From NCBI GenBank assembly GCA_001787755.1, contig MFYJ01000014.1, forward strand, positions 1 through 64,000: a stretch of 64,000 bases of DNA. The letters run 5' to 3'. The notes beneath the pieces were generated by a model. That model was not told the origin of the DNA. It saw nothing but the letters and a program-made list of their open reading frames with translations, and did not search any database. The translations under genes were made by a program, and so were the position numbers. Source of the DNA: Candidatus Peribacteria bacterium RIFOXYB1_FULL_54_35. Lineage in GTDB: Bacteria; Patescibacteriota; Gracilibacteria; Peribacterales; Peribacteraceae. Of this stretch, positions 1-64,000 are shown piece after piece (positions within the stretch are counted from its first letter, which is position 1; every line of letters starts with the position of its first letter).

Positions 1-2
1 AT

Positions 3-65
3 CACCGCCAGACTTCCCTCGAAGAGCAGACAGAACTGTTGCTCGATCTGGTGGCAGATTTGTAA
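3..65 (+). CDS. C-terminal fragment of an unidentified CDS truncated by the window edge
   Basis: Open frame HRQTSLEEQTELLLDLVADL* from the left edge; too short to identify. Confidence 0.35.
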   Translation, partial: HRQTSLEEQTELLLDLVADL

Positions 66-275
66 CATTACCCTTTAGAAAAAGTGCCGCACCCTTCAAT
101 GTATTCAGGGTAAAAAAAGCGGCCAAAAATGAACTCGCTTTACGGCACAGAAGATAGTTCAAGCGGCAGCAGCGCCGTCACGCTCGAACAGCATTTTTGG
201 CCATAGAAGGTTTGAAGGAAGAAAGAAGCCTGCAGGCAAACATGCCTGCGTGCCGAGGCTGTAGTAGTGTTACTT

Positions 276-1814
276 TCAGGCAAGAGTTTTTAGGGCTTTT
301 TTGAGCCGCTTCAGTGTCTCCTCCTTCCCCAGTACTTCCGCCACCTCAAAGGCACCGGGGCTGTACGACAGGCCCGTGAGGATTGCCCGCAGCGGCCAGA
401 GATATTGGCCTTTATTCAGACAAGTGGATAGATCAATCGTATCTCTAGATCCGGTTGCAAATAGACCAATATTTGATGATTTGAGAACGTTGGAAATTAC
501 TTCTTCTCGCCATTCTTCACGAGGTATTGAAGATAGACTATCTATTAGAAATTTAAGGATTGTTGGCAGGAGATCGGGGGTCACGTTCTGCTTCTTGTTC
601 GCGATGAGCGCGGTATCAGATGTTGGTGGTTCGTAGAAGTACGAGAGCATCTGTGGAGCTTCGTGGAAGAAGGTAACACGCTCCTGGATAAGGGCTGCTT
701 TCTTTGTAAATTCCGCATCATCTGCAGCTGCCGGGTACTGCTTCGCCACAACCGGACGGATGCTCTCTGCAAATTCCTCAAGTGGTATTTTGCGCATCCA
801 CTGGCCCTGGAGCCAGTCCAGTTTCTCGGTATCGAACACTGCGCCGCCCTTCTGCACGCGCTCAAGACTGAAACTTTTGATCAGCTCTTTGAGCGAGAAA
901 ATTTCCTCGGTGCCTCCGGGATTCCACCCGAGCAGTGCGAGGAAGTTGATCATGGCTTCCGGAAGGTAGCCTTTCTCGATAAAATCGGATGCAGAGGCAT
1001 CCCCTTGCCGCTTGCTCAGTTTCCCGCCTCCTTTGTTGAGCAGGAGTGGGACATGCGCGAACTTCGGCGGATTCCATCCAAACGCTTCGTAGAGCAGGAG
1101 ATGCTTGGGGAGCGAGGGAAGCCACTCTTCCCCCCGAAGAACGAGATCCACTTCCATCAGGTGGTCGTCCACCACATTGGCCAGATGGTACGTGGGGAAG
1201 CCGTCGCTCTTGAGGAGCACGGTGTCATCCACTGTAGAACTTTTGAATTCCACCTTCCCGCGGATCTCATCATTCGCGATGAACGTGCGGCTCTCCGGCA
1301 CTTTGAGCCGGATCACGTACGGATCACTCGCCGCGATCTTCTTTTGCACTTCCTTCCCGTCCATCGTGAGGGAGTTACGCATGCGCATGCGCACGGAGAG
1401 ATCGTACTTCGGGGCGGGGTTTCCTGCTCTCTGCTCTTCCTCGCGCATGCGGTCGAGCTCTTCTTTCGTATCAAATGCGGAGTATGCGTGGCCGGACTGC
1501 AGGAGTTTCTGTGCATACTCTCTGTAGAGTTTGAGACGTTTGGACTGGATATACGGCCCCTTGTCCCCCTGTTCAATTGGGTTTCCGTTCGTACTGAATC
1601 CTGTGAGCCCCTCATCTGGTTCCAGCCCCGCCCACCGGAGCGTTTTCACGATGTTTTCCACCGCTCCTTCCACACTTCGTTCCTGGTCTGTATCTTCAAT
1701 GCGCAGAATGAACGTTCCGCCCGTTTGCTTGGCAAGCAGGAAGTTGTAGAGGGCGGTGCGCAGGCCTCCCACGTGGAGCATGCCGGTGGGGGAGGGAGGA
1801 AAGCGGGTGCGCAT
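276..1814 (-). CDS. gltX: Glutamyl-tRNA synthetase (class I)
   Basis: MRTRFPPSPTGMLHVGGLRTALYNFLLAKQTGGTFILRIEDTDQER (HIGH-type motif region) and KLSKRQGD (KMSKS-type motif); ORF track starts 3 nt upstream at a GTG. Confidence 0.97.
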   Translation of the reverse strand: MRTRFPPSPTGMLHVGGLRTALYNFLLAKQTGGTFILRIEDTDQERSVEGAVENIVKTLRWAGLEPDEGLTGFSTNGNPIEQGDKGPYIQSKRLKLYREYAQKLLQSGHAYSAFDTKEELDRMREEEQRAGNPAPKYDLSVRMRMRNSLTMDGKEVQKKIAASDPYVIRLKVPESRTFIANDEIRGKVEFKSSTVDDTVLLKSDGFPTYHLANVVDDHLMEVDLVLRGEEWLPSLPKHLLLYEAFGWNPPKFAHVPLLLNKGGGKLSKRQGDASASDFIEKGYLPEAMINFLALLGWNPGGTEEIFSLKELIKSFSLERVQKGGAVFDTEKLDWLQGQWMRKIPLEEFAESIRPVVAKQYPAAADDAEFTKKAALIQERVTFFHEAPQMLSYFYEPPTSDTALIANKKQNVTPDLLPTILKFLIDSLSSIPREEWREEVISNVLKSSNIGLFATGSRDTIDLSTCLNKGQYLWPLRAILTGLSYSPGAFEVAEVLGKEETLKRLKKALKTLA

Positions 1815-1905
1815 CACGGGTAGGATACGTTCTCTTACGGGCTAAGGAAATATTGCTCTTCTTTTTCTTTACGCGGTATGGTGGCACGCAGAAACTGCCC
1901 ACCTC

Positions 1906-3009
1906 ATGGAGGTTCTTCGTGGTGGAGCACTGGCTCATTTTCATCCGGATCGTATTTCGGACGAAGATACACTCCCCGTACCGGAGCATTTCCATGATGG
2001 GAGTCTGGGCATCCGTTCCAATCTCCAGTACACGTTGAGACGCGCAGCGGGTCTCGGCATGCGCCGTTCCACGTTCTGGAATTCTCCCATCGACGTACAG
2101 CTCCTTCCGCATCGCAGGAGGGAGGCGCCTTCTTCTGTGAGCGTGGACGGGCATCTTGTTCCCTGTACTATCGGGAATGTACGGACACAACTCCATAACA
2201 TTGCAGTGACGGATGGAGAGGCGGGGGCCAGCATTCTCGAACACCCCAATGCTGTGCAAACTGCGCTGGGTGTAGATATGGATATCCGGGTTTCTACATT
2301 TGGAGATTCGCCCCTGCGTCCAGTACTGCAGAGGTGTGGTCTGGTTTCCCGGAGCGTGAGTCTCCCCACCAACGCCGATTGCAACCAGCCGTATCTCGTG
2401 GCGCTCCGCGACAACCTTGTTTCCGTCGGGCGTGCCCATCATGTGACAGTGAATGAGCCTGTCGGTTTCCGGTTCGGGGGAGGATCGTACATCCTTCTGG
2501 AACCCGACGAAGGAGGGCATAAGCTCATTGTTGACCATCAGATTGAGTATCCGGACATCCCGCCGCTCGGGAATCAGAGGATGAGAGTGGCAATGACGCC
2601 TGAATTTTTCAGCTTCATCGCCGCAGCCCGCACGCCTGCCATGCGCGCCCGTGCCGGCATTCTCAGCACGATCCGGCATCTTGGCATGAGCAGGTTCCCA
2701 TACACGTCGCTGGGGCTTTCGAATGTGGTGCTTGTGACGAAGAGAGGCGTGCAGAATCCCAATGAGAAATATGTGGTTAATGGCAGGAACTACGAGCCCA
2801 TGTGCCACGAGCTCATCGACAGGATCGGGTGGTTGAAATTCATCGAGACGGAATTCGGGGGGAGGTTCGTCGGCAAAATTACACTGTGCAGGGCCAACCA
2901 TGACCGCGAGATAGAGGCGGCGCGGGCTCTCTGCAAAGGTGATCTCCTCGAGCAGGGATCAGGTGTAGAAAAGTTCATTGATGTGGGGACTCTTGAGAAG
3001 GCAGCCTGA
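1906..3009 (+). CDS. lpxC: LpxC-like UDP-3-O-acyl-N-acetylglucosamine deacetylase family protein
   Basis: LpxC-like order of motifs: SILEHPNAVQTALGVDMDI (metal His region), CHELIDRIGWLKF (HxxxD metal motif, cf. RHKILDxIGDL), FVGKITLCRANHDREIEAARAL (third conserved His region). Recognised by eye. Confidence 0.72.
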   Translation: MEVLRGGALAHFHPDRISDEDTLPVPEHFHDGSLGIRSNLQYTLRRAAGLGMRRSTFWNSPIDVQLLPHRRREAPSSVSVDGHLVPCTIGNVRTQLHNIAVTDGEAGASILEHPNAVQTALGVDMDIRVSTFGDSPLRPVLQRCGLVSRSVSLPTNADCNQPYLVALRDNLVSVGRAHHVTVNEPVGFRFGGGSYILLEPDEGGHKLIVDHQIEYPDIPPLGNQRMRVAMTPEFFSFIAAARTPAMRARAGILSTIRHLGMSRFPYTSLGLSNVVLVTKRGVQNPNEKYVVNGRNYEPMCHELIDRIGWLKFIETEFGGRFVGKITLCRANHDREIEAARALCKGDLLEQGSGVEKFIDVGTLEKAA

Positions 3010-3100
3010 CGTGAGAAATAGAAAATCGAAAATGGAAAATGGACAGTAAAAAAGTTTCTCTGGTGGTAGAACCATCCTGGCTTAGGAAGCCAGTGTTTCA

Positions 3101-3877
3101 CTATTCTTCGTCTTCCTCAGAGACAATCACACTGAATGTCACATCCTCCACCGGCTTGTCGTTCGCACTGCGTTCCACTGCCGTGATTGCGTCTACGATG
3201 TCTATGCCCTCTGTCACCTTCCCAAAGACCGTGTGCTTTCCTTCCAGCCATGGGGTGCCCTCTTTGCGCTGGATGATGAAAAACTGACTTCCATTCGTAT
3301 TCGGGCCGCGGTTTGCCATCGCGAGATACCCGTAGTCCATGGGGAGGGACTGCAAGTTACTGTTGTAGCGGTAGCCGGTCATTTCGTAGTAATCCTTGAG
3401 CGAGGCTTCGGCTAGCTGCTCGGGGAGCGCCTGATCTTGCACTTCATCCTTCAGCATGCGCTCGTGCAGGCCGTAACTCTCTGCATTGATTTCATCTTCG
3501 AACGTGTTGCCAAACACGCTGCGGCCGCCGGTACCATTGCCGTTCGGATCTCCCCCCTGAATCATGAAGCCGGGGATGACGCGGTGAAAAATAAGATTGT
3601 CGTAATACCCTTCCTGCGCGAGAGCAATGAAGTTGGTGACTGTCTTGGGGGCCGCATCGGCATCCAGTTCCACCGTGATATCTCCCAGCGATGTGCTGAT
3701 GACTGCCGTGTGCTTGCCGCTGAGAATTTCACCCTGGTATTCCATAGTTGTTTCCTGCTCAATCTGTTCTTCTGGTTCCGGTGCAGGCTCTTGTTCCTTG
3801 GAACATCCTGCGAGCATAACCAGCGCAAACAGCGGGATAAGGAAAAGATAGAGGCTTTGCTTCTTTTGGATACGCAT
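3101..3877 (-). CDS. Cyclophilin-type peptidyl-prolyl cis-trans isomerase, predicted lipoprotein
   Basis: Lipobox LAGC; FHRVIPGFMIQGGDPNGNGTGG, NTNGSQFFI, HTVFGKVTEG cyclophilin motifs. Confidence 0.95.
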   Translation of the reverse strand: MRIQKKQSLYLFLIPLFALVMLAGCSKEQEPAPEPEEQIEQETTMEYQGEILSGKHTAVISTSLGDITVELDADAAPKTVTNFIALAQEGYYDNLIFHRVIPGFMIQGGDPNGNGTGGRSVFGNTFEDEINAESYGLHERMLKDEVQDQALPEQLAEASLKDYYEMTGYRYNSNLQSLPMDYGYLAMANRGPNTNGSQFFIIQRKEGTPWLEGKHTVFGKVTEGIDIVDAITAVERSANDKPVEDVTFSVIVSEEDEE

Positions 3878-3909
3878 AACGCCCGCGAAGGTTAGTGAGA
3901 ACCCAGTGC

Positions 3910-4953
3910 CTATGCAAGGAACTTAGAGAGTATTTTAGCGATCTGTAAAGAGGCCTCTTGGGAGAAGAGGGTTCTCATGCTCTCAGACATCGATTCGCGC
4001 ATATTCCTGTCTTGGAGACACTTCTTGACAAGTGGAACAATTTTATTGTCTAGCTCACTTTGGTCCAGAAGAATGCATCCTCCGCCCATGGCTGCCCTTT
4101 TGGCATTAGCCTGTTGGTGGTCGTGTCCAACCCCACGAAGAGGAACCACAATCGTCGGGATGCCATTCGCAGCCAGTTCACTGAGTGCATTCGCGCCGGC
4201 CCGGCTGAGCGCGAGGCTGGCAATCGCGTAGAGATGTGGCAATTCTCCATACACGAATTCCCGCCGGAAGTACCGAGTGTCTGCTACTGATACTCCGGCT
4301 TTCCCGTGACCGGTAAGATGAATAACATCACAAACTTCAAGGAGTTCCTGCATGTGTGCTCTGAGAGCTTCGTTGAGTGCCTGCGCCCCCTGGCTGCCTC
4401 CCATGACCAGAAGTACCGGTCTTTTCCCTGAGAATTCTGTGATGCGCAAACCCTCTTCGGCTCTGCCCCGCACCGTTTCCTGGCGGATGGGATTCCCCGT
4501 ATGGACATGCCGTCGATCAGTTTCCTCTGATGGGAATCCTGTGCAGATTGTTGCCGCCCATCTCCCCACAATGCGGTTGGCGTACCCGCTCACAGCATCT
4601 GATTCATGGAGGACGATGGGGATACCTCTTCTTTTTGCAGCCAGACAGACTGGCACGCTCACGTGTCCTCCTTTACTGAAGACAACAGAAGGTTTCCATT
4701 CAGAGAGAAGTGCAGACGCCTGCCTGTATGCCCGTAAAAATTTCCAGGGAAAGGACAGCGAGAAGCGCGGCGAATCTATGGTGGAGAACGCACATCTGTT
4801 CTGCTCCAGATAGTCCATCTCCGTTTGCTTCGGGAGACAGACGAAATGACACTTCACTTCCGGCATGAGATGCACCAACTGCTGCATAACAGCAAGAGAA
4901 GGGGCAATGTGCCCGATGGATGCGCCGCCAACGAAGAGAACGTGTGCCATCAC
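3910..4953 (-). CDS. murG: UDP-N-acetylglucosamine--N-acetylmuramyl-(pentapeptide) pyrophosphoryl-undecaprenol GlcNAc transferase
   Basis: GGASIGHIAPSLAV, GGHVSVPVCLAAKRRGIPIVLHESDAVSGYANR, SRAGANALSELAANGIPTIVVPL. Confidence 0.95.
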   Translation of the reverse strand: MMAHVLFVGGASIGHIAPSLAVMQQLVHLMPEVKCHFVCLPKQTEMDYLEQNRCAFSTIDSPRFSLSFPWKFLRAYRQASALLSEWKPSVVFSKGGHVSVPVCLAAKRRGIPIVLHESDAVSGYANRIVGRWAATICTGFPSEETDRRHVHTGNPIRQETVRGRAEEGLRITEFSGKRPVLLVMGGSQGAQALNEALRAHMQELLEVCDVIHLTGHGKAGVSVADTRYFRREFVYGELPHLYAIASLALSRAGANALSELAANGIPTIVVPLRGVGHDHQQANAKRAAMGGGCILLDQSELDNKIVPLVKKCLQDRNMRESMSESMRTLFSQEASLQIAKILSKFLA

Positions 4954-4965
4954 TTTGAAAGGTAA

Positions 4966-6153
4966 CTATCTTGTAGCCATTTTCCTCGCATGTCTCCGGG
5001 AGTGCCTTGCGCGGCTCGTTTCATACACAGAGTGCGATGAGATATTGAGCAGTATGCCAACAGCCATGAGATTTGCGAGGAGAGAGGAGCCGCCGTAGCT
5101 GATGAAGGGGAGGGTAAGCCCCGTGAGGGGGAAGAGAGAGAGATTCACCCCGATGTTGAGTATCGTTTGGACTGCAATCCATGTTGTGATGCCTGTTGCC
5201 ACGAGGAATCCAAAGCGATCCGGAGCCTCCTGCCCGATCTGGTACCCGCGCCAGATGAGGATGCCAAACATTCCGATAATGATGAGCAGGCGCAGGAAGC
5301 CGAGCTCCTCTGCCATTGCCGAGAAAATCATGTCTGCCTGTACCTCGGGAAGGTACCCGAATTTCTGAATGGATTTCCCATATCCCACTCCAAAGACGCC
5401 TCCGCTGCCCACGGCAATGAGTGCCTGTTTGATCTGGAACCCGATTGTTTCGGCGATCGCGGGATCATCGGGTCGCAGGAAGGCACGGAAGCGGTTCCGT
5501 ATGTACTCTTTTTCGAGGATGATTGGCAGTCCCATGATTGCTGCGATCCCCCCCCCAAGAACGACATGGAAGATGTTTCCGCCTGCGACAAAGAACATGA
5601 CGACTGCAATGGCTGAGAGCACAAGGAATGATCCAAGGTCCGGCTGGAGCGCGACGAGAATGGTCGCAAGCAGGAGCACGCTCGCGAATGGAATGAATCC
5701 TTCTTTCCATGTTCCTATCAACTGCTCACGCTTCTGGAGCCAGATTGCGAGGTAGAAAATCAGTGTGAGTTTCAGGAATTCCGAGGGTTGTATGGAAGGG
5801 ATGAACCCGATACGTATCCAGCTGCTGGCGGTTCCGTACCCTGCGTTGATGCCGGGGATGAATACTCCTATGAGGAGCAGGAGCGTTGCTCCGAAGAGAG
5901 GGAGGGCAAGTCTTTCCCACATACGGTAAGGAATCACGGCAGTGAGACCCATGGCTATAAGGGCCACCACCACATGGATGAAGCTGCGCCAGAGGTAGAA
6001 AGAATTGCTCGGTGTTTCCTGGATGCCCTGGTTCACGAGCCGGCTCGTGATCTGGTAACTTTCAAACACACTGACGCTTGCGATCATGGCGAGACCGAAG
6101 AATGTCAGAACAACCGTGATGCCGAGGAGCAGAAGGTCCATCCGGCGGAACAT
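4966..6153 (-). CDS. ftsW: FtsW/RodA/SpoVE-family lipid II polymerase, FtsW-like
   Basis: Multi-TM; SIQPSEFLKLTLIFYLAIW, VALQPDLGS, LPLTGLTLPFISYGGSSLLANLMAVGILLNIS; directly upstream of murG. Confidence 0.93.
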   Translation of the reverse strand: MFRRMDLLLLGITVVLTFFGLAMIASVSVFESYQITSRLVNQGIQETPSNSFYLWRSFIHVVVALIAMGLTAVIPYRMWERLALPLFGATLLLLIGVFIPGINAGYGTASSWIRIGFIPSIQPSEFLKLTLIFYLAIWLQKREQLIGTWKEGFIPFASVLLLATILVALQPDLGSFLVLSAIAVVMFFVAGGNIFHVVLGGGIAAIMGLPIILEKEYIRNRFRAFLRPDDPAIAETIGFQIKQALIAVGSGGVFGVGYGKSIQKFGYLPEVQADMIFSAMAEELGFLRLLIIIGMFGILIWRGYQIGQEAPDRFGFLVATGITTWIAVQTILNIGVNLSLFPLTGLTLPFISYGGSSLLANLMAVGILLNISSHSVYETSRARHSRRHARKMATR

Positions 6154-6224
6154 TTACGCAGAGTGGAAGAAAGGTGCCGGCACTGGGAGGAGTCCGGACA
6201 CGGGCTGAGAGCATAGCAGATTTC

Positions 6225-7121
6225 TCATCTGGCATGTTCTTTTGCCTCCGCAATTCCCTGTAAGAATGCTCTCCGGTGCTGTGATGCAAAAGATGCTGGG
6301 GAGAGAGCAATGAGCAACCGAAAAATCAGGCGTTTCCACCAGGGGGGCAACCGGTCTATTCCAGGAACTTTTTTATTCAGTTCTGCGATGGATTTGCCCA
6401 GCGTTTTCATCCGTTCCAAGGATTCCTCCAGTGTGATTCGATGATGGTGGAGAGCTTTTGCAGTGTCGTTGTAGAACACCCGTACTCCGGCTTTGCGGAG
6501 ACGCACGCCCCACTCTATATCCTCCCACCCGTAGAGGGTGGCGTCTTCCCGGAACGGAATATCTTTTGCCACGGCAGTCGGAAGACTGATGTGGCTGGTG
6601 TAGGTGAAACGGTGCTGAGTTTTCTCGGGGATGAATCCCATAGCATATGGTTGCAGTTGCGGGTACTTAAACTGCCAGCCCGATTTCTCAAGCCAGCGCA
6701 TGACCGGCGTGATGCTCAGGGCGGGGTCCCATGTGGTGTAGCCCAGAACGGCAGTGGTTCCGTGGTGGGCATACTCATCGCTCGCTGCAAAACTGTGAAT
6801 GACAAGATGTGCTTCACATGCATCTTCCTGCAGGAAAATGTCGTCGCCAAGGAAGAGACAAGTGGGTGCCTTTGCTTCCTCTACCCCACGATTTCGTGCC
6901 GTGCCCTGGTGTGCTTTGCTTATCTCCAGGAATTTTACCGGCATGCGCCAGGAAGGAGCATCGAAAAGTTTGGCAGTGCTGTCATCGTGGCCGTCGCTCA
7001 CGACGATCACCTCTATTTTGTCCATAGCGGTTTGCTTCTCCAGGTGCCGGATGCACTGCTTCAGAATATCGGCACGTCTGTGCGTGGGGATGACAACCGA
7101 AAGTTCAGGCAGAGAATGCAT
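6225..7121 (-). CDS. Glycosyltransferase family 2
   Basis: LSVVIPTHRRADILKQCIRHLEKQ, GWEDIEWGVRLRKAG. Confidence 0.9.
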   Translation of the reverse strand: MHSLPELSVVIPTHRRADILKQCIRHLEKQTAMDKIEVIVVSDGHDDSTAKLFDAPSWRMPVKFLEISKAHQGTARNRGVEEAKAPTCLFLGDDIFLQEDACEAHLVIHSFAASDEYAHHGTTAVLGYTTWDPALSITPVMRWLEKSGWQFKYPQLQPYAMGFIPEKTQHRFTYTSHISLPTAVAKDIPFREDATLYGWEDIEWGVRLRKAGVRVFYNDTAKALHHHRITLEESLERMKTLGKSIAELNKKVPGIDRLPPWWKRLIFRLLIALSPASFASQHRRAFLQGIAEAKEHAR

Positions 7122-7161
7122 GCTATGTAAGGGGTCGTTGCCCTATCATAGCGGCCTTCCT

Positions 7162-7773
7162 ATGAATTGTCTGTTCTTCGATATCGCAAGCCACTGCGCA
7201 ACCTTTGCTGTCGTTTCGGAGAACCATGTTTTGATTTTGAAGGAAGTCGACGCTGTCGTTCGTGATGATGAACTGCCGATTCTTGTGGAAGGTGTTCTCC
7301 AAGAGGCAGCACTCTCTATGCAAGATCTTACGCATGTTGCATGTGTCACAGGCCCGGGCGGTTTTACCAGTCTGCGGGTTGCCGTGACGTATGCCAATGT
7401 TCTCTCTGATCAGCTGGATATTCCTCTTGCCGGACTCACACTCGCGGATTTGTTCAGTGCGAGATGCTCTGACAGCAGTGCCATATGGATACACTCAACG
7501 AAACGGCAGGAGGTATTCGTCCGAGGGGTGAGCGAGGAATCTGATCACTGGTCCTGGCCGGCTCCCGTGCACCTCTCTCTCGATGCAGCGCTGGAGGGTA
7601 TGGCATCTTCTGTATGGTGTGGAGAACTCATCGAGTCTCACCGGCAAGCTGTGGTGGAAAAGGGGATGAGAGAGGCGGTTCTGGAACCTCTCACTGAGGC
7701 ACTTCCTCCATTCCTCACTTCTTTGGCATATGCAAAAGCACCGGTTGTGCCATGGTATGGTCGCAACTGGTAG
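7162..7773 (+). CDS. tsaB: tRNA threonylcarbamoyladenosine biosynthesis protein TsaB
   Basis: MNCLFFDIASHCATFAVVSENH..., VACVTGPGGFTSLRVAVTYANVLSDQLDIPLAGL; ORF track starts upstream at 6799. Confidence 0.88.
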   Translation: MNCLFFDIASHCATFAVVSENHVLILKEVDAVVRDDELPILVEGVLQEAALSMQDLTHVACVTGPGGFTSLRVAVTYANVLSDQLDIPLAGLTLADLFSARCSDSSAIWIHSTKRQEVFVRGVSEESDHWSWPAPVHLSLDAALEGMASSVWCGELIESHRQAVVEKGMREAVLEPLTEALPPFLTSLAYAKAPVVPWYGRNW

Positions 7774-7918
7774 CTCCTTGCTCCTTTTCTGCCGCACGCA
7801 GATCTGGTGGTGCAGCTTGATCGCAGACAATTATCTGTGTTTCTGCGATTATACAATAATTTTAATTTGATGGAAATTGGCATCGAGGCAGGCGCATCAC
7901 TCTGCTATTCTTGCACAA

Positions 7919-10621
7919 ATGTCGTTTATCGATTTTTTGAACAAACTGCTGGGAGATCCCAATGAAAAAGAGCTCAGAAAACTTCGTCCTTTGATAAAGA
8001 AGGTGCGTTCTTGCCAAGGGGCACCGGAGATGCGGAACCTGAAATTAAGCGATCTGCCCAAGAAGACCGAAGAATTCCGAGTTCGTGTTTCGGGCGGAGA
8101 AGCGCTGGACGCGCTCCTTCCGGAGGCGTTTGGAGTGGTCATTCGTGCTTCTGAGCTTCTGCAGGGGAAGTCCGTTTCCATGGGGAAGCAGGAGTTTATC
8201 TGGAATATGGTTCCGTACGATGTGCAGATCATTGGTGGTGCGGTACTGCACAAAGGAGCTATCGCGGAGATGAAAACCGGAGAAGGGAAAACGCTCGTAT
8301 GCACCATGCCGGTGTATCTCAATGCACTGACGGGGAAGGGGGTGCATGTGGTGACGGTCAATGATTACCTGGCAAAGCGTGACTCGCTCTGGATGGGCAT
8401 GCTCTACGAGGTGCTTGGTCTCACAGTAGGGACCATCCTTCATGAGACGGAGGGTTCGGATCGCAAGGCACAGTATGCCTGCGATGTTACCTACGGGACG
8501 AACAATGAATTTGGATTCGACTATCTGCGCGACAACATGGCTCCTTCCCTGGGGCATCAGGTCCAGCGGTTGCTCCACTACGCAATTGTCGACGAGGTGG
8601 ACAGTATTCTTATCGATGAGGCCCGCACACCGCTCATCATCAGCCAGCCAGCAAATGAGTCCACCGATCGGTACAGGCAGTATTCACAGATGGTGACGCA
8701 TCTTCAGGAGAATGTGCACTTCAATAAGGATGAGAAGCAGCGTGTCGCTACTCTCACCGAAGAAGGCATCCGAAAAATGGAGGAGATGCTTGGTGTGGAG
8801 AATATCTATACCGATCGTGGATTTGAAGAGGTTCACCATATAGAACAGGCGCTCCGTGCGCATGCCATTTACCAGCGTGATGTCGATTATGTGGTGAAAG
8901 ACGGAGAGCTCATCATTGTGGATGAATTCACCGGGCGCCTTATGCCGGGGCGCCGCTACAGCCACGGGCTCCATCAGGCATTGGAGGCGAAAGAGGGGGT
9001 GGAAGTGCAGCGTGAGAGCAAAACGCTCGCCACCATCACGTTCCAGAATTACTTCCGTCTCTACGAGAAACTCGCAGGAATGACTGGTACTGCAAAAACG
9101 GAGGAGGAGGAATTCCTCTCCATTTACAAGCTTCCGACCATTGTCATTCCGACCGACAGGCCGGTTGTACGAGATGACCGGCCGGATGCCATCTACAAGT
9201 CGGTTGTTGCCAAGTTCAAGGCTGTGGCGAAGATTGCGAAGGAGAAGCACGGGAAAGGGCAGCCCATTCTTGTCGGGACGACTTCCATTGAAAAGTCAGA
9301 GGTGTTGAGTACGCTTCTGCAGAAGGAAGGGGTTCCGCATCAGATTCTCAATGCGAAACATCACCAGAAGGAAGCAGAAATTGTTGCGGGCGCAGGGCAG
9401 AAGGGAGCTGTGACCATCGCAACGAACATGGCTGGACGCGGAACAGACATCAAGCTGGGAGAGGGTGTTGCAGCCCTGGGGGGTCTCTGCATTCTCAGTA
9501 CTGAGCGCCACGAGGCCCGGCGTATTGATAATCAGCTGCGAGGACGCTCCGGCCGCCAGGGAGACCCGGGAGAGAGCCAGTTCTTTGTTTCCATGGAAGA
9601 TGATCTTATGCGGCTCTTCGGTGGGGACCGGCTGAAGTCCATGATGGAGAAGCTCAAAGTTCCCGATGACATGCCTCTGGAGAACAAGATTGTTTCCCGT
9701 TCCATTGAGAGCGCTCAGAAGCGGGTTGAAGGGCGCAACTTTGATATCCGCAAGCATGTTGTGCAGTACGACGACGTGATGAACAAGCACCGTGAGATTA
9801 TTTATACACGCCGACAGAACATCCTTTATAAACTCGCTGGCAAAAGTGATAGCGGAGGAGAGGAGGGCGAGACGAATCCTCTCCACCAGGACATTCTGAG
9901 TGCCCTTACACAGGAAGCGGAATCTATTGTTGCTGCACATGCTTCCTCGCGGGATCCGGAAGAATGGGAAGCCAAAGAGATATGTGAGGTACTCCATGCC
10001 CTCCACCCTCTTTTCGCGGAGGAAATTACTGAGAAAAAAATCCGCTCCTTCCCGGCACCGGAAAAGCTGCAGGAGGCGCTCACGCAGTTTTTTGTTCGGT
10101 TCTATGAGGAGAAGTGCAAACAGGAGAAGGAGGAGACAGTGCAGCAGGCGGAACGCATTGTGACTCTCCATTCCATTGATACGCACTGGATGGACCACAT
10201 TGACGATATGGCGCATCTGCGTGAGCAGGTGTCTTTTGCGGGGTATGCCCAGCGCGATCCTCTCATAGAGTACAAAGATCAGGGGTTCCATCGTTTCCAG
10301 CAGCTGATTGCCGCTATCGATTCCACCATCACCCGTACACTCCTGCAGGTGGATTTCTCCCAGTTTGCACCTGCAGCATTCGTTGCACGAGCTCAGGAGG
10401 AACTTGGGGATGTGCAGACGAATATTGATGAAATAGCTGGCGAACTGGAGAGCACGGGCGTTGACCGCGGACGACCGGTTTCATCGAACAACCCGGTTGT
10501 TGTGCGTGCAGATGGTTCATCTCCCTCTGCCCGACAGCCAGCGAGACAACTGAAAGTGGGGCGGAACGACCCCTGTCCCTGCGGGAGTGGGAAGAAATAT
10601 AAGAAGTGCCACGGGAAGTAG
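7919..10621 (+). CDS. secA: Preprotein translocase subunit SecA
   Basis: [72 protein letters not shown]-terminal [25 protein letters not shown]. Confidence 0.98.
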
Positions 10622-10642
10622 ATTGTTGTACCATAGTTCCCC

Positions 10643-11614
10643 ATGCCGAAACTCCGCACCATTGTGGGACATCAGCGGCAAGTGGAACAGCTGCAGCAGG
10701 ATATGGAGACAGGGAATATTGCACATGCGTACCTCTTCTCCGGACCAGCGCACCTTGGGAAGATGTCCATAGCGTACTGGTTTGCGAGTGAAATCCTCAC
10801 TAGGGGATTTTCTGTGGAAGAAAAAGCCAACGCTTCGCGATCTATTGGAAAGCTCACACATCCCGATCTGCTCGTGCTTGACCAGTTGTGGATTGAGAAA
10901 CAGTGTGAAGACTGGGACGTCATTGCACGTAGTTCCAATGTGAACCAGCAGCATCGCAGCAGGAATGAACCTGCCAAGACGGATACGATCAGCATCGACG
11001 ATGTGCGAGCATTACAGGAACGGTTGCATGAAACAAGTTTGGGTTTTTACCGTTGCTGCATCATTCGCAGCGTGGAGAGAATGCAGGAAGCGGCAGCGAA
11101 TGCTCTTTTGAAGATTTTGGAGGAACCGCCGGAGCATCTCGTGTTCATTCTCACAACACAGGCGCAGTCTTCGTTGCTTCCTACCATTATTTCCAGGGCA
11201 CGTTCACTGCGCTTTCTGCGCCTTCCGCGTCGGGAATTGCAGCCGATACTTGAGGAGGTCAATGAAGATGATGCCCATTTCATTCTGCGGCTTGCACAAG
11301 GGGCTCCGGGTATCGTGTACCGTCTGCGGGATGACCCCGATTCCTTACGGCTTGAAAAACAGGTCTATGAGAAAGCTCTCTCATTCTGGGGAACGGCATC
11401 TCTTAAGAGCCGTCTCCAGATACTCACCTCCCTTCACACCCGTGGGGATGAAGCTGATAGGTTTCTGACGCATCTCGCACTCTCTCTTCGGCAGCAGCCG
11501 CCAAGGAGGCGTGAGTTGCTCATGCCCCCTTTCATGGAGTTGGCGCGTTCTCTCAGGACAAATGCTCACAGGCAGCTTGCCGCTCAGTACTTTGCGCTCG
11601 TAACAGCGCCATAA
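10643..11614 (+). CDS. holB: DNA polymerase III delta-prime subunit
   Basis: GNIAHAYLFSGPAHLGK, EAAANALLKILEEPPEHLVFILTT, LLPTIISRARSLRF. Confidence 0.9.
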   Translation: MPKLRTIVGHQRQVEQLQQDMETGNIAHAYLFSGPAHLGKMSIAYWFASEILTRGFSVEEKANASRSIGKLTHPDLLVLDQLWIEKQCEDWDVIARSSNVNQQHRSRNEPAKTDTISIDDVRALQERLHETSLGFYRCCIIRSVERMQEAAANALLKILEEPPEHLVFILTTQAQSSLLPTIISRARSLRFLRLPRRELQPILEEVNEDDAHFILRLAQGAPGIVYRLRDDPDSLRLEKQVYEKALSFWGTASLKSRLQILTSLHTRGDEADRFLTHLALSLRQQPPRRRELLMPPFMELARSLRTNAHRQLAAQYFALVTAP

Positions 11615-11651
11615 ATTTTGCATCCAGGATCCTTGCCTGTACTTCTGCCGG

Positions 11652-12434
11652 GTGCTAGCCTCGCTTGCCGTGGTTTACGTATTTGTCCTCGTCGGGTCTT
11701 CTGTCGGTATTTGCGTGCTTCTCGGAGTGCGCGTACTTCTTCGCAACAGATCTGTTCGCAAGTTTGTCCGAAGTGTGCGGCAGCGGGTCCATTCGGCGGA
11801 GGAGCGGGGGAACGTTTTTGTTCAGGAAACTAAAATTGAGCGTCCCAGGAAAAGTCCCCGTACCTCCGCAATTGAGTTGCAGGAAGCACGGTCTCTCCTT
11901 CGTATGGCAGACAAGTCTTTTGCCCAAGAGAAAATTGAAGAGGCGGAACGGCACTATATCCAGGCTCTTACCATTCTGCCCGATGATGTGGATACCCGGG
12001 CCCAGCTTGCAAAATTCTATTTGCAGACAGGCCGTGAACAGAAAGCGGAAGTGATGTATATAGAACTCATCACCAAGCACGATGATGTGTCGTACTTCGC
12101 GAATTTGGGGCTGGCCTACTACAAGCAAAAAAAATACATTGAATCCTGCTGGAGTTACCGGGAGGCTTTGAAACGCGATGCAAAGAATCCTGAACGCGGT
12201 GCCGCGCTCGGACGCGCATGTATCGCTGCACATCGCTTCAAAGAAGCAGTGCCCCTTCTTGAGAAATCCTGCATGAGGCTCTCACGCGATACCGAGCTTC
12301 TCCACCTTCTTGCCGAGAGCTACCTGCAACTTGGGCACAGGGAGAAGGCGGAGGAAGCATACAAACGCATTAATAAGCTTGAGCCGTACAACGAGGGGGT
12401 AAAGGAAGCGCTGAAGGCCCTTGCAAAGGTGTAG
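11652..12434 (+). CDS. Membrane-anchored tetratricopeptide-repeat protein
   Basis: N-terminal hydrophobic segment, then TPR-like helices (AERHYIQALTILPDDVDTRAQLAKFYLQTGREQKAEVMY...). Confidence 0.8.
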   Translation: MLASLAVVYVFVLVGSSVGICVLLGVRVLLRNRSVRKFVRSVRQRVHSAEERGNVFVQETKIERPRKSPRTSAIELQEARSLLRMADKSFAQEKIEEAERHYIQALTILPDDVDTRAQLAKFYLQTGREQKAEVMYIELITKHDDVSYFANLGLAYYKQKKYIESCWSYREALKRDAKNPERGAALGRACIAAHRFKEAVPLLEKSCMRLSRDTELLHLLAESYLQLGHREKAEEAYKRINKLEPYNEGVKEALKALAKV

Positions 12435-12436
12435 CG

Positions 12437-13600
12437 CTATCTTTGCATGACCGAAGGGAGCATTTCCGTAATGTAAGAGTGCAGCATGCTGGCGATGAGT
12501 CTATGGCCTTTTGGGGAGGGGTGATCGTAGTCAATGAAGAACTCGTCCCAGAATGCTCTGATCGTTTCGGGGTTGTCCCTGTTTGTTTCGGCGATAATTT
12601 CAGCGGTGCTCTTCGTGTCCTCTTCGTCCCCACGTACATGCGATGCAAGCATCTTCTGGAGAATCTCTAAGAGGTCAATGAAGTATATTCCCTGTTCTTC
12701 TGCAAAGGTTTGTATGGTGCGTTGTGGATGTGCGTGAGCCTCTTCCAGTCCCAGTTGGAAATCGAACGGAGTGGCAAGAATGACAAACGGGATGTTCTTT
12801 TCTTTTGCGATGGAGATCATTTGCAGTATCCACCAGAGGGCATCGTTCCATGCTTTCTGCACCTCAGGATCCTGAGGGTCCACAATGAGCTTCGCTATAT
12901 CCAGGATTTCTTTCTTCTGTGCTTTTTCAGCTATTTTTTCGCCGGTGAAATCCCGGAATCGAATTCTCCCATACATATCCTTCATGAAAAGGTAGAGAGC
13001 GCTTCTCTGCCCGAAGACATAATCCATATGCTTCTGTAAGTCGATGATATCGATGATTGGCATGTCATAGATGTCGTTCAGTGTGAATTGCAGGACGATG
13101 AGGTCAGGATGAAATTGCATCCCCCGCTTGAGATCGTAGTATTCCTGGTATGGGGAATTCATTGGGGCTGCAGTGTTTATAACCTCTACAGTGATGGGTT
13201 CCTCCTTCTCCGAAAGTTGCCTGTTCAGAGATTCTTCAAGCAGGAACGCGTATGTCTCCTTATCGTGGACGCCGTGACCAAAGGCGATGGAATCGCCAAG
13301 CAGAAGAATACGTTTTGTATTTTCCGGTTTCTGCAGGGAAAGCTCTGCGCTGCGGAAACCAAAGGAGTTTGTGGTGAATGGTACATCGTGGAACATGCTG
13401 AATTGGTTTTTCTTCAGCTGGAACAGTTTTTCTTTGTCGTACTCAAATATGCCGTATGGTTCGAATTTCTGCGGGGTGTATTGCAGGCGGGCCAGAGCTT
13501 CCGCTCCCCCGAAGAAGATACTGATGGAGGAGACGCAGAGGAGGAGGTTTATTCCAGTTCTGCGTAGACGGATTCTTTTCTCGGTTGGTCGGTTCTGCAT
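12437..13600 (-). CDS. SGNH/GDSL-hydrolase-like membrane-anchored protein, array member P1
   Basis: N-terminal TM; ILLLGDSIAFGHG, APMNSPYQEYYDLKRG, LQFTLNDI, FIDYDHPSPKGH (GDS / Asn / DxxH blocks). Confidence 0.85.
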   Translation of the reverse strand: MQNRPTEKRIRLRRTGINLLLCVSSISIFFGGAEALARLQYTPQKFEPYGIFEYDKEKLFQLKKNQFSMFHDVPFTTNSFGFRSAELSLQKPENTKRILLLGDSIAFGHGVHDKETYAFLLEESLNRQLSEKEEPITVEVINTAAPMNSPYQEYYDLKRGMQFHPDLIVLQFTLNDIYDMPIIDIIDLQKHMDYVFGQRSALYLFMKDMYGRIRFRDFTGEKIAEKAQKKEILDIAKLIVDPQDPEVQKAWNDALWWILQMISIAKEKNIPFVILATPFDFQLGLEEAHAHPQRTIQTFAEEQGIYFIDLLEILQKMLASHVRGDEEDTKSTAEIIAETNRDNPETIRAFWDEFFIDYDHPSPKGHRLIASMLHSYITEMLPSVMQR

Positions 13601-13654
13601 GGTACTGTGTGATACAGGGGGAGAAATCCTACCACAATTTTTTTATGTGTATCT

Positions 13655-14863
13655 TTATTCTGCACCAAGATGCAACGCATTGAGAATAACGGGCTGTAGG
13701 ACGCTCGCAACGAGCTCGTGGCCTGCGGCTGAGAGGTGATCGTAGTCCAGGAAGAACACTTCCCAGAAGTCCTGAAGTAATCTGGAGCCGTCTTGTCTCC
13801 ACTCTGCGATAATTTGGTTTGCAGTCTTTTCTTTATCTGTTTGCTCCACAAGAAGCAGCCAGAGAATATCCAGCAGATCCACGAAGTAACTATCTTCTTC
13901 TTCTGAGAACTCTCTGAGTTTCTGTTGTGGGTAGGCGAACTTCTTTTCAAGAGTGAGCTGGAAGTCGAAAGGGGTGGCAAGAATGACGAATGGAATGTCC
14001 TGTTCCCTCGCGAGAGCTGTCATATGTCGTATCCAGCTGAGCGCATTTTCCCATTCTTCTATAACTTCGGGATTCTCCGGTTCAAGCACAAGCAGCGCCG
14101 CGTTGAAGTTTTCCTTTTGCGCCGCTTTCTGCGCGATATTTGCTCCTGTGGGGTCTTTGAATCGTATGCGTGCCGCGATGTCTTTCAGGAAGAGATAGAG
14201 TGCGCTTCTCTGCCTGAGGATATGGTCGAGATTCGATATATTATGTATGCCGAGTACATAATCGTGGCTGATGATTTCCAAGTCGCCTTCTTCCATTCCC
14301 ATGTCCCTGAAAATCCACCTTGCGAACGGTTCGATAATGTCATTCAGCGTGATCTGGAGGACGATGATATCGGGGCTGAACGCAAGGCCCCGCTTCATGT
14401 CGTGATATTCCTGGAACGGGGAGTTGCCCGGAACAGATGTGTTTATTACTTCGGCAGCAATCGCACTCTCCTGTTCTACAAGATACTCGTTGAGCGATTG
14501 CTCCAGGATATAGGAGAATATCTGGTCATCATTCACACCGTGTCCAAAAGAAACAGAGTCGCCTACCACGAGAACGCGCACGGTGTTCGCTGGTTTCTCG
14601 AGGGGAATTTCCTTCCCCCGAAAACCGTAGGAATTTGTGGTGTAGGCGCCTCCCCAGTACAGCCCGGTTGCATTTTTTTTGAGGCCAAATACCTTCTCTC
14701 TGTCATATTCGAACATGCCCGTGTACTCGTACTTCTGCGGCGTGTACCAGATACGCGCAATAAGTTCCGCACCCCCGAAGAAAAAAATAATTGATCCTGC
14801 ACACAGCAGGAGATTGAGAGCCATCCCTCGGGAGCGATTTTCTTTCTTCCCTCTGCGAAACAT
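13655..14863 (-). CDS. SGNH/GDSL-hydrolase-like membrane-anchored protein, array member P2
   Basis: LVVGDSVSFGHGVNDD, VPGNSPFQEYHDMKRG, LQITLNDI, FLDYDHLSAAGH. Confidence 0.87.
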   Translation of the reverse strand: MFRRGKKENRSRGMALNLLLCAGSIIFFFGGAELIARIWYTPQKYEYTGMFEYDREKVFGLKKNATGLYWGGAYTTNSYGFRGKEIPLEKPANTVRVLVVGDSVSFGHGVNDDQIFSYILEQSLNEYLVEQESAIAAEVINTSVPGNSPFQEYHDMKRGLAFSPDIIVLQITLNDIIEPFARWIFRDMGMEEGDLEIISHDYVLGIHNISNLDHILRQRSALYLFLKDIAARIRFKDPTGANIAQKAAQKENFNAALLVLEPENPEVIEEWENALSWIRHMTALAREQDIPFVILATPFDFQLTLEKKFAYPQQKLREFSEEEDSYFVDLLDILWLLLVEQTDKEKTANQIIAEWRQDGSRLLQDFWEVFFLDYDHLSAAGHELVASVLQPVILNALHLGAE

Positions 14864-14930
14864 GGGCCCCTTTTTACCTTAAGGCAATGCCGATGGCAAT
14901 TACTGGCTCCACTTTCCTTGTATGCAATCT

Positions 14931-16139
14931 TTATTCCGCAGCGAGATGCAATGTATTGAGGATGGCAGGCTGCAGGATGTTTGCCATGAGTTCGTGTCCT
15001 GTGGGCGAAGGGTGATCGTAGTCCAGGAAGAACATTTCCCAGAAGTCCTGGAGCAGAGGAGAGTCATTCTGCCTGCATTCTGCGATGATCTGATTTGCAG
15101 TTTTTTCTTTGTCTGTTTTCTCCACAAGGAGTTGCCAGAGGATGCCCAGCATGTCTATATAGTGGATATTTTCCTCTGTGGCGAATTCCTGCAGTTTTCG
15201 TTGCGGGTGGGCCAACTCTGTCTCACGGGAAAATTGAAAGTTGAATGGCGTAACAATAAGTATGAGGGGAATGTTCTGCTCTTGAGCGATGGCTATCATG
15301 CGATGCAGCCAGCTCAATGCATTTTTCCATGCGTCCTCTACTTCAGGATTCTCCGGTTCATCCACCAGCAGCCCTGCTGTGAATTTTTCCCTTCGCTTTG
15401 CTTTCTCGGCGGTATTTTTTCCTGTGGGATCCTGGAATTGTATGCGTGTTTGCATGTCCTTCAGAAAGAGGTAGAAGGCACTGTGCTGTCTGAGTGCGTT
15501 GTCCAGGGATGTCATGTTCTGTTTGCCAAACACGAAATCACGGCTGACATTTTCCAGGTTGCCTTCTTCCATGCCCATTTCCTCGAGAATCCATCCCGCG
15601 TTTTCCTCAATGATGTCATTCAGCGTGATCTGCAGGACGATGATATCGGGGTCATACGCAAGACCACGTTTCATGTCGTGATATTCCTGGAATGGGGAAT
15701 TGCCTGGGACGGAGGTATTGATGACTTCAAATGCGGGAGCCCCCTCCCGTTCTGTGAAGTACCTGTTGAGCGATTGTTCCAAGAAGTAGGAGTATGTCTC
15801 ATTGTCATTGACGCCATGTCCAAAGGAAATAGAATCACCCACAACGAGGACACGTACGGTGTTTTCTGGTTTCTCAAGAGAGATCTCCTTCCCACGGAGA
15901 CCACGGGAATTGGTTGTGAAGTGCCCGCCGTGATAGTAACTGTCATTATTGCTCCTCAGATCAAATACCTTCTCACTGTCATATTCAAACATGCCGCTGT
16001 ACTCGAGTTTCTGCGGTGTGTATTTGAGCTGGGCCAAGAGTTCGGATCCCCCAAGAAAGATACTGACTGAGCTCGCGCACAGCAGGAGATTAAGGGCCAA
16101 TCCGCGGGTATGGTTTTCCTGTTTGTGTATGTGGAACAT
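14931..16139 (-). CDS. SGNH/GDSL-hydrolase-like membrane-anchored protein, array member P3
   Basis: LVVGDSISFGHGVNDN, VPGNSPFQEYHDMKRG, LQITLNDI, FLDYDHPSPTGH. Confidence 0.87.
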   Translation of the reverse strand: MFHIHKQENHTRGLALNLLLCASSVSIFLGGSELLAQLKYTPQKLEYSGMFEYDSEKVFDLRSNNDSYYHGGHFTTNSRGLRGKEISLEKPENTVRVLVVGDSISFGHGVNDNETYSYFLEQSLNRYFTEREGAPAFEVINTSVPGNSPFQEYHDMKRGLAYDPDIIVLQITLNDIIEENAGWILEEMGMEEGNLENVSRDFVFGKQNMTSLDNALRQHSAFYLFLKDMQTRIQFQDPTGKNTAEKAKRREKFTAGLLVDEPENPEVEDAWKNALSWLHRMIAIAQEQNIPLILIVTPFNFQFSRETELAHPQRKLQEFATEENIHYIDMLGILWQLLVEKTDKEKTANQIIAECRQNDSPLLQDFWEMFFLDYDHPSPTGHELMANILQPAILNTLHLAAE

Positions 16140-16147
16140 TTCATAAC

Positions 16148-16176
16148 ATTATACTAAAAATGAGTATTGCTGGCAA
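16148..16176 (-). promoter_or_regulatory. Sigma70-type promoter for array member P3, predicted leaderless
   Basis: Minus strand reads TTGCCA-17 nt-TATAAT-8 nt-ATG (-35 at 16171-16176, -10 at 16148-16153, ATG at 16137-16139). Confidence 0.75.
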
Positions 16177-16283
16177 TTCTGTCCTTCCCCCTATTGAGTG
16201 TATTTCTGTGCCTTTGGCAGCTCAGTTTGACGGTTGGCATGTATTTTTTATGCCCCTGGAGGTTTGGATCTTTTTATCACGAA

Positions 16284-17519
16284 TCATTCATTATTCTCTT
16301 TCGCTTGCGATGCTGTCAGTGCTTCCAGTACGAGAGGATAGAGTTCCTCTGCGATGAGTATGTGGCCTGTTGCAGTGGGGTGGCAGTAGTCGCTGAAGTA
16401 CTCTGTCCAGAAGTCTGAGAGCATCGTAGATTTAGCTCCTTTCGCCTGCTCTTCGAGAATGATCTGATCCGCGGTTTTTTCTTTGCCGGCATGCTCAGCC
16501 AGGAGTTCCCAGAGCTTTTGCAGTATGTCTGCGAAGTAGAGCTTTTCTTCGGTTGCGAACCCCCTAAGTTTCTGTTGCGGGTATGCAAAACTCTCTTCCA
16601 CACTGAACTGGAAATCGTAGGGGGTCACAAGAAGCACGATGGGGATGTTTCTTTCTTGGGCGGTGCTTGTCATGCCGCGTATCCAGCCCAGAGCATTCTC
16701 CCATGCTTTTACTGCTGTGGGGTTTTCCGGTTCGGTCACCAGCAGTGCTGAAGTGTAGTTTTCCTTGCGGTATGCTTTTTCCCTCACGTGTTTACCGGTG
16801 GGGTCGCGGAAACGAATACGTGTTTGCATGTCTTTCAGGAAGAGGTAGAACGCACTGTACTGCTTGAGCACATGGTCGATCTGCGATATGTTTGCGATGC
16901 CGAGGACGTAGTCATGACTTATGATTTCCAGATTGCCTTCATATATTCCCATATCCTCGAGTATCCATTTTGCGTGTGGTTCAATAATATCATTGAGGGT
17001 CACTTGGAGGACTATGGCATCCGGGTTGAACTGCAACCCCCGCTTGAGATCGTGGTATTCCTGGAACGGAGCATTCCCGGGGACTGCGGTATTGACTACT
17101 TCGACGGTACTATCCCCCTTTCCTTCATCGGAAAAATGTTTGTTGAGTGCTGCCTCGAGCAGAGAGGAAAACGTCTGTTCATTATCCATGCCGTGGCCGA
17201 AGGTAACGGAGTCTCCGACCATGAGGACACGCAAGGTCTTTGGGGGTTTTTCTACAGAGGTCTCTCTTCCGCGAAAACCGAAGGAGTTTGTCGTAAAGTG
17301 CCCACCGCGGTAGATGTCATCGATATTTTTTCTTAAGCCAAATACCTTCTCTTTGTCGTATTCGAACATGCCCGTGTACTCGTACTTCTGCGGTGTGTAC
17401 CAGATACGAGCGACAAGTTCTGTTCCTCCAAGGAAAATACTCACAGAACCTATGCAAACCAGGAGGTTGATCCCCAGTCCGCGCAGCAAGTGTTTCCATG
17501 GCTTCTCTTGGTCAGACAT
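16284..17519 (-). CDS. SGNH/GDSL-hydrolase-like membrane-anchored protein, array member P4
   Basis: LMVGDSVTFGHGMDN, VPGNAPFQEYHDLKRG, LQVTLNDI, FSDYCHPTATGH; start chosen at MSDQEKPWKHL (ORF track begins at 17561). Confidence 0.87.
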   Translation of the reverse strand: MSDQEKPWKHLLRGLGINLLVCIGSVSIFLGGTELVARIWYTPQKYEYTGMFEYDKEKVFGLRKNIDDIYRGGHFTTNSFGFRGRETSVEKPPKTLRVLMVGDSVTFGHGMDNEQTFSSLLEAALNKHFSDEGKGDSTVEVVNTAVPGNAPFQEYHDLKRGLQFNPDAIVLQVTLNDIIEPHAKWILEDMGIYEGNLEIISHDYVLGIANISQIDHVLKQYSAFYLFLKDMQTRIRFRDPTGKHVREKAYRKENYTSALLVTEPENPTAVKAWENALGWIRGMTSTAQERNIPIVLLVTPYDFQFSVEESFAYPQQKLRGFATEEKLYFADILQKLWELLAEHAGKEKTADQIILEEQAKGAKSTMLSDFWTEYFSDYCHPTATGHILIAEELYPLVLEALTASQAKENNE

Positions 17520-17582
17520 GGGACTCTTTTTACAGGAAGAAGGGAGGTGGATCAATCCCATACTCTGTGGTCTTTGCAGGCC

Positions 17583-18818
17583 TTATTCCAGAGTATGAGC
17601 AACAATGGGGAGCAGAATATCCGCAATGAATCTATTTCCAGCAGGTGAGGGGTGATCATAATCTAGGAAAAATGTGTTCCAGAAGTCTCTCCAGCGCTCC
17701 GGTTGTTTCCCAATGCTCTCGGCGATGATTTCATCCGTATTTCTCCCATCGGGATTTTCACCTATCAAGTTAGATGCAAATTGCTCCTGGAGAATGGCGA
17801 GGAGATCCACGAAGGGTATTTCCCGATTCTGCGCGAAAACACTAAGAGTTTGTTGTGGGACGGCAGTTTCTTTACTGAGCGGGAACTGAAAATTATAGGG
17901 AGTGAGGAGGATGATCAGAGGTACATTCTCTCTTTCCGCAGTCTCTGTAATTTTCTGGATCCACCCCAATGCTCTTTGCCATGAAGCAAGAACTGTAGGG
18001 TGGTTGGGGGTATAGACGAGTGATAACACGGAAAATATTTCTTCATTCTGAGCTTTCTCAGCAATCCGCTCTCCACCGGGGTCTCGGAAACGGATGCGAC
18101 TTCCCCAGTCCTTCAGCATGCAGTAGAGAGCGCTTCTCTGCCTGAGGACGGTATCAATATGCGGGAAATTTGCAGTACCGAAAATGTAGTCGGCATTCTC
18201 CATTGCACTGTTGCTGCCCTGTTTTCCAGCTATGCCCATTTCCTCGAATATCCAGAAGCCTCTTTCTTCAATAATGTCGTTGAGCGTGAGTTGCAGTAGT
18301 ACGACATCCGGCTCAAATGCCAGCCCCCTTTTAAGATCATGGTATTCCTGGAACGGCGAGTTCCCTGGGGCAGCTGTGTTGATGACTTCCACAGTGGTGT
18401 TCTCTCCTCGTTCGTCGAAGAGATTGTTGAGCGATTGCTCGAGGTATGTGTCGAAAGTTTCACTATCGAGTACACGGAATCCGAACGCGATAGAATCTCC
18501 TACAAGGAGTACCCGTTTGGCGTCTTTTGGTTTTGCCATAGGCACCGCATTGTCGCGGTAGCCAAAAGCGTTGGTTGTGAAGGGGACTTCTTTGAAGGTT
18601 GTGGTTAGGTTACTTTTCAAGCGGAACAGTTTTTCACTGTCGTATTCAAAAATACTTGCGTCTGAAAGTTTCTGTGGCGAATACCAAATACGTGCGACCA
18701 GTTCCATTCCGGCAAGGAAGAGGCAAATAGAAAGAATACTGAGGAGCAAATTTTTTCCAAGTCTTGTACACCAGTGTGTGTGGGGCGAGGTTTGAATGGT
18801 GGTGCGAGTTTTCTTCAT
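17583..18818 (-). CDS. SGNH/GDSL-hydrolase-like membrane-anchored protein, array member P5
   Basis: LLVGDSIAFGFRVLD, APGNSPFQEYHDLKRG, LQLTLNDI, FLDYDHPSPAGN; ATGA overlap with P6. Confidence 0.87.
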   Translation of the reverse strand: MKKTRTTIQTSPHTHWCTRLGKNLLLSILSICLFLAGMELVARIWYSPQKLSDASIFEYDSEKLFRLKSNLTTTFKEVPFTTNAFGYRDNAVPMAKPKDAKRVLLVGDSIAFGFRVLDSETFDTYLEQSLNNLFDERGENTTVEVINTAAPGNSPFQEYHDLKRGLAFEPDVVLLQLTLNDIIEERGFWIFEEMGIAGKQGSNSAMENADYIFGTANFPHIDTVLRQRSALYCMLKDWGSRIRFRDPGGERIAEKAQNEEIFSVLSLVYTPNHPTVLASWQRALGWIQKITETAERENVPLIILLTPYNFQFPLSKETAVPQQTLSVFAQNREIPFVDLLAILQEQFASNLIGENPDGRNTDEIIAESIGKQPERWRDFWNTFFLDYDHPSPAGNRFIADILLPIVAHTLE

Positions 18819-20077
18819 CGGTAAGAGGATTCCTGAGTAAGGGGCAGCTCTGCTATGTCTGTCCTATGCAGAGCTTTGAGGACTTCGGGCTGCAGGATGC
18901 GTGCAATAAGCTTGTGTCCCGACGGTAGTGCATGGCATATATCGTAGAAGAGGCTGGACCAAAAATCCTGGAGCTTCTCTGGGTTCTGCTGGATGGTTTG
19001 GGCAATGATTTCAGACGTGTTCCCCCCTTCTCCCGTGAAGGCAGCGTATTCTTCGAAGAGTGCATGCAACAAATCGACATATGTGATGTTCTGTTCCTCC
19101 GCGAGCTCCCGCATGATGCGCTGTGGGTGCGCTGTTTCCTCTGGGCGGCTGATTTGGAAAGCAAAGGGTGTCACAAGTAGGAGAAGGGGGATATTGTTCT
19201 CCTTGGCTATCTGTATTGTCTTGCGAGTCCAGCTGAGCGCGTATTCCCACTCCTGCAGTATCTGAGGATTCTGCGGGTCATCTACCAATACCTCTGCGAA
19301 TCCTGCTTCCATCTGCTGTGCAATATCTGCGATATGTTCACCGCTTGCATCGCGGAACCGAATGCGATTTCCCAGATCTTTTAGGAACAGATAGAACGCG
19401 CTTTTCTGCCTGAGCAGATAGTCGGCGCGGAAAGCCAATGGGAGTGTCTTCTTCCCAAAGAGATAATCAAAAAACTGTGCCTGCGAGGTATATGCCTCAT
19501 TAAAGCCCATGTTTTGCAATTGCCATGTCCCATAGTTTTCCCTCACATCGTTGAGTGTGAATTGGAGAATGACAAGGTCGGGATTGAAGAGGAGAGATCG
19601 TTGAAGGTCGTGGTATTCCTGAAAGGGAGTATTGCCAGGGACTGCAGCGTTGATCACTTCGGCAGAAATTGCTGTGTGCTGGTCGGTGAAATACTGGCTG
19701 AGTTTTTCTTCCAGAAGTACAGGAAATGCCTCGCTATCTAGCACTTTTGTTCCAAAGGCGACTGAGTCCCCTAAGACAAGTATCCGGATGGTGTTCTTGG
19801 GTTTCTCCACGGAATAATCCCTGCTCCCGCGATGTCCATAGGAATTCGTAGTGTATGGGACACCGAAATATGTACCTGCGTGATTCTTCTTCTGCCTGAA
19901 AATGGTCTCTACATCGAATTCAAAATGCCCTTCGGATCGGATTTCCTCGGGTGTGTACCATATTCGTGCAAGTAGTTCTGCAACTCCAAAGAAGATTGCG
20001 ATTGAGAGAGTGCAAAGGAGGAGGTTTACCGTAAACTCCTTCGCACGGGCATTCCATGCGGAAGTCGGATTTCGCAT
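18815..20077 (-). CDS. SGNH/GDSL-hydrolase-like membrane-anchored protein, array member P6
   Basis: LVLGDSVAFGTKVLD, VPGNTPFQEYHDLQRS, LQFTLNDV, FYDICHALPSGH; start chosen at MRNPTSAW (ORF track begins at 20119). Confidence 0.86.
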   Translation of the reverse strand: MRNPTSAWNARAKEFTVNLLLCTLSIAIFFGVAELLARIWYTPEEIRSEGHFEFDVETIFRQKKNHAGTYFGVPYTTNSYGHRGSRDYSVEKPKNTIRILVLGDSVAFGTKVLDSEAFPVLLEEKLSQYFTDQHTAISAEVINAAVPGNTPFQEYHDLQRSLLFNPDLVILQFTLNDVRENYGTWQLQNMGFNEAYTSQAQFFDYLFGKKTLPLAFRADYLLRQKSAFYLFLKDLGNRIRFRDASGEHIADIAQQMEAGFAEVLVDDPQNPQILQEWEYALSWTRKTIQIAKENNIPLLLLVTPFAFQISRPEETAHPQRIMRELAEEQNITYVDLLHALFEEYAAFTGEGGNTSEIIAQTIQQNPEKLQDFWSSLFYDICHALPSGHKLIARILQPEVLKALHRTDIAELPLTQESSYR

Positions 20078-20131
20078 GCCATTGTTGTACAGGAAGCAAG
20101 GTTCCTTCTCAATTCGCAATGCTTGTCATTT

Positions 20132-21376
20132 TCATTCCTTGGTTTTGCGCAGCGTGTCGAGCACAACAGGCTGAATGGCTTTTGCTATGAATCGGTGTCC
20201 TTCGATTGTCGGATGGCAGAAATCCTGGAAAAGTGCGTACCAGTACTCTCTCAGAGCGCTTGGGTTGCTCTGGCTTGTCTCTGAAATCACTCGTGCGATA
20301 GTCTCCGGATTGGTTTCTTCCCCCACCCGAGACAGTGCGAATTCCGTCTGCATTTGTTCGAGGATGTCTATATACAACACGTTCTGCTCCTGTGCGAATT
20401 TTTTCAGAATATTCTGTGGATGTGCGGATTGCGTCGTTCGTTCCATCTGGAAGTCCCAGGGTGTTGCTAGGATAATGAAGGGAATCCCTCTTCGGTTCGC
20501 GAGATTTGTCATCTCTCGCATCAGGCCGAGAGTAGTTTTCCAGCTTTCTTCAATCTCGGGGTTGGTGGGCTTACTGACAAGATCTCTCACAAGTACTATC
20601 TCCTTTTTCTGTGCGTTTGCCACAATGTTATTACCCGTGGTATCCCCGAATTGCATCCGGCTATACACATCTTTCAGGAAGAGGTAGAGGGCACTGTGTT
20701 GTCTGAGGCGGTAATCTATTGAGAAGAGTCGGGGGAGCTTCTTTTTTCCCCAGAGGTAGTCTTGGAACTGAGCGAATTTATTTTCTATGTGTGTGAGGTC
20801 GGCTTCATGGAGCAACTGGTAAATGCTTTCATCATGGGATGGTACAACATCATTGAGCGTAAATTGCAGAATGATTATGTCGGGGTCGAACTGCAGGTTT
20901 CTCTTGAGGTCGTGATATTCTTGGAATGTTGCATTGCCCGGAGTGGCGGCATTGAAAACTTGGATAGTTTGTTGTTCACCTTGCTTTGCAAAATGATTAT
21001 TCAAATCTTCTTCAAGAAAACGCGGGTACGACTCGTGATCGCGAAGCGCGAATCCCATAGAGACAGAGTCTCCAAGTATGAGAATGCGTTTAGTGTTCTT
21101 TGGTTTCTCCACAGATATTTCTGGGGTGCGATATCCAAAAGAATTCGTCGAGAAGGGCACTCCGCGGTACTCGCTTCGCAGGTTTCGCTTCCACCGGAAA
21201 AACTTTTCCCTGTCGTACTCAAAATCCTTCTGGGATTCTATCTGCTCAGGGGCATACCAAAGGCGCGCTAGTAGTTCAGCGCCCCCCAAGAAGAGGCCTA
21301 CTGAAGCAATGCACAGCAGTATATTGATGCCGAGCTCCCGCAACGCAGTTTTCCTACTCTTGTTTCTGTCTGGCAT
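20132..21376 (-). CDS. SGNH/GDSL-hydrolase-like membrane-anchored protein, array member P7
   Basis: LILGDSVSMGFALRD, TPGNATFQEYHDLKRN, LQFTLNDV, FQDFCHPTIEGH; start chosen at MPDRNKSRK (ORF track begins at 21415). Confidence 0.86.
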   Translation of the reverse strand: MPDRNKSRKTALRELGINILLCIASVGLFLGGAELLARLWYAPEQIESQKDFEYDREKFFRWKRNLRSEYRGVPFSTNSFGYRTPEISVEKPKNTKRILILGDSVSMGFALRDHESYPRFLEEDLNNHFAKQGEQQTIQVFNAATPGNATFQEYHDLKRNLQFDPDIIILQFTLNDVVPSHDESIYQLLHEADLTHIENKFAQFQDYLWGKKKLPRLFSIDYRLRQHSALYLFLKDVYSRMQFGDTTGNNIVANAQKKEIVLVRDLVSKPTNPEIEESWKTTLGLMREMTNLANRRGIPFIILATPWDFQMERTTQSAHPQNILKKFAQEQNVLYIDILEQMQTEFALSRVGEETNPETIARVISETSQSNPSALREYWYALFQDFCHPTIEGHRFIAKAIQPVVLDTLRKTKE

Positions 21377-21420
21377 GGAACTTTTATACAGCAGGAGGTG
21401 CGGAGGGACAACCATTGCCG

Positions 21421-22632
21421 CTACTCATTCATGCTTTTGAGATTCAGTGCCTCAAGTACAATGGGCATGAGAATGTCCGCTGCCATCTTATGTCCTGCAG
21501 GGGTGAAATGTACATGATCCAAAAAGAGTTCCGCGTGGAGATCCTGCAGTAAGGTGGAGCCGTTTTTCACCCACTCATCGATAATTTCGTTTATCGTATT
21601 CCTTCCTCCTTGCTCATCAACGAGGCGTTGCCACATTGCTGCCAGGAAATCTGCGAAGTAAATATTTTCCTCCTCAGCGAACTGCTTGAATTTATGTTGC
21701 GGGAAGGCGTACTCCTCATAGTACCCTGACTGGATACCAAAGGGGGTAGCGAAGAGCACGAAGGGGATATCATGCTCTTTCGCTATGGCTACCATTATTT
21801 GTATCCAACTCAGGGCATAATCCCACGCTTCTCGTACTGCGGGGCTTTCTGGTTCTGTGAGCAGCGGCATGAAGTCGGAATTTTCCTCCGACGCCGCTTT
21901 TTTTGCGATGTGTTTTCCAGTGAGGTCTTTAAATCGTAATCGTGCGTTTATATCTTTCAGGAAGAGGTAGAGAGCGCTGTGTTGTCTAAGCAGGTAGTCG
22001 AATTGCGGTAGTCTTTTCTTGCCTGTGACATAGTTGATGCTTGTAGTCTCCGATTCGCTTTCCTTCATTCCCATTGCCAAGAATGTCCATTGTGACTGTT
22101 CATGTATGATATCGTTCAATGTGACCTGGAGAACGATTATGTCCGGATCAAATTTGAGGCCCCGCTTGACATCGTGGTACTCCTGATACGGAGAGTTGCC
22201 TGGTGCGGCTGTGTTAATCACTTCAATCCGGACATTTTCTCCACTGCCGGCGAATTGCTCATTGAGTTGCTGTTCCAGATAATACGGAAAAACTTCGTCG
22301 TCATTTACGCCCTGACCGAACGCAACAGAGTCGCCAGCTATGAGAATACGTTTCGTGTTTTCAGGTTTTTCTATGGCGATTTCTCTGCCCCGGAATCCGT
22401 GGGAATTTGTTGTGAAGGTGCTTCCCCAATTTGGGCCGTGAAAATTTGCCTTAAGTCGGAATACCTTTTCTTTGTCGTATTCAAAGAAGCTGTCGCTGTT
22501 CACTTTCTGCGGAGAGTACCACAGACGTGCCAGAGTTTCTGATCCGCCAAGGAACACGCTCACGGAAACAATACAGAGGAGCAGGTTCACTCCCATTACA
22601 TGAAGGCGCCGTTTCTTTCCTTGAGATTTCAC
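21421..22632 (-). CDS. SGNH/GDSL-hydrolase-like membrane-anchored protein, array member P8
   Basis: LIAGDSVAFGQGVNDD, APGNSPYQEYHDVKRG, LQVTLNDI, FLDHVHFTPAGH; proposed GTG start at 22632 just after the ferredoxin stop (ORF track begins at a TTG at 22662). Confidence 0.84.
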   Translation of the reverse strand: MKSQGKKRRLHVMGVNLLLCIVSVSVFLGGSETLARLWYSPQKVNSDSFFEYDKEKVFRLKANFHGPNWGSTFTTNSHGFRGREIAIEKPENTKRILIAGDSVAFGQGVNDDEVFPYYLEQQLNEQFAGSGENVRIEVINTAAPGNSPYQEYHDVKRGLKFDPDIIVLQVTLNDIIHEQSQWTFLAMGMKESESETTSINYVTGKKRLPQFDYLLRQHSALYLFLKDINARLRFKDLTGKHIAKKAASEENSDFMPLLTEPESPAVREAWDYALSWIQIMVAIAKEHDIPFVLFATPFGIQSGYYEEYAFPQHKFKQFAEEENIYFADFLAAMWQRLVDEQGGRNTINEIIDEWVKNGSTLLQDLHAELFLDHVHFTPAGHKMAADILMPIVLEALNLKSMNE

Positions 22633-22634
22633 GT

Positions 22635-22940
22635 CTAGTACTCGGTAAGTTCTACGGTGCAATCCCCCTGCACCTGTGCTTGGCAGGCGAGCCTCTCCGG
22701 GTCACTCACGATGCCCATATTCTCTTCGCGGGTATTGCGTTCACTGAGGTTTTTCATCCCTTCTCTCACATTGCACAGGCAGGTGGTACAGAAGCCATTT
22801 CCGCCGCAGGCGTGTTCAATGGGAACACCGTTATCCAGTCCGATTTGCAGCAGCGTCTGGCCGTTTTTCCCCTGAACGGTTTTCTTCTGGTCACCGTAAA
22901 TGAATGTCACCTGTACCATGAACTCCTGCATTATGTGCAT
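22635..22940 (-). CDS. [2Fe-2S] ferredoxin (adrenodoxin/ISC-type)
   Basis: EHACGGNGFCTTCLCNV...LACQAQV four-Cys pattern; start codon uncertain among several N-terminal Met. Confidence 0.9.
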   Translation of the reverse strand: MHIMQEFMVQVTFIYGDQKKTVQGKNGQTLLQIGLDNGVPIEHACGGNGFCTTCLCNVREGMKNLSERNTREENMGIVSDPERLACQAQVQGDCTVELTEY

Positions 22941-22975
22941 CTTCTCCGTTCCTGTACAGCCAGAACCGGGCTAGA

Positions 22976-23752
22976 ATGCGCTCCCACTCTATGGAAGGTT
23001 CCCGAACCATTCTCTCGGTTTCCAATCTCCACATTGCTGTGGGGGGCACAGAGGTGGTGTGCGGGGTGGATTTGAGCATTGGTCAGGGGGAGGTGCACGC
23101 AGTCATGGGGCCGAATGGGTCAGGAAAATCCACGCTCGTGAGTGCGCTCATGGGGCACCCGGCATATGAGATCACGGCGGGCAGTGTGCACTTTCTTGGA
23201 CGGGATCTCCTTGCCATGCAGCCGCATGCGCGTGCGCAGGCAGGACTCTTCCTCGCATTTCAGTATCCCAAGGAGATTGCCGGTGTCACACTGCGCAACT
23301 TCCTCTTCGCTGCGTACAACGCGCAGATGGCTGTGCGTGACCCTGCGCACAAGAAAGTCTCTCCCATCAAATTCAAGAAGTTTCTGGAGGAGCACATGGC
23401 GAAGCTCAAAATTGATCCTTCCTTCGCGGAGCGTGCGCTGAACCAGGGATTTTCCGGAGGAGAGAAGAAGAAGGCGGAAATCCTGCAGATGAGCGTTCTC
23501 CAGCCTGTACTGGCACTGCTGGATGAAACCGACAGCGGGCTCGATATCGATGCTTTAAGGATTGTCGCAGAGGGCATCAATGCGCTCCGCAGCCCGGAAC
23601 GGGCAATTCTCCTCGTCACGCACTACGCGCGTATTCTGGAGTACGTCACACCGGACCATGTGCATGTCATGGTAGGCGGCAAAATTGTGCAGAGCGGAGG
23701 GGCTGCATTTGCACACCAGCTGGAAGCGGAGGGGTATAAGCGGTTTCTCTAA
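22976..23752 (+). CDS. sufC: Fe-S cluster assembly ATPase SufC
   Basis: GPNGSGKSTLVSALMGHPAYEITAG, FLAFQYPKEIAGVTLRNFL, FSGGEKKKAEILQM, LLDETDSGLDIDALRIVAEGIN; start may be the second Met (MEGSRTIL). Confidence 0.96.
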   Translation: MRSHSMEGSRTILSVSNLHIAVGGTEVVCGVDLSIGQGEVHAVMGPNGSGKSTLVSALMGHPAYEITAGSVHFLGRDLLAMQPHARAQAGLFLAFQYPKEIAGVTLRNFLFAAYNAQMAVRDPAHKKVSPIKFKKFLEEHMAKLKIDPSFAERALNQGFSGGEKKKAEILQMSVLQPVLALLDETDSGLDIDALRIVAEGINALRSPERAILLVTHYARILEYVTPDHVHVMVGGKIVQSGGAAFAHQLEAEGYKRFL

Positions 23753-26700
23753 GCTTCGAGCTGCCGGAGGATCGCAATCGCATTTCCGCTCGGTGAATAG
23801 TAATGGCTGTCCGTATGCCAAACGTTCACGAGGCTCGGTGCGAGCCAGTGCTCACGGTCAGGGCTCCACTCCCATTTTCCCTGCTCAAGACTGAAGCGTG
23901 TGTACACGGAGAGCGGAGAGAGTCCTTTTGTCTTTTCCACAGTGTAGATGCCGTTCTCGTCCGGCTGGCCGCAGAGCTCATGTCCGCGCGTGAAGCGCTC
24001 CCATTGGCCTCTGTCGAGAGGGGCGGAATAGAGTGCGCCGTACTGCGCAAGCAGCATTTCGAATCCGATTTTCGTAATCGCGTTCTTCCCATCCCCTGCG
24101 AATTTTCTTGCTGTGAACTCCAGTCTTCGCAGGAATTCCCGGCGTTGCACATTTGTTTCCAGTTTTTTGTACTGTTCAAGGAGCAGATTTTCCGACTCAC
24201 GGTGTTCGGGGTCATCTATGTTGCTTACAAAAAGCGCGATGATCTTGCGTACAGAACCGAGGGGATTTTCCGGAATTGGCATGCAGAGCCCCTCGGTAAA
24301 TATTTCTCTGGGAATGGATGTATTCTGTTCCTGCAGAAAGGTGAGGTACCATCCTCCCATATGGTTGAAGTAATAGTTAGCTCCTGTTTTTTCATCTACC
24401 ACTTCTATACGTGTCGTGCTGCTGTTTCCCGTTGTTTTCTTATATGTTTTGTCCGCGGAATCCAAGAAGGTTCCCGTGGATACAATTGGTTTTCTCAGGT
24501 AGAGGAAATACCCACTCTCGCTCTCTGGCGGACAGTAGTATGCAACGTGTTCATGCCGTCGTTCCCCCTTATGTGAATCAAGGTATTCGTGGGGATATGC
24601 ATGCCATACGCCCGGGTTCCGCTTTGCAGTCTGACGGGCAAGTTCCTGCTGCTGCAGCATCTCCGCTCTTTTCTCCCCAAGTTTTTTCTCTTCCTCATGT
24701 TTCTTCCTGCGTCGCTCAATGGTCTGCTGACGGCGCTTTTCCAGTGGTACAGAGAGCTGGCTGATCATCTCGCGCGCTCCGTTCTGGAGGAGGAAGTTCC
24801 GTCCGCCGATTACCCTGTCGCTGCCGCCCATTTCTCCATTGCCATTGCTGATCGCATACGTGCCTCTTGTGCTCTGCATCACGAAGAATTCGGGAGGTTC
24901 CGCTCCGCTCAATGGGTCTCCGTACACATAGGTGGCCAGGACCATCGCGTGCCCGTTGCCGAGTATCCGTGCCTCAAAGAAGACCGCGACAACATTATCG
25001 AAAGAGAACTGTTCTTCGGGGCGCTGCGGAGGATACCGGAGGCTGCGGATGCAGCTCTCCATCCGCGGGTAATCGTTGCCGATGTTACCGCGACTCCTCG
25101 GGATATCGTACTTCACGAAGACGGCAGGGGTGTTGGAGTCGTGCATGTACATTCTCTCCAGCCCGTCACTCCTCACGAACCCACGGCCGCGGTTTTCTTC
25201 CTTCTGTGCAAGTACAATAGCCGCCTCTGTCATGCGCTGTTTCGCTGCATCCGCACTCGCATTCTCAGGGAGGTCCGGTAGACGAGCTTCCGAAGAGACG
25301 CCATTCGCAACAAAGCGCGCATAGTGTGCGTACTTCGCTTTACTGTCTGTTGTTTCTACGCTGGAGGGAAGCCAGTTCTCAAGAGAGAAAAGTCTTACAA
25401 GTACAGGGTCATACACCCGTCCTTCCGGCTCGTCGGTGGTGTGGGGGTGTACCTTGTCGAGCTCTGTCCGGAGTCCTATATCTGCAACACATTTCCTGTA
25501 GATTGCTCCGCGTGCTCCGAAGGAGAAGCCTTCCGGCAGGCCGGATACCGTGTCCTGCGGTACTGCGAATGTGAGGTCATTTGCGTGTTGGAAGAGGTAC
25601 TGTGCAACAAGCTCTGCCCGAGTTTTCCCCCCATTTCTCTCCAGTGCTGTACTTCCGGTTTCGCTGAGTTTTTTCCCGAAGACTTCCATTTCCCCGAGTT
25701 TTTGGATCAGGTCGTTCAGCTCGTCCATTCTTACCTGGAGTCTCCGTGCATCCGATACTTCAGTGGGGAGCTTCTCACGCTCCTTGAGCGCTGCGAGGTA
25801 CGTTTCTTCCATGCGGTGCTGCGTGAGAAAAACGATGCTTTCGCGCATGGCACGGCGGATTTCCACTTTCGAAATTTTTGGGGAGGTGGGGAGGGGGACA
25901 TTCCAGTCACTGTCGATTTGACCCCGGCTTACCTCCTCCCATGAGAGCCCGTTGCCGGAGAGCTCAAAGAGACGGGAGTAGAACACGGGGAGGAAAATTT
26001 CTTTGAATTCTTTTCCATAGAACGCATCCAGGAATTTCGGGTGCTCTTTCCCGCTGTACACCATCTGCAGGAGTTCCGGGAACTCGCGCAGTTCTGTATG
26101 GAGGATGCTGAAGAACATCTTCTCGCGCATGCCGCGCTTCTGGACGTTCTCGGGAGAATCGTCCGCGTCTTCAAAGGGGTTATCTGAGATCATTTCCCCT
26201 GATGCTTTGGCAAGGAGGTCGTACGCTGTTTCACCGGTGGCTTTTTCCAGGCTGATCTTCGCAAGTAACCACGCAGGTGCTCTCTGGATGAAGCGGCGGT
26301 CTGCCTCCTGATCCATACCGTACTTTACAATCCCCACTGCAACTTCCACCGCCATGATCGGCCAGAAGGTCCGGCTCACGCCAAAGCGCAGCACGGCAAG
26401 CGTCTCCGCTGCACTCACTGCTGTCAGCATTTCCTGTGCTGTCACTTTTTCTTGCTGGGCTTCTGATAGATTTTTTATGTTTACTGTAATTTCCGTGCCG
26501 CCATCTTTGTATGTGAATTTTTCTTCCTGATTAGGGGGGTCTGCGACGAACCCGGCATCTTTAATTTCCCTGATCATCTCCTGCCGTTGCTCTGCGATGG
26601 ATTTGCGGATTTCCTTTATCTCCTGCCAGTCGAGGTATGTGCGGTAGGCGAGAAGTGCAGCTCCGCCGGCACGGCCAAGCGTCATCTCCTTCGGCAGCAG

Positions 26701-29520
26701 CGCCTGTCCCCCCCGCCCCATCATTCTTGCGCTCCAGCGCGCAGGCGCGCCCAGAGGTCCACGGATGAGCCCCGCTGTCCTGAGTCCTCCGTAGAGTACG
26801 AAGGGCTCTGTGATCGTCGTAATTGCTCCGATTCCCGTGGACCAGGCGGCAGATTCCATGATTTGCAGCTGCCGGAACCGTTCCGCGTGCTTGCCCACCT
26901 TTTCGCCGAGGCTGTTCATGAGTTTTTCCACCTCTCCAGCTAGACCGGGGAGATCGTGGACCTGGAGGTCTTCCAGAATGCGCAGGTATACGGTTGCGGC
27001 TGTCTGTTTCCAATAGTAGAGATCGCGTTGTGCTTGTTCCTCACGATTTGTTCCCTTTGCCTCTTCTGCTGCCTGTTTTGCTTTGCTGTATTCCGCAATG
27101 ATATGTCGCACATAGGCTTCCATAAGCCTCGTTTCAGCTTCCCGTACTTTCTCGGCGGCTTCTCTGAACTTATTTGGGTCCTCTTTTGCATTCTGCAGTG
27201 CCAGTCTGGCATTGCGGTACTCTTGCTTCTTATCCTCCGGGATGCCGGGGCTTTGAAGGATAACCACATAGAAGTTTCCGAAGTATAAGTTGATGGCTTG
27301 TTCGTTGACAGATTGATACTGGGCCATTGCTTCCGAAAGTTGGTTCCTGTTATCTGCTCCCTGCCGGGATTTTTCCATCTCGCTCTCGTACGCCTGCTTT
27401 GCTTTCTGGTACTTCTCTCTGAGTTCGGCTGGGATAAATGAGAACGTCTCACTCGTGACAACGCCTCCCACCTGTGCGGGGGTCAGCTCACGGGCTGCCA
27501 GGGATAGTTCATTCGAAGGGATGCCCATGTGCAGTTGCCTCAAGAGATTGGTATCCGTTCGCGCCGCCTTGCGCTCTGTCTCACTCCCTTTCTCAAAGGT
27601 TTCTATCGTGCGCTTCATGCTTTGGATTTCCCCCTTCCACTCACCAATGAGCCCCCGGAGACGCTCGGTATCTATCACGTAACCTTCACCTGCGGTTTTG
27701 TCCACTACATGGCGCACAAGGTTCCCGAAGTTATAGTCCCCAAAACCTGTGCGGTCCGGGATGTACCATGCAATGCCATGGAGACCCACCAGTAATTCCT
27801 CCAGCTTCTGGGACCAGGCATCCAGCCCCTGTGCCATCTTCTCCTTGAAGTTCTTCCAGAAGGTATTGTGCCGGTCACATGCCTTCTCTATGGCTGCGAT
27901 GTATTCGTCCAGTCCTTTACTGTAGATTTGTCCTTCATCTTCCAATTCGCGCATGAGGGGAGCCCCAATGGTGCGTTCCAATGCGGCACGTTCGCGCGCA
28001 TTGAGCCCGTTGATGAAGCGCGGAATTTCCGTCGGTCTGGTTCCGGGTCCAATGTGTCTCTGTGTGTAGAGGAGCGAGAGAAGATCTCCTGCGAGTGTGA
28101 GTTCTTCTTTGTGGTAGGCGACAGTCTCCGCGATTTCCTGCATGTAGAGATCGTGGAGTTCCGCGAGTTTGGCAAGGTTTGGCAGTTCCCCTTCTTTACG
28201 CTCCATGAGTCCCTTAAAGAGCTGTTCCCTCCGCTCCGTGAGGATTCCTAGATACAATGAATTTGCCACGCGGCTCTCCCGTTCACCCTTTTTTTCATTC
28301 GCCATCTCCCACGGTTCGCCAATGCGGAACATGTCACGCATGCGCTTCTCCAGTACGTCTGCATAGTTGCGTGACTCTTCTTCCGAGGCATCTGCAGGCA
28401 CTCCTCTATTCAGGAGATCGAGCGCTTTCTGCTCCATTTCATTTGCTCCCTGCGGGGTCTGCCCGGGGATCTGGAGCGCAAAGCGCTTACTCCCTTTCGC
28501 AATTTCCCCGCGGAGATTTCTCACGTGGGTCCGGAGTCCTTCCCGAAGAGTGCCTCCTCCTGCAATGCGGCGACTGAGATCGGGATTGTTTAGCTGCTTG
28601 TCGAGCGTGCGGTAGTCGCCGGGATTGTGGAGGATGATGTGCAGTTTTCCCAGACTCTGGTTCTGCAGTACCGGAGGCAGCTGCCCATGGAGCGTAAGAA
28701 GCTCGCGGTTGTCCGGGTACTGTCTCACGAGTTCCGAGAGGGTCAGATTCTGCGTTTCCGTCTCGCCGGTTTTTGCCGGGAGATTCAGGGCATCCAGTTT
28801 TGTTGCCAGTTCTGCGGGCCTGAGCCCGCTGATAATTGTGGCAATTTCGTCCTCTTCCAGCATGGTTTCGTAGTACCGCACCTGGGTGAGACGGCTTAAG
28901 AGCGGCAGGATCTGCTTGAGCTCTTCGAGCATGGAAGCCACCTTTTTCTCCTTTTCAGCGTGGGTACCATCTTTCCTGAGGAGTTCCTGCCGGAGGGCCG
29001 CACCCTCCGGTTCCTGCACGTACGCGACGTACCGGTCCACTACATTGAGGAAGTCGTGTATCAGTGCTTCCTGGTACTGGATGAGAGTCCTTATACGGTC
29101 AAGCTCTACTGTGAGCTGCAGGAGGTTTTGTTCCTTTTCGGCTGTTTCAGTAAGACTCCCGCTATGCACGTCAACCCATGCCTGCATTCTCTGCATTGCT
29201 GCCCGGGATTCCGCAAGATCCATTGCAGTGCGCAGGTTGATATTCGTCCGGTCCACGATGGACCGAAAGAGATTCTGTTCCATCTCCACTGCTCTCTGTT
29301 CTACTTGCATGATGGAGGGCTGCTCGGTCTTGGGTACTCTTTCTCTTGGTTTCCCTTCTTCACGCGGCGGCCGGGATTCGTGATTTTCCAGCAGCGGGCC
29401 CGAAAGGCTCCCCCCCTGCAGGAGTCTGCGGACCTCCTGTATGCTTAGTGTGAGATCGCGCGGTTCCGGTGGTTTTTCCGGAAGACGCAATTCAATAGAT
29501 GGTTGATCTGGTGGTGGCAT
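23749..29520 (-). CDS. Giant 1923-aa protein of unknown function
   Basis: Uninterrupted ORF; Pro-rich N terminus, long charged helical/coiled-coil-like stretches, hydrophobic segments mid-protein (ITTITEPFVLYGGLRTAGLI; FWPIMAVEVAVGIVKYG), Trp/Tyr-rich C terminus. Confidence 0.85.
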   Translation of the reverse strand: MPPPDQPSIELRLPEKPPEPRDLTLSIQEVRRLLQGGSLSGPLLENHESRPPREEGKPRERVPKTEQPSIMQVEQRAVEMEQNLFRSIVDRTNINLRTAMDLAESRAAMQRMQAWVDVHSGSLTETAEKEQNLLQLTVELDRIRTLIQYQEALIHDFLNVVDRYVAYVQEPEGAALRQELLRKDGTHAEKEKKVASMLEELKQILPLLSRLTQVRYYETMLEEDEIATIISGLRPAELATKLDALNLPAKTGETETQNLTLSELVRQYPDNRELLTLHGQLPPVLQNQSLGKLHIILHNPGDYRTLDKQLNNPDLSRRIAGGGTLREGLRTHVRNLRGEIAKGSKRFALQIPGQTPQGANEMEQKALDLLNRGVPADASEEESRNYADVLEKRMRDMFRIGEPWEMANEKKGERESRVANSLYLGILTERREQLFKGLMERKEGELPNLAKLAELHDLYMQEIAETVAYHKEELTLAGDLLSLLYTQRHIGPGTRPTEIPRFINGLNARERAALERTIGAPLMRELEDEGQIYSKGLDEYIAAIEKACDRHNTFWKNFKEKMAQGLDAWSQKLEELLVGLHGIAWYIPDRTGFGDYNFGNLVRHVVDKTAGEGYVIDTERLRGLIGEWKGEIQSMKRTIETFEKGSETERKAARTDTNLLRQLHMGIPSNELSLAARELTPAQVGGVVTSETFSFIPAELREKYQKAKQAYESEMEKSRQGADNRNQLSEAMAQYQSVNEQAINLYFGNFYVVILQSPGIPEDKKQEYRNARLALQNAKEDPNKFREAAEKVREAETRLMEAYVRHIIAEYSKAKQAAEEAKGTNREEQAQRDLYYWKQTAATVYLRILEDLQVHDLPGLAGEVEKLMNSLGEKVGKHAERFRQLQIMESAAWSTGIGAITTITEPFVLYGGLRTAGLIRGPLGAPARWSARMMGRGGQALLPKEMTLGRAGGAALLAYRTYLDWQEIKEIRKSIAEQRQEMIREIKDAGFVADPPNQEEKFTYKDGGTEITVNIKNLSEAQQEKVTAQEMLTAVSAAETLAVLRFGVSRTFWPIMAVEVAVGIVKYGMDQEADRRFIQRAPAWLLAKISLEKATGETAYDLLAKASGEMISDNPFEDADDSPENVQKRGMREKMFFSILHTELREFPELLQMVYSGKEHPKFLDAFYGKEFKEIFLPVFYSRLFELSGNGLSWEEVSRGQIDSDWNVPLPTSPKISKVEIRRAMRESIVFLTQHRMEETYLAALKEREKLPTEVSDARRLQVRMDELNDLIQKLGEMEVFGKKLSETGSTALERNGGKTRAELVAQYLFQHANDLTFAVPQDTVSGLPEGFSFGARGAIYRKCVADIGLRTELDKVHPHTTDEPEGRVYDPVLVRLFSLENWLPSSVETTDSKAKYAHYARFVANGVSSEARLPDLPENASADAAKQRMTEAAIVLAQKEENRGRGFVRSDGLERMYMHDSNTPAVFVKYDIPRSRGNIGNDYPRMESCIRSLRYPPQRPEEQFSFDNVVAVFFEARILGNGHAMVLATYVYGDPLSGAEPPEFFVMQSTRGTYAISNGNGEMGGSDRVIGGRNFLLQNGAREMISQLSVPLEKRRQQTIERRRKKHEEEKKLGEKRAEMLQQQELARQTAKRNPGVWHAYPHEYLDSHKGERRHEHVAYYCPPESESGYFLYLRKPIVSTGTFLDSADKTYKKTTGNSSTTRIEVVDEKTGANYYFNHMGGWYLTFLQEQNTSIPREIFTEGLCMPIPENPLGSVRKIIALFVSNIDDPEHRESENLLLEQYKKLETNVQRREFLRRLEFTARKFAGDGKNAITKIGFEMLLAQYGALYSAPLDRGQWERFTRGHELCGQPDENGIYTVEKTKGLSPLSVYTRFSLEQGKWEWSPDREHWLAPSLVNVWHTDSHYYSPSGNAIAILRQLEA

Positions 29521-29550
29521 TAGTGTTTGTATTGAAGCGTTTTGTGAGCG

Positions 29551-30348
29551 TCAACGAGTTCCAGGGATGTCGCTGGGAAGGGATGGGTGTGTTGAGGGAA
29601 GCATTGTATCGCCGTATCCTGTGACACCGCTTGGGCTTACAGGTCCTGTTCCCGGGGCGGTGATGGCACTTCCTGGTTCCGTGAGGCCGGTGACCGGTGT
29701 GACAGCTTCCGCTGCACCGCTGGTTTCTCTCACCAGAGCGTCTGCTTCTCCGGCGAGTTCCACTTGTGCACCTCCGAGGTACTCAAAGAGCTCGCTTAAG
29801 CCCCATGCCGCTGCGGCAATGAGGAGAATGGAGAAGATGACAGGGTGCTCCCTCGGGAGCCAGGTGATGGCACGCCATGCTTTGTGCCAGAGGCCCTTCT
29901 CCTTCTCCGTGCCGGCCTGCTCCTCCGATTGCTCTACGCGCTCAAGAACCTGTTCCTTCGCTTCTCCTTGGCTGAGCCCCTCCGGGCTTGTTTCCGTGAG
30001 GAAGTCGCGCTTCGCCGCAAGGCTTTGCTGCACCTCGTGCAGTGTTTCTTCCAATTCAAAAAGCGAGACGTCGGGGTTCTTTGCCAGCTGCTCGCTCCCC
30101 ACACGAATGAGCTCTTCCATCTCGTCCCGGTAGATGTTGCTGTGGTACTCACTCAGGGTCTCCTGTTCCGCCATGATCTGGTCCACCAGCTGCCCGCGCT
30201 CGGTGGCACTCTGGTACATCCTGCGCACTTCGCCGATGTCCATCTCCAGCAGCTGTGAGAGACGTTCAGGTGTGGGGATGAACGGTTGCACTTCCGCTGT
30301 TTCCTGCCTGTCTGGCATTGCCTCTGGCTGAGTGGCAGTTGCGCTCAT
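29551..30348 (-). CDS. Single-TM protein of unknown function, partner of the giant protein
   Basis: Charged helical N terminus, TM segment PVIFSILLIAAAAWGLSELFEYL, Gly/Pro/Thr-rich tail; ATGA-type overlap with upstream gene. Confidence 0.75.
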   Translation of the reverse strand: MSATATQPEAMPDRQETAEVQPFIPTPERLSQLLEMDIGEVRRMYQSATERGQLVDQIMAEQETLSEYHSNIYRDEMEELIRVGSEQLAKNPDVSLFELEETLHEVQQSLAAKRDFLTETSPEGLSQGEAKEQVLERVEQSEEQAGTEKEKGLWHKAWRAITWLPREHPVIFSILLIAAAAWGLSELFEYLGGAQVELAGEADALVRETSGAAEAVTPVTGLTEPGSAITAPGTGPVSPSGVTGYGDTMLPSTHPSLPSDIPGTR

Positions 30349-30767
30349 ACGTAATTGCGGATGAAGGAACGGAGTAAGGCGTTTCGGACGAGTGAGAGAG
30401 CTGCGACACTCTCAACTTCTTCATCTGTTTTTGCCTGGCGGAGTATTGCCTCAATGATGCGGAAGAGCGGTTTTGGTCCCAGTGCGAAGAAGAGCTCAGC
30501 GAGATCTGCCTGGTGCACATCTTTCAAGTCAAACTCGGAAACGAGCTTGGCGATTTTCTTCTCATTCTTTGCCTTCTTGATCTCTTCCTGAAATACGTGA
30601 AGCTTGGGATCGCGGATTTTCAGGAAGGAAACTCTCATGCGCAAATGCTTCTTTGTATCCTCAAATTTCTGGGTTTCCTCCCGTACCTTCCAGCCTTCCC
30701 GCAGCTTTTCGGGGAGTGACAGAAAGAGTTTCTGCTCTGCCGGTGTGAGGTGGAGTTCATTCATCAT
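30345..30767 (-). CDS. Small helical protein of unknown function
   Basis: 140-aa ORF overlapping the next gene by 4 nt (30345-30348); charged helical composition. Confidence 0.7.
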   Translation of the reverse strand: MMNELHLTPAEQKLFLSLPEKLREGWKVREETQKFEDTKKHLRMRVSFLKIRDPKLHVFQEEIKKAKNEKKIAKLVSEFDLKDVHQADLAELFFALGPKPLFRIIEAILRQAKTDEEVESVAALSLVRNALLRSFIRNYV

Positions 30768-31026
30768 CTGCTCGTATTGTAGCGGAGTGTGGGAGATTTC
30801 CTATTTTTGTCTGTTTCGTCTTTTTGCTGCAAATTATCAGAGTATTTTACCATTTCTTGCCCTTCCGCTCAACCCCGACGTTCGCAGGCGAAGGGGCGAA
30901 GAACCTGCAGCAGGAGTTGTGATTGTGTGGTCTGTCCTTCAGAAAAGTTCTTCTTTATGGGAAATGGCTTCCTGCTGAGAAAATATCTGGCGCGTTGAAG
31001 AGCATCTTTATCGGAGTACCATTGTA

Positions 31027-31443
31027 ATGATGTTTGAAGATTCAGGTTTGAGATGCGAGAAGGATGTGCTGGAATTTGATGTTCGCGTTGCCGAGCTTTC
31101 TCCTGATGAGGCTTTCTTGGAGATGAGGAGGCGTTTGCATGCACTGCTTCCAGGGGAGACGCCGGAATCCGTGGATGTTCTCTGGGATTTTGTCGAAAGA
31201 GTGGAGGAGGGGAGGGCGGCCTATGAGTATCCTGGGGAAGAGGAAGAGTACTTGCGCAGGTTGTGCATGCGGGAGAACCTGCGCCTGATGCTGCAGTGGC
31301 CGGTAGGCGATCTGCAGGGGTACTGTGATGAAGTGCGGGGTATGGTGTTGGAACAAGGTCTCGGTTCGGCCATGCTCACTGCGAGGTGCACGGTGTTTGA
31401 TGTGGAGGAGAAAGAGCGTGCAGATTCCTATCTGCTGAACTAG
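31027..31443 (+). CDS. Hypothetical protein
   Basis: 138-aa ORF with protein-like composition; preceded by TTGAAG-16-TACCAT a few nt before ATG. Confidence 0.65.
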   Translation: MMFEDSGLRCEKDVLEFDVRVAELSPDEAFLEMRRRLHALLPGETPESVDVLWDFVERVEEGRAAYEYPGEEEEYLRRLCMRENLRLMLQWPVGDLQGYCDEVRGMVLEQGLGSAMLTARCTVFDVEEKERADSYLLN

Positions 31444-31734
31444 ACACGGCGTCGTTTGTCGGTGAGCATCATTGCTGCGATAACGGCTGCGCAAAGCCAG
31501 TGAAGCTCCACGGCCTTACGGCCGTGGCCTCCTGCGGAGTCGGGTGAAAGTTTGATTGGAAACAGCGCCGTGTCTGGTCGCACTTCTCTTTCGGGCTCAA
31601 GCGTTGCCCAATTGGAAGCTGATGGCTGTTCAGCCATATTCTGTAAGAGTTGGGAAGATGATGCGTTTTACTGTCGGCGTAGTGGTTTATTTCTCTCAGA
31701 GCTACAATGCTCCTATCTCTTTCCCACTTTCCCT

Positions 31735-32478
31735 ATGGCTACCCCCGCTCCTCACAGGCATATTGGCATACATCTCCTCGCAGTCTTCATCCTCGGCGGC
31801 GCATACGTTTTCGGGCAGTATGTGAACGGTCAGGATCTTTCCAAACCAGTGGTTTCTGTGGAGGGGCATGCGAAAGTGTCTGCCGCCCCTGATATTGCCG
31901 TTCTGAATTTCGGTGTGCAGACGGGCCGGCAGCAGACTGCACAGGGTGCCATGGAAGTGCTGGGCAAGAAGATGAATGCAGTGGTGGAGGGGGTGAAGTC
32001 TCTTGGTATAGAGGAGAAAGACATCACCACACAGAACCTCTGGCTCAATCCTTCCTATGACTACTACGACGGCCGCAGGGTGGATACCGGTTACGAGGCG
32101 AACCAGAATCTACAGGTGAAGGTGCGTGATCTCTCCAAACTTACCAGCGTGCTGGATGCTGTTGTCTCGCAGGGGGCAAATCAGGTGGGGGGCGTGAGTT
32201 TTATCATCGATGATCCGGATGCTCTCCAGGAGCAGGGTCGTACGGAGGCTATTGCCGATGCGCAGGAGAAGGCAGTGGCGCTTGCGGCGAAGCTCGGCAA
32301 AGAACTCGGCAAGCTGAAAGGGTATGGCGAAGGGGGAATCAGCATACCGGTTCCCATGCCTTCCATGCGCATGGAAGCGATGGATTCCATGGCGATGGGT
32401 ATGGGAGGAGGGACGCCAGTCCCTTCCGGTGAGCAGGAAATGAACGTCGTGGTGTACCTGACGTACGAGCTTCGGTAG
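31735..32478 (+). CDS. SIMPL (DUF541) domain protein with N-terminal membrane anchor
   Basis: VSVEGHAKVSAAPDIAVLNFGVQT, LWLNPSYDYYDGRRVDTGYEANQNLQVKVRDL, EAIADAQEKAVALAAKLGKELG. Confidence 0.88.
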   Translation: MATPAPHRHIGIHLLAVFILGGAYVFGQYVNGQDLSKPVVSVEGHAKVSAAPDIAVLNFGVQTGRQQTAQGAMEVLGKKMNAVVEGVKSLGIEEKDITTQNLWLNPSYDYYDGRRVDTGYEANQNLQVKVRDLSKLTSVLDAVVSQGANQVGGVSFIIDDPDALQEQGRTEAIADAQEKAVALAAKLGKELGKLKGYGEGGISIPVPMPSMRMEAMDSMAMGMGGGTPVPSGEQEMNVVVYLTYELR

Positions 32479-32559
32479 GAAACCTCTGATGCACGGACTT
32501 CCTATCCTCACGATGCGTGAGGAGTGAGAGGCGTGGATACTCGCGTCACCTTTCTGGCA

Positions 32560-34686
32560 TCAGATGAACAATGCTGCCAGTGCGAGCGTCAGCGTTGAGA
32601 AGAGTTTGATGAGCACATGCAGGCTGGGACCTGCGGTATCCTTGAACGGATCGCCGACGGTGTCGCCTGTCACAGCTGCCTGGTGGGCGGGGCTTCTCTT
32701 GCCGCCGTATGCGCCTGATTCAATGAATTTCTTCGCATTATCCCATGCACCGCCTGCGTTATTGAGGTAGGAAGCCAGAATAACACCGACGATGGTACCA
32801 ACCATCAGGAGACCTGCTGCTGCCTCTGCCCGAAAAACGATTCCGACGAGCACCGGCGCGATGACTGCGATGAGACCGGGAAGCACCATCTCCTTCAGGG
32901 CGGCGCGGGTTGCAATATCAACGCAAGCCGCGTAGTCCGGTTCTTCCTTACCCTCCATGATGCCGGTCTTTGTTTTAAATTGCCGTCTCACTTCCTCGAC
33001 AATCACACCTGCGGCACGACCGACCGCACGGATTGCGAGTGAGGTGAAGAAGAACACAACGACGGCCCCGAGGAATGCGCCCAAAAACACTTCTACCTTC
33101 GCGAGGTCCACGACGACGAGATGCGCTTCTCCCAGGAATGCAGAGAAGAGGAGGAATGCGGCGAGTGCTGCTGAGCCGACGGCGTACCCTTTGGTCAGTG
33201 CTTTTGTTGTGTTGCCGCATGCATCAAGCTCATCGGTTACTTTCCTCGTGTCTTCCGATGCCTTGGACATTTCGGCAATGCCCCCTGCGTTGTCCGTGAT
33301 CGGCCCGAACATATCCATGGCGAGCACATAGCCAACCACAGCAAGCATTCCCATTGTGGCGACTGCGGTTCCATAGAGCCCCCCGCTTTCGATACCTGTC
33401 TGGCTGCCGCACCAGTAGGAGGCGTAGAGTGCCGCACAGACGGCAAGAACTGAAAGTCCGGTCGATTCCATGCCGATCGCCGTTCCTGCGATGATGTTAG
33501 TCGCATGTCCTGTGGTGGAAGCCTTTGCGATTGCCTGGACCGGCCGGTGGTCCTTACTCGTGTAGTAGTCCGTGATGTAGACAAATGCGATGCTTGTGAG
33601 CACGCCTGCGATTCCAGCGAAGAAGAACCATGGGGCAGAATTGCGCAGGTTCGTCATATTGCGGAGCATGTCCATCCACGAAACAGACACTCCTTCCACA
33701 GAAAGATTATTGAGCATGAGTGCCGAAGAGACGAAGAGCGCGATCGTAGTGAGGACAGCTGTTATCCAGAATCCGCGTGTAAGTGCCTGCATCGGTGTGT
33801 CGTTCTTCCTCATTTTCACGGTGTACACTCCGATGATCGAAGCGATGAGCCCGAATGCACGGAAAATGAGAGGGAAGAGAATTCCCTTGAGTCCGAACAC
33901 CGGGTACAGAGCGACTCCAAGCACCATGGCGCCGATGTTTTCTGCAGAAATGCTCTCAAACAAATCAGCACCGCGGCCTGCGCAGTCTCCGACATTGTCT
34001 CCCACGAGGTCTGCGATGACCGCCGGATTCCGGGGGTCGTCCTCCGGAATGCCTGCCTCGATTTTCCCAACAAGATCGGCTCCCACATCCGCTGCTTTGG
34101 TGTAGATCCCTCCGCCGAGCTGTGCGAACAGGGCGACGAAGCTTGCTCCAAAGCCGTAGCCGACGATGAGAGCCGGGATGGTCTCCACCGCACGCCCTAG
34201 CCCGAAACGATAGAGGATGTACAGGCCTGAGATTCCCAGAAGCGAGAGCGCGGTGATGACGATTGCAGAAACTGTTCCCCCGCGGAGAGCCATCTTGAGT
34301 GCGTCGTTGAGCCCGCGCTGCGCCGCATCTGCTGTTTTGAGATTCGCCCGTGTAGCGACGATCATGGAAACAATACCGGAGAGACCGGAAAGCAGGGCTC
34401 CGAGCAAGAACGATCCACCTATTTCAAACCCCATGGTCCAGCCTTCTGTTTCTCCTACGAGACCGTAGACAACGATCATCGCTGCAGCGACAACAATGCT
34501 GAGGAGGGCAATTGTCCGGTACTGGCGTTTCACGAATGCATTGGCACCTGTGCGGATTGCGTGTGCCACTTTCTGCATCGCGGCATTACCGTTTCCTGCA
34601 GAAGCAACTTCGTGCCAGAAGACGAGACTCCAGAGCAGGCCGAGCAACGCGATGACTGGTGCGAGAAATTCGAGAGAAGCAGACAT
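32560..34686 (-). CDS. hppA: Membrane-bound pyrophosphatase, H+-pumping type by motif
   Basis: GGGIYTKAADVGADLVGKIEAGIPEDDPRNPAVIADLVGDNVGDCAGRGADLFES; DNAGGIAEM; GNTTKALTKGYAVGSAAL. Confidence 0.97.
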   Translation of the reverse strand: MSASLEFLAPVIALLGLLWSLVFWHEVASAGNGNAAMQKVAHAIRTGANAFVKRQYRTIALLSIVVAAAMIVVYGLVGETEGWTMGFEIGGSFLLGALLSGLSGIVSMIVATRANLKTADAAQRGLNDALKMALRGGTVSAIVITALSLLGISGLYILYRFGLGRAVETIPALIVGYGFGASFVALFAQLGGGIYTKAADVGADLVGKIEAGIPEDDPRNPAVIADLVGDNVGDCAGRGADLFESISAENIGAMVLGVALYPVFGLKGILFPLIFRAFGLIASIIGVYTVKMRKNDTPMQALTRGFWITAVLTTIALFVSSALMLNNLSVEGVSVSWMDMLRNMTNLRNSAPWFFFAGIAGVLTSIAFVYITDYYTSKDHRPVQAIAKASTTGHATNIIAGTAIGMESTGLSVLAVCAALYASYWCGSQTGIESGGLYGTAVATMGMLAVVGYVLAMDMFGPITDNAGGIAEMSKASEDTRKVTDELDACGNTTKALTKGYAVGSAALAAFLLFSAFLGEAHLVVVDLAKVEVFLGAFLGAVVVFFFTSLAIRAVGRAAGVIVEEVRRQFKTKTGIMEGKEEPDYAACVDIATRAALKEMVLPGLIAVIAPVLVGIVFRAEAAAGLLMVGTIVGVILASYLNNAGGAWDNAKKFIESGAYGGKRSPAHQAAVTGDTVGDPFKDTAGPSLHVLIKLFSTLTLALAALFI

Positions 34687-34819
34687 GTGATGGAGAGGAA
34701 AAGAACCTAAGGAATGGCATGCAGAGGCTTATTGCTCCACATTTTCGTGAGAAAGCGTACGGGACTCGCCTCTGTTGTCAAGGATGACTCTCAAGAATCA
34801 GCGGCATCCTTCTCTGTGT

Positions 34820-35536
34820 TCAGGACAGAGAACCGGATAGGTGCGCTCTCGCTTGCGGCTCAGGGGCGAACATCCTCTGTTGCATCTCCACCTCGAATTG
34901 CTGCATGTGGTGCATGAAAGCCGGCACCATATTCTCCCCTCCGGCGATTGCCGCCTGCAGACCGGTGCGGATGCTCCTCCAGACGGAGGCGATAATCTTG
35001 CGTTCCCGGGTGTAGGGTTTCCTCACCTGCTCCGGTGTTGTTTCCGGTTCTTCTTCAAATGGCGTATCCAGTGCGAGGAATTTCTCTGCCCACTCTGCAG
35101 CAAGATCGGGAAAATCCGATACAGTGGTGTCTTCGATCTGCTGGGAGAAGAGCTTTCGGAACTCCATTATTTTCTGCAGGTGCACATCTATTTCAGCCTG
35201 GATTTCGCCGCGCTGGGTTCTATGTTCTCCCACAATCGCACGCACTTCCGGCACTGCACTTCCATTTCTCCCCAGTAACACCTGGAGCCTCCTCCTCTTC
35301 CGCAGTGCCCGTAATTTCTGCACACGCTGTTCACGGGCTTCAAGAAGACGTTTCTCAGCACTAAGCAGTCGTTCCATGTTCGTTTGTGTTGCGAGCATGA
35401 GCGCTTCCAGTGCCATGGCGTGCATGCTCTTTTTCTGGTCTATGACCTCGGGTATCCGGGAGGCCGGCGGATTTGTTTCTGAAAATCTGGTCATGGCATG
35501 CATAGTTCTCTCCTCCATCAGGAGGGGCAGCGACAC
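34820..35536 (-). CDS. Hypothetical helical protein
   Basis: 238-aa ORF, charged coiled-coil-like composition; start uncertain (several Met). Confidence 0.65.
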   Translation of the reverse strand: MSLPLLMEERTMHAMTRFSETNPPASRIPEVIDQKKSMHAMALEALMLATQTNMERLLSAEKRLLEAREQRVQKLRALRKRRRLQVLLGRNGSAVPEVRAIVGEHRTQRGEIQAEIDVHLQKIMEFRKLFSQQIEDTTVSDFPDLAAEWAEKFLALDTPFEEEPETTPEQVRKPYTRERKIIASVWRSIRTGLQAAIAGGENMVPAFMHHMQQFEVEMQQRMFAPEPQARAHLSGSLS

Positions 35537-35554
35537 TGCACTGTACCATACTGG

Positions 35555-36067
35555 CTAATCGCGCAGTTCCACGAAAATATCACTGATCGCTTCCGGCAAT
35601 TCCTTCAATTTGCCTTCGTGCATGATCTCCCATACGAGCCATGCCGCCGTGAGGGAGCTTGTGACCATGAATGTTGCCTTGAGGAGTTCTGAGCTCATCC
35701 ACGTAAGCTTGCTGAAGTCCGATGTAGCGAGAGCCAGGAGCATGGTGATGAGGAGCGAAAGAGGGTGGATCCATCGTCTCTTCCCAAGCATTTTCAGATT
35801 CCGCTGCAGACAGATGAGAGCTTTGTCCTCTGTGACGGTGATGAGTTTCTGCGTGACGTTGTAATTATGTGCGATGACTTTCACGGAAGGGACTGGTGCC
35901 AGCGGGATGTGCTCACTCATGCCAGTGTGGTTGGCGGCGGAGAAGGGAAAAGGAGCGTTCTCTTTCGAGAGCTCATTTGTAAGGGGTTCCGATGATTTTG
36001 CCATTGGTGTAGAGAAGGAAAGGAAAACCACACATTTATCGGTTGGGTCTCTCCAAGTCAATTGCAC
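35555..36067 (-). CDS. Hypothetical protein with two hydrophobic segments
   Basis: 170-aa ORF; hydrophobic stretches WIHPLSLLITMLLALATSD and LLKATFMVTSSLTAAWLVW; start uncertain. Confidence 0.6.
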   Translation of the reverse strand: MQLTWRDPTDKCVVFLSFSTPMAKSSEPLTNELSKENAPFPFSAANHTGMSEHIPLAPVPSVKVIAHNYNVTQKLITVTEDKALICLQRNLKMLGKRRWIHPLSLLITMLLALATSDFSKLTWMSSELLKATFMVTSSLTAAWLVWEIMHEGKLKELPEAISDIFVELRD

Positions 36068-36120
36068 TTCACACGGTTTGGGTGCTGCATGTAAAAGAAA
36101 GTATGCGTTTTTCTGTGCTC

Positions 36121-37254
36121 CTATAACTGGTTGAGCCTGTCTGCGATTTCTTCGGTAGAGGAGAGCTGGTTGTAGAGTTGCTGTGCAATGATTTTGTTCC
36201 CCATCACAGAATAATGCCCTGGGGCTGTGGGGTGTGTAGTCTCAGCATTGGTTAAAAAGAAAGATTGTTTCGTCTGGTGCGCCAATCCCTTGTAGAACGA
36301 TACGAGGTCAATAAAGAATAGATGTTCTTCTTCTGCAATTTTGCTGGCGTATGCGTATGGTGAATAGGGATGCGAGTTTTCCTCGTGGTCGTACGGGAGG
36401 TATACGACGACAAGTACACTGCCTCCTTTGTCAGTGAGGGTCTTGGTTTCTGTCATAATTACATGAAGCAGATCCTTCGTTCCCTCTAGATCTAAAATTG
36501 TGTGTACTTTGTTCTTCTTTCTAGAGAGGCTGCCAAGAAGCTCTGTGATACGCAATTTCGATTGAATGCTTGTGAGTGCGATGAGTGTGCGGTGTTTGAA
36601 TGCAGGTTTAGGCACAGGCACGTTTGCCACTACAAGATTGCCTCCTTCTACCTGAGAGACTTGAGGGCGGGGTAGCTGCAAGAAGGTGCTTTCTCTCATC
36701 CGTACAATGTCTGGTGTCAGGATAGTGAAGATGTGCACATCATGGTCTATGTTTGCCGCCTCTTTTCGGTATCGCAGGAAGGATTGGTCAGTTCCGTATC
36801 CTTCTTCCCCCAAGTTCACGCTCTCTATGCGTTGGTCTATTTCTCCCAGGAGATGACACCAGGTTTCCGAGTCATCCACACCCATGCCGAATGTGTAGGA
36901 GTCTCCCGAGCAGATAATACGCAACTTTCCCTCAGGAATGTGCTCTTCTGTGTGTTGCTTCCCACGGAATCCTCTGTTGTTTCTCGTGACGGTTTTTCCT
37001 GGGCCAAATGCGTTTTCCACCTGTGCATCTGGTTTTCCTGTCCATCCGATTTCAGGATCGTATTGCATGAATTTGTGGTCCTGTACTAAGAGGAATCTTC
37101 GCACCCCATAGAAGGTTATAGCGGTGCTCGCTACTCCCTCTACTACAAAAAAGAGTATGCAGGTGATTATTATCATCCAGAAAAGATACGTACAAGCCCT
37201 CCTCAATCTTGTCATTCTCATCATAGTCTCCGTGCTGTGAAGTGTGGCAAGCAT
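36121..37254 (-). CDS. Divergent SGNH-hydrolase-like membrane protein (ninth paralogue, P9)
   Basis: N-terminal TM; NNRGFRGKQHTEEHIPEGKLRIICSGDSYTFGMGVDDSETW; ETTHPTAPGH; start may be internal (MMRMTRL). Confidence 0.75.
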   Translation of the reverse strand: MLATLHSTETMMRMTRLRRACTYLFWMIIITCILFFVVEGVASTAITFYGVRRFLLVQDHKFMQYDPEIGWTGKPDAQVENAFGPGKTVTRNNRGFRGKQHTEEHIPEGKLRIICSGDSYTFGMGVDDSETWCHLLGEIDQRIESVNLGEEGYGTDQSFLRYRKEAANIDHDVHIFTILTPDIVRMRESTFLQLPRPQVSQVEGGNLVVANVPVPKPAFKHRTLIALTSIQSKLRITELLGSLSRKKNKVHTILDLEGTKDLLHVIMTETKTLTDKGGSVLVVVYLPYDHEENSHPYSPYAYASKIAEEEHLFFIDLVSFYKGLAHQTKQSFFLTNAETTHPTAPGHYSVMGNKIIAQQLYNQLSSTEEIADRLNQL

Positions 37255-37327
37255 ATCCTATCAGGGGTGCGGGAAAAATTCCCCAAATCATGGATTAGTG
37301 CTCAGAGAGCAGTACAATGTACATTCC

Positions 37328-38812
37328 ATGACTTTGCAGGTCCCCATCTTCGCAGGCCTGAACCAGTCTTCGCCCCGCATGCGCGGGGCTACGCCCGGCA
37401 AGCCGTTCGACAATGAGGAACACATTTTTTCTGCTTTAGATCGAGATGTATTCGACTCTGCAAACCCTGCTCCGTATGTGGAGGGTATAGCTCGCGGACT
37501 TACAGAAAATCTTGTCCGGCAGATCAGTGCGGACAAGGGGGAGCCGGAGTGGATGCTCGCCCATCGGCTGGAGTCATTCCGCATTTTCCAGGAGAAATCT
37601 CTGCCCACGTGGGGGCCGGATCTCTCCCGGCTCGATTTTGATAACATCATCTACTACGCAAAGCATGGAGCAGAGGAGACAGATAACTGGGAGGAGGTGC
37701 CGGAGGAAATCCGCCGTGTCTATGACCGCCTCGGTATCCCCGAAGCGGAACGGCGCATGCTTGCCGGGGTTGGTGCACAGTACGAGAGCGAAATCATTTA
37801 CCATCGTCTGAAGGAACAGTGGAAGAAGCAGGGTGTGATCTTTCTTGATATGGACAATGCGGTACAGCAGTATCCCGATCTTGTCCGGCAGTACTTCATG
37901 CAGTGTGTCCCACATACCGACCATAAGTTTGCGGCGCTCCATGGGGCGGTGTGGAGCGGTGGGACGTTCCTCTGCGTGCCTGCGGGCGTAGAAGTACAGG
38001 ATCCTCTGCAGGCGTATTTCCGCATGAATGCGAAGAATATGGGACAGTTTGAACATACACTCATCGTGGTGGAGGAGGGGGCGAAGGTGCACTACATCGA
38101 GGGGTGCAGTGCTCCCAAGTACGGCAGTCAGGGGCTCCATGCGGGATTGGTGGAGATCTTTGTGAAACCCGGTGCGTTTGTCCGCTACTCCTCTGTGGAG
38201 AACTGGAGCCGCGATACCTACAATCTCAACACCAAGCGTGCCATTGTGGAGAGGGATGGAACGATGGAGTGGGTGGGTGGGAACATGGGGTCCGGCACAA
38301 CCATGCTCTACCCGTGTTCGATGCTGGTAGGTGAAGGAGCGCGGTGCGATCACATGGCGATCGCATTTGCGAACGAGGGGCAGTGGCAGGATACGGGAGC
38401 CAAGGTCTTCCACATGGCCCCGCACACGAGCAGCAAGGTGGTGAGCAAGAGCATCAGCAAAGGCGGGGGACACAGCGTGTACCGCGGCACACTCAAAATT
38501 GCACCTCACGCACATGACTGTATCGCCAATGTAGAGTGCGATGCGTTACTGCTGGATGAGCGAAGCCGCACCGATACCATCCCGGACATCCAGGTCCGCA
38601 ACAACGATGTTACCTTCGCGCACGAGGCAAGGGTGGGGAAGCTTTCGCAGGAGGCTCTCTTCTACCTCGAGAGCCGCGGCATCGCCGAGGAGGAGGCGAA
38701 AGCGATGATCGTCAACGGTTTCATAGAACCCATTGTGCGGCTTCTTCCCCTCGAGTACGCAGTTGAAATGAACCGGCTCATTGAATTAGAAATGGAAGGT
38801 TCCGTGGGGTGA
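37328..38812 (+). CDS. sufB: Fe-S cluster assembly scaffold SufB
   Basis: HKFAALHGAVWSGGTFLCVPAGVEVQDPLQAYFRMN, FEHTLIVVEEGAKVHYIEGCSAP, YRGTLKIAPHAHDCIANVECDALLLDERSRTDTIPDIQVRNNDVTFAHEARVGK; start chosen at MTLQVPIFAG. Confidence 0.96.
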   Translation: MTLQVPIFAGLNQSSPRMRGATPGKPFDNEEHIFSALDRDVFDSANPAPYVEGIARGLTENLVRQISADKGEPEWMLAHRLESFRIFQEKSLPTWGPDLSRLDFDNIIYYAKHGAEETDNWEEVPEEIRRVYDRLGIPEAERRMLAGVGAQYESEIIYHRLKEQWKKQGVIFLDMDNAVQQYPDLVRQYFMQCVPHTDHKFAALHGAVWSGGTFLCVPAGVEVQDPLQAYFRMNAKNMGQFEHTLIVVEEGAKVHYIEGCSAPKYGSQGLHAGLVEIFVKPGAFVRYSSVENWSRDTYNLNTKRAIVERDGTMEWVGGNMGSGTTMLYPCSMLVGEGARCDHMAIAFANEGQWQDTGAKVFHMAPHTSSKVVSKSISKGGGHSVYRGTLKIAPHAHDCIANVECDALLLDERSRTDTIPDIQVRNNDVTFAHEARVGKLSQEALFYLESRGIAEEEAKAMIVNGFIEPIVRLLPLEYAVEMNRLIELEMEGSVG

Positions 38813-38820
38813 TCCATGTT

Positions 38821-38871
38821 GTCATCCTGAGTCCTTCGACAGGCTCAGGACAGGCTCTGTCGAAGGATGGA
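38821..38871. repeat. Intergenic imperfect palindromic repeat
   Basis: tcatcctgagtccttcgacaggctcaggacaggctctgtcgaaggatg; related hairpin at 46459-46486. Confidence 0.6.
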
Positions 38872-38890
38872 GGGGTCTGTTGGTTGATTT

Positions 38891-39304
38891 CTATCTCAGC
38901 AATCCCTGTACCCCGGCTGCCGTCTCACCTTGGCCGGTGGTTACGGAGTTGAGCACTGTGCCGAACTCACCCGGATCTTCGCTTAGTCCTATTCTCTGGG
39001 CCATGCCAATAGCTTCTACAAACGGTGTGAAGTCTCCTGTGTATTCTTCGTATCCCTGGAACTGAGTTTCTCCGGGGCCCATCACCTGTATGGTGTTGCT
39101 CCCGATGTTGTAGTGGACCTCGAAGTGGTCCGGCAGAATAATTTGCAGCTTCTGGTCCGAGAGCCAGTACTCACGGCCTGCCTAGTCCCGGAAACGCTGT
39201 ATGCCTTTTCCCCGCAGTTCCATATATGCGAGTCGTGCGATTCTTTTCTGCTCTTCGTGTCCTACAGCAAGTTCCTGCCGCCGCCCGTCAGATTGTTCGT
39301 TCAT
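38891..39304 (-). pseudogene. Hypothetical gene interrupted by an in-frame TAG at 39182-39184
   Basis: Same-frame peptides flank the TAG: MNEQSDGRRQELAVGHEEQKRIARLAYMELRGKGIQRFRD*AGREYWLSDQKLQIILPDHFEVHYNIGSNTIQVMGPGETQFQGYEEYTG... Confidence 0.6.
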
Positions 39305-39375
39305 ATGGAGAGAAGGAAACAATACTATTGTAACAAATTCTGAGTTATATGTGAAGCCCCCCAGCCTGAAGAGCT

Positions 39376-39888
39376 TCACGAAAGCGTCGCAGCACTGCAG
39401 CGTTCCGCGTGCAGAGCGGGCACTGCGCGCCGGAATCTCCCCAGTCTCCTGTGGAGACCTTGGAGGAGGATGACACAGTTTCCCGAGAGTGTTCGTATTT
39501 CCCGTTCCCTGAGCGGCGACGCGTTGAGTTCGTAGAGATGCCACGCGGTCTCCAGCGCGGTGAGCTCACCCATCAGTGCGTGCATCGCGCAGGCGTTTTC
39601 CTGCTGCAGAGCATCGATCGCCATGCCGTTCTCCATCTGCTTGAGGAGGTGCTCTATCGCCCATCGTTCCCTCTGAACGAATTGCACCAGGTAGGGAGCA
39701 ATTGCTTCTTCTGACATCCCAAATGCCAGGAGTTCGCTTGCAAGCCCGAACGCTTCCCTTGGAGAAATGCCTTTGTACTTCTGCTCACGTTCCGGGTCAT
39801 CCGGACGCCGGAATGGAGGCACACGGAGTGCCCGGTGGTTGAGGGGTTCATCCGGGAACCGCAGCATCTGTTGCCGGTCAGCTTTCAT
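39376..39888 (-). CDS. Hypothetical helical protein
   Basis: MKADRQQMLRFPDEPLNHRALRVPPFRRPDDPEREQKYKGISPREAFGLASELLAFGMSEEAIAPYL...; start chosen so that it overlaps the upstream ORF by 11 nt. Confidence 0.6.
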   Translation of the reverse strand: MKADRQQMLRFPDEPLNHRALRVPPFRRPDDPEREQKYKGISPREAFGLASELLAFGMSEEAIAPYLVQFVQRERWAIEHLLKQMENGMAIDALQQENACAMHALMGELTALETAWHLYELNASPLREREIRTLSGNCVILLQGLHRRLGRFRRAVPALHAERCSAATLS

Positions 39889-40213
39889 TCGTTGCAACGG
39901 GTGACGTTGCATCCCATTCTCCTCCCATCCATGCGATCGTTTGTTCCACTTTTTCAGGAGGGAAGAATTGTTTGTCTCTTCCGGCGGTGAGCATTCGCAG
40001 TTGCTGGGCAATTTCGTCTTGGCCCATTCCGATATTCCTGAGATCTGCAAGCGCACCTTCACGCGCTTCCCAGTCGGTCCCGTTCACGAGCGTGCGGATG
40101 TTGATGCCCCGCATTGCGCGGGCAACAGCGTGTCTGATGTGCATCCTGCCATCATCGTTTCGCCAGTCTCTCCCCGTGCCAGGCTTGTCCGATTCCTCGC
40201 AGCGCATGATCAT
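39878..40213 (-). CDS. Hypothetical protein
   Basis: 111-aa ORF, protein-like: MHIRHAVARAMRGINIRTLVNGTDWEAREGALADLRNIGMGQDEIAQQLRML...; start uncertain. Confidence 0.55.
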   Translation of the reverse strand: MIMRCEESDKPGTGRDWRNDDGRMHIRHAVARAMRGINIRTLVNGTDWEAREGALADLRNIGMGQDEIAQQLRMLTAGRDKQFFPPEKVEQTIAWMGGEWDATSPVATNES

Positions 40214-40361
40214 ATGAAGTTATATTATGCATACTATTGTTCTGTAGTCCAGTATTTTCTCCCGTGAGCCAAAAAACCTGTTTTTTGCAGTTTCTCTGGC
40301 TACCCGAACGTAGTACGCTAGCCAGCCTTAGCCTTTTTTGAGGTATGCTTCTCTCTCTTCT

Positions 40362-41663
40362 ATGCCGGAAGAAAATCTCTTCTACCATCCAGAGGCTGCA
40401 CCGCCCAATGCGCTTGTGCCTCAGTTTGGCAGTCAGGGGGAGAAGAGAGAGTACCTCGATCATCTCTTTGGCGGTCATGAGCCGGTAGAGGGAGCCGGGA
40501 AGCTCATCATGCCGGGGATGGCGAGCGGATGTGCCGTGGATGTCACGACAAAGGAGTACGTTGCCGAGATGGCGAGGTTGGGAATCATGGGAACCTGGGC
40601 CGGATCCGCACCCGGGTGGAGAATTCTCCTCGAGGATCTCTTCCATGAGCCGCCAGCAAGGAGGAAGGAACTCTTCAGTGAGTCGAACGGGAGGGCGGTG
40701 GAGGAGGCGGCTGCGTTTTTTCATGAGCGGTGTGAGCACTCCATACGGGGGGTGAATTCTATGCAGATTCTCGGGGATTTTGATCACACAGTGGATTGCA
40801 TTATCCAAAGCGGCAGTTTTGATTTTTTGGCAGCCGGAGCAGGTTTGGCGAAAAATTTTCCCGAGAGGTTTGCGCAGCCGGATGCGGCGCATATGTACTA
40901 CATACCGATTGTCTCGACTGCGACAACGGTGAAGCTCTTTGAGAGATTCATTGCGAAGAAAGAAGGCAACCGCCGCCCGGGTGCGTACTACTTTGAGTGG
41001 GAGAGCGCGGGGGGGCACCTTGGGCCGTACGAACCTGATAAAACCATTGAGCAGGTGATCGCAGAAATCCGGAAGCTTGCTCCCACAACGCCGATCATCC
41101 TCGCGGGCGGCATTGGCTACCGCGATCAGATCCGGATGGCCCAGGAAGTTGCGAATGGGTGGGCGTTTGCCACAAGAGGGATCCTGTCGCAGCCCCACTC
41201 AGGGCTCCCCAGAGACGTCGTTGAAAATGTGTACCTCAATTCTGCTTTAGGTATCGGGGTTGACAAGCGCAGTCCCACGGGATTCTCTTCCCGGCGGGTG
41301 CTCACTCCCATACCGGAGTACACGCCTGCAATGATCCAGGAGGCAGTCGATAACTGCGTGGGGTGCCTCCGCACGGGGAAATGCAAATTCCTGCAGGGTG
41401 CTGCCCGGAGGAAGGCGGGCGAACAGGTGGATGCAGGCCCGGATGAAATTCCGTACTGCATCGCGCGGGAACTCGCCAGGATGCGTGCAGGCATCATGAG
41501 AGTACAGGGGGTCTACGATGGCCTGTATTTCACGGGAGATCAGCTGCGGGATTTCCGCGGGGATACCGAACTCCATGGGGAGGAGGGGCAGAGAACCGTC
41601 CCGACACAGGAGCAGGCGGTGTGGTACATGCTGACGCACGATTCCCGGAAACCCACGGCCTAA
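40362..41663 (+). CDS. Nitronate monooxygenase / PfaD-like FMN-dependent oxidoreductase with C-terminal Cys cluster
   Basis: LAAGAGLAKNFPERF, VSTATTVKLFERF, ESAGGHLGP, TPIILAGGIGYRDQIRMAQEVANGWAFATRGI; CVGCLRTGKCKF. Confidence 0.8.
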   Translation: MPEENLFYHPEAAPPNALVPQFGSQGEKREYLDHLFGGHEPVEGAGKLIMPGMASGCAVDVTTKEYVAEMARLGIMGTWAGSAPGWRILLEDLFHEPPARRKELFSESNGRAVEEAAAFFHERCEHSIRGVNSMQILGDFDHTVDCIIQSGSFDFLAAGAGLAKNFPERFAQPDAAHMYYIPIVSTATTVKLFERFIAKKEGNRRPGAYYFEWESAGGHLGPYEPDKTIEQVIAEIRKLAPTTPIILAGGIGYRDQIRMAQEVANGWAFATRGILSQPHSGLPRDVVENVYLNSALGIGVDKRSPTGFSSRRVLTPIPEYTPAMIQEAVDNCVGCLRTGKCKFLQGAARRKAGEQVDAGPDEIPYCIARELARMRAGIMRVQGVYDGLYFTGDQLRDFRGDTELHGEEGQRTVPTQEQAVWYMLTHDSRKPTA

Positions 41664-41714
41664 GCGCGGGGTTCCTCCATACACTTTCTGGCCCTTTTCG
41701 GGCAGACTGCACCT

Positions 41715-42647
41715 ATGTCTCAGCAGCGCACGGATGTCTTCTTCGGCCCGGCAGCTGCATTTGAGCATCAGAATCTCATCCAGAAGAAGAAGGGGGCACT
41801 GATCCCTTCTCGCAATGTTTCAGATGAATACTGCTACCTCCTCTTCGTGCCGCGGGATGCGCATTCCCAGAGCATCCAGACGTACGACATTGGTGCAAGG
41901 AATAGCAGGTTGATCATTCTTCTTGAGGAAGGAGCAACGGTGCAAGCACGTGTGTGGTTGGGGTGTGCAGAATCCCACTCGTCGCATACGACAGAAATTT
42001 TTCTTGAGGATGGTGCGGAGCTTTCTCTTCTCTTTGTGCAGGAGAGTGATGCTCCTTCTCTCACCATCCGGCAGAGGAGTGCGATTGGTGCGAATACAAA
42101 ACTCTCCATGCAGAATGTCAGCCTTGGGAGCGCACAGCTGGAGCACAGCTTCCTTTCAGATGTTCTGGGCGTGCAGGCGGAGAGTTCGGTTGACTGGCTC
42201 TTCTATTCCAAACATGCCGAGCAGCAGCACATCCACGCATGCAATGTGTTCCATGCCCGGGACGGCAGCGGGGAAATCACCATGAAGGGGGTCGCGGAGG
42301 ACAAGGCTCACATGGTATGTACCGGCATGATCGATATAGAGCTTGGGGGTGGCGGTACAGATACCTACCTCAGGGAGGATGTTCTCATGCTCGACAGAAC
42401 TGCCAAGGTCGATGCGGTGCCGGGCCTGGAGATTAAAACAAATGATGTGAAGGCAAGCCACAGTGCCACTGTCTCCAGGGTGACAGAGGAAGATCTCTTC
42501 TACTTCGCCTCACGCGGCATCCCGCAGCGGGCGGCAAGAGAAATGTACATCCTGGGATTCCTTGGTGACCTCACACGGCGCATTGCCGATGAGCGGGAAC
42601 GTGCTTCTGTGCTCGAAGCAATTGAGCGCAAATATAGGAAGAGGTAA
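41715..42647 (+). CDS. sufD: SufB/SufD-family Fe-S assembly protein, SufD-like
   Basis: VFHARDGSGEITMKGVAEDKAHMVCTGMIDIELGGGGTDTYLREDVLMLDRTAKVDAVPGLEIKTNDVKASHSATVSRVTEEDLFYFASRGI. Confidence 0.9.
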   Translation: MSQQRTDVFFGPAAAFEHQNLIQKKKGALIPSRNVSDEYCYLLFVPRDAHSQSIQTYDIGARNSRLIILLEEGATVQARVWLGCAESHSSHTTEIFLEDGAELSLLFVQESDAPSLTIRQRSAIGANTKLSMQNVSLGSAQLEHSFLSDVLGVQAESSVDWLFYSKHAEQQHIHACNVFHARDGSGEITMKGVAEDKAHMVCTGMIDIELGGGGTDTYLREDVLMLDRTAKVDAVPGLEIKTNDVKASHSATVSRVTEEDLFYFASRGIPQRAAREMYILGFLGDLTRRIADERERASVLEAIERKYRKR

Positions 42648-42687
42648 GAGAATAAGAGAGTAAGAGGAAAAGGAGCACTAAGTCCTC

Positions 42688-43341
42688 TTATTCTCTTCCC
42701 TCCTGCTCAACCGATCTCTTCGTCAGAGGTTCCAGGCCGTCCTCCGTTACCAGGAAGAGCCTTGGAGTGAGTTTGTACTTGTCTCCTTCTGCATAAGCTT
42801 TTTCCACCTGCTCAATAAAGTCGCTGGTGTAGGAGAGATCCTTGTGCCAGAAAATGAGGAAGTCCCGCACGGGCATTCCTGCAATGTATTCTGCACCGAG
42901 GTACTCACGCATGTTCTTCTGCAGGGAAGGGGAGAGGATGCGGACCGCATCGTACCCGTCTCCTGTCTCTATGATGGCATAGCGCCCTTTTTCATCCTCG
43001 TTGGTATCGGCATACTGCACTTCTGTATTCCCCACCAGTTTCTCCAGGTTTTTCATGGCTGTGCGGTGTAGTGTCTTTTGATTGATGCCCCACTCTTCCA
43101 GGTTGTATTTCATGATGAAGTTGTAACTCTGGTCATGATCAATGACGTAGCCGAGGCTGAGATCGCGGGAGATTTCCTCGTACACAATCGCGGGCAGCCT
43201 GCGCCTCAGATTCCCTTCCATGAGCTGCGGCAGCACCGATGTCTTCACTTCTCTCCACTCCGCATTTCCCCCACATCCCGAGAGGAAGAGGGAAGGGATG
43301 AGCAGCAGGGCTGCTATGGCAGGTATGAAGACCTTTTTCAT
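42688..43341 (-). CDS. Predicted lipoprotein, unknown function
   Basis: Signal peptide with lipobox MKKVFIPAIAALLLIPSLFLSGCGG; start chosen at this Met (ORF track begins at 43443). Confidence 0.75.
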   Translation of the reverse strand: MKKVFIPAIAALLLIPSLFLSGCGGNAEWREVKTSVLPQLMEGNLRRRLPAIVYEEISRDLSLGYVIDHDQSYNFIMKYNLEEWGINQKTLHRTAMKNLEKLVGNTEVQYADTNEDEKGRYAIIETGDGYDAVRILSPSLQKNMREYLGAEYIAGMPVRDFLIFWHKDLSYTSDFIEQVEKAYAEGDKYKLTPRLFLVTEDGLEPLTKRSVEQEGRE

Positions 43342-43563
43342 CCACCTTCGCTCTGTGTACACGGAGCTACGGTGGATTCCGCATGGTATTTCTAGTGTGG
43401 CGTTGGTGCGCTCCATAGGGGGGAGATTGTAGCCTCTGCGCAATATCTTGCATCGAAATTAGAGCTGAATTCGATATGTACAAATACTATATTTTATGGT
43501 TAAATGTTACTTAGGAATGTCGTTTCCCGGTTTCTGTTCGTTTCACCATTGGAGGACCTTGCT

Positions 43564-44076
43564 ATGCAACGGTCGAAGAAAGTGTTGGTTCTGAGCGCTG
43601 TTCTTGCGGCGCTCGTCGTGGCCCTGATCTGGTACGCCCTTGCCAAGAGCGCTCTGAGTGCTTATGGCGGAGCTGCCATGGGCCTGGTGATGACCCATCT
43701 CTGCTGTATCTTCTTCGTCTGGTTCAAGAAAGCCGGCGAGGAGATCTGCGAGACGAGCTGGGATGTGCGGGAGGCAGCAAACGGCCAATGGCTGCTAAAG
43801 CTGCTGGTGAGCCGCGTCCTGAACGCGGTCTGCCTGCTTGCACTGTTCCCGTTCGTCTTCGTCGCACTCAGCAGAGGCCCGGAGTCGCAGGTGCTCAGCG
43901 CCGCTGCGGTCCTGAGTGGATTCGTGGCTCTGCCCCTTCTCGCGGGGTTGGTTCTTGCCGTTCTCCAAGTGCTGGAGGAGGTAGGAGTCGATCCGACGGT
44001 GGAGCGCAGGCTCGAGGAGATTCAGACGCAGCCGCCTGCTGAGTCCAAAGGCGGCCCCGGTACCGACGAAGTGTGA
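43564..44076 (+). CDS. Small multi-TM protein of unknown function
   Basis: MQRSKKVLVLSAVLAALVVALIWYALAKSALSAYGG...; preceded by GGAGG (43551-43555) 8 nt before ATG. Confidence 0.7.
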   Translation: MQRSKKVLVLSAVLAALVVALIWYALAKSALSAYGGAAMGLVMTHLCCIFFVWFKKAGEEICETSWDVREAANGQWLLKLLVSRVLNAVCLLALFPFVFVALSRGPESQVLSAAAVLSGFVALPLLAGLVLAVLQVLEEVGVDPTVERRLEEIQTQPPAESKGGPGTDEV

Positions 44077-44108
44077 CATTCCAACGCCCGGCTCTGTCCG
44101 GGTACCTC

Positions 44109-44141
44109 AACGGGTGGGAGGCACTGTGCCGCTCACCCGTT
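44109..44141. terminator. Hairpin, putative terminator of the small TM protein gene
   Basis: AACGGGTG (44109-44116) ... CACCCGTT (44134-44141) perfect 8-bp stem shortly after the CDS. Confidence 0.5.
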
Positions 44142-44144
44142 TGA

Positions 44145-44459
44145 TTATTCAATGGGCGGAGGAATGTACTCAAAGCTCTGTCGTACGATTTTGTCTTCGC
44201 TGCTTCCTATGACCATGGCGGGGAAATCTATGGTGACATGGAAACAGTCCCTTTTTACGCGCAGTGTAATGCACTCGATCAGTTCATCTGCCGGTGGCAG
44301 AGTGATCTCCACCCTCTCGCCGTCTACTTCATCATAGAGGACAGAGGCACCATCAAAGATTCTTGTCTGGAGGGTTTCATGTAAATCCGTGAAAAATTTC
44401 TCATGGTGTTCGCTACGGAGAGTTGCTCTGCCCGGTGCACGGTCAATGTACTCTTCTAT
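44145..44459 (-). CDS. Unlisted protein-like ORF without ATG/GTG/TTG start
   Basis: Reverse-strand frame reads (I)EEYIDRAPGRATLRSEHHEKFFTDLHETLQTRIFDGASVLYDEVDGERVEITLPPADELIECITLRVKRDCFHVTIDFPAMVIGSSEDKIVRQSFEYIPPPIE*; absent from the ORF track. Confidence 0.5.
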   Translation of the reverse strand: MEEYIDRAPGRATLRSEHHEKFFTDLHETLQTRIFDGASVLYDEVDGERVEITLPPADELIECITLRVKRDCFHVTIDFPAMVIGSSEDKIVRQSFEYIPPPIE

Positions 44460-44766
44460 GGTTCTAAATTAGAACAATATCTTTCTTTGTCAATGATAGG
44501 GAGAACTATCGCACTCCTGTTCGGGGATCCGAGTTTCTCAGGACCGAGGGCAAGGTAAATTTCGTGCATAAAAAAAGCTCCTGTTCACAGCATTGCAGAG
44601 TAGAGAAGCGATCCCGGGCCCCAAAGCTCTGAGTCCTTGCGAGGCAAGAATCAGGGCATTGGGGGGTAGTTCCCGGTCAATTCATCGCATGTTGGCATCA
44701 ACTACCATCCAGCGCATGCGTTAGGTACACCCTTCGGCGCAAAGCGCCTCAGGGCAAGTTCCCTGG

Positions 44767-46239
<1,473 letters not shown>

Positions 46240-46658
46240 GAGATGACCGCCCCAGTAGCACGCGCTAAGCGCGACTACGGGGCAAACCCTTCAGTACGCG
46301 TCGAACGCGACTTCAGGGAAAATTGGTCAAAGGAAAACTAGTAATTTCTAGTTTCATTTTTAAAGTTAAATTTAAGATAGGTCCATGCTGTACTGCCATA
46401 CGGCAGCGCAGATGGCCACACTTCTCTACTCTGCGATGCTGTGAATGAGCTTTCTCATTCACCCTGAGTCCTGTCGAAGGGTGAAGGAGCCAAAAAACTC
46501 CGGTCTCAATGGAGGTGAATACTCCACCGAGGCCGATTGAGCCAAAACATCATAAGTCATGGGTGGAAGTGGTCAAGGACTTTTCAGCAGAATCTTCATT
46601 TTTCGCATGTTCTTTGAGCAATTGTGATACATGTCCTCCTTCTCTATGCTAGGAACCT

Positions 46659-48278
46659 ATGGTGGAGAATCTCTCTCAAAAGCGGTGGTACGCTACGGTA
46701 TTTTGTTTTGCAGTCTTTCTTGGTGCTCTCGTGAGCGTGCCGCACTGGATACACATTTTGAGTCCGCAGTACCAGGGGATTCCTGTGCACTTCAATGCGG
46801 ATGAGTACAGTTACCTCCCGCGTGTGCAGGAGGTGCTCACGGGCAAGCTCAACCGGTTCGGCGTGGCGATCGCCGGCGGCGAAGAGCTCCTCCCCGCTTT
46901 GCAGCCGGGACTCATAGAGCAGGCGTACGGTCTTTTCTTCCGTTCCATCACCGATCAGGCGTTCGATGTGTTCACCGTCATGGATTTTGTGGCACCTATT
47001 CTGCTCTTCATCGTCATGGTCGGGTTCTGCCGGGCGTGCCAGCTCTCGCGCCGTCGCGCACTGGTTGTCGCCGTCCTCTTTTCCCTTCTTGAGCTCTATA
47101 ACCTGGGCCGCCCCATCCATCAGTGCATGAGTTTTCTCCTTGTGCTCCTCTCCCTCTGGGGGCTCGTGGAGGGATTGGAAGGCCGGTGGCTGCGCGGTCT
47201 CCTGGGCGGAGTACTCATGGGGCTTCTCGTTGGCGTGTACTTCTGGAGCTTCTCGGCTGCATGGGCGTGGTGGGGGCTTCTGCTTCTTTACGTGCTCCTG
47301 CAGCGGTCATGGTCCGATGCGGGCAAACTTCTTCTCTTCGGAGTAGCGGGTCTTGTGGCAGGGAGCCCTTTCCTTCTTGCGATGCGCCGCCTCTCGGGAC
47401 ATCCTCTCTACGAGGAAGTTTTCTTCCGCAGCGGAGTCGGCTACTCACATATGCCGGAGTCCTGGCCATGGACAGTTCTCTTCTTCGTTATGGCTATTGG
47501 GTTGCTCGTTCTCTGGAGGCGAAGCAGCCGCCCATCCATCTACGTCGTCTGTACAGTGGTGGCGGCGTTCGTTCTGCTCAATCAGCATCTTGTGCATGGA
47601 GTTCTCTTCCTTTTCGCATCGCACTACCTTTTCTTCCTCGTCTTCGCGGCAGTACTGACACTCGTTGCTCTCTGGGGGGACAGATCCAGGTGGAGCATCG
47701 CAGCGTCGCTTGCTGCAGCAGTGTTCCTCCTTGGCATTGCGTATGACAACCGGTCGGTTATCTCCCAGTGGAGGATCGATGCGGAGGATTTCTCTGAGCA
47801 GCACCTCGCCTCTGCACTGCCGGTGTTCGACATTCTTGAGTGGTCCGTGATTCTCGCAGATCCGCTCACTTCCTCCTTCATTGCCAGTCACACGAAGCAC
47901 GATGTGCTCTTTACAAACTACATTCAGCACGAGCTGCGATCACACCAGGAAATCGCGGAGCGGTACTGTCTTTCCCAGTTACCGTTTGTGCCAGATCAGC
48001 GCCATCCGGAAGGAGAGCCTGTTCTCATCTATGGAGCTGCATACGATACCCTCTTCACCGATGCGGAGAAGACACGTCTCCGGGAGCAGGAACTCGCTCT
48101 TGTGGACCGGACATGTGCCACCATGGACCTCGATCCGCGTGCGCTCCTTGGGGAGTACCGAGTGCAGTACTTCTTCTGGGATGAGGAGCGGCAGCCCGAA
48201 TGGAAGGTTCCTATGCTCAATGTCCCTGTGCGCGAAGTGGCACGGGGAGAGGGATGGTCGCTGTGGAAGATTCGCTGA
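46659..48278 (+). CDS. Multi-TM glycosyltransferase-like membrane protein
   Basis: Many TM segments, ArnT/PMT-like hydrophobicity pattern, NADEYSYLPRVQEVLTGKL; upstream TTGTGA-17-TATGCT-8-ATG. Confidence 0.7.
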   Translation: MVENLSQKRWYATVFCFAVFLGALVSVPHWIHILSPQYQGIPVHFNADEYSYLPRVQEVLTGKLNRFGVAIAGGEELLPALQPGLIEQAYGLFFRSITDQAFDVFTVMDFVAPILLFIVMVGFCRACQLSRRRALVVAVLFSLLELYNLGRPIHQCMSFLLVLLSLWGLVEGLEGRWLRGLLGGVLMGLLVGVYFWSFSAAWAWWGLLLLYVLLQRSWSDAGKLLLFGVAGLVAGSPFLLAMRRLSGHPLYEEVFFRSGVGYSHMPESWPWTVLFFVMAIGLLVLWRRSSRPSIYVVCTVVAAFVLLNQHLVHGVLFLFASHYLFFLVFAAVLTLVALWGDRSRWSIAASLAAAVFLLGIAYDNRSVISQWRIDAEDFSEQHLASALPVFDILEWSVILADPLTSSFIASHTKHDVLFTNYIQHELRSHQEIAERYCLSQLPFVPDQRHPEGEPVLIYGAAYDTLFTDAEKTRLREQELALVDRTCATMDLDPRALLGEYRVQYFFWDEERQPEWKVPMLNVPVREVARGEGWSLWKIR

Positions 48279-48467
48279 TCACCAGCCTTCGCAGGAGGCC
48301 ACAGTCATAGGCCGTGGAGGAATGTGCTATTCAAACTTCCTTGTTTTTTGGCCTCCTGCTACGGCCGGCGAGATTGGCTATTCTTCAATTTCCGGAAGTG
48401 CCATGTGCCTGTCTTCGCTAAAACGAGGCCGCTTCAGATACGTGCGGGCAGATGAGTCCGTGGGTAT

Positions 48468-49352
48468 CTACAGATTTCTCTGCGAGGAGCGCGCGATCAT
48501 GTCAGCGAGCAGACCGAAGCAGGCCAGTTGTATTCCGGCGAGAAGGAAAATGAGTCCGAGCGGCGCGAGGGAATTCTGTGTAATGATTCCCGCAAGGAAT
48601 GTACCGAGGGAAAGGACACAGAGAAGGACGCTCGGTGCGACGAAGAACCGCATGGGCCGGAAGTAGAGAATAATGCGGCCAATAATAGTGAGGAAGTACA
48701 TGAAATGCAGGGGGCCGTACACTCCTGCGGAGAGCTTGCTCTTCCCGACCCGCTCGAAGTAATCAATAGGAATGAACGTGACGTTATATCCGTTCGTGAG
48801 AGCAGCGAGAGTAATGGTAATGCAAGAGGAGAAGCCGTCCGGGAAAAGGTGCATGAAACGCTCAACGAGCGCGCGGTCCATCATGCGCATTCCGGAATTG
48901 ATGTCCGGTATGTTCATTTGGGTGAGGTGTACAGCGAGTTTTGTAAGAATCCATTTTCCGATGCGGTTATGCAGGCTTACTGCCTGCGGGTTTATCCTGC
49001 GTGCGCCGACAACCATGTCTGCCTTTTCTTTCTGCATTGTTCTGTACAAGTCCGGGAAGCGGCTGATGGGATATGTTCCATCTGCATCTACTATGGCGAG
49101 TGTGTTCCCCTTTGCATGACGGATGCCTGTTTTAAGGGCGGCACCGTTTCCACGGTTCGTGTTGTGGTGCACGACGGTTACGGCAGGATGTACAGCTTTT
49201 CTGAGCAATGCACCCGTCCCATCCGTACTGCCATCGTTCACCACGATTATTTCGTAGCTGTCTCCGCATTGGTTTAATGCCTTGTGGGCCTGTTCCAGCG
49301 TCTGGAGTATTGCTCCTTCCTCATTGAATGCGGGGATGATGAGGGAAATCAT
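48468..49352 (-). CDS. Glycosyltransferase family 2 (dolichol-phosphate mannose synthase-like) with C-terminal TM
   Basis: ISLIIPAFNEEGAILQTLEQAHKAL, IVVNDGSTDGTGALL, VDADGTYPISRFPDL. Confidence 0.92.
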   Translation of the reverse strand: MISLIIPAFNEEGAILQTLEQAHKALNQCGDSYEIIVVNDGSTDGTGALLRKAVHPAVTVVHHNTNRGNGAALKTGIRHAKGNTLAIVDADGTYPISRFPDLYRTMQKEKADMVVGARRINPQAVSLHNRIGKWILTKLAVHLTQMNIPDINSGMRMMDRALVERFMHLFPDGFSSCITITLAALTNGYNVTFIPIDYFERVGKSKLSAGVYGPLHFMYFLTIIGRIILYFRPMRFFVAPSVLLCVLSLGTFLAGIITQNSLAPLGLIFLLAGIQLACFGLLADMIARSSQRNL

Positions 49353-49397
49353 GGCTTCATACTAAGCGCTTAGGAGGCTTTCGTGTAGAATTTTTCG

Positions 49398-50264
49398 GTG
49401 ACTGTCTCAGATTCCATCCGCCTGCAGGGAGATATTGATCGTGCAATCGCCATAGATGCCTTCCCTCGTACTGCGGTGCTCACCTGCGATATCGAGCCGG
49501 ATTACGGGGCGAGAACCGGCACTGCAGCATTGCTGGAAGAAGAGCAGCCGCTGAACGATGTTCTTGCATTCTGTGCCGCGCAGAAGCTTCCGCTCAGTTG
49601 TTTTGTGGTGACTTCCCTCCTGCAGGGGAACAAGGGCGGCATCTGCGTCCTCCGGGCTGCGAATCTCGATGTGCATGCGCATTCACACACACACAACACT
49701 CAGCAGTACAGGGTGTCTTCTGCAGAAGAAATGCAGAAGGCACAGGATGTGTTCTCCGCGTTCTTCGGGCGTCCGTCGCTCGGGTACCGTGCCCCTCAGG
49801 GGGTGCTGTATCCCGGCGATATACAAGCCCTTTCCGGAGCCGGTTACGCGTTCGATTCTTCCGTCTTCCCCTCGCGCCGCCGTGGGCTCTTTGACTACCG
49901 TGCACTGCCTACCGAACCGTGGATGTGGAGAGGGGGAGTCCTCGAGCTGCCGTTTGCTGCGCTCGCCCACTCAAGACGCCGGGTCACCGTAAGCATGCTC
50001 AAACTCCGCGGACGCCGCTTCTGGCAACGTCAGCTCCGGGAACCTGCTCACTGGCCGCACGTCTTTGTCATCGATTCCCATCTGCATGATTTCTTCACTC
50101 CCGGGAACTTCCATCACCTCCCTCTGGCGTACCGTCTGGCGTACGGACGCCGGAAAGAGCAGGGGTTTGCGCTCCTCTCCTGGCTCGTAGAACTGTTGAA
50201 GGGGCAGGGGTACCGTTTCGTGGACATGACATCTCTCTGCAGAGAACTCCGCGCTAGGAAATAA
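49398..50264 (+). CDS. Polysaccharide deacetylase (NodB-like), GTG start
   Basis: AVLTCDIEPDYGAR, LDVHAHSHTHNTQQY, SLGYRAPQGVLYPGDIQALSGAGYAFDSSVFPSRR. Confidence 0.85.
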   Translation: MTVSDSIRLQGDIDRAIAIDAFPRTAVLTCDIEPDYGARTGTAALLEEEQPLNDVLAFCAAQKLPLSCFVVTSLLQGNKGGICVLRAANLDVHAHSHTHNTQQYRVSSAEEMQKAQDVFSAFFGRPSLGYRAPQGVLYPGDIQALSGAGYAFDSSVFPSRRRGLFDYRALPTEPWMWRGGVLELPFAALAHSRRRVTVSMLKLRGRRFWQRQLREPAHWPHVFVIDSHLHDFFTPGNFHHLPLAYRLAYGRRKEQGFALLSWLVELLKGQGYRFVDMTSLCRELRARK

Positions 50265-51963
50265 CGATGAGGTTGCCCATTGTCCCTCTCTTCAGATCAA
50301 CGGTGTGTTCAAGCACGATGGATTTCTTCTCATTGAGCATCGCAAGCTGTTCTTCCGAGAGGAAGAATCCCTTTGCATCGAATTCCTGTGACTGGAAATA
50401 CGCGGATTGAGGTACGTAGCGCACGAAGAACTCATCTCCGATCTGGAGGGATGAGAATGTCGTGTTCCCTTTCAGCTCAATGCTGTCGCGGACGCGGAGA
50501 AGCTGGTCTGAGAGCGCAACTTCCCTCCGGAATGTCACGTCTTTCTTCGCCTTCGTGAATACGAGGATCTTTCGGATGATACCTTTAATGTAGTACGCCA
50601 GACGCGTATGCCATCCGAAGAGCAGCATGAAGAGCACGAAGACGATGCGCTTGAGTGGTGTAAATGTCTTGCTCATGGGAACCGGATTCAGTGCACCACT
50701 GACTGCAAAAGAATCTCCGCTGTGCTCGAATGAGTATTCGTTGTTCACCCACTGTGATGTGAGCACATCTCCTTGTGTTGTTTCGCCGATGATGCCGCAA
50801 TCATTGAGGAGCAGCTTCTTGCTCTCTACATCGAAGAGCTTGATCACGCCGCCTTTTGCTGCATTGCCGAGCAGGTAGATCGGGCCGCGTTTGCGGATGA
50901 AGAAGCGGCTCTCCGGGAATACTTTCTGGAAGTCTGCTCTCTCGTATGGGAGTTTCGCTTCCCCGCGGCGTTCACCGAAATCGAGGTACGATTCCAGGTG
51001 TTCGGGGATGCGGTAGAGGAAATACCTGTCCGACTGTATGGCTGCGGGGACGATTTTTCCCTCTTTCAGACTCACGAGGAGCGCGTCTGCGACGCGCCCG
51101 GCGAGAGGCATTTCCGGCGCGAGGATTTCGCAACCGTGGGAATAGAAGTGCAGCGTCTGACGGCTGCCCATGCTTCCCGCGTAGAAGCCGTTTGGGTAGA
51201 CGAAGTAGCTTAGGAATTCGGTAGCTTCCTCCATGACTTTCCGCAGGCGCTCATCTCTGTTGAGTTTGTATACCTTCCCGAGGAAGCTGACGGTGGCCGA
51301 GAGATAGCCGATGTCCGCGCCATCGTACTCCAGGCTCCATCCTTCCTTCTCATGGTGGTACTGCATGAAGTCGGCCAGTTTTTTCTCGTAGCCTTCGAGC
51401 AGGGAAGGATCCTGCAGGACATGGTACGTATAGAAGACGGGCAGGACTGCCATGGCATGGTGGTTTGCGAGCACGCCGTGCTCGTCATACTTGATGATGT
51501 AGTTGGCAGATCTTCGTGCTGCCGAGAAGAACTCATCCCTGAATGTTTCCGGGAAATCCCCCCGCTCATTCAAGAGCATATAGCTGCGCATCATGCCGTA
51601 AAGCAGGAAGCCAGTTGGGCCGGTCCATCCTCTCTCATTGGGATAGAACTCATCGTACGAGCCGTCACGGTGCTGGATTTTCGCCCAGTACTTCATCCCG
51701 GCGATTGTCCATTCCCGCATCTTCTCCTGGTCTTTGAAGATATTCCCCGGCATGTTCTGGGTGTATGCCAGAGCGAGGGAGAGCGAGCCGTACTGTGGCA
51801 AACCATCGTGGTAGTCCACCGTTTTGTCCATCCAGAATGCTCTTTTGAAGCATCCGTACGTCGGGGAGTACCGGTTGCGGTCCTGGAGGCTCAGCAGACG
51901 CGGTATCTGTTCCAGTGCCTTCTCGGCATAGACGTTGCGCAATTGCGTGTTCTGTCCGGACAT
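50254..51963 (-). CDS. Putative alpha/alpha-toroid glycan-active protein (heparinase/lyase-like)
   Basis: Helical toroid-like N-terminal half (QHRDGSYDEFYPNERGWTGPTGFLLYGMMRSY, GVLANHHAMAVLPVFYTYHV), beta-rich C-terminal half with hydrophobic insertion. Confidence 0.6.
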   Translation of the reverse strand: MSGQNTQLRNVYAEKALEQIPRLLSLQDRNRYSPTYGCFKRAFWMDKTVDYHDGLPQYGSLSLALAYTQNMPGNIFKDQEKMREWTIAGMKYWAKIQHRDGSYDEFYPNERGWTGPTGFLLYGMMRSYMLLNERGDFPETFRDEFFSAARRSANYIIKYDEHGVLANHHAMAVLPVFYTYHVLQDPSLLEGYEKKLADFMQYHHEKEGWSLEYDGADIGYLSATVSFLGKVYKLNRDERLRKVMEEATEFLSYFVYPNGFYAGSMGSRQTLHFYSHGCEILAPEMPLAGRVADALLVSLKEGKIVPAAIQSDRYFLYRIPEHLESYLDFGERRGEAKLPYERADFQKVFPESRFFIRKRGPIYLLGNAAKGGVIKLFDVESKKLLLNDCGIIGETTQGDVLTSQWVNNEYSFEHSGDSFAVSGALNPVPMSKTFTPLKRIVFVLFMLLFGWHTRLAYYIKGIIRKILVFTKAKKDVTFRREVALSDQLLRVRDSIELKGNTTFSSLQIGDEFFVRYVPQSAYFQSQEFDAKGFFLSEEQLAMLNEKKSIVLEHTVDLKRGTMGNLIVIS

Positions 51964-51986
51964 AGCAGTACGGGAGGGGGAGTGGG

Positions 51987-52448
51987 TCAGGATTGTACCT
52001 GTGGTTTGTCTCTCACGTCACCTACCCGTTTCGCCGGTACGCCGGCTGCGATTTCGTATGGAGCAACATCACTTCTCACAACTGCGTTTGCGCCGATGAT
52101 TGCACCTTCCCCCACGGTCACTCCGGGAAGAATGACAGCACCTGCGCCCACCCATGCGCCGCGGCCGATCGTGATTTTCGCCCGCTTCGATACCTGCCAC
52201 TTCTCTGCGAGGAAGGAGGTATTGGGATGTGAGCTCGGCACGAGAACAACGTATGGAGACAGGACGCACTGATCCTGCAGTTCCACAAGATTGCTTCGGT
52301 ATCCGTCTGCGATGTAGACGCCGGGGCTCAGGTGTACCCTCTTTCCAATCTGTATGCCGGACCATCCGTACAGGCGGGACTTGAGTCCCGAAGGCGGGAT
52401 GTGGCTCGCAATGGTTCGGATGCCGAGGCTAATGATTCGCCTTATCAT
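51987..52448 (-). CDS. Left-handed beta-helix acyltransferase (LbetaH/hexapeptide)
   Basis: IGKRVHLSPGVYIADG, ITIGRGAWVGAGAVILPGVTVGEGAIIGANAVVRSDVAPYEIAAGVPAKRVG. Confidence 0.9.
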   Translation of the reverse strand: MIRRIISLGIRTIASHIPPSGLKSRLYGWSGIQIGKRVHLSPGVYIADGYRSNLVELQDQCVLSPYVVLVPSSHPNTSFLAEKWQVSKRAKITIGRGAWVGAGAVILPGVTVGEGAIIGANAVVRSDVAPYEIAAGVPAKRVGDVRDKPQVQS

Positions 52449-52452
52449 GGTG

Positions 52453-53346
52453 TTATTTTCGTACATGTATTTCTCTCCGGATCGCCGCTATCTGGTCTGA
52501 GAGCAGGCCGAAGAAGAAGAGGATGGTTGCGAAGAGAATGAGGACAACGGTGCTATCCGAAATATTCCGGTCAACGTAGAGACCTTGCACAAGCAGTGCG
52601 AGTCCCAGAAGACCGCAGAGCACGCTTGCCGGGAGAAAGACGCGCAGGGGAGAGAATAGCATAGTGAGCCGGATGACGAGCATCAGCGTTTTGAGCGCAT
52701 CGCGGAGGCGGACTGTGCTTTTCCCTGTGCGCTGCCTGATGGCAATGGGGCAATAAGCCACGGAGTGCCCCTGCTTCAGGAAGCAGATGGTGCTTGTCGT
52801 GGACAGGGAGAACCCATTGGGGAACAGGTGCTCGTACTGCAGGAACACCGTCCTGCGGAATGCCCGGAGACCGGAATTAAAATCAGGGATTTTTGTCTCC
52901 GTCAGGTAATTTGCAATCAGCCCAATAAGGCGTTTGCCGGGTTGTCTGATGATGGGGCCTTTGTACCCCTTGCGCACGCCGATGACGAGGTCTGTCTGCT
53001 CGGAGATTTTTTCGAGGAGTGGGAGCAGAGATTCCGGCTGGTGTTGGTTATCTGCATCGTACGTAATGCACCATTCTGTCTTTGCTGCTCTCATGCCTGT
53101 TTTAATAGCAGCACCGTATCCTTTGTTCATGGGATGTGAAATAACAGAAACTCCGGGGATTCCGCGTGCCACCTCTGCCGTTCTATCCGTGGATCCATCG
53201 TCGACAATAATGATGTCCGCATCTCTGTGATGCTGACCAAGATATTCTTTCGCCCTCTCTGCCACGCTCCGGATGCATTGTTCTTCGTTGTATGCCGGAA
53301 TGACAATTGTCGTTCGCACCGGAGCATTATGAATTGAAAGGTGCAT
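52453..53346 (-). CDS. Glycosyltransferase family 2 with C-terminal TM segments
   Basis: TTIVIPAYNEEQCIRSVAERAKEYL, IIVDDGSTDRTAEVA, TYDADNQHQPESL; start chosen at MHLSIHNAP. Confidence 0.92.
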   Translation of the reverse strand: MHLSIHNAPVRTTIVIPAYNEEQCIRSVAERAKEYLGQHHRDADIIIVDDGSTDRTAEVARGIPGVSVISHPMNKGYGAAIKTGMRAAKTEWCITYDADNQHQPESLLPLLEKISEQTDLVIGVRKGYKGPIIRQPGKRLIGLIANYLTETKIPDFNSGLRAFRRTVFLQYEHLFPNGFSLSTTSTICFLKQGHSVAYCPIAIRQRTGKSTVRLRDALKTLMLVIRLTMLFSPLRVFLPASVLCGLLGLALLVQGLYVDRNISDSTVVLILFATILFFFGLLSDQIAAIRREIHVRK

Positions 53347-54250
53347 TCTTCTCAAGCAAGTTCTCGTGTTGGATTTTCGGGTTGGAGCGGTGCTTGGCAG
53401 TAAGCCAGTAGTATCCGCCGAGGGGACAACTGAGAACAATGCTTGCGAACATCAGCATCGCAAGTGCCACTGCCTCTTCCGGCTGTACCCCGAACGGGGC
53501 GAGGAGTGTGAGGAGTGCCACGTCACGTGTCCCGAGCCCGGAGGGGGCGATAGGGAGCATGGAGCATATCGCTGTGAGTACGAAACAAGCCGCGAGGGGG
53601 AGCAATGGCATTTCAATGTGGATACTCCGTGCAATGGAGAAAGCCCACAGGAAATATACAATCCAGTTCAGCAGCGTGAGGCCAACGATGCTGCCGGCGT
53701 GCGGGAGAAGGCACTGGATTTTTTTGTGGCGGAACAATTTCCGTACAAAAGAGCTTTTTCCGACAACCAGCGAAAGTATCCCTGCGATAGTGCATGCTGC
53801 AATTCCCAGAATGCAGCTCCATTGCCAGCCGAAGAGCAGGCCCACAGCTGCGATACCAAGCACACTGATGGTTATCACATCTGCAATGCGGTCCAAAATA
53901 ACGAGCGCGCACCCGAGTTTCGTACTTATGCCATCGCGGCGCAGGTACGCCACCTTTCCAAACTCTCCGAGTTTTCCTGGCGTGATGAGTCCGAAGAACA
54001 ATCCGAGCAGGTAGATGCGCCAGGACTGTGCGAAGCTCTGCTGCGAACCCATGGCACGGATCATGGTGTGCCAGCGGAGAGCCTTGAGGAAGTATGTGGC
54101 GAACACCAGTGCTATTGCCGCGAGCAGAAGCTCCACTCTCGCCTGTGCTGCTGTTTCCATGAGTGCGCTGAGGTCGATTCTTGCCAGAATCCAAAGAAAC
54201 AGGAGAATCCCAATGATTTTGAGCAGCTGAAGGGCATTTCTGCGGTGCAT
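53327..54250 (-). CDS. Lysylphosphatidylglycerol synthase TM-region / AglD-like family membrane protein
   Basis: LRWHTMIRAMGSQQSFAQSWRIYLLGLFFGLITPGKLGEFGKVAYLRR; APSGLGTRDVALLTLLAPFGV. Confidence 0.85.
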   Translation of the reverse strand: MHRRNALQLLKIIGILLFLWILARIDLSALMETAAQARVELLLAAIALVFATYFLKALRWHTMIRAMGSQQSFAQSWRIYLLGLFFGLITPGKLGEFGKVAYLRRDGISTKLGCALVILDRIADVITISVLGIAAVGLLFGWQWSCILGIAACTIAGILSLVVGKSSFVRKLFRHKKIQCLLPHAGSIVGLTLLNWIVYFLWAFSIARSIHIEMPLLPLAACFVLTAICSMLPIAPSGLGTRDVALLTLLAPFGVQPEEAVALAMLMFASIVLSCPLGGYYWLTAKHRSNPKIQHENLLEKNAPFNS

Positions 54251-54310
54251 AGTGCCATGGTAGCAGTTTCTTTGGCTGTTACCTGCAGGAAGAGGTGTTA
54301 TGATCGTTCT

Positions 54311-56014
54311 ATGGTTCCGGTTCCGAAGACCCAGCGGCTTGGATGGCAGCTCTCTCTGCTGGTTTTGTACGTACTACTCATTCCGTTTGTTTGGTTATTG
54401 CCTGCGCTGCTTGCAGGCCAGGGATTTGATGTAATGCCTCTGCTCCCTGTTCGCAATTTTGCAGACACGGGGCTCTTCAGTCTTACCGATGATCTTGGGC
54501 GTTACCTGAATGCCGCGCTTCTTCCTTCCCTCGGTGTGACCAGTACCATGGATGGGCGGCTGAGCACGGTGCTCCTCGCGCAGTTTGCCCGTTTCATTCC
54601 ATGGTCGGATCTGGTGGGCTGGACTGCGGTTGCCTCGGCTATTCTCGCAGTGAGCCTGATCCCGTGGTGGTTCTCTGTCCTCAAGCTCTCATCTCCTGCG
54701 ACGGCTTGGTGCAGCACAGTGCTCCTCTCGTTTCTGCCGCTCTTCTGGCGCCAGGCTGTGTGGACGGATTTTTACGCCTTTGCCTTTTTCTTTCTCTTCC
54801 TTTCCATTGCGCTCTATCTCTGGATTCGCGGACACTCAGAGAAGCTCGCTCTCGTACTGGCAGGGCTAAGCTTTGGCGCATGTGTCGCGTCCAGGGATGC
54901 GTTTCTCATCTTCCTTCCTTGGATCTCTCTGGGGTACGTGCTGTTCCGCCTCCCGAACTGGAAGAAGGCTCTTGGCGGCATCTTCCTTTTCCTTTTCTGC
55001 ACAGGAGTCGTTTACATTCTTCCGTACACCGGGGACATTCGTTCCCAGGGGTATCCTACCAACCACAATCTGGCGCTGCTCTGGCCTGGAGAGCAGAACA
55101 TACAGGAGGGGTTCTACCTTCATCTGTACCCTGACCCCTATACCTACCTCTTCAACCGTGCCGCGCACGATGAGTCGCTCGTCGCCGCATATGCAGATAT
55201 GAGTTTTCTGGAGAAATTGCAGCAGCAGAAAATCTTCATTAATTTTGATGTCGGGTCGCCTTCGTTCGGGATGAAAGTTCTCAACGGTTTCTGGCTTTTT
55301 GCAGGCAGCATCCCACCATTTTTCCAACTGCAGACGCTCGGAGGTCTGGCATTCTGGCTCTTCGTGCTTCCGGGCACAGCGGTGCTGTGGAAGAGGAACA
55401 GGAACATGCTGCTCTTCCTTTTGGGACTCATCTTCTTCTCTGAGTTTCTCATGAGGTTTGTGATGCATTACGCCCGTGATCACACGATGGATTACGGGTG
55501 GATGTTTGCATTTTTTGCTGCCGTCGGCGTTGTGGCAGTTGCGAAGAGTTTGCATGAACAGCTGCGGCTTTCATCCCGCACTGTTGCGATCATCCTCATG
55601 ACGGTGATGCTCTCGGTGCATCTCATCCAAGTGAATCGCGTCCTCTTCGGGCAACGCTACCGGAGGAGCACGGTCCCGGAAGTGATGGCAATGGCAGAAG
55701 GAGTGAATACGCTGGGTGAAAACGCAGTTGTTGCGCTTGCGATGGGAGGAGTGCGGGTAGAGCAGCTCGCGCAACTCACCGATGCCGTTCTGGTGCCTTT
55801 CCATCCCACGACGGTTGCACGTCTGGTGCAGCAAGGTTCCCTGCGCGATGTGTTCACCCGCTATGGCATTACCCATGTTCTCGGGTACGAGGGCGCGCAG
55901 GTTGCGCAGATGCGCCAGCAGGATCCTTTGCTCCGGGAAGTGCCTGTGCCTCCTCCGCTTCCGCGTGTTTCCTCCTCAAACTTGCAGGTGTTCCTCCTGC
56001 ATCTCATTCGCTAG
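54311..56014 (+). CDS. Multi-TM glycosyltransferase-like membrane protein
   Basis: MVPVPKTQRLGWQLSLLVLYVLLIPFVW... many TM segments; ORF track extends upstream antisense to the preceding gene. Confidence 0.75.
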   Translation: MVPVPKTQRLGWQLSLLVLYVLLIPFVWLLPALLAGQGFDVMPLLPVRNFADTGLFSLTDDLGRYLNAALLPSLGVTSTMDGRLSTVLLAQFARFIPWSDLVGWTAVASAILAVSLIPWWFSVLKLSSPATAWCSTVLLSFLPLFWRQAVWTDFYAFAFFFLFLSIALYLWIRGHSEKLALVLAGLSFGACVASRDAFLIFLPWISLGYVLFRLPNWKKALGGIFLFLFCTGVVYILPYTGDIRSQGYPTNHNLALLWPGEQNIQEGFYLHLYPDPYTYLFNRAAHDESLVAAYADMSFLEKLQQQKIFINFDVGSPSFGMKVLNGFWLFAGSIPPFFQLQTLGGLAFWLFVLPGTAVLWKRNRNMLLFLLGLIFFSEFLMRFVMHYARDHTMDYGWMFAFFAAVGVVAVAKSLHEQLRLSSRTVAIILMTVMLSVHLIQVNRVLFGQRYRRSTVPEVMAMAEGVNTLGENAVVALAMGGVRVEQLAQLTDAVLVPFHPTTVARLVQQGSLRDVFTRYGITHVLGYEGAQVAQMRQQDPLLREVPVPPPLPRVSSSNLQVFLLHLIR

Positions 56015-56651
56015 AGTTTCTTCTCTCGAAGATGTACAGGTTGTTTAAGCCCAGTACGAAGCGTTTTCTCCTCTGAAGCTTGAATCCCTGTTTTTCCATA
56101 ATCTCTATAATGAAGGAGGGTGAGAGGCCCATTGCTTCTCCCTCTTTCATTCCCCGTTCATGCTGGTCTTCATCCCACCATGCGAGGTGGTGCCGAATGA
56201 TCCCGACCAGGGGGGAGAGCATAGTAATCAGTACTCTGCCTCCCGGCCGGAGCAGGCGGTGAGCTTCCCGGAGCGTGGCTTCCCTCTGCGGGATGTGGTT
56301 GAGCGATGCCACAAAACTCACCGTATCGAATGACGCATCGTCAAAGGGAAGATTTGCGCTGTCTTTCACGAGCAGCGCGCCTCCTCCGAAGTCATAGACG
56401 TCTATGCCCACACTCTCATGGCCGTAGGAGCGCACGAGCTGGTTACTGCCGCATCCAATATCAAGCAACCTCCCTTTGGCGTGCTTCTTCACCATGTTAT
56501 TCCTCTCATCGCGCATCGAGCGCAGGCCAAGCTTGTTCACCGTTTCGTGCCGGAACACGAGCCTGACAGGCAGAAGGATGGTGTTTACGATGGAGGAAAA
56601 CATAGCGCATGCAGGGTAGGTGCTGCATCTTGTGGCGTCAACTTGCTTCAT
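56004..56651 (-). CDS. Class I SAM-dependent methyltransferase
   Basis: [50 protein letters not shown]. Confidence 0.9.
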
Positions 56652-56706
56652 TTATCCCCTTGGCCATTGGACGGCATTCGCTGTCGGCTCTATGATGCGT
56701 TTCTGC

Positions 56707-57741
56707 ATGGGCAAAGTTGCGCTCATCACCGGTATCACGGGACAGGATGGCTCCTATCTTGCGGAGCTGTTGCTAGAGAAAGGGTACGAAGTGCATGGCA
56801 TTGTCCGCCGCACGAGCTCTTTCAACCGTCAGCGCATAGACAAGTTATTTTTCGATCGGCATAAAGACGCGTACCTGCACTACGGGGACATGACAGACAT
56901 GAATTCCCTCGTCCATGTGGTGTCCATTTGCAAGCCGGATGAAGTGTACAATCTCGCAGCGCAGTCACATGTGCAGATTTCCTTCGAAGTGCCGCATTAC
57001 ACGGCTCTCTCAGATGCTATTGGCGTGCAGAATTTGCTCGAAGCTCTGCGAATTCTTGGCTTCTCGAAGGCGCGCTTCTACCAGGCATCCACTTCCGAAC
57101 TTTTCAGTGGAGACTCGAGTGAAGCGCCGCAGAATGAGAAGACACCTTTCAAGCCTCGTAGCCCCTACGGAGCGGCGAAACTCTACGGGTACGAGATTTC
57201 CCGCATCTACCGTGAGTCCTATGGGTTCTATGTGTGCAATGGAATCCTCTTCAACCACGAGAGCCCACGCCGTGGTTCCAACTTCGTTACGAGGAAGATC
57301 ACGCGCGGCGTCACCGCCATTGTCGGCGGGAGTCAGGAGAATATTCCTCTTGGGAATCTGGATGCCCGCCGTGACTGGGGGTATGCGCCGGAGTATGTGC
57401 AGTCCATGCATCTCATGCTTCAGCAGGAGAAACCCGAGGATTACGTGATCGCTACCGGGGAGACACACACTGTCCGCGAGTTCGCGGAGAAGGCGTTTGC
57501 CCATGTGGGCATCCGTCTCCAGTGGAAGGGGAAGGGAATTCGCGAGAAGGGAGTGGATTCCAAGACAGGGAAGACTGTGGTGACGGTGGATCCCCAGTTC
57601 TTCCGCCCGAACGAAGTGGAGCACCTCTGCGGCGATGCGAGCTACGCCAGGAAGAAACTGGGCTGGAAACCGAAAGTGAAGTTCGCGGAACTGGTCACCC
57701 TCATGATGGAGGCGGAATTGAAGGGGGAGGGGACGCTCTGA
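56707..57741 (+). CDS. gmd: GDP-mannose 4,6-dehydratase
   Basis: [101 protein letters not shown]. Confidence 0.96.
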
Positions 57742-57749
57742 GCAGGCAG

Positions 57750-57790
57750 CGGTAAGCGGTAAGCGGAAGGCATCAGCGGCTTTTCGCTGT
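57750..57790. terminator. Stem-loop between convergent genes (possible bidirectional terminator)
   Basis: ggcagcggtaagcggtaagcgga ... tccgcttgccgcttaccgcc inverted repeat built from AGCGGTA-like units. Confidence 0.55.
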
Positions 57791-57801
57791 CCGCTTGCCG
57801 C

Positions 57802-59025
57802 TTACCGCCCATAGAGGTTCAGGTATTTCTGTGCCTGCCGTTCCATCGTGAACAGTTTCTCCACCCGTTCTCTCCCCGCCCGCCCCATCTTCTCCGCAAG
57901 CGTATCATTCTTCAGGAGTGTGAGGAGATGATTTGCATATTCCTCCGTCTTAAGAGGATTGCAAATGAATCCGGTCACGCCGTTTACGACAATCTCCGGA
58001 GTGCCGCCGAAGACCGTGCCAACCACGGGTTTGCCGAGGGCCATCGCCTCTATGTTCATCAGGTTGAAGGTATCCAGGCAGAGCGAAGGAGTCGTCACGA
58101 CATCTGCGCTTCCGTAGGCGGCTTTCATTTCTTCCATGGTCATCCAGCCGGGGCAACGGATGCAATCGCGGAAGTTTTCTGCGCCCGCTTCCCGCAGGAG
58201 CCCCTCCCACCGGTCATTGTTGCCGATGACGAGCAGCGCGACGTTCGGGACGGATCCCCTGATGGCCTGCAGAGCCTGCAGAAGGGGCGTCGATCCTTTG
58301 TCACGGCTGAGGCGGCCGCCGAAAAGGATCACTTTCTTCCCATGGAGATCGTGTTTGGTTTTGAACGCGTCCACCGTTTCCGGGCTGACAACCCAGGACG
58401 CGGCGTCGATGCCGTTTGGCACGACGGATACGCGCGGAATGCCGTGCGCGTCCAATGCGCGCTTCAGGGCGGCGCTCACGGCGAACACCTCCTTCACGTT
58501 TGCATTCATGATGTTTCGGATGATGACATTGCGTAGAGGATTCCACTGCAATTGAGCCTGCTTGAGATGATCGATCCAGCTGGTTCGCACATCCTGGCCT
58601 TCGGTTTTGAGGAAACGATCCGTGGCCAGACGACCGAAATTGAAACTCATCACGTCATGGAGCGTGATGAAGACTTTGTCCGTGTGTTTACGCGCGATGC
58701 GCAGCGCATTGTACGTGATGTACTGATGCACGTTGTGTGCGTGGATGACATCCGGACGAATCTTCGCGATTTCCCCGTCGAGCATCTTCGAAACTGCAGG
58801 AATCCTCAGGCAGTGATAATGCCGCAGCGACTGGCGATACGATGCGGGGATGCTTACGATATGTCCTCGCCGGATGATCGATGGGTGTTTCTCTTTCCGG
58901 TGCGTCGCTATCACATATACCTCGTGTCCGGCTTCGGTGAGCCCGTGATCGAGGGTCCGCACAACCCCGGCAACACTGCTGCCGCCTTCTTCCGGATAGT
59001 CATCGTTGAGAAAAAGTATTTTCAT
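57802..59025 (-). CDS. Glycosyltransferase family 4
   Basis: VVPNGIDAASWVV, LFGGRLSRDKGSTPLLQALQAI, SLCLDTFNLMNIEAMALGKPVVGTVFGGTPEIV. Confidence 0.93.
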   Translation of the reverse strand: MKILFLNDDYPEEGGSSVAGVVRTLDHGLTEAGHEVYVIATHRKEKHPSIIRRGHIVSIPASYRQSLRHYHCLRIPAVSKMLDGEIAKIRPDVIHAHNVHQYITYNALRIARKHTDKVFITLHDVMSFNFGRLATDRFLKTEGQDVRTSWIDHLKQAQLQWNPLRNVIIRNIMNANVKEVFAVSAALKRALDAHGIPRVSVVPNGIDAASWVVSPETVDAFKTKHDLHGKKVILFGGRLSRDKGSTPLLQALQAIRGSVPNVALLVIGNNDRWEGLLREAGAENFRDCIRCPGWMTMEEMKAAYGSADVVTTPSLCLDTFNLMNIEAMALGKPVVGTVFGGTPEIVVNGVTGFICNPLKTEEYANHLLTLLKNDTLAEKMGRAGRERVEKLFTMERQAQKYLNLYGR

Positions 59026-59738
59026 AAAAGGTCGCTATTGTAGACCATTTCAATATCCGGAAATGTCCGGGCGTAGTCCAGAAAATCCGCAAGATCCTGC
59101 CACATGCCGTATTTTTCCACTTCGGCGCTGTGACCCCACAGGTGAAACCACGGCTCTTTGCGCTCGTGAGCCGAGCGAAACATCGCCTTCGAGAACGGCA
59201 GCCATCCGCGGAGAGAGGCGACCGGAATGCCGAGCTCACGAAGATGCGGCCAGGCGGTGAGCAAGGGGCTAAGCGCGCGCCGGTTGAAGATGGGACGCAG
59301 AGGGAATGGGTAGACGTGGAGGGATGTCGGCAGACGGAACAGATCATCATCGCAAAACCGGAACTGTTCCACGGTTCTCGCCCCCGAAAATCCGGCATCC
59401 TGCACCATCTGCGCGATCCGGTCATTCGTTTCCCCGTAGGGATAGCAGAAGAGTGCACAGGGTTTTCCTGTCCGTTCCTCCACCCACTGTTTGCTTTCAT
59501 CGATTTCACGGCGGGCATCGTTTTCCGGTATCTGAGTGAGGCGGGGATGCGTGATGGTATGTGCGCCAATCTCATGCCGGGTACTCAGATCACGTATTTG
59601 ATCCTGCGTCAGCATATCCTGCCGGTGCTGCCCCCTCGGGCAGACGTAGAACGTTCCCAGACAACCGTAGGTATCGAGAAGTTCTGCTATTCGCAGGTCA
59701 TCTGCGTAACCGTCGTCCCAGGAGGTGGTGAATTTCAT
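59022..59738 (-). CDS. Polysaccharide deacetylase (NodB-like)
   Basis: MKFTTSWDDGYADDLRIAELLDTYGCLGTFYVCP, LSTRHEIGAHTITHPRLTQIP; start chosen at this Met. Confidence 0.9.
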   Translation of the reverse strand: MKFTTSWDDGYADDLRIAELLDTYGCLGTFYVCPRGQHRQDMLTQDQIRDLSTRHEIGAHTITHPRLTQIPENDARREIDESKQWVEERTGKPCALFCYPYGETNDRIAQMVQDAGFSGARTVEQFRFCDDDLFRLPTSLHVYPFPLRPIFNRRALSPLLTAWPHLRELGIPVASLRGWLPFSKAMFRSAHERKEPWFHLWGHSAEVEKYGMWQDLADFLDYARTFPDIEMVYNSDLL

Positions 59739-59754
59739 AGCTGAAGGAGTATAG

Positions 59755-60402
59755 CTATTTCCTTCTTGCCACCACATTAAACCCCAGCGCATATTTCTTA
59801 TTCGCCGCCGACCGATCATGCCGATCGAGCATCATCGCCAGGTGTCCCCGTGCCATGCTCACGAGTGAGAAAAGTCGTCCGAGCAAAGGTTTCTTGTACA
59901 GGTCCAGACGCTCGATCCAGTAGCGGATCCAGTTCTGCGCACGCTCGGTCCGGTATCCGCCGCGATGCTCGATGCGGATGTCTGTGAAATCATTCGCGAA
60001 GAGATTACGAAGGGAGTGAGGTGTGAACCTCCAGAAGTGATACGGTTCGTCGCAAAGGGGGGACATGAAGGAGACGGATGCGAGCAGGTGGCCGCCGGGT
60101 TTGAGCACCCGCGCCATTTCTTTCACGGCTGCATGGACATCATAAATATCCATCAGCACTTCCATACAGAGTTCACTGTCGAAGGATGCATCTGCAAGCG
60201 GCATCTTCTCCGCGCCGGACACGATATCAGGCTTGGCCGATGCATCGGGATCCAGCACGGTGTGCTTCGTGATGTGCGGGAAATAGCGGCGGTAACGTTT
60301 GCCGTCCTGTCCGCCGACATCGAGCAGGGAACCTGTGAGGAGGTGTGAATTCTCCTCGACGAATTTTGCAAGCAGGTAGCGATCGGGTTGGGAAACACGC
60401 AT
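59755..60402 (-). CDS. Class I SAM-dependent methyltransferase
   Basis: GSLLDVGGQDGKRYRRYFPH, MEVLMDIYDVHAAVKEMARVLKPGGHLLASVSFMSP. Confidence 0.9.
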   Translation of the reverse strand: MRVSQPDRYLLAKFVEENSHLLTGSLLDVGGQDGKRYRRYFPHITKHTVLDPDASAKPDIVSGAEKMPLADASFDSELCMEVLMDIYDVHAAVKEMARVLKPGGHLLASVSFMSPLCDEPYHFWRFTPHSLRNLFANDFTDIRIEHRGGYRTERAQNWIRYWIERLDLYKKPLLGRLFSLVSMARGHLAMMLDRHDRSAANKKYALGFNVVARRK

Positions 60403-60406
60403 GTTG

Positions 60407-61882
60407 TTAGTGTACCAGACGGAGTCCGTCTTTTTGGCTCATTTGGTCGAGCGTTTTCATGACGGGGAAGAAGAGGAGTCCGATAATGCAGTGATACACA
60501 GTCAGTGCGATGTAGAGCGACCAGAGCGGTTGCATCAGAGTTCCCAATCCAAAGAAGAGGCCGATGCCGACGAGTGTTGCGATGCCATTGAGAATCGCTG
60601 CGATGTGAATTTTGGAGGAGATTCGCAGGATTGGTGTCGCAATTGCATGGAAGGCGAGAGATACATTGAGGAACAAGATCACGAGAAACGGATACACCGC
60701 TGGCTGAAAGTTGGGTCCGTACACAAGGGGAAGGAGTGGAGGAATGATCAATGCTGCCAGCAGGCTGATTCCTACATGAAGAGTTGCCGTATGCTTTGTG
60801 AGGCGCAATAGCGAAGATCGCAAAGAATTTTTTCCTTTGCCAACCATGACGGGGATTGCAGAGGATGCCAGTCTGCTGATGCTGCTTAGTACGAACGATG
60901 CAGGCAGGTCTGCAAGTTTCATACCGAGCCGGAGGAGTCCGACCACCGCGGGTGATACCTGCGTACTGAATGTGAAAAGGAAAATATTCGGATACAAATT
61001 GCCGAGACTTTTATCGATTGCAATCCAAGCGCCGTCTTTCGTGTATTGCCAAAAGTGCGGGAGGTCTCCGGAGCAAAGCGCACTTCGAAATTCCGGCAGC
61101 CCGTGCCTGCGGCGAAGTCTCGGATAGAGCATGATTCCGATCAGGCTGAAACATGCGGCCGTGATCAGCGAGCTTGCGATGAGTCCCGGCACGCCGAACC
61201 CCATCATCAAAAGACCGACCGCGATGCAGATTTGGAGCAAGTTCTTCGTGTTTTCCAAGATTGTGAGCGTACGGATCTCACGTGTAGTTTGAAGGACGAT
61301 GGAAATGAAAGTGAACGGCAGTTCGAATATCGATGATGCGAATACAAGGCTTGCGAGGGTGCCGATAGCAGTTTGTCCGTAGATCTGCTTTGTGATCATA
61401 GGCGAAGTGAAAGCCAGTAGAATGAGGAGTAACGCCGCTCCTGCCGAGGTCAGCACATAATAATAAAGCACCCTGGTCTGAGCTGTGTAATCTTTACGTC
61501 CGTAGGCTTCTGCAAAAAAAGTGAGTGTTGTGGCTTGTTGTCCTAAATTCGTCAGCAGCCCCACGGTTCCTGTATATGCAAGAACGACTGAGTATTCACC
61601 GTATCCGGCAAGCCCCAAAAAACGCACATACAGGATGGATGCGAGAAAACTGCTTGCGATCATTACCAACCTGCCAATCTGCATCGTCGTCACATCCCGA
61701 ATAAAAGGGATACGAACGATCTGCAGGAGATATTTTATCATAAGCGGACGTATCCTACCCTTCCGGTCCCAGAGCCGGAAGGAGTCTTTTCTCCGGCTCA
61801 TCGGGCAAAAGTAATACCACTTCGCGTTTAAAATGCTACGAATCTGTTGAAATGCTTTGCAAGTAATGCTCGGCTGGAGCAA
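60407..61882 (-). CDS. Polysaccharide flippase (oligosaccharide exporter family)
   Basis: Multi-TM; RLVMIASSFLASILYVRFLGLAGYGEYSVVLAYTGTVGLLTNLG; start uncertain (MSRRKDSF likely). Confidence 0.85.
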   Translation of the reverse strand: MLQPSITCKAFQQIRSILNAKWYYFCPMSRRKDSFRLWDRKGRIRPLMIKYLLQIVRIPFIRDVTTMQIGRLVMIASSFLASILYVRFLGLAGYGEYSVVLAYTGTVGLLTNLGQQATTLTFFAEAYGRKDYTAQTRVLYYYVLTSAGAALLLILLAFTSPMITKQIYGQTAIGTLASLVFASSIFELPFTFISIVLQTTREIRTLTILENTKNLLQICIAVGLLMMGFGVPGLIASSLITAACFSLIGIMLYPRLRRRHGLPEFRSALCSGDLPHFWQYTKDGAWIAIDKSLGNLYPNIFLFTFSTQVSPAVVGLLRLGMKLADLPASFVLSSISRLASSAIPVMVGKGKNSLRSSLLRLTKHTATLHVGISLLAALIIPPLLPLVYGPNFQPAVYPFLVILFLNVSLAFHAIATPILRISSKIHIAAILNGIATLVGIGLFFGLGTLMQPLWSLYIALTVYHCIIGLLFFPVMKTLDQMSQKDGLRLVH

Positions 61883-61965
61883 ACGCTACGCGGTACGAGA
61901 GGATGCTATACCACTGCCCTCGTATTGGTATCCTCTCTATTGCAACTTGGTATAACCGGGCCGGG

Positions 61966-63099
61966 TCACGTGTTTGCAAGAACTTTTTCATAAATCCCCT
62001 CAAAACATTCCGCCTGCCGCTCCACACTGTGGTCGCGCGCCCACTTTCTGCAATCCTCCGGCCTGATCCGGTGTTCCTCCAGTACCCAGCGCATTTTCTC
62101 CGCAACATCCGCGGGCTTGTGCGGATCCACGCAATACCCGGAAACACCATCCAACACGGCCTCCTCTCCGCCAGACTCAATTGGACCGATGGCCGGAATG
62201 CCGCGAAGGTTTCCTTCCAAAAACACCAGCGAGTGTCCTTCGAAGTGATGGCCATCGCTGATGCCGAGCACCAGGCAGAGGTCGGCGAAGTCGTAATACT
62301 CATGCAGTTTGCTGCGCGGGACCGGGCCGTGGAAGGTGATTGTCGATTCCATGTTCAGATCCCTCACGAGCTTCTTCACTTCATCCGTGTAATTGCTCTG
62401 CGGGACGTTTCCGACGAAATGCATGTGAAACGGCATCGTCGATGTCCGTTTGAACTCCGCGCAGGCTTTGATGATCTCCCGCACGCCTTTGCGCGGCTTG
62501 ATTTCACTCACGAACAGAATGTGTCTGCAGTTGGGATCCAGTTTTTGCGGGGTCTCCGGCACATCCTCAATGCCAAGCGGGAACACCATCATCCTCTTCT
62601 GCGCATCAGCGGCGCAGGTGTCACCACACCGCTCCACAACAGACTCCGACACTCTTTTCTGTGTGTAGTGACTGAGCACGGCGAATGCATCGGCCCGCCG
62701 GTACGCATCGCACATCAGTTTCCGGACAACGAAAATGTAGAGCGGTGAGACGCTGTACGTACCGATGATGCTGAGAACCCACGGCGGCATCTTCTTCATC
62801 GTGAGGCGGACGAACGGCATGGCCAGAACATAGGGCTCGACCAGAATGTGCATGATGTCCGGCTGGAATTCTTTGATCGCTTTGCGAATAGCCCACGCGC
62901 TCCAGAACCATAAGAAAGGATTTCCCAGCAGGTGGTGCGGCTCCGGCAGCCACACACGCTCATCGTCGTAGTCACTCTTCTCCCGCGTGAGCGCTCGGAC
63001 CGTATGTCCCCGGGCCCTGAGGCCGAGAGCCGTGTTCCGAGCATAGGTTCCCCAGCCGCTGGCGGAGTTTAAGGTGTTGCTGAGGATGAGGATGCGCAT
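61966..63099 (-). CDS. Glycosyltransferase family 4
   Basis: MRILILSNTLNSASGWGTYARNTALGLRARGHTV, HILFVSEIKPRKGVREIIKAC, FEGHSLVFLEGNLRGIPAIGPIESGGEEAV. Confidence 0.92.
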   Translation of the reverse strand: MRILILSNTLNSASGWGTYARNTALGLRARGHTVRALTREKSDYDDERVWLPEPHHLLGNPFLWFWSAWAIRKAIKEFQPDIMHILVEPYVLAMPFVRLTMKKMPPWVLSIIGTYSVSPLYIFVVRKLMCDAYRRADAFAVLSHYTQKRVSESVVERCGDTCAADAQKRMMVFPLGIEDVPETPQKLDPNCRHILFVSEIKPRKGVREIIKACAEFKRTSTMPFHMHFVGNVPQSNYTDEVKKLVRDLNMESTITFHGPVPRSKLHEYYDFADLCLVLGISDGHHFEGHSLVFLEGNLRGIPAIGPIESGGEEAVLDGVSGYCVDPHKPADVAEKMRWVLEEHRIRPEDCRKWARDHSVERQAECFEGIYEKVLANT

Positions 63100-63149
63100 G
63101 GAGAGAGTATAAAGTATGTGGAATGTGGTATGTAGTATAGAGTATTGGC

Positions 63150-63821
63150 ATGGCTTTTCTCGATACGATCGGCCTTACGCGCAAGATCACACGCTCTCGT
63201 TTGAAGGCATTTCTCCGGAAGTATGCGAGTGACGCAAAAACACTCGACATCGGCTGTGGCAATGACCAGTATGGCACGCTCTTTCCCAACCGCACCACGC
63301 TCGACATTGAAGCGCGTCCCGGCGTGAAGGTGGACATCATTGCCGATGCGCACAATCTCTCACAAATCAAAGACAATTCGTTTGGTGTGGTGCTCTGCAC
63401 GGAAGTGCTGGAGCACCTCCATACCCCGCCGAAGGCTATCGCGGAGTTCCATCGTATTCTCAAGCCGGGTGGTCTGCTCCTTCTCTCTACACGGTTCATC
63501 TTTCCCATTCACGATGCACCGGGCGATTACTATCGCTTCACGAAGTATGGTCTCCGGTACCTTCTCCGGGAGTTTACGATTGAAGAATTGAAATCAGAAA
63601 CATCCACCGGGGAAGCGCTTGCCGTGCTCTACCAGCGCATCGGGTTCCAGTGCGACACGCTCGGATTCCGGCCTTTCAAGATTCTCTGGTTCCTCAAGGC
63701 CAAACTCATGCTCCTCTTCGCATGGTTGATCACGAAGGAGTACGGGGACATCCATCACAAGCAGGAAGAACAGGGGATTCTTTCTTCGGGGTACTATGTG
63801 GCGGCAAGAAAAAAGCAGTAA
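63150..63821 (+). CDS. Class I SAM-dependent methyltransferase
   Basis: AKTLDIGCGNDQYGTLFPNRTTLDIEARPGVKVDI, CTEVLEHLHTPPKAIAEFHRILKPGGLLLLSTRF. Confidence 0.9.
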   Translation: MAFLDTIGLTRKITRSRLKAFLRKYASDAKTLDIGCGNDQYGTLFPNRTTLDIEARPGVKVDIIADAHNLSQIKDNSFGVVLCTEVLEHLHTPPKAIAEFHRILKPGGLLLLSTRFIFPIHDAPGDYYRFTKYGLRYLLREFTIEELKSETSTGEALAVLYQRIGFQCDTLGFRPFKILWFLKAKLMLLFAWLITKEYGDIHHKQEEQGILSSGYYVAARKKQ

Positions 63822-63843
63822 GTTGCAAGTAGATGCGGAATAC

Positions 63844-63990
63844 CTAAGGAACCTCTGGAAAATATCCAAATTGTCACAGTGAGCTCTGACGCCTGCCTGC
63901 CGGCAGGCAGGAACTGCGACAATTTGGCGCATGCCATGGTTCGACTACGCTCACCATGACATGCTGATGGGTTTTTCAGAGGTTTCCTAA
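63844..63990. repeat. Nested palindromic repeat element
   Basis: Outer arms ctaaggaacctctggaaaa / tttttcagaggtttcctaa; inner arms ccaaattgtcacagt / actgcgacaatttgg; central gcctgcctgccggcaggcagg; embedded catggttcgactacgctcaccatg. Confidence 0.7.
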
Positions 63991-64000
63991 TGACCACAAC

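What the first reader, a model, noticed from the sequence alone, without database searches (positions are those of the whole stretch)
12437..22632. Eight consecutive same-strand paralogues of a TM-anchored SGNH-hydrolase-like protein
Eight ORFs of ~390-430 aa in a row share the same architecture: a short cytoplasmic tail, one TM, an ARxWYxPQK...FEYDxEKxFxLKxN juxtamembrane block, TTNSxGFRG, a GDS block, PGNSPFQEYHDLKRG, LQxTLND and a C-terminal DxxHxxxxGH. They take up ~10 kb of what looks like a compact genome. The topology resembles AlgJ/AlgX/DltD-type extracytoplasmic O-acyl transferases/esterases (established fold knowledge), but no MBOAT acyl donor gene is visible here. Possible roles are a set of envelope-glycan acyl transferases/esterases with different specificities, or an antigenic-variation or recombination reservoir. 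This is my main candidate for an undescribed system.
Basis: partly seen in the sequence, partly recalled or inferred. Interest (0 to 1): 0.85.

Follow-up and report, generated by a model that had tools for sequence, protein, structure and literature searches.

The report
Eight tandem membrane-anchored SGNH esterase-like genes
A small symbiont-like bacterium (Candidatus Peregrinibacteria) carries eight side-by-side, long-diverged copies of a gene for a membrane-tethered surface enzyme of the common SGNH/GDSL esterase fold, where its two nearest sequenced relatives carry one; the enzyme type is ordinary, but the size and upkeep of the array in a 1.56 Mb genome are unusual and its substrate is unknown.

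Summary
Eight same-strand paralogues (387-434 aa, 40-66% identical) fill 12437-22632. All are SGNH/GDSL proteins (Pfam PF13472/PF00657). Two were modelled (pLDDT 84 and 86) as one N-terminal TM helix, a small beta juxtamembrane segment and an SGNH domain. Ser, Asn, Asp and His of the SGNH blocks are intact in all eight; the block II Gly is Met in copy 1.

The two genomes of the same genus hold exactly one copy at the same place (ferredoxin | SGNH | TPR-holB-secA). In 25 of 29 other genera of the family, ferredoxin and TPR are directly adjacent with no SGNH between them. The nearest outside relatives are in Geobacteraceae and Omnitrophota, not the SGNH proteins resident in this lineage. So one gene most likely arrived horizontally and grew by stepwise duplication, partly before species split.

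There is no sign of gene conversion, and copies are under purifying selection where measurable. This argues against an antigenic-variation reservoir. AlgX/DltD/PatB membership is not met, no MBOAT and no convincing AT3 donor exists in the genome, and the nearest solved folds are esterases/hydrolases. Best reading: membrane-anchored extracytoplasmic acyl-ester hydrolases with diverged specificity, probably acting on surface glycans. The substrate is inferred only.

The parts
12437..13600 (-). SGNH copy 1 (P0001, 387 aa); block II Gly to Met, lacks ~20 aa after TLND; groups with the single copy of L014
13655..14863 (-). SGNH copy 2 (P0002, 402 aa); modelled, TM helix 8-39, SGNH domain 94-396
14931..16139 (-). 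SGNH copy 3 (P0003, 402 aa), 66% identical to copy 2
16284..17561 (-). SGNH copy 4 (P0004, 425 aa)
17583..18818 (-). SGNH copy 5 (P0005, 411 aa); C-terminal motif GN instead of GH
18815..20119 (-). SGNH copy 6 (P0006, 434 aa from TTG; overlaps copy 5 by 4 bp)
20132..21415 (-). SGNH copy 7 (P0007, 427 aa), among the most divergent
21421..22632 (-). SGNH copy 8 (P0008, 403 aa from GTG at 22632; ORF extends to TTG at 22662)
22635..22940 (-). 2Fe-2S ferredoxin (Fer2), upstream gene on the same strand; conserved flank of the insertion
11652..12434 (+). membrane-anchored TPR protein; other conserved flank of the insertion, next to holB and secA
16148..16176 (-). promoter-like TTGCCA-17-TATAAT in the longest intergenic gap, before copy 3 (consensus match only; promoter-like sites are not enriched in the region)

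Best explanation
The array is a set of eight membrane-anchored, extracytoplasmic SGNH/GDSL-type acyl-ester hydrolases. Shown: homology, the SGNH fold (predicted for two copies), an intact Ser-Asn-Asp-His set in all eight, a single N-terminal TM helix preceded by Lys/Arg (N-in, catalytic domain outside), genus-specific presence of the gene between ferredoxin and TPR genes, eight copies in this lineage against one in two congeners, and purifying selection on the younger pairs. Inferred: the ancestral gene came by horizontal transfer from a lineage related to the Omnitrophota/Geobacteraceae copies; each enzyme uses the Ser nucleophile to attack an O-acyl ester presented at the membrane surface, most likely on a surface glycan or glycolipid, and releases the acyl group; the copies were kept because the variable segment right after the block III Asn (a lid-like insert) and residues beside the catalytic His diverged to give different substrate or position preferences.
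For: Pfam PF13472/PF00657 matches for all eight, best E per protein 1e-6 to 7e-12. Models pLDDT 84.2 and 86.2, pTM 0.80. The nearest solved folds are CgnD (a hydrolase, PMC10070186), acetylxylan esterases, TesA and sialate O-acetylesterase. Catalytic residues are invariant and block II Gly is kept in 7 of 8; PMC12148441 describes that Gly as typical of SGNH hydrolases and its loss in PatB and S. pneumoniae OatA. Synteny and empty site. Trees and AU tests. Omega 0.12-0.19 where measurable. Glycan context of relatives: PMT_2 glycosyltransferases beside the L015, L016 and L094 copies; an SGNH domain at the C-terminus of a long multi-TM, GT-C-like ORF in L051; APS kinase beside another SGNH locus of the same genome. 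No MBOAT; only a sub-threshold AT3 match with no matching ORF.
Against: No activity or substrate evidence. The array itself sits among housekeeping genes, not in a glycan cluster; L017 and L018, two of the close relatives, also lack glycan neighbours. Canonical block II Gly does not exclude transferase activity (S. aureus OatA keeps it; PMC9487903). The congener copy in L013 has lost the catalytic His (Asn), so a catalytic role is not essential everywhere. dS is saturated for most pairs, so constraint on the older copies rests on conserved motifs rather than on omega.
Confidence: 0.5

Rival explanations
1. They are the extracytoplasmic transfer subunits of envelope O-acylation systems (AlgX/AlgJ, PatB, DltD or OatA-like), each moving an acyl group from a membrane donor to a different glycan position.
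For: TM-anchored SGNH topology as in PatB; copy 1 has lost the block II Gly, as PatB and S. pneumoniae OatA have (PMC12148441); P0006 has a weak sub-threshold DUF459 match (17.1 bits, cut-off 27.2).
Against: No MBOAT in a 97.9%-complete genome and only a sub-threshold AT3 match with no matching ORF. No ALGX, DltD or DHHW Pfam match. Fold hits are esterases. The residue before the catalytic His is Asp or Cys in 7 of 8, not the hydrophobic wall described for PatB.
Confidence: 0.18
2. They are surface lipases or lysophospholipases that strip acyl chains from lipids of a host or neighbouring cell, feeding a bacterium that cannot make its own fatty acids.
For: Ca. Peribacter is reported to lack fatty acid biosynthesis (PMC4736985); PlsC (PF01553) was not found in this genome and only one ketoacyl-synthase-like protein was seen; the fold matches include lysophospholipase/thioesterase TesA.
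Against: Expansion is confined to this one genome although the lipid lack is presumably shared by related genera; relatives occur in Geobacteraceae, which make fatty acids (family knowledge); several relatives lie near glycosyltransferases rather than lipid genes.
Confidence: 0.15
3. The array is a recombination reservoir for antigenic or phase variation of surface proteins.
For: Surface-exposed topology and many copies side by side.
Against: DNA identity 50-71%, longest identical run 35 bp, saturated synonymous sites, strongest conservation in the catalytic core, omega 0.12-0.19 on measurable pairs.
Confidence: 0.03
4. They are peptide- or amide-cleaving SGNH hydrolases acting on a secreted peptide, like CgnD.
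For: CgnD (8a2n) is the best fold match to both models and it releases a peptide from its leader (PMC10070186).
Against: Sequence identity is 12-14% with rmsd about 10 A over the whole chain; no precursor-peptide or RiPP genes were recognised near the array.
Confidence: 0.05

Closest known systems
Lipase_GDSL_2 / Lipase_GDSL (PF13472, PF00657; SGNH clan CL0264)
   Same: Blocks I, II, III and V with Ser, Gly, Asn, Asp/His; predicted SGNH fold; all eight exceed the PF00657 cut-off and six the PF13472 cut-off
   Different: Adds an N-terminal TM anchor, a conserved beta juxtamembrane segment (FEYDxEK...TTNSxGFRG) and a long variable insert after block III; block III reads TLND, not GxND
Single-copy relatives in Geobacteraceae (L015, L016) and Omnitrophota (L017, L018, L093)
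   Same: Same architecture, about 35-43% identity, one well-supported clade with the array
   Different: One or two dispersed copies, some beside PMT_2 glycosyltransferases; never an array in the genomes searched
CgnD, crocagin hydrolase (PDB 8a2n)
   Same: Best solved-structure match to both models (E 8e-8 and 2e-7)
   Different: 12-14% identity; acts in a RiPP pathway on a peptide (PMC10070186)
PatB (DUF459), OatA C-domain, AlgX, DltD
   Same: SGNH fold, extracytoplasmic
   Different: Not matched above cut-off by Pfam, no donor partner found in the genome, not among the top 50 fold matches

Membership tests
SGNH/GDSL hydrolase superfamily (PF13472/PF00657) | Profile match to Lipase_GDSL families | tested here: met
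   All eight above the PF00657 cut-off (27.8-46.5 bits against 23.6); six above the PF13472 cut-off, P0002 and P0005 just below it
SGNH/GDSL hydrolase superfamily (PF13472/PF00657) | Blocks I Ser, II Gly, III Asn, V Asp-x-x-His | tested here: met
   Ser, Asn, Asp, His in 8/8; Gly in 7/8 (Met in copy 1)
SGNH/GDSL hydrolase superfamily (PF13472/PF00657) | Flavodoxin-like alpha/beta SGNH fold | tested here: met
   AlphaFold2 models of copies 1 and 2; fold matches are GDSL hydrolases
SGNH/GDSL hydrolase superfamily (PF13472/PF00657) | Ester hydrolysis activity | not testable with these tools
   needs expressed protein
AlgX/AlgJ (PF16822) | Profile match to ALGX | tested here: not met
   No match at E up to 1 for any of the eight
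DltD (PF04914) | Profile match and DltB (MBOAT) partner | tested here: not met
   No match; no MBOAT in genome
PatB / DUF459 (PF04311) | Profile match above cut-off | tested here: not met
   Only P0006, 17.1 bits against cut-off 27.2
PatB / DUF459 (PF04311) | Non-Gly block II with hydrophobic wall | tested here: not met
   Gly in 7/8; residue before the catalytic His is D, C or V (criteria from PMC12148441)
OatA-type SGNH-AT3 (PF19040 + PF01757) | AT3 transmembrane domain fused or nearby | tested here: not met
   Single TM helix; only a sub-cut-off 22.8-bit AT3 hit in the genome, with no matching ORF
Antigenic-variation cassette array | Recombining copies with shared near-identical tracts | tested here: not met
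   50-71% DNA identity, longest identical run 35 bp

The most novel reading that the evidence does not exclude
The eight enzymes form a dedicated, lineage-specific surface-editing toolkit of an epibiotic Patescibacterium: each removes (or moves) a different acyl decoration on its own or its host's envelope, and copy number tracks host range or host defences. This would be an enzyme-level adaptation to host attachment in the Candidate Phyla Radiation.
Probability: 0.15. Interest if true: 0.6.

Novelty: new variant of a known kind. Interest (0 to 1): 0.36.

Why it matters
Patescibacterial genomes are small, so keeping eight long-diverged enzymes of one subfamily at one site (10.2 kb of 1.56 Mb) points to a real selective use, likely at the cell surface where these bacteria meet their hosts. 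The case gives a clean natural series (empty site in other genera, one copy in two congeners, eight copies here) for asking how surface enzymes diversify in such bacteria. The fold and chemistry are not new, and the substrate is unknown, so the value is moderate.

Tried and rejected
Rejected: assembly artefact (copies too divergent). Recombination reservoir. Defence system (no PADLOC match). Membership in AlgX, DltD, PatB, OatA. AT3 donor: the only hit (22.8 bits) lies at a place where I found no matching ORF. Eight copies as one recent clade: rejected by AU tests, p 0.025 and 0.012. Array derived from the SGNH family resident in Peribacteria: rejected, p 0.0013.

Led nowhere: viral contigs (no relative), plasmids (only 30% coverage matches in Ensifer), phmmer against PDB (no hit), literature searches for SGNH arrays in CPR bacteria. 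The promoter scan gave fewer sites than shuffles; terminator-like sites were 24 against 13.3 expected on both strands, mostly inside genes, and I drew nothing from them. Most dS values were saturated, so older pairs give no omega.

Full report
Observation. The eight ORFs exist as described. Pairwise protein identity is 40-66%, with about 80 invariant columns. All eight match GDSL-type lipase/acylhydrolase families in Pfam (best E per protein 1e-6 to 7e-12); NCBIfam gives only sub-threshold matches to SGNH esterase models. Gaps between genes are mostly short (-4 to 143 bp), and the gene before copy 8 on the same strand is a 2Fe-2S ferredoxin, so an operon is plausible but not shown. Copy 8 most likely starts at the GTG at 22632, right after the ferredoxin stop.

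Anatomy. Copies 1 and 2 were modelled with 14-row alignments: pLDDT 86.2 and 84.2, pTM 0.80 both. Both show one N-terminal helix (residues about 8-39), four short strands (about 51-76) and an alpha/beta SGNH domain. The hydropathy maximum is the N-terminal stretch in all eight, with 2-8 Lys/Arg before it, which by the positive-inside rule puts the catalytic domain outside. Ser, Asn, Asp and His of blocks I, III and V are invariant in the eight; block II Gly is Met in copy 1. The least conserved segment apart from the N-terminal tail is the 30 residues after block III (residues 181-210 of copy 2, mean pairwise identity 0.18-0.23, with gaps). Because it follows the oxyanion Asn directly, I infer that it lies at the active-site mouth.

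Where it comes from. The genome is 1.56 Mb, 97.9% complete. Its genus-mates are Candidatus Peregrinibacteria CG11_49_14 and CG10_49_10. Both hold one copy, 49-51% identical to copy 1, at the same place: sufC / ferredoxin / SGNH / TPR / holB / secA (the ferredoxin ORF was listed for CG10 but not for CG11, where my ORF filter left that stretch blank). In 29 other genera of the family the TPR gene was taken with its flanks; in 25 the ferredoxin gene is its direct neighbour (gap about 10-550 bp), and in none of the 29 is an SGNH gene of this family found in the flanks. So the gene entered between ferredoxin and TPR in the ancestor of this genus. The subfamily is otherwise rare: no strong match in 380 phylum genomes (the two congeners were not in that draw), 2 strong and 4 weaker of 384 Omnitrophota, 2 of 277 in the class of the Geobacteraceae hits, none in viral contigs.

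Trees. A 43-row tree joins the array family with Omnitrophota and Geobacteraceae copies (98/95 and 99/95), apart from twelve SGNH proteins resident in the same bacterial family; joining those two groups is rejected (AU p 0.0013). This favours horizontal acquisition, direction not shown. Copy 1 groups with the CG10 copy (94/92, 99/96); both also share Met in block II and lack most of the post-block-III insert. The eight are not one clade (AU p 0.025 and 0.012). Hence some duplication is older than the split from CG10, with later loss there, while copies 2, 3, 4 and 8 form a clade (100/99; 98/98) that grew later. The CG11 copy has Asn in place of the catalytic His.

Evolutionary mode. DNA identities are 50-71% and the longest identical run is 35 bp. 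Synonymous sites are saturated for most pairs; where measurable, omega is 0.12-0.19. This is what eight long-maintained, separately constrained enzymes look like, not a gene-conversion reservoir.

What it does. Fold comparison puts the crocagin hydrolase CgnD first (E 8e-8 and 2e-7), then acetylxylan esterases, TesA-like enzymes and sialate O-acetylesterases. The transferase families AlgX, DltD and DHHW are not matched; DUF459/PatB and SGNH-AT3 matches are below cut-off. MBOAT is absent from the genome and the only AT3 hit is below cut-off with no matching ORF. PMC12148441 reports that PatB and S. pneumoniae OatA lack the block II Gly and have a hydrophobic wall; seven of the eight here keep the Gly. 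PMC9487903 notes that S. aureus OatA keeps it too, so this is only a lean towards hydrolase. Relatives lie beside PMT_2 glycosyltransferases in L015, L016 and L094, and in L051 an SGNH domain ends a long multi-TM ORF that looks like a GT-C glycosyltransferase by eye. Others (L017, L018) have no such neighbours, nor does the array. Surface glycan deacylation is therefore the leading inference, not a demonstrated function. Lipid scavenging is a live rival because these bacteria are reported to lack fatty acid synthesis (PMC4736985) and PlsC was not found here.

Wider pattern. At a second conserved place, between ribosomal-protein genes and an APS kinase gene, this genome has one distant SGNH gene (L101) while CG11_49_14 has three in a row (two 41% identical, the third more distant and matching ALGX at 35 bits). 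So SGNH copy number changes at more than one site in this genus.

Verdict. A real, well-bounded, lineage-specific tandem expansion of a known enzyme fold. The organism and the copy number make it worth noting; the chemistry is expected to be ordinary.

Noticed in passing
window 23749-29520 (-): A 1923-aa protein with no Pfam match at E up to 0.01; shorter relatives (1664 and 1588 aa; 50% and 36% identical over about 1000-1100 aa) at the same place in both congeners, with two further unmatched small genes (29551-30767) conserved beside it.
   Followed up: partly
L013 7890-9185: The single-copy SGNH gene of CG11_49_14 has Asn (AAC) at the catalytic His of block V.
   Followed up: yes
L107 1852-5069 and L101 9052-10056: At the ribosomal-protein / APS-kinase locus the congener has three tandem SGNH genes (one matches ALGX, 35.1 bits) where this genome has one.
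   Followed up: partly
L101 11949-13935 (own genome, contig C11): Three tandem paralogues (42-49% identical) with a sulfotransferase-like PKTGGxWV motif near an APS kinase gene; no Pfam family assigned above cut-off.
   Followed up: partly
L097 7725-11038; L103 8379-15542: Distant SGNH genes lie beside or near NodU-type carbamoyltransferase genes, in L097 with an SxtJ gene as well; CgnD, the best fold match, also comes from a cluster with a carbamoyltransferase.
   Followed up: partly
L051 1-2478: An SGNH domain at the C-terminus of a long multi-TM ORF that resembles a GT-C glycosyltransferase, in another genome of the same phylum.
   Followed up: partly
window 36121-37254 (-): A ninth, very distant SGNH gene lies about 14 kb from the array (25 bits to PF13472, below cut-off).
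   Followed up: partly
window 46659-63821: Glycan-synthesis region: glycosyltransferases, polysaccharide deacetylase-like, GDP-mannose dehydratase-like, acetyltransferase and flippase-like ORFs (read by eye), 24 kb from the array.
   Followed up: no
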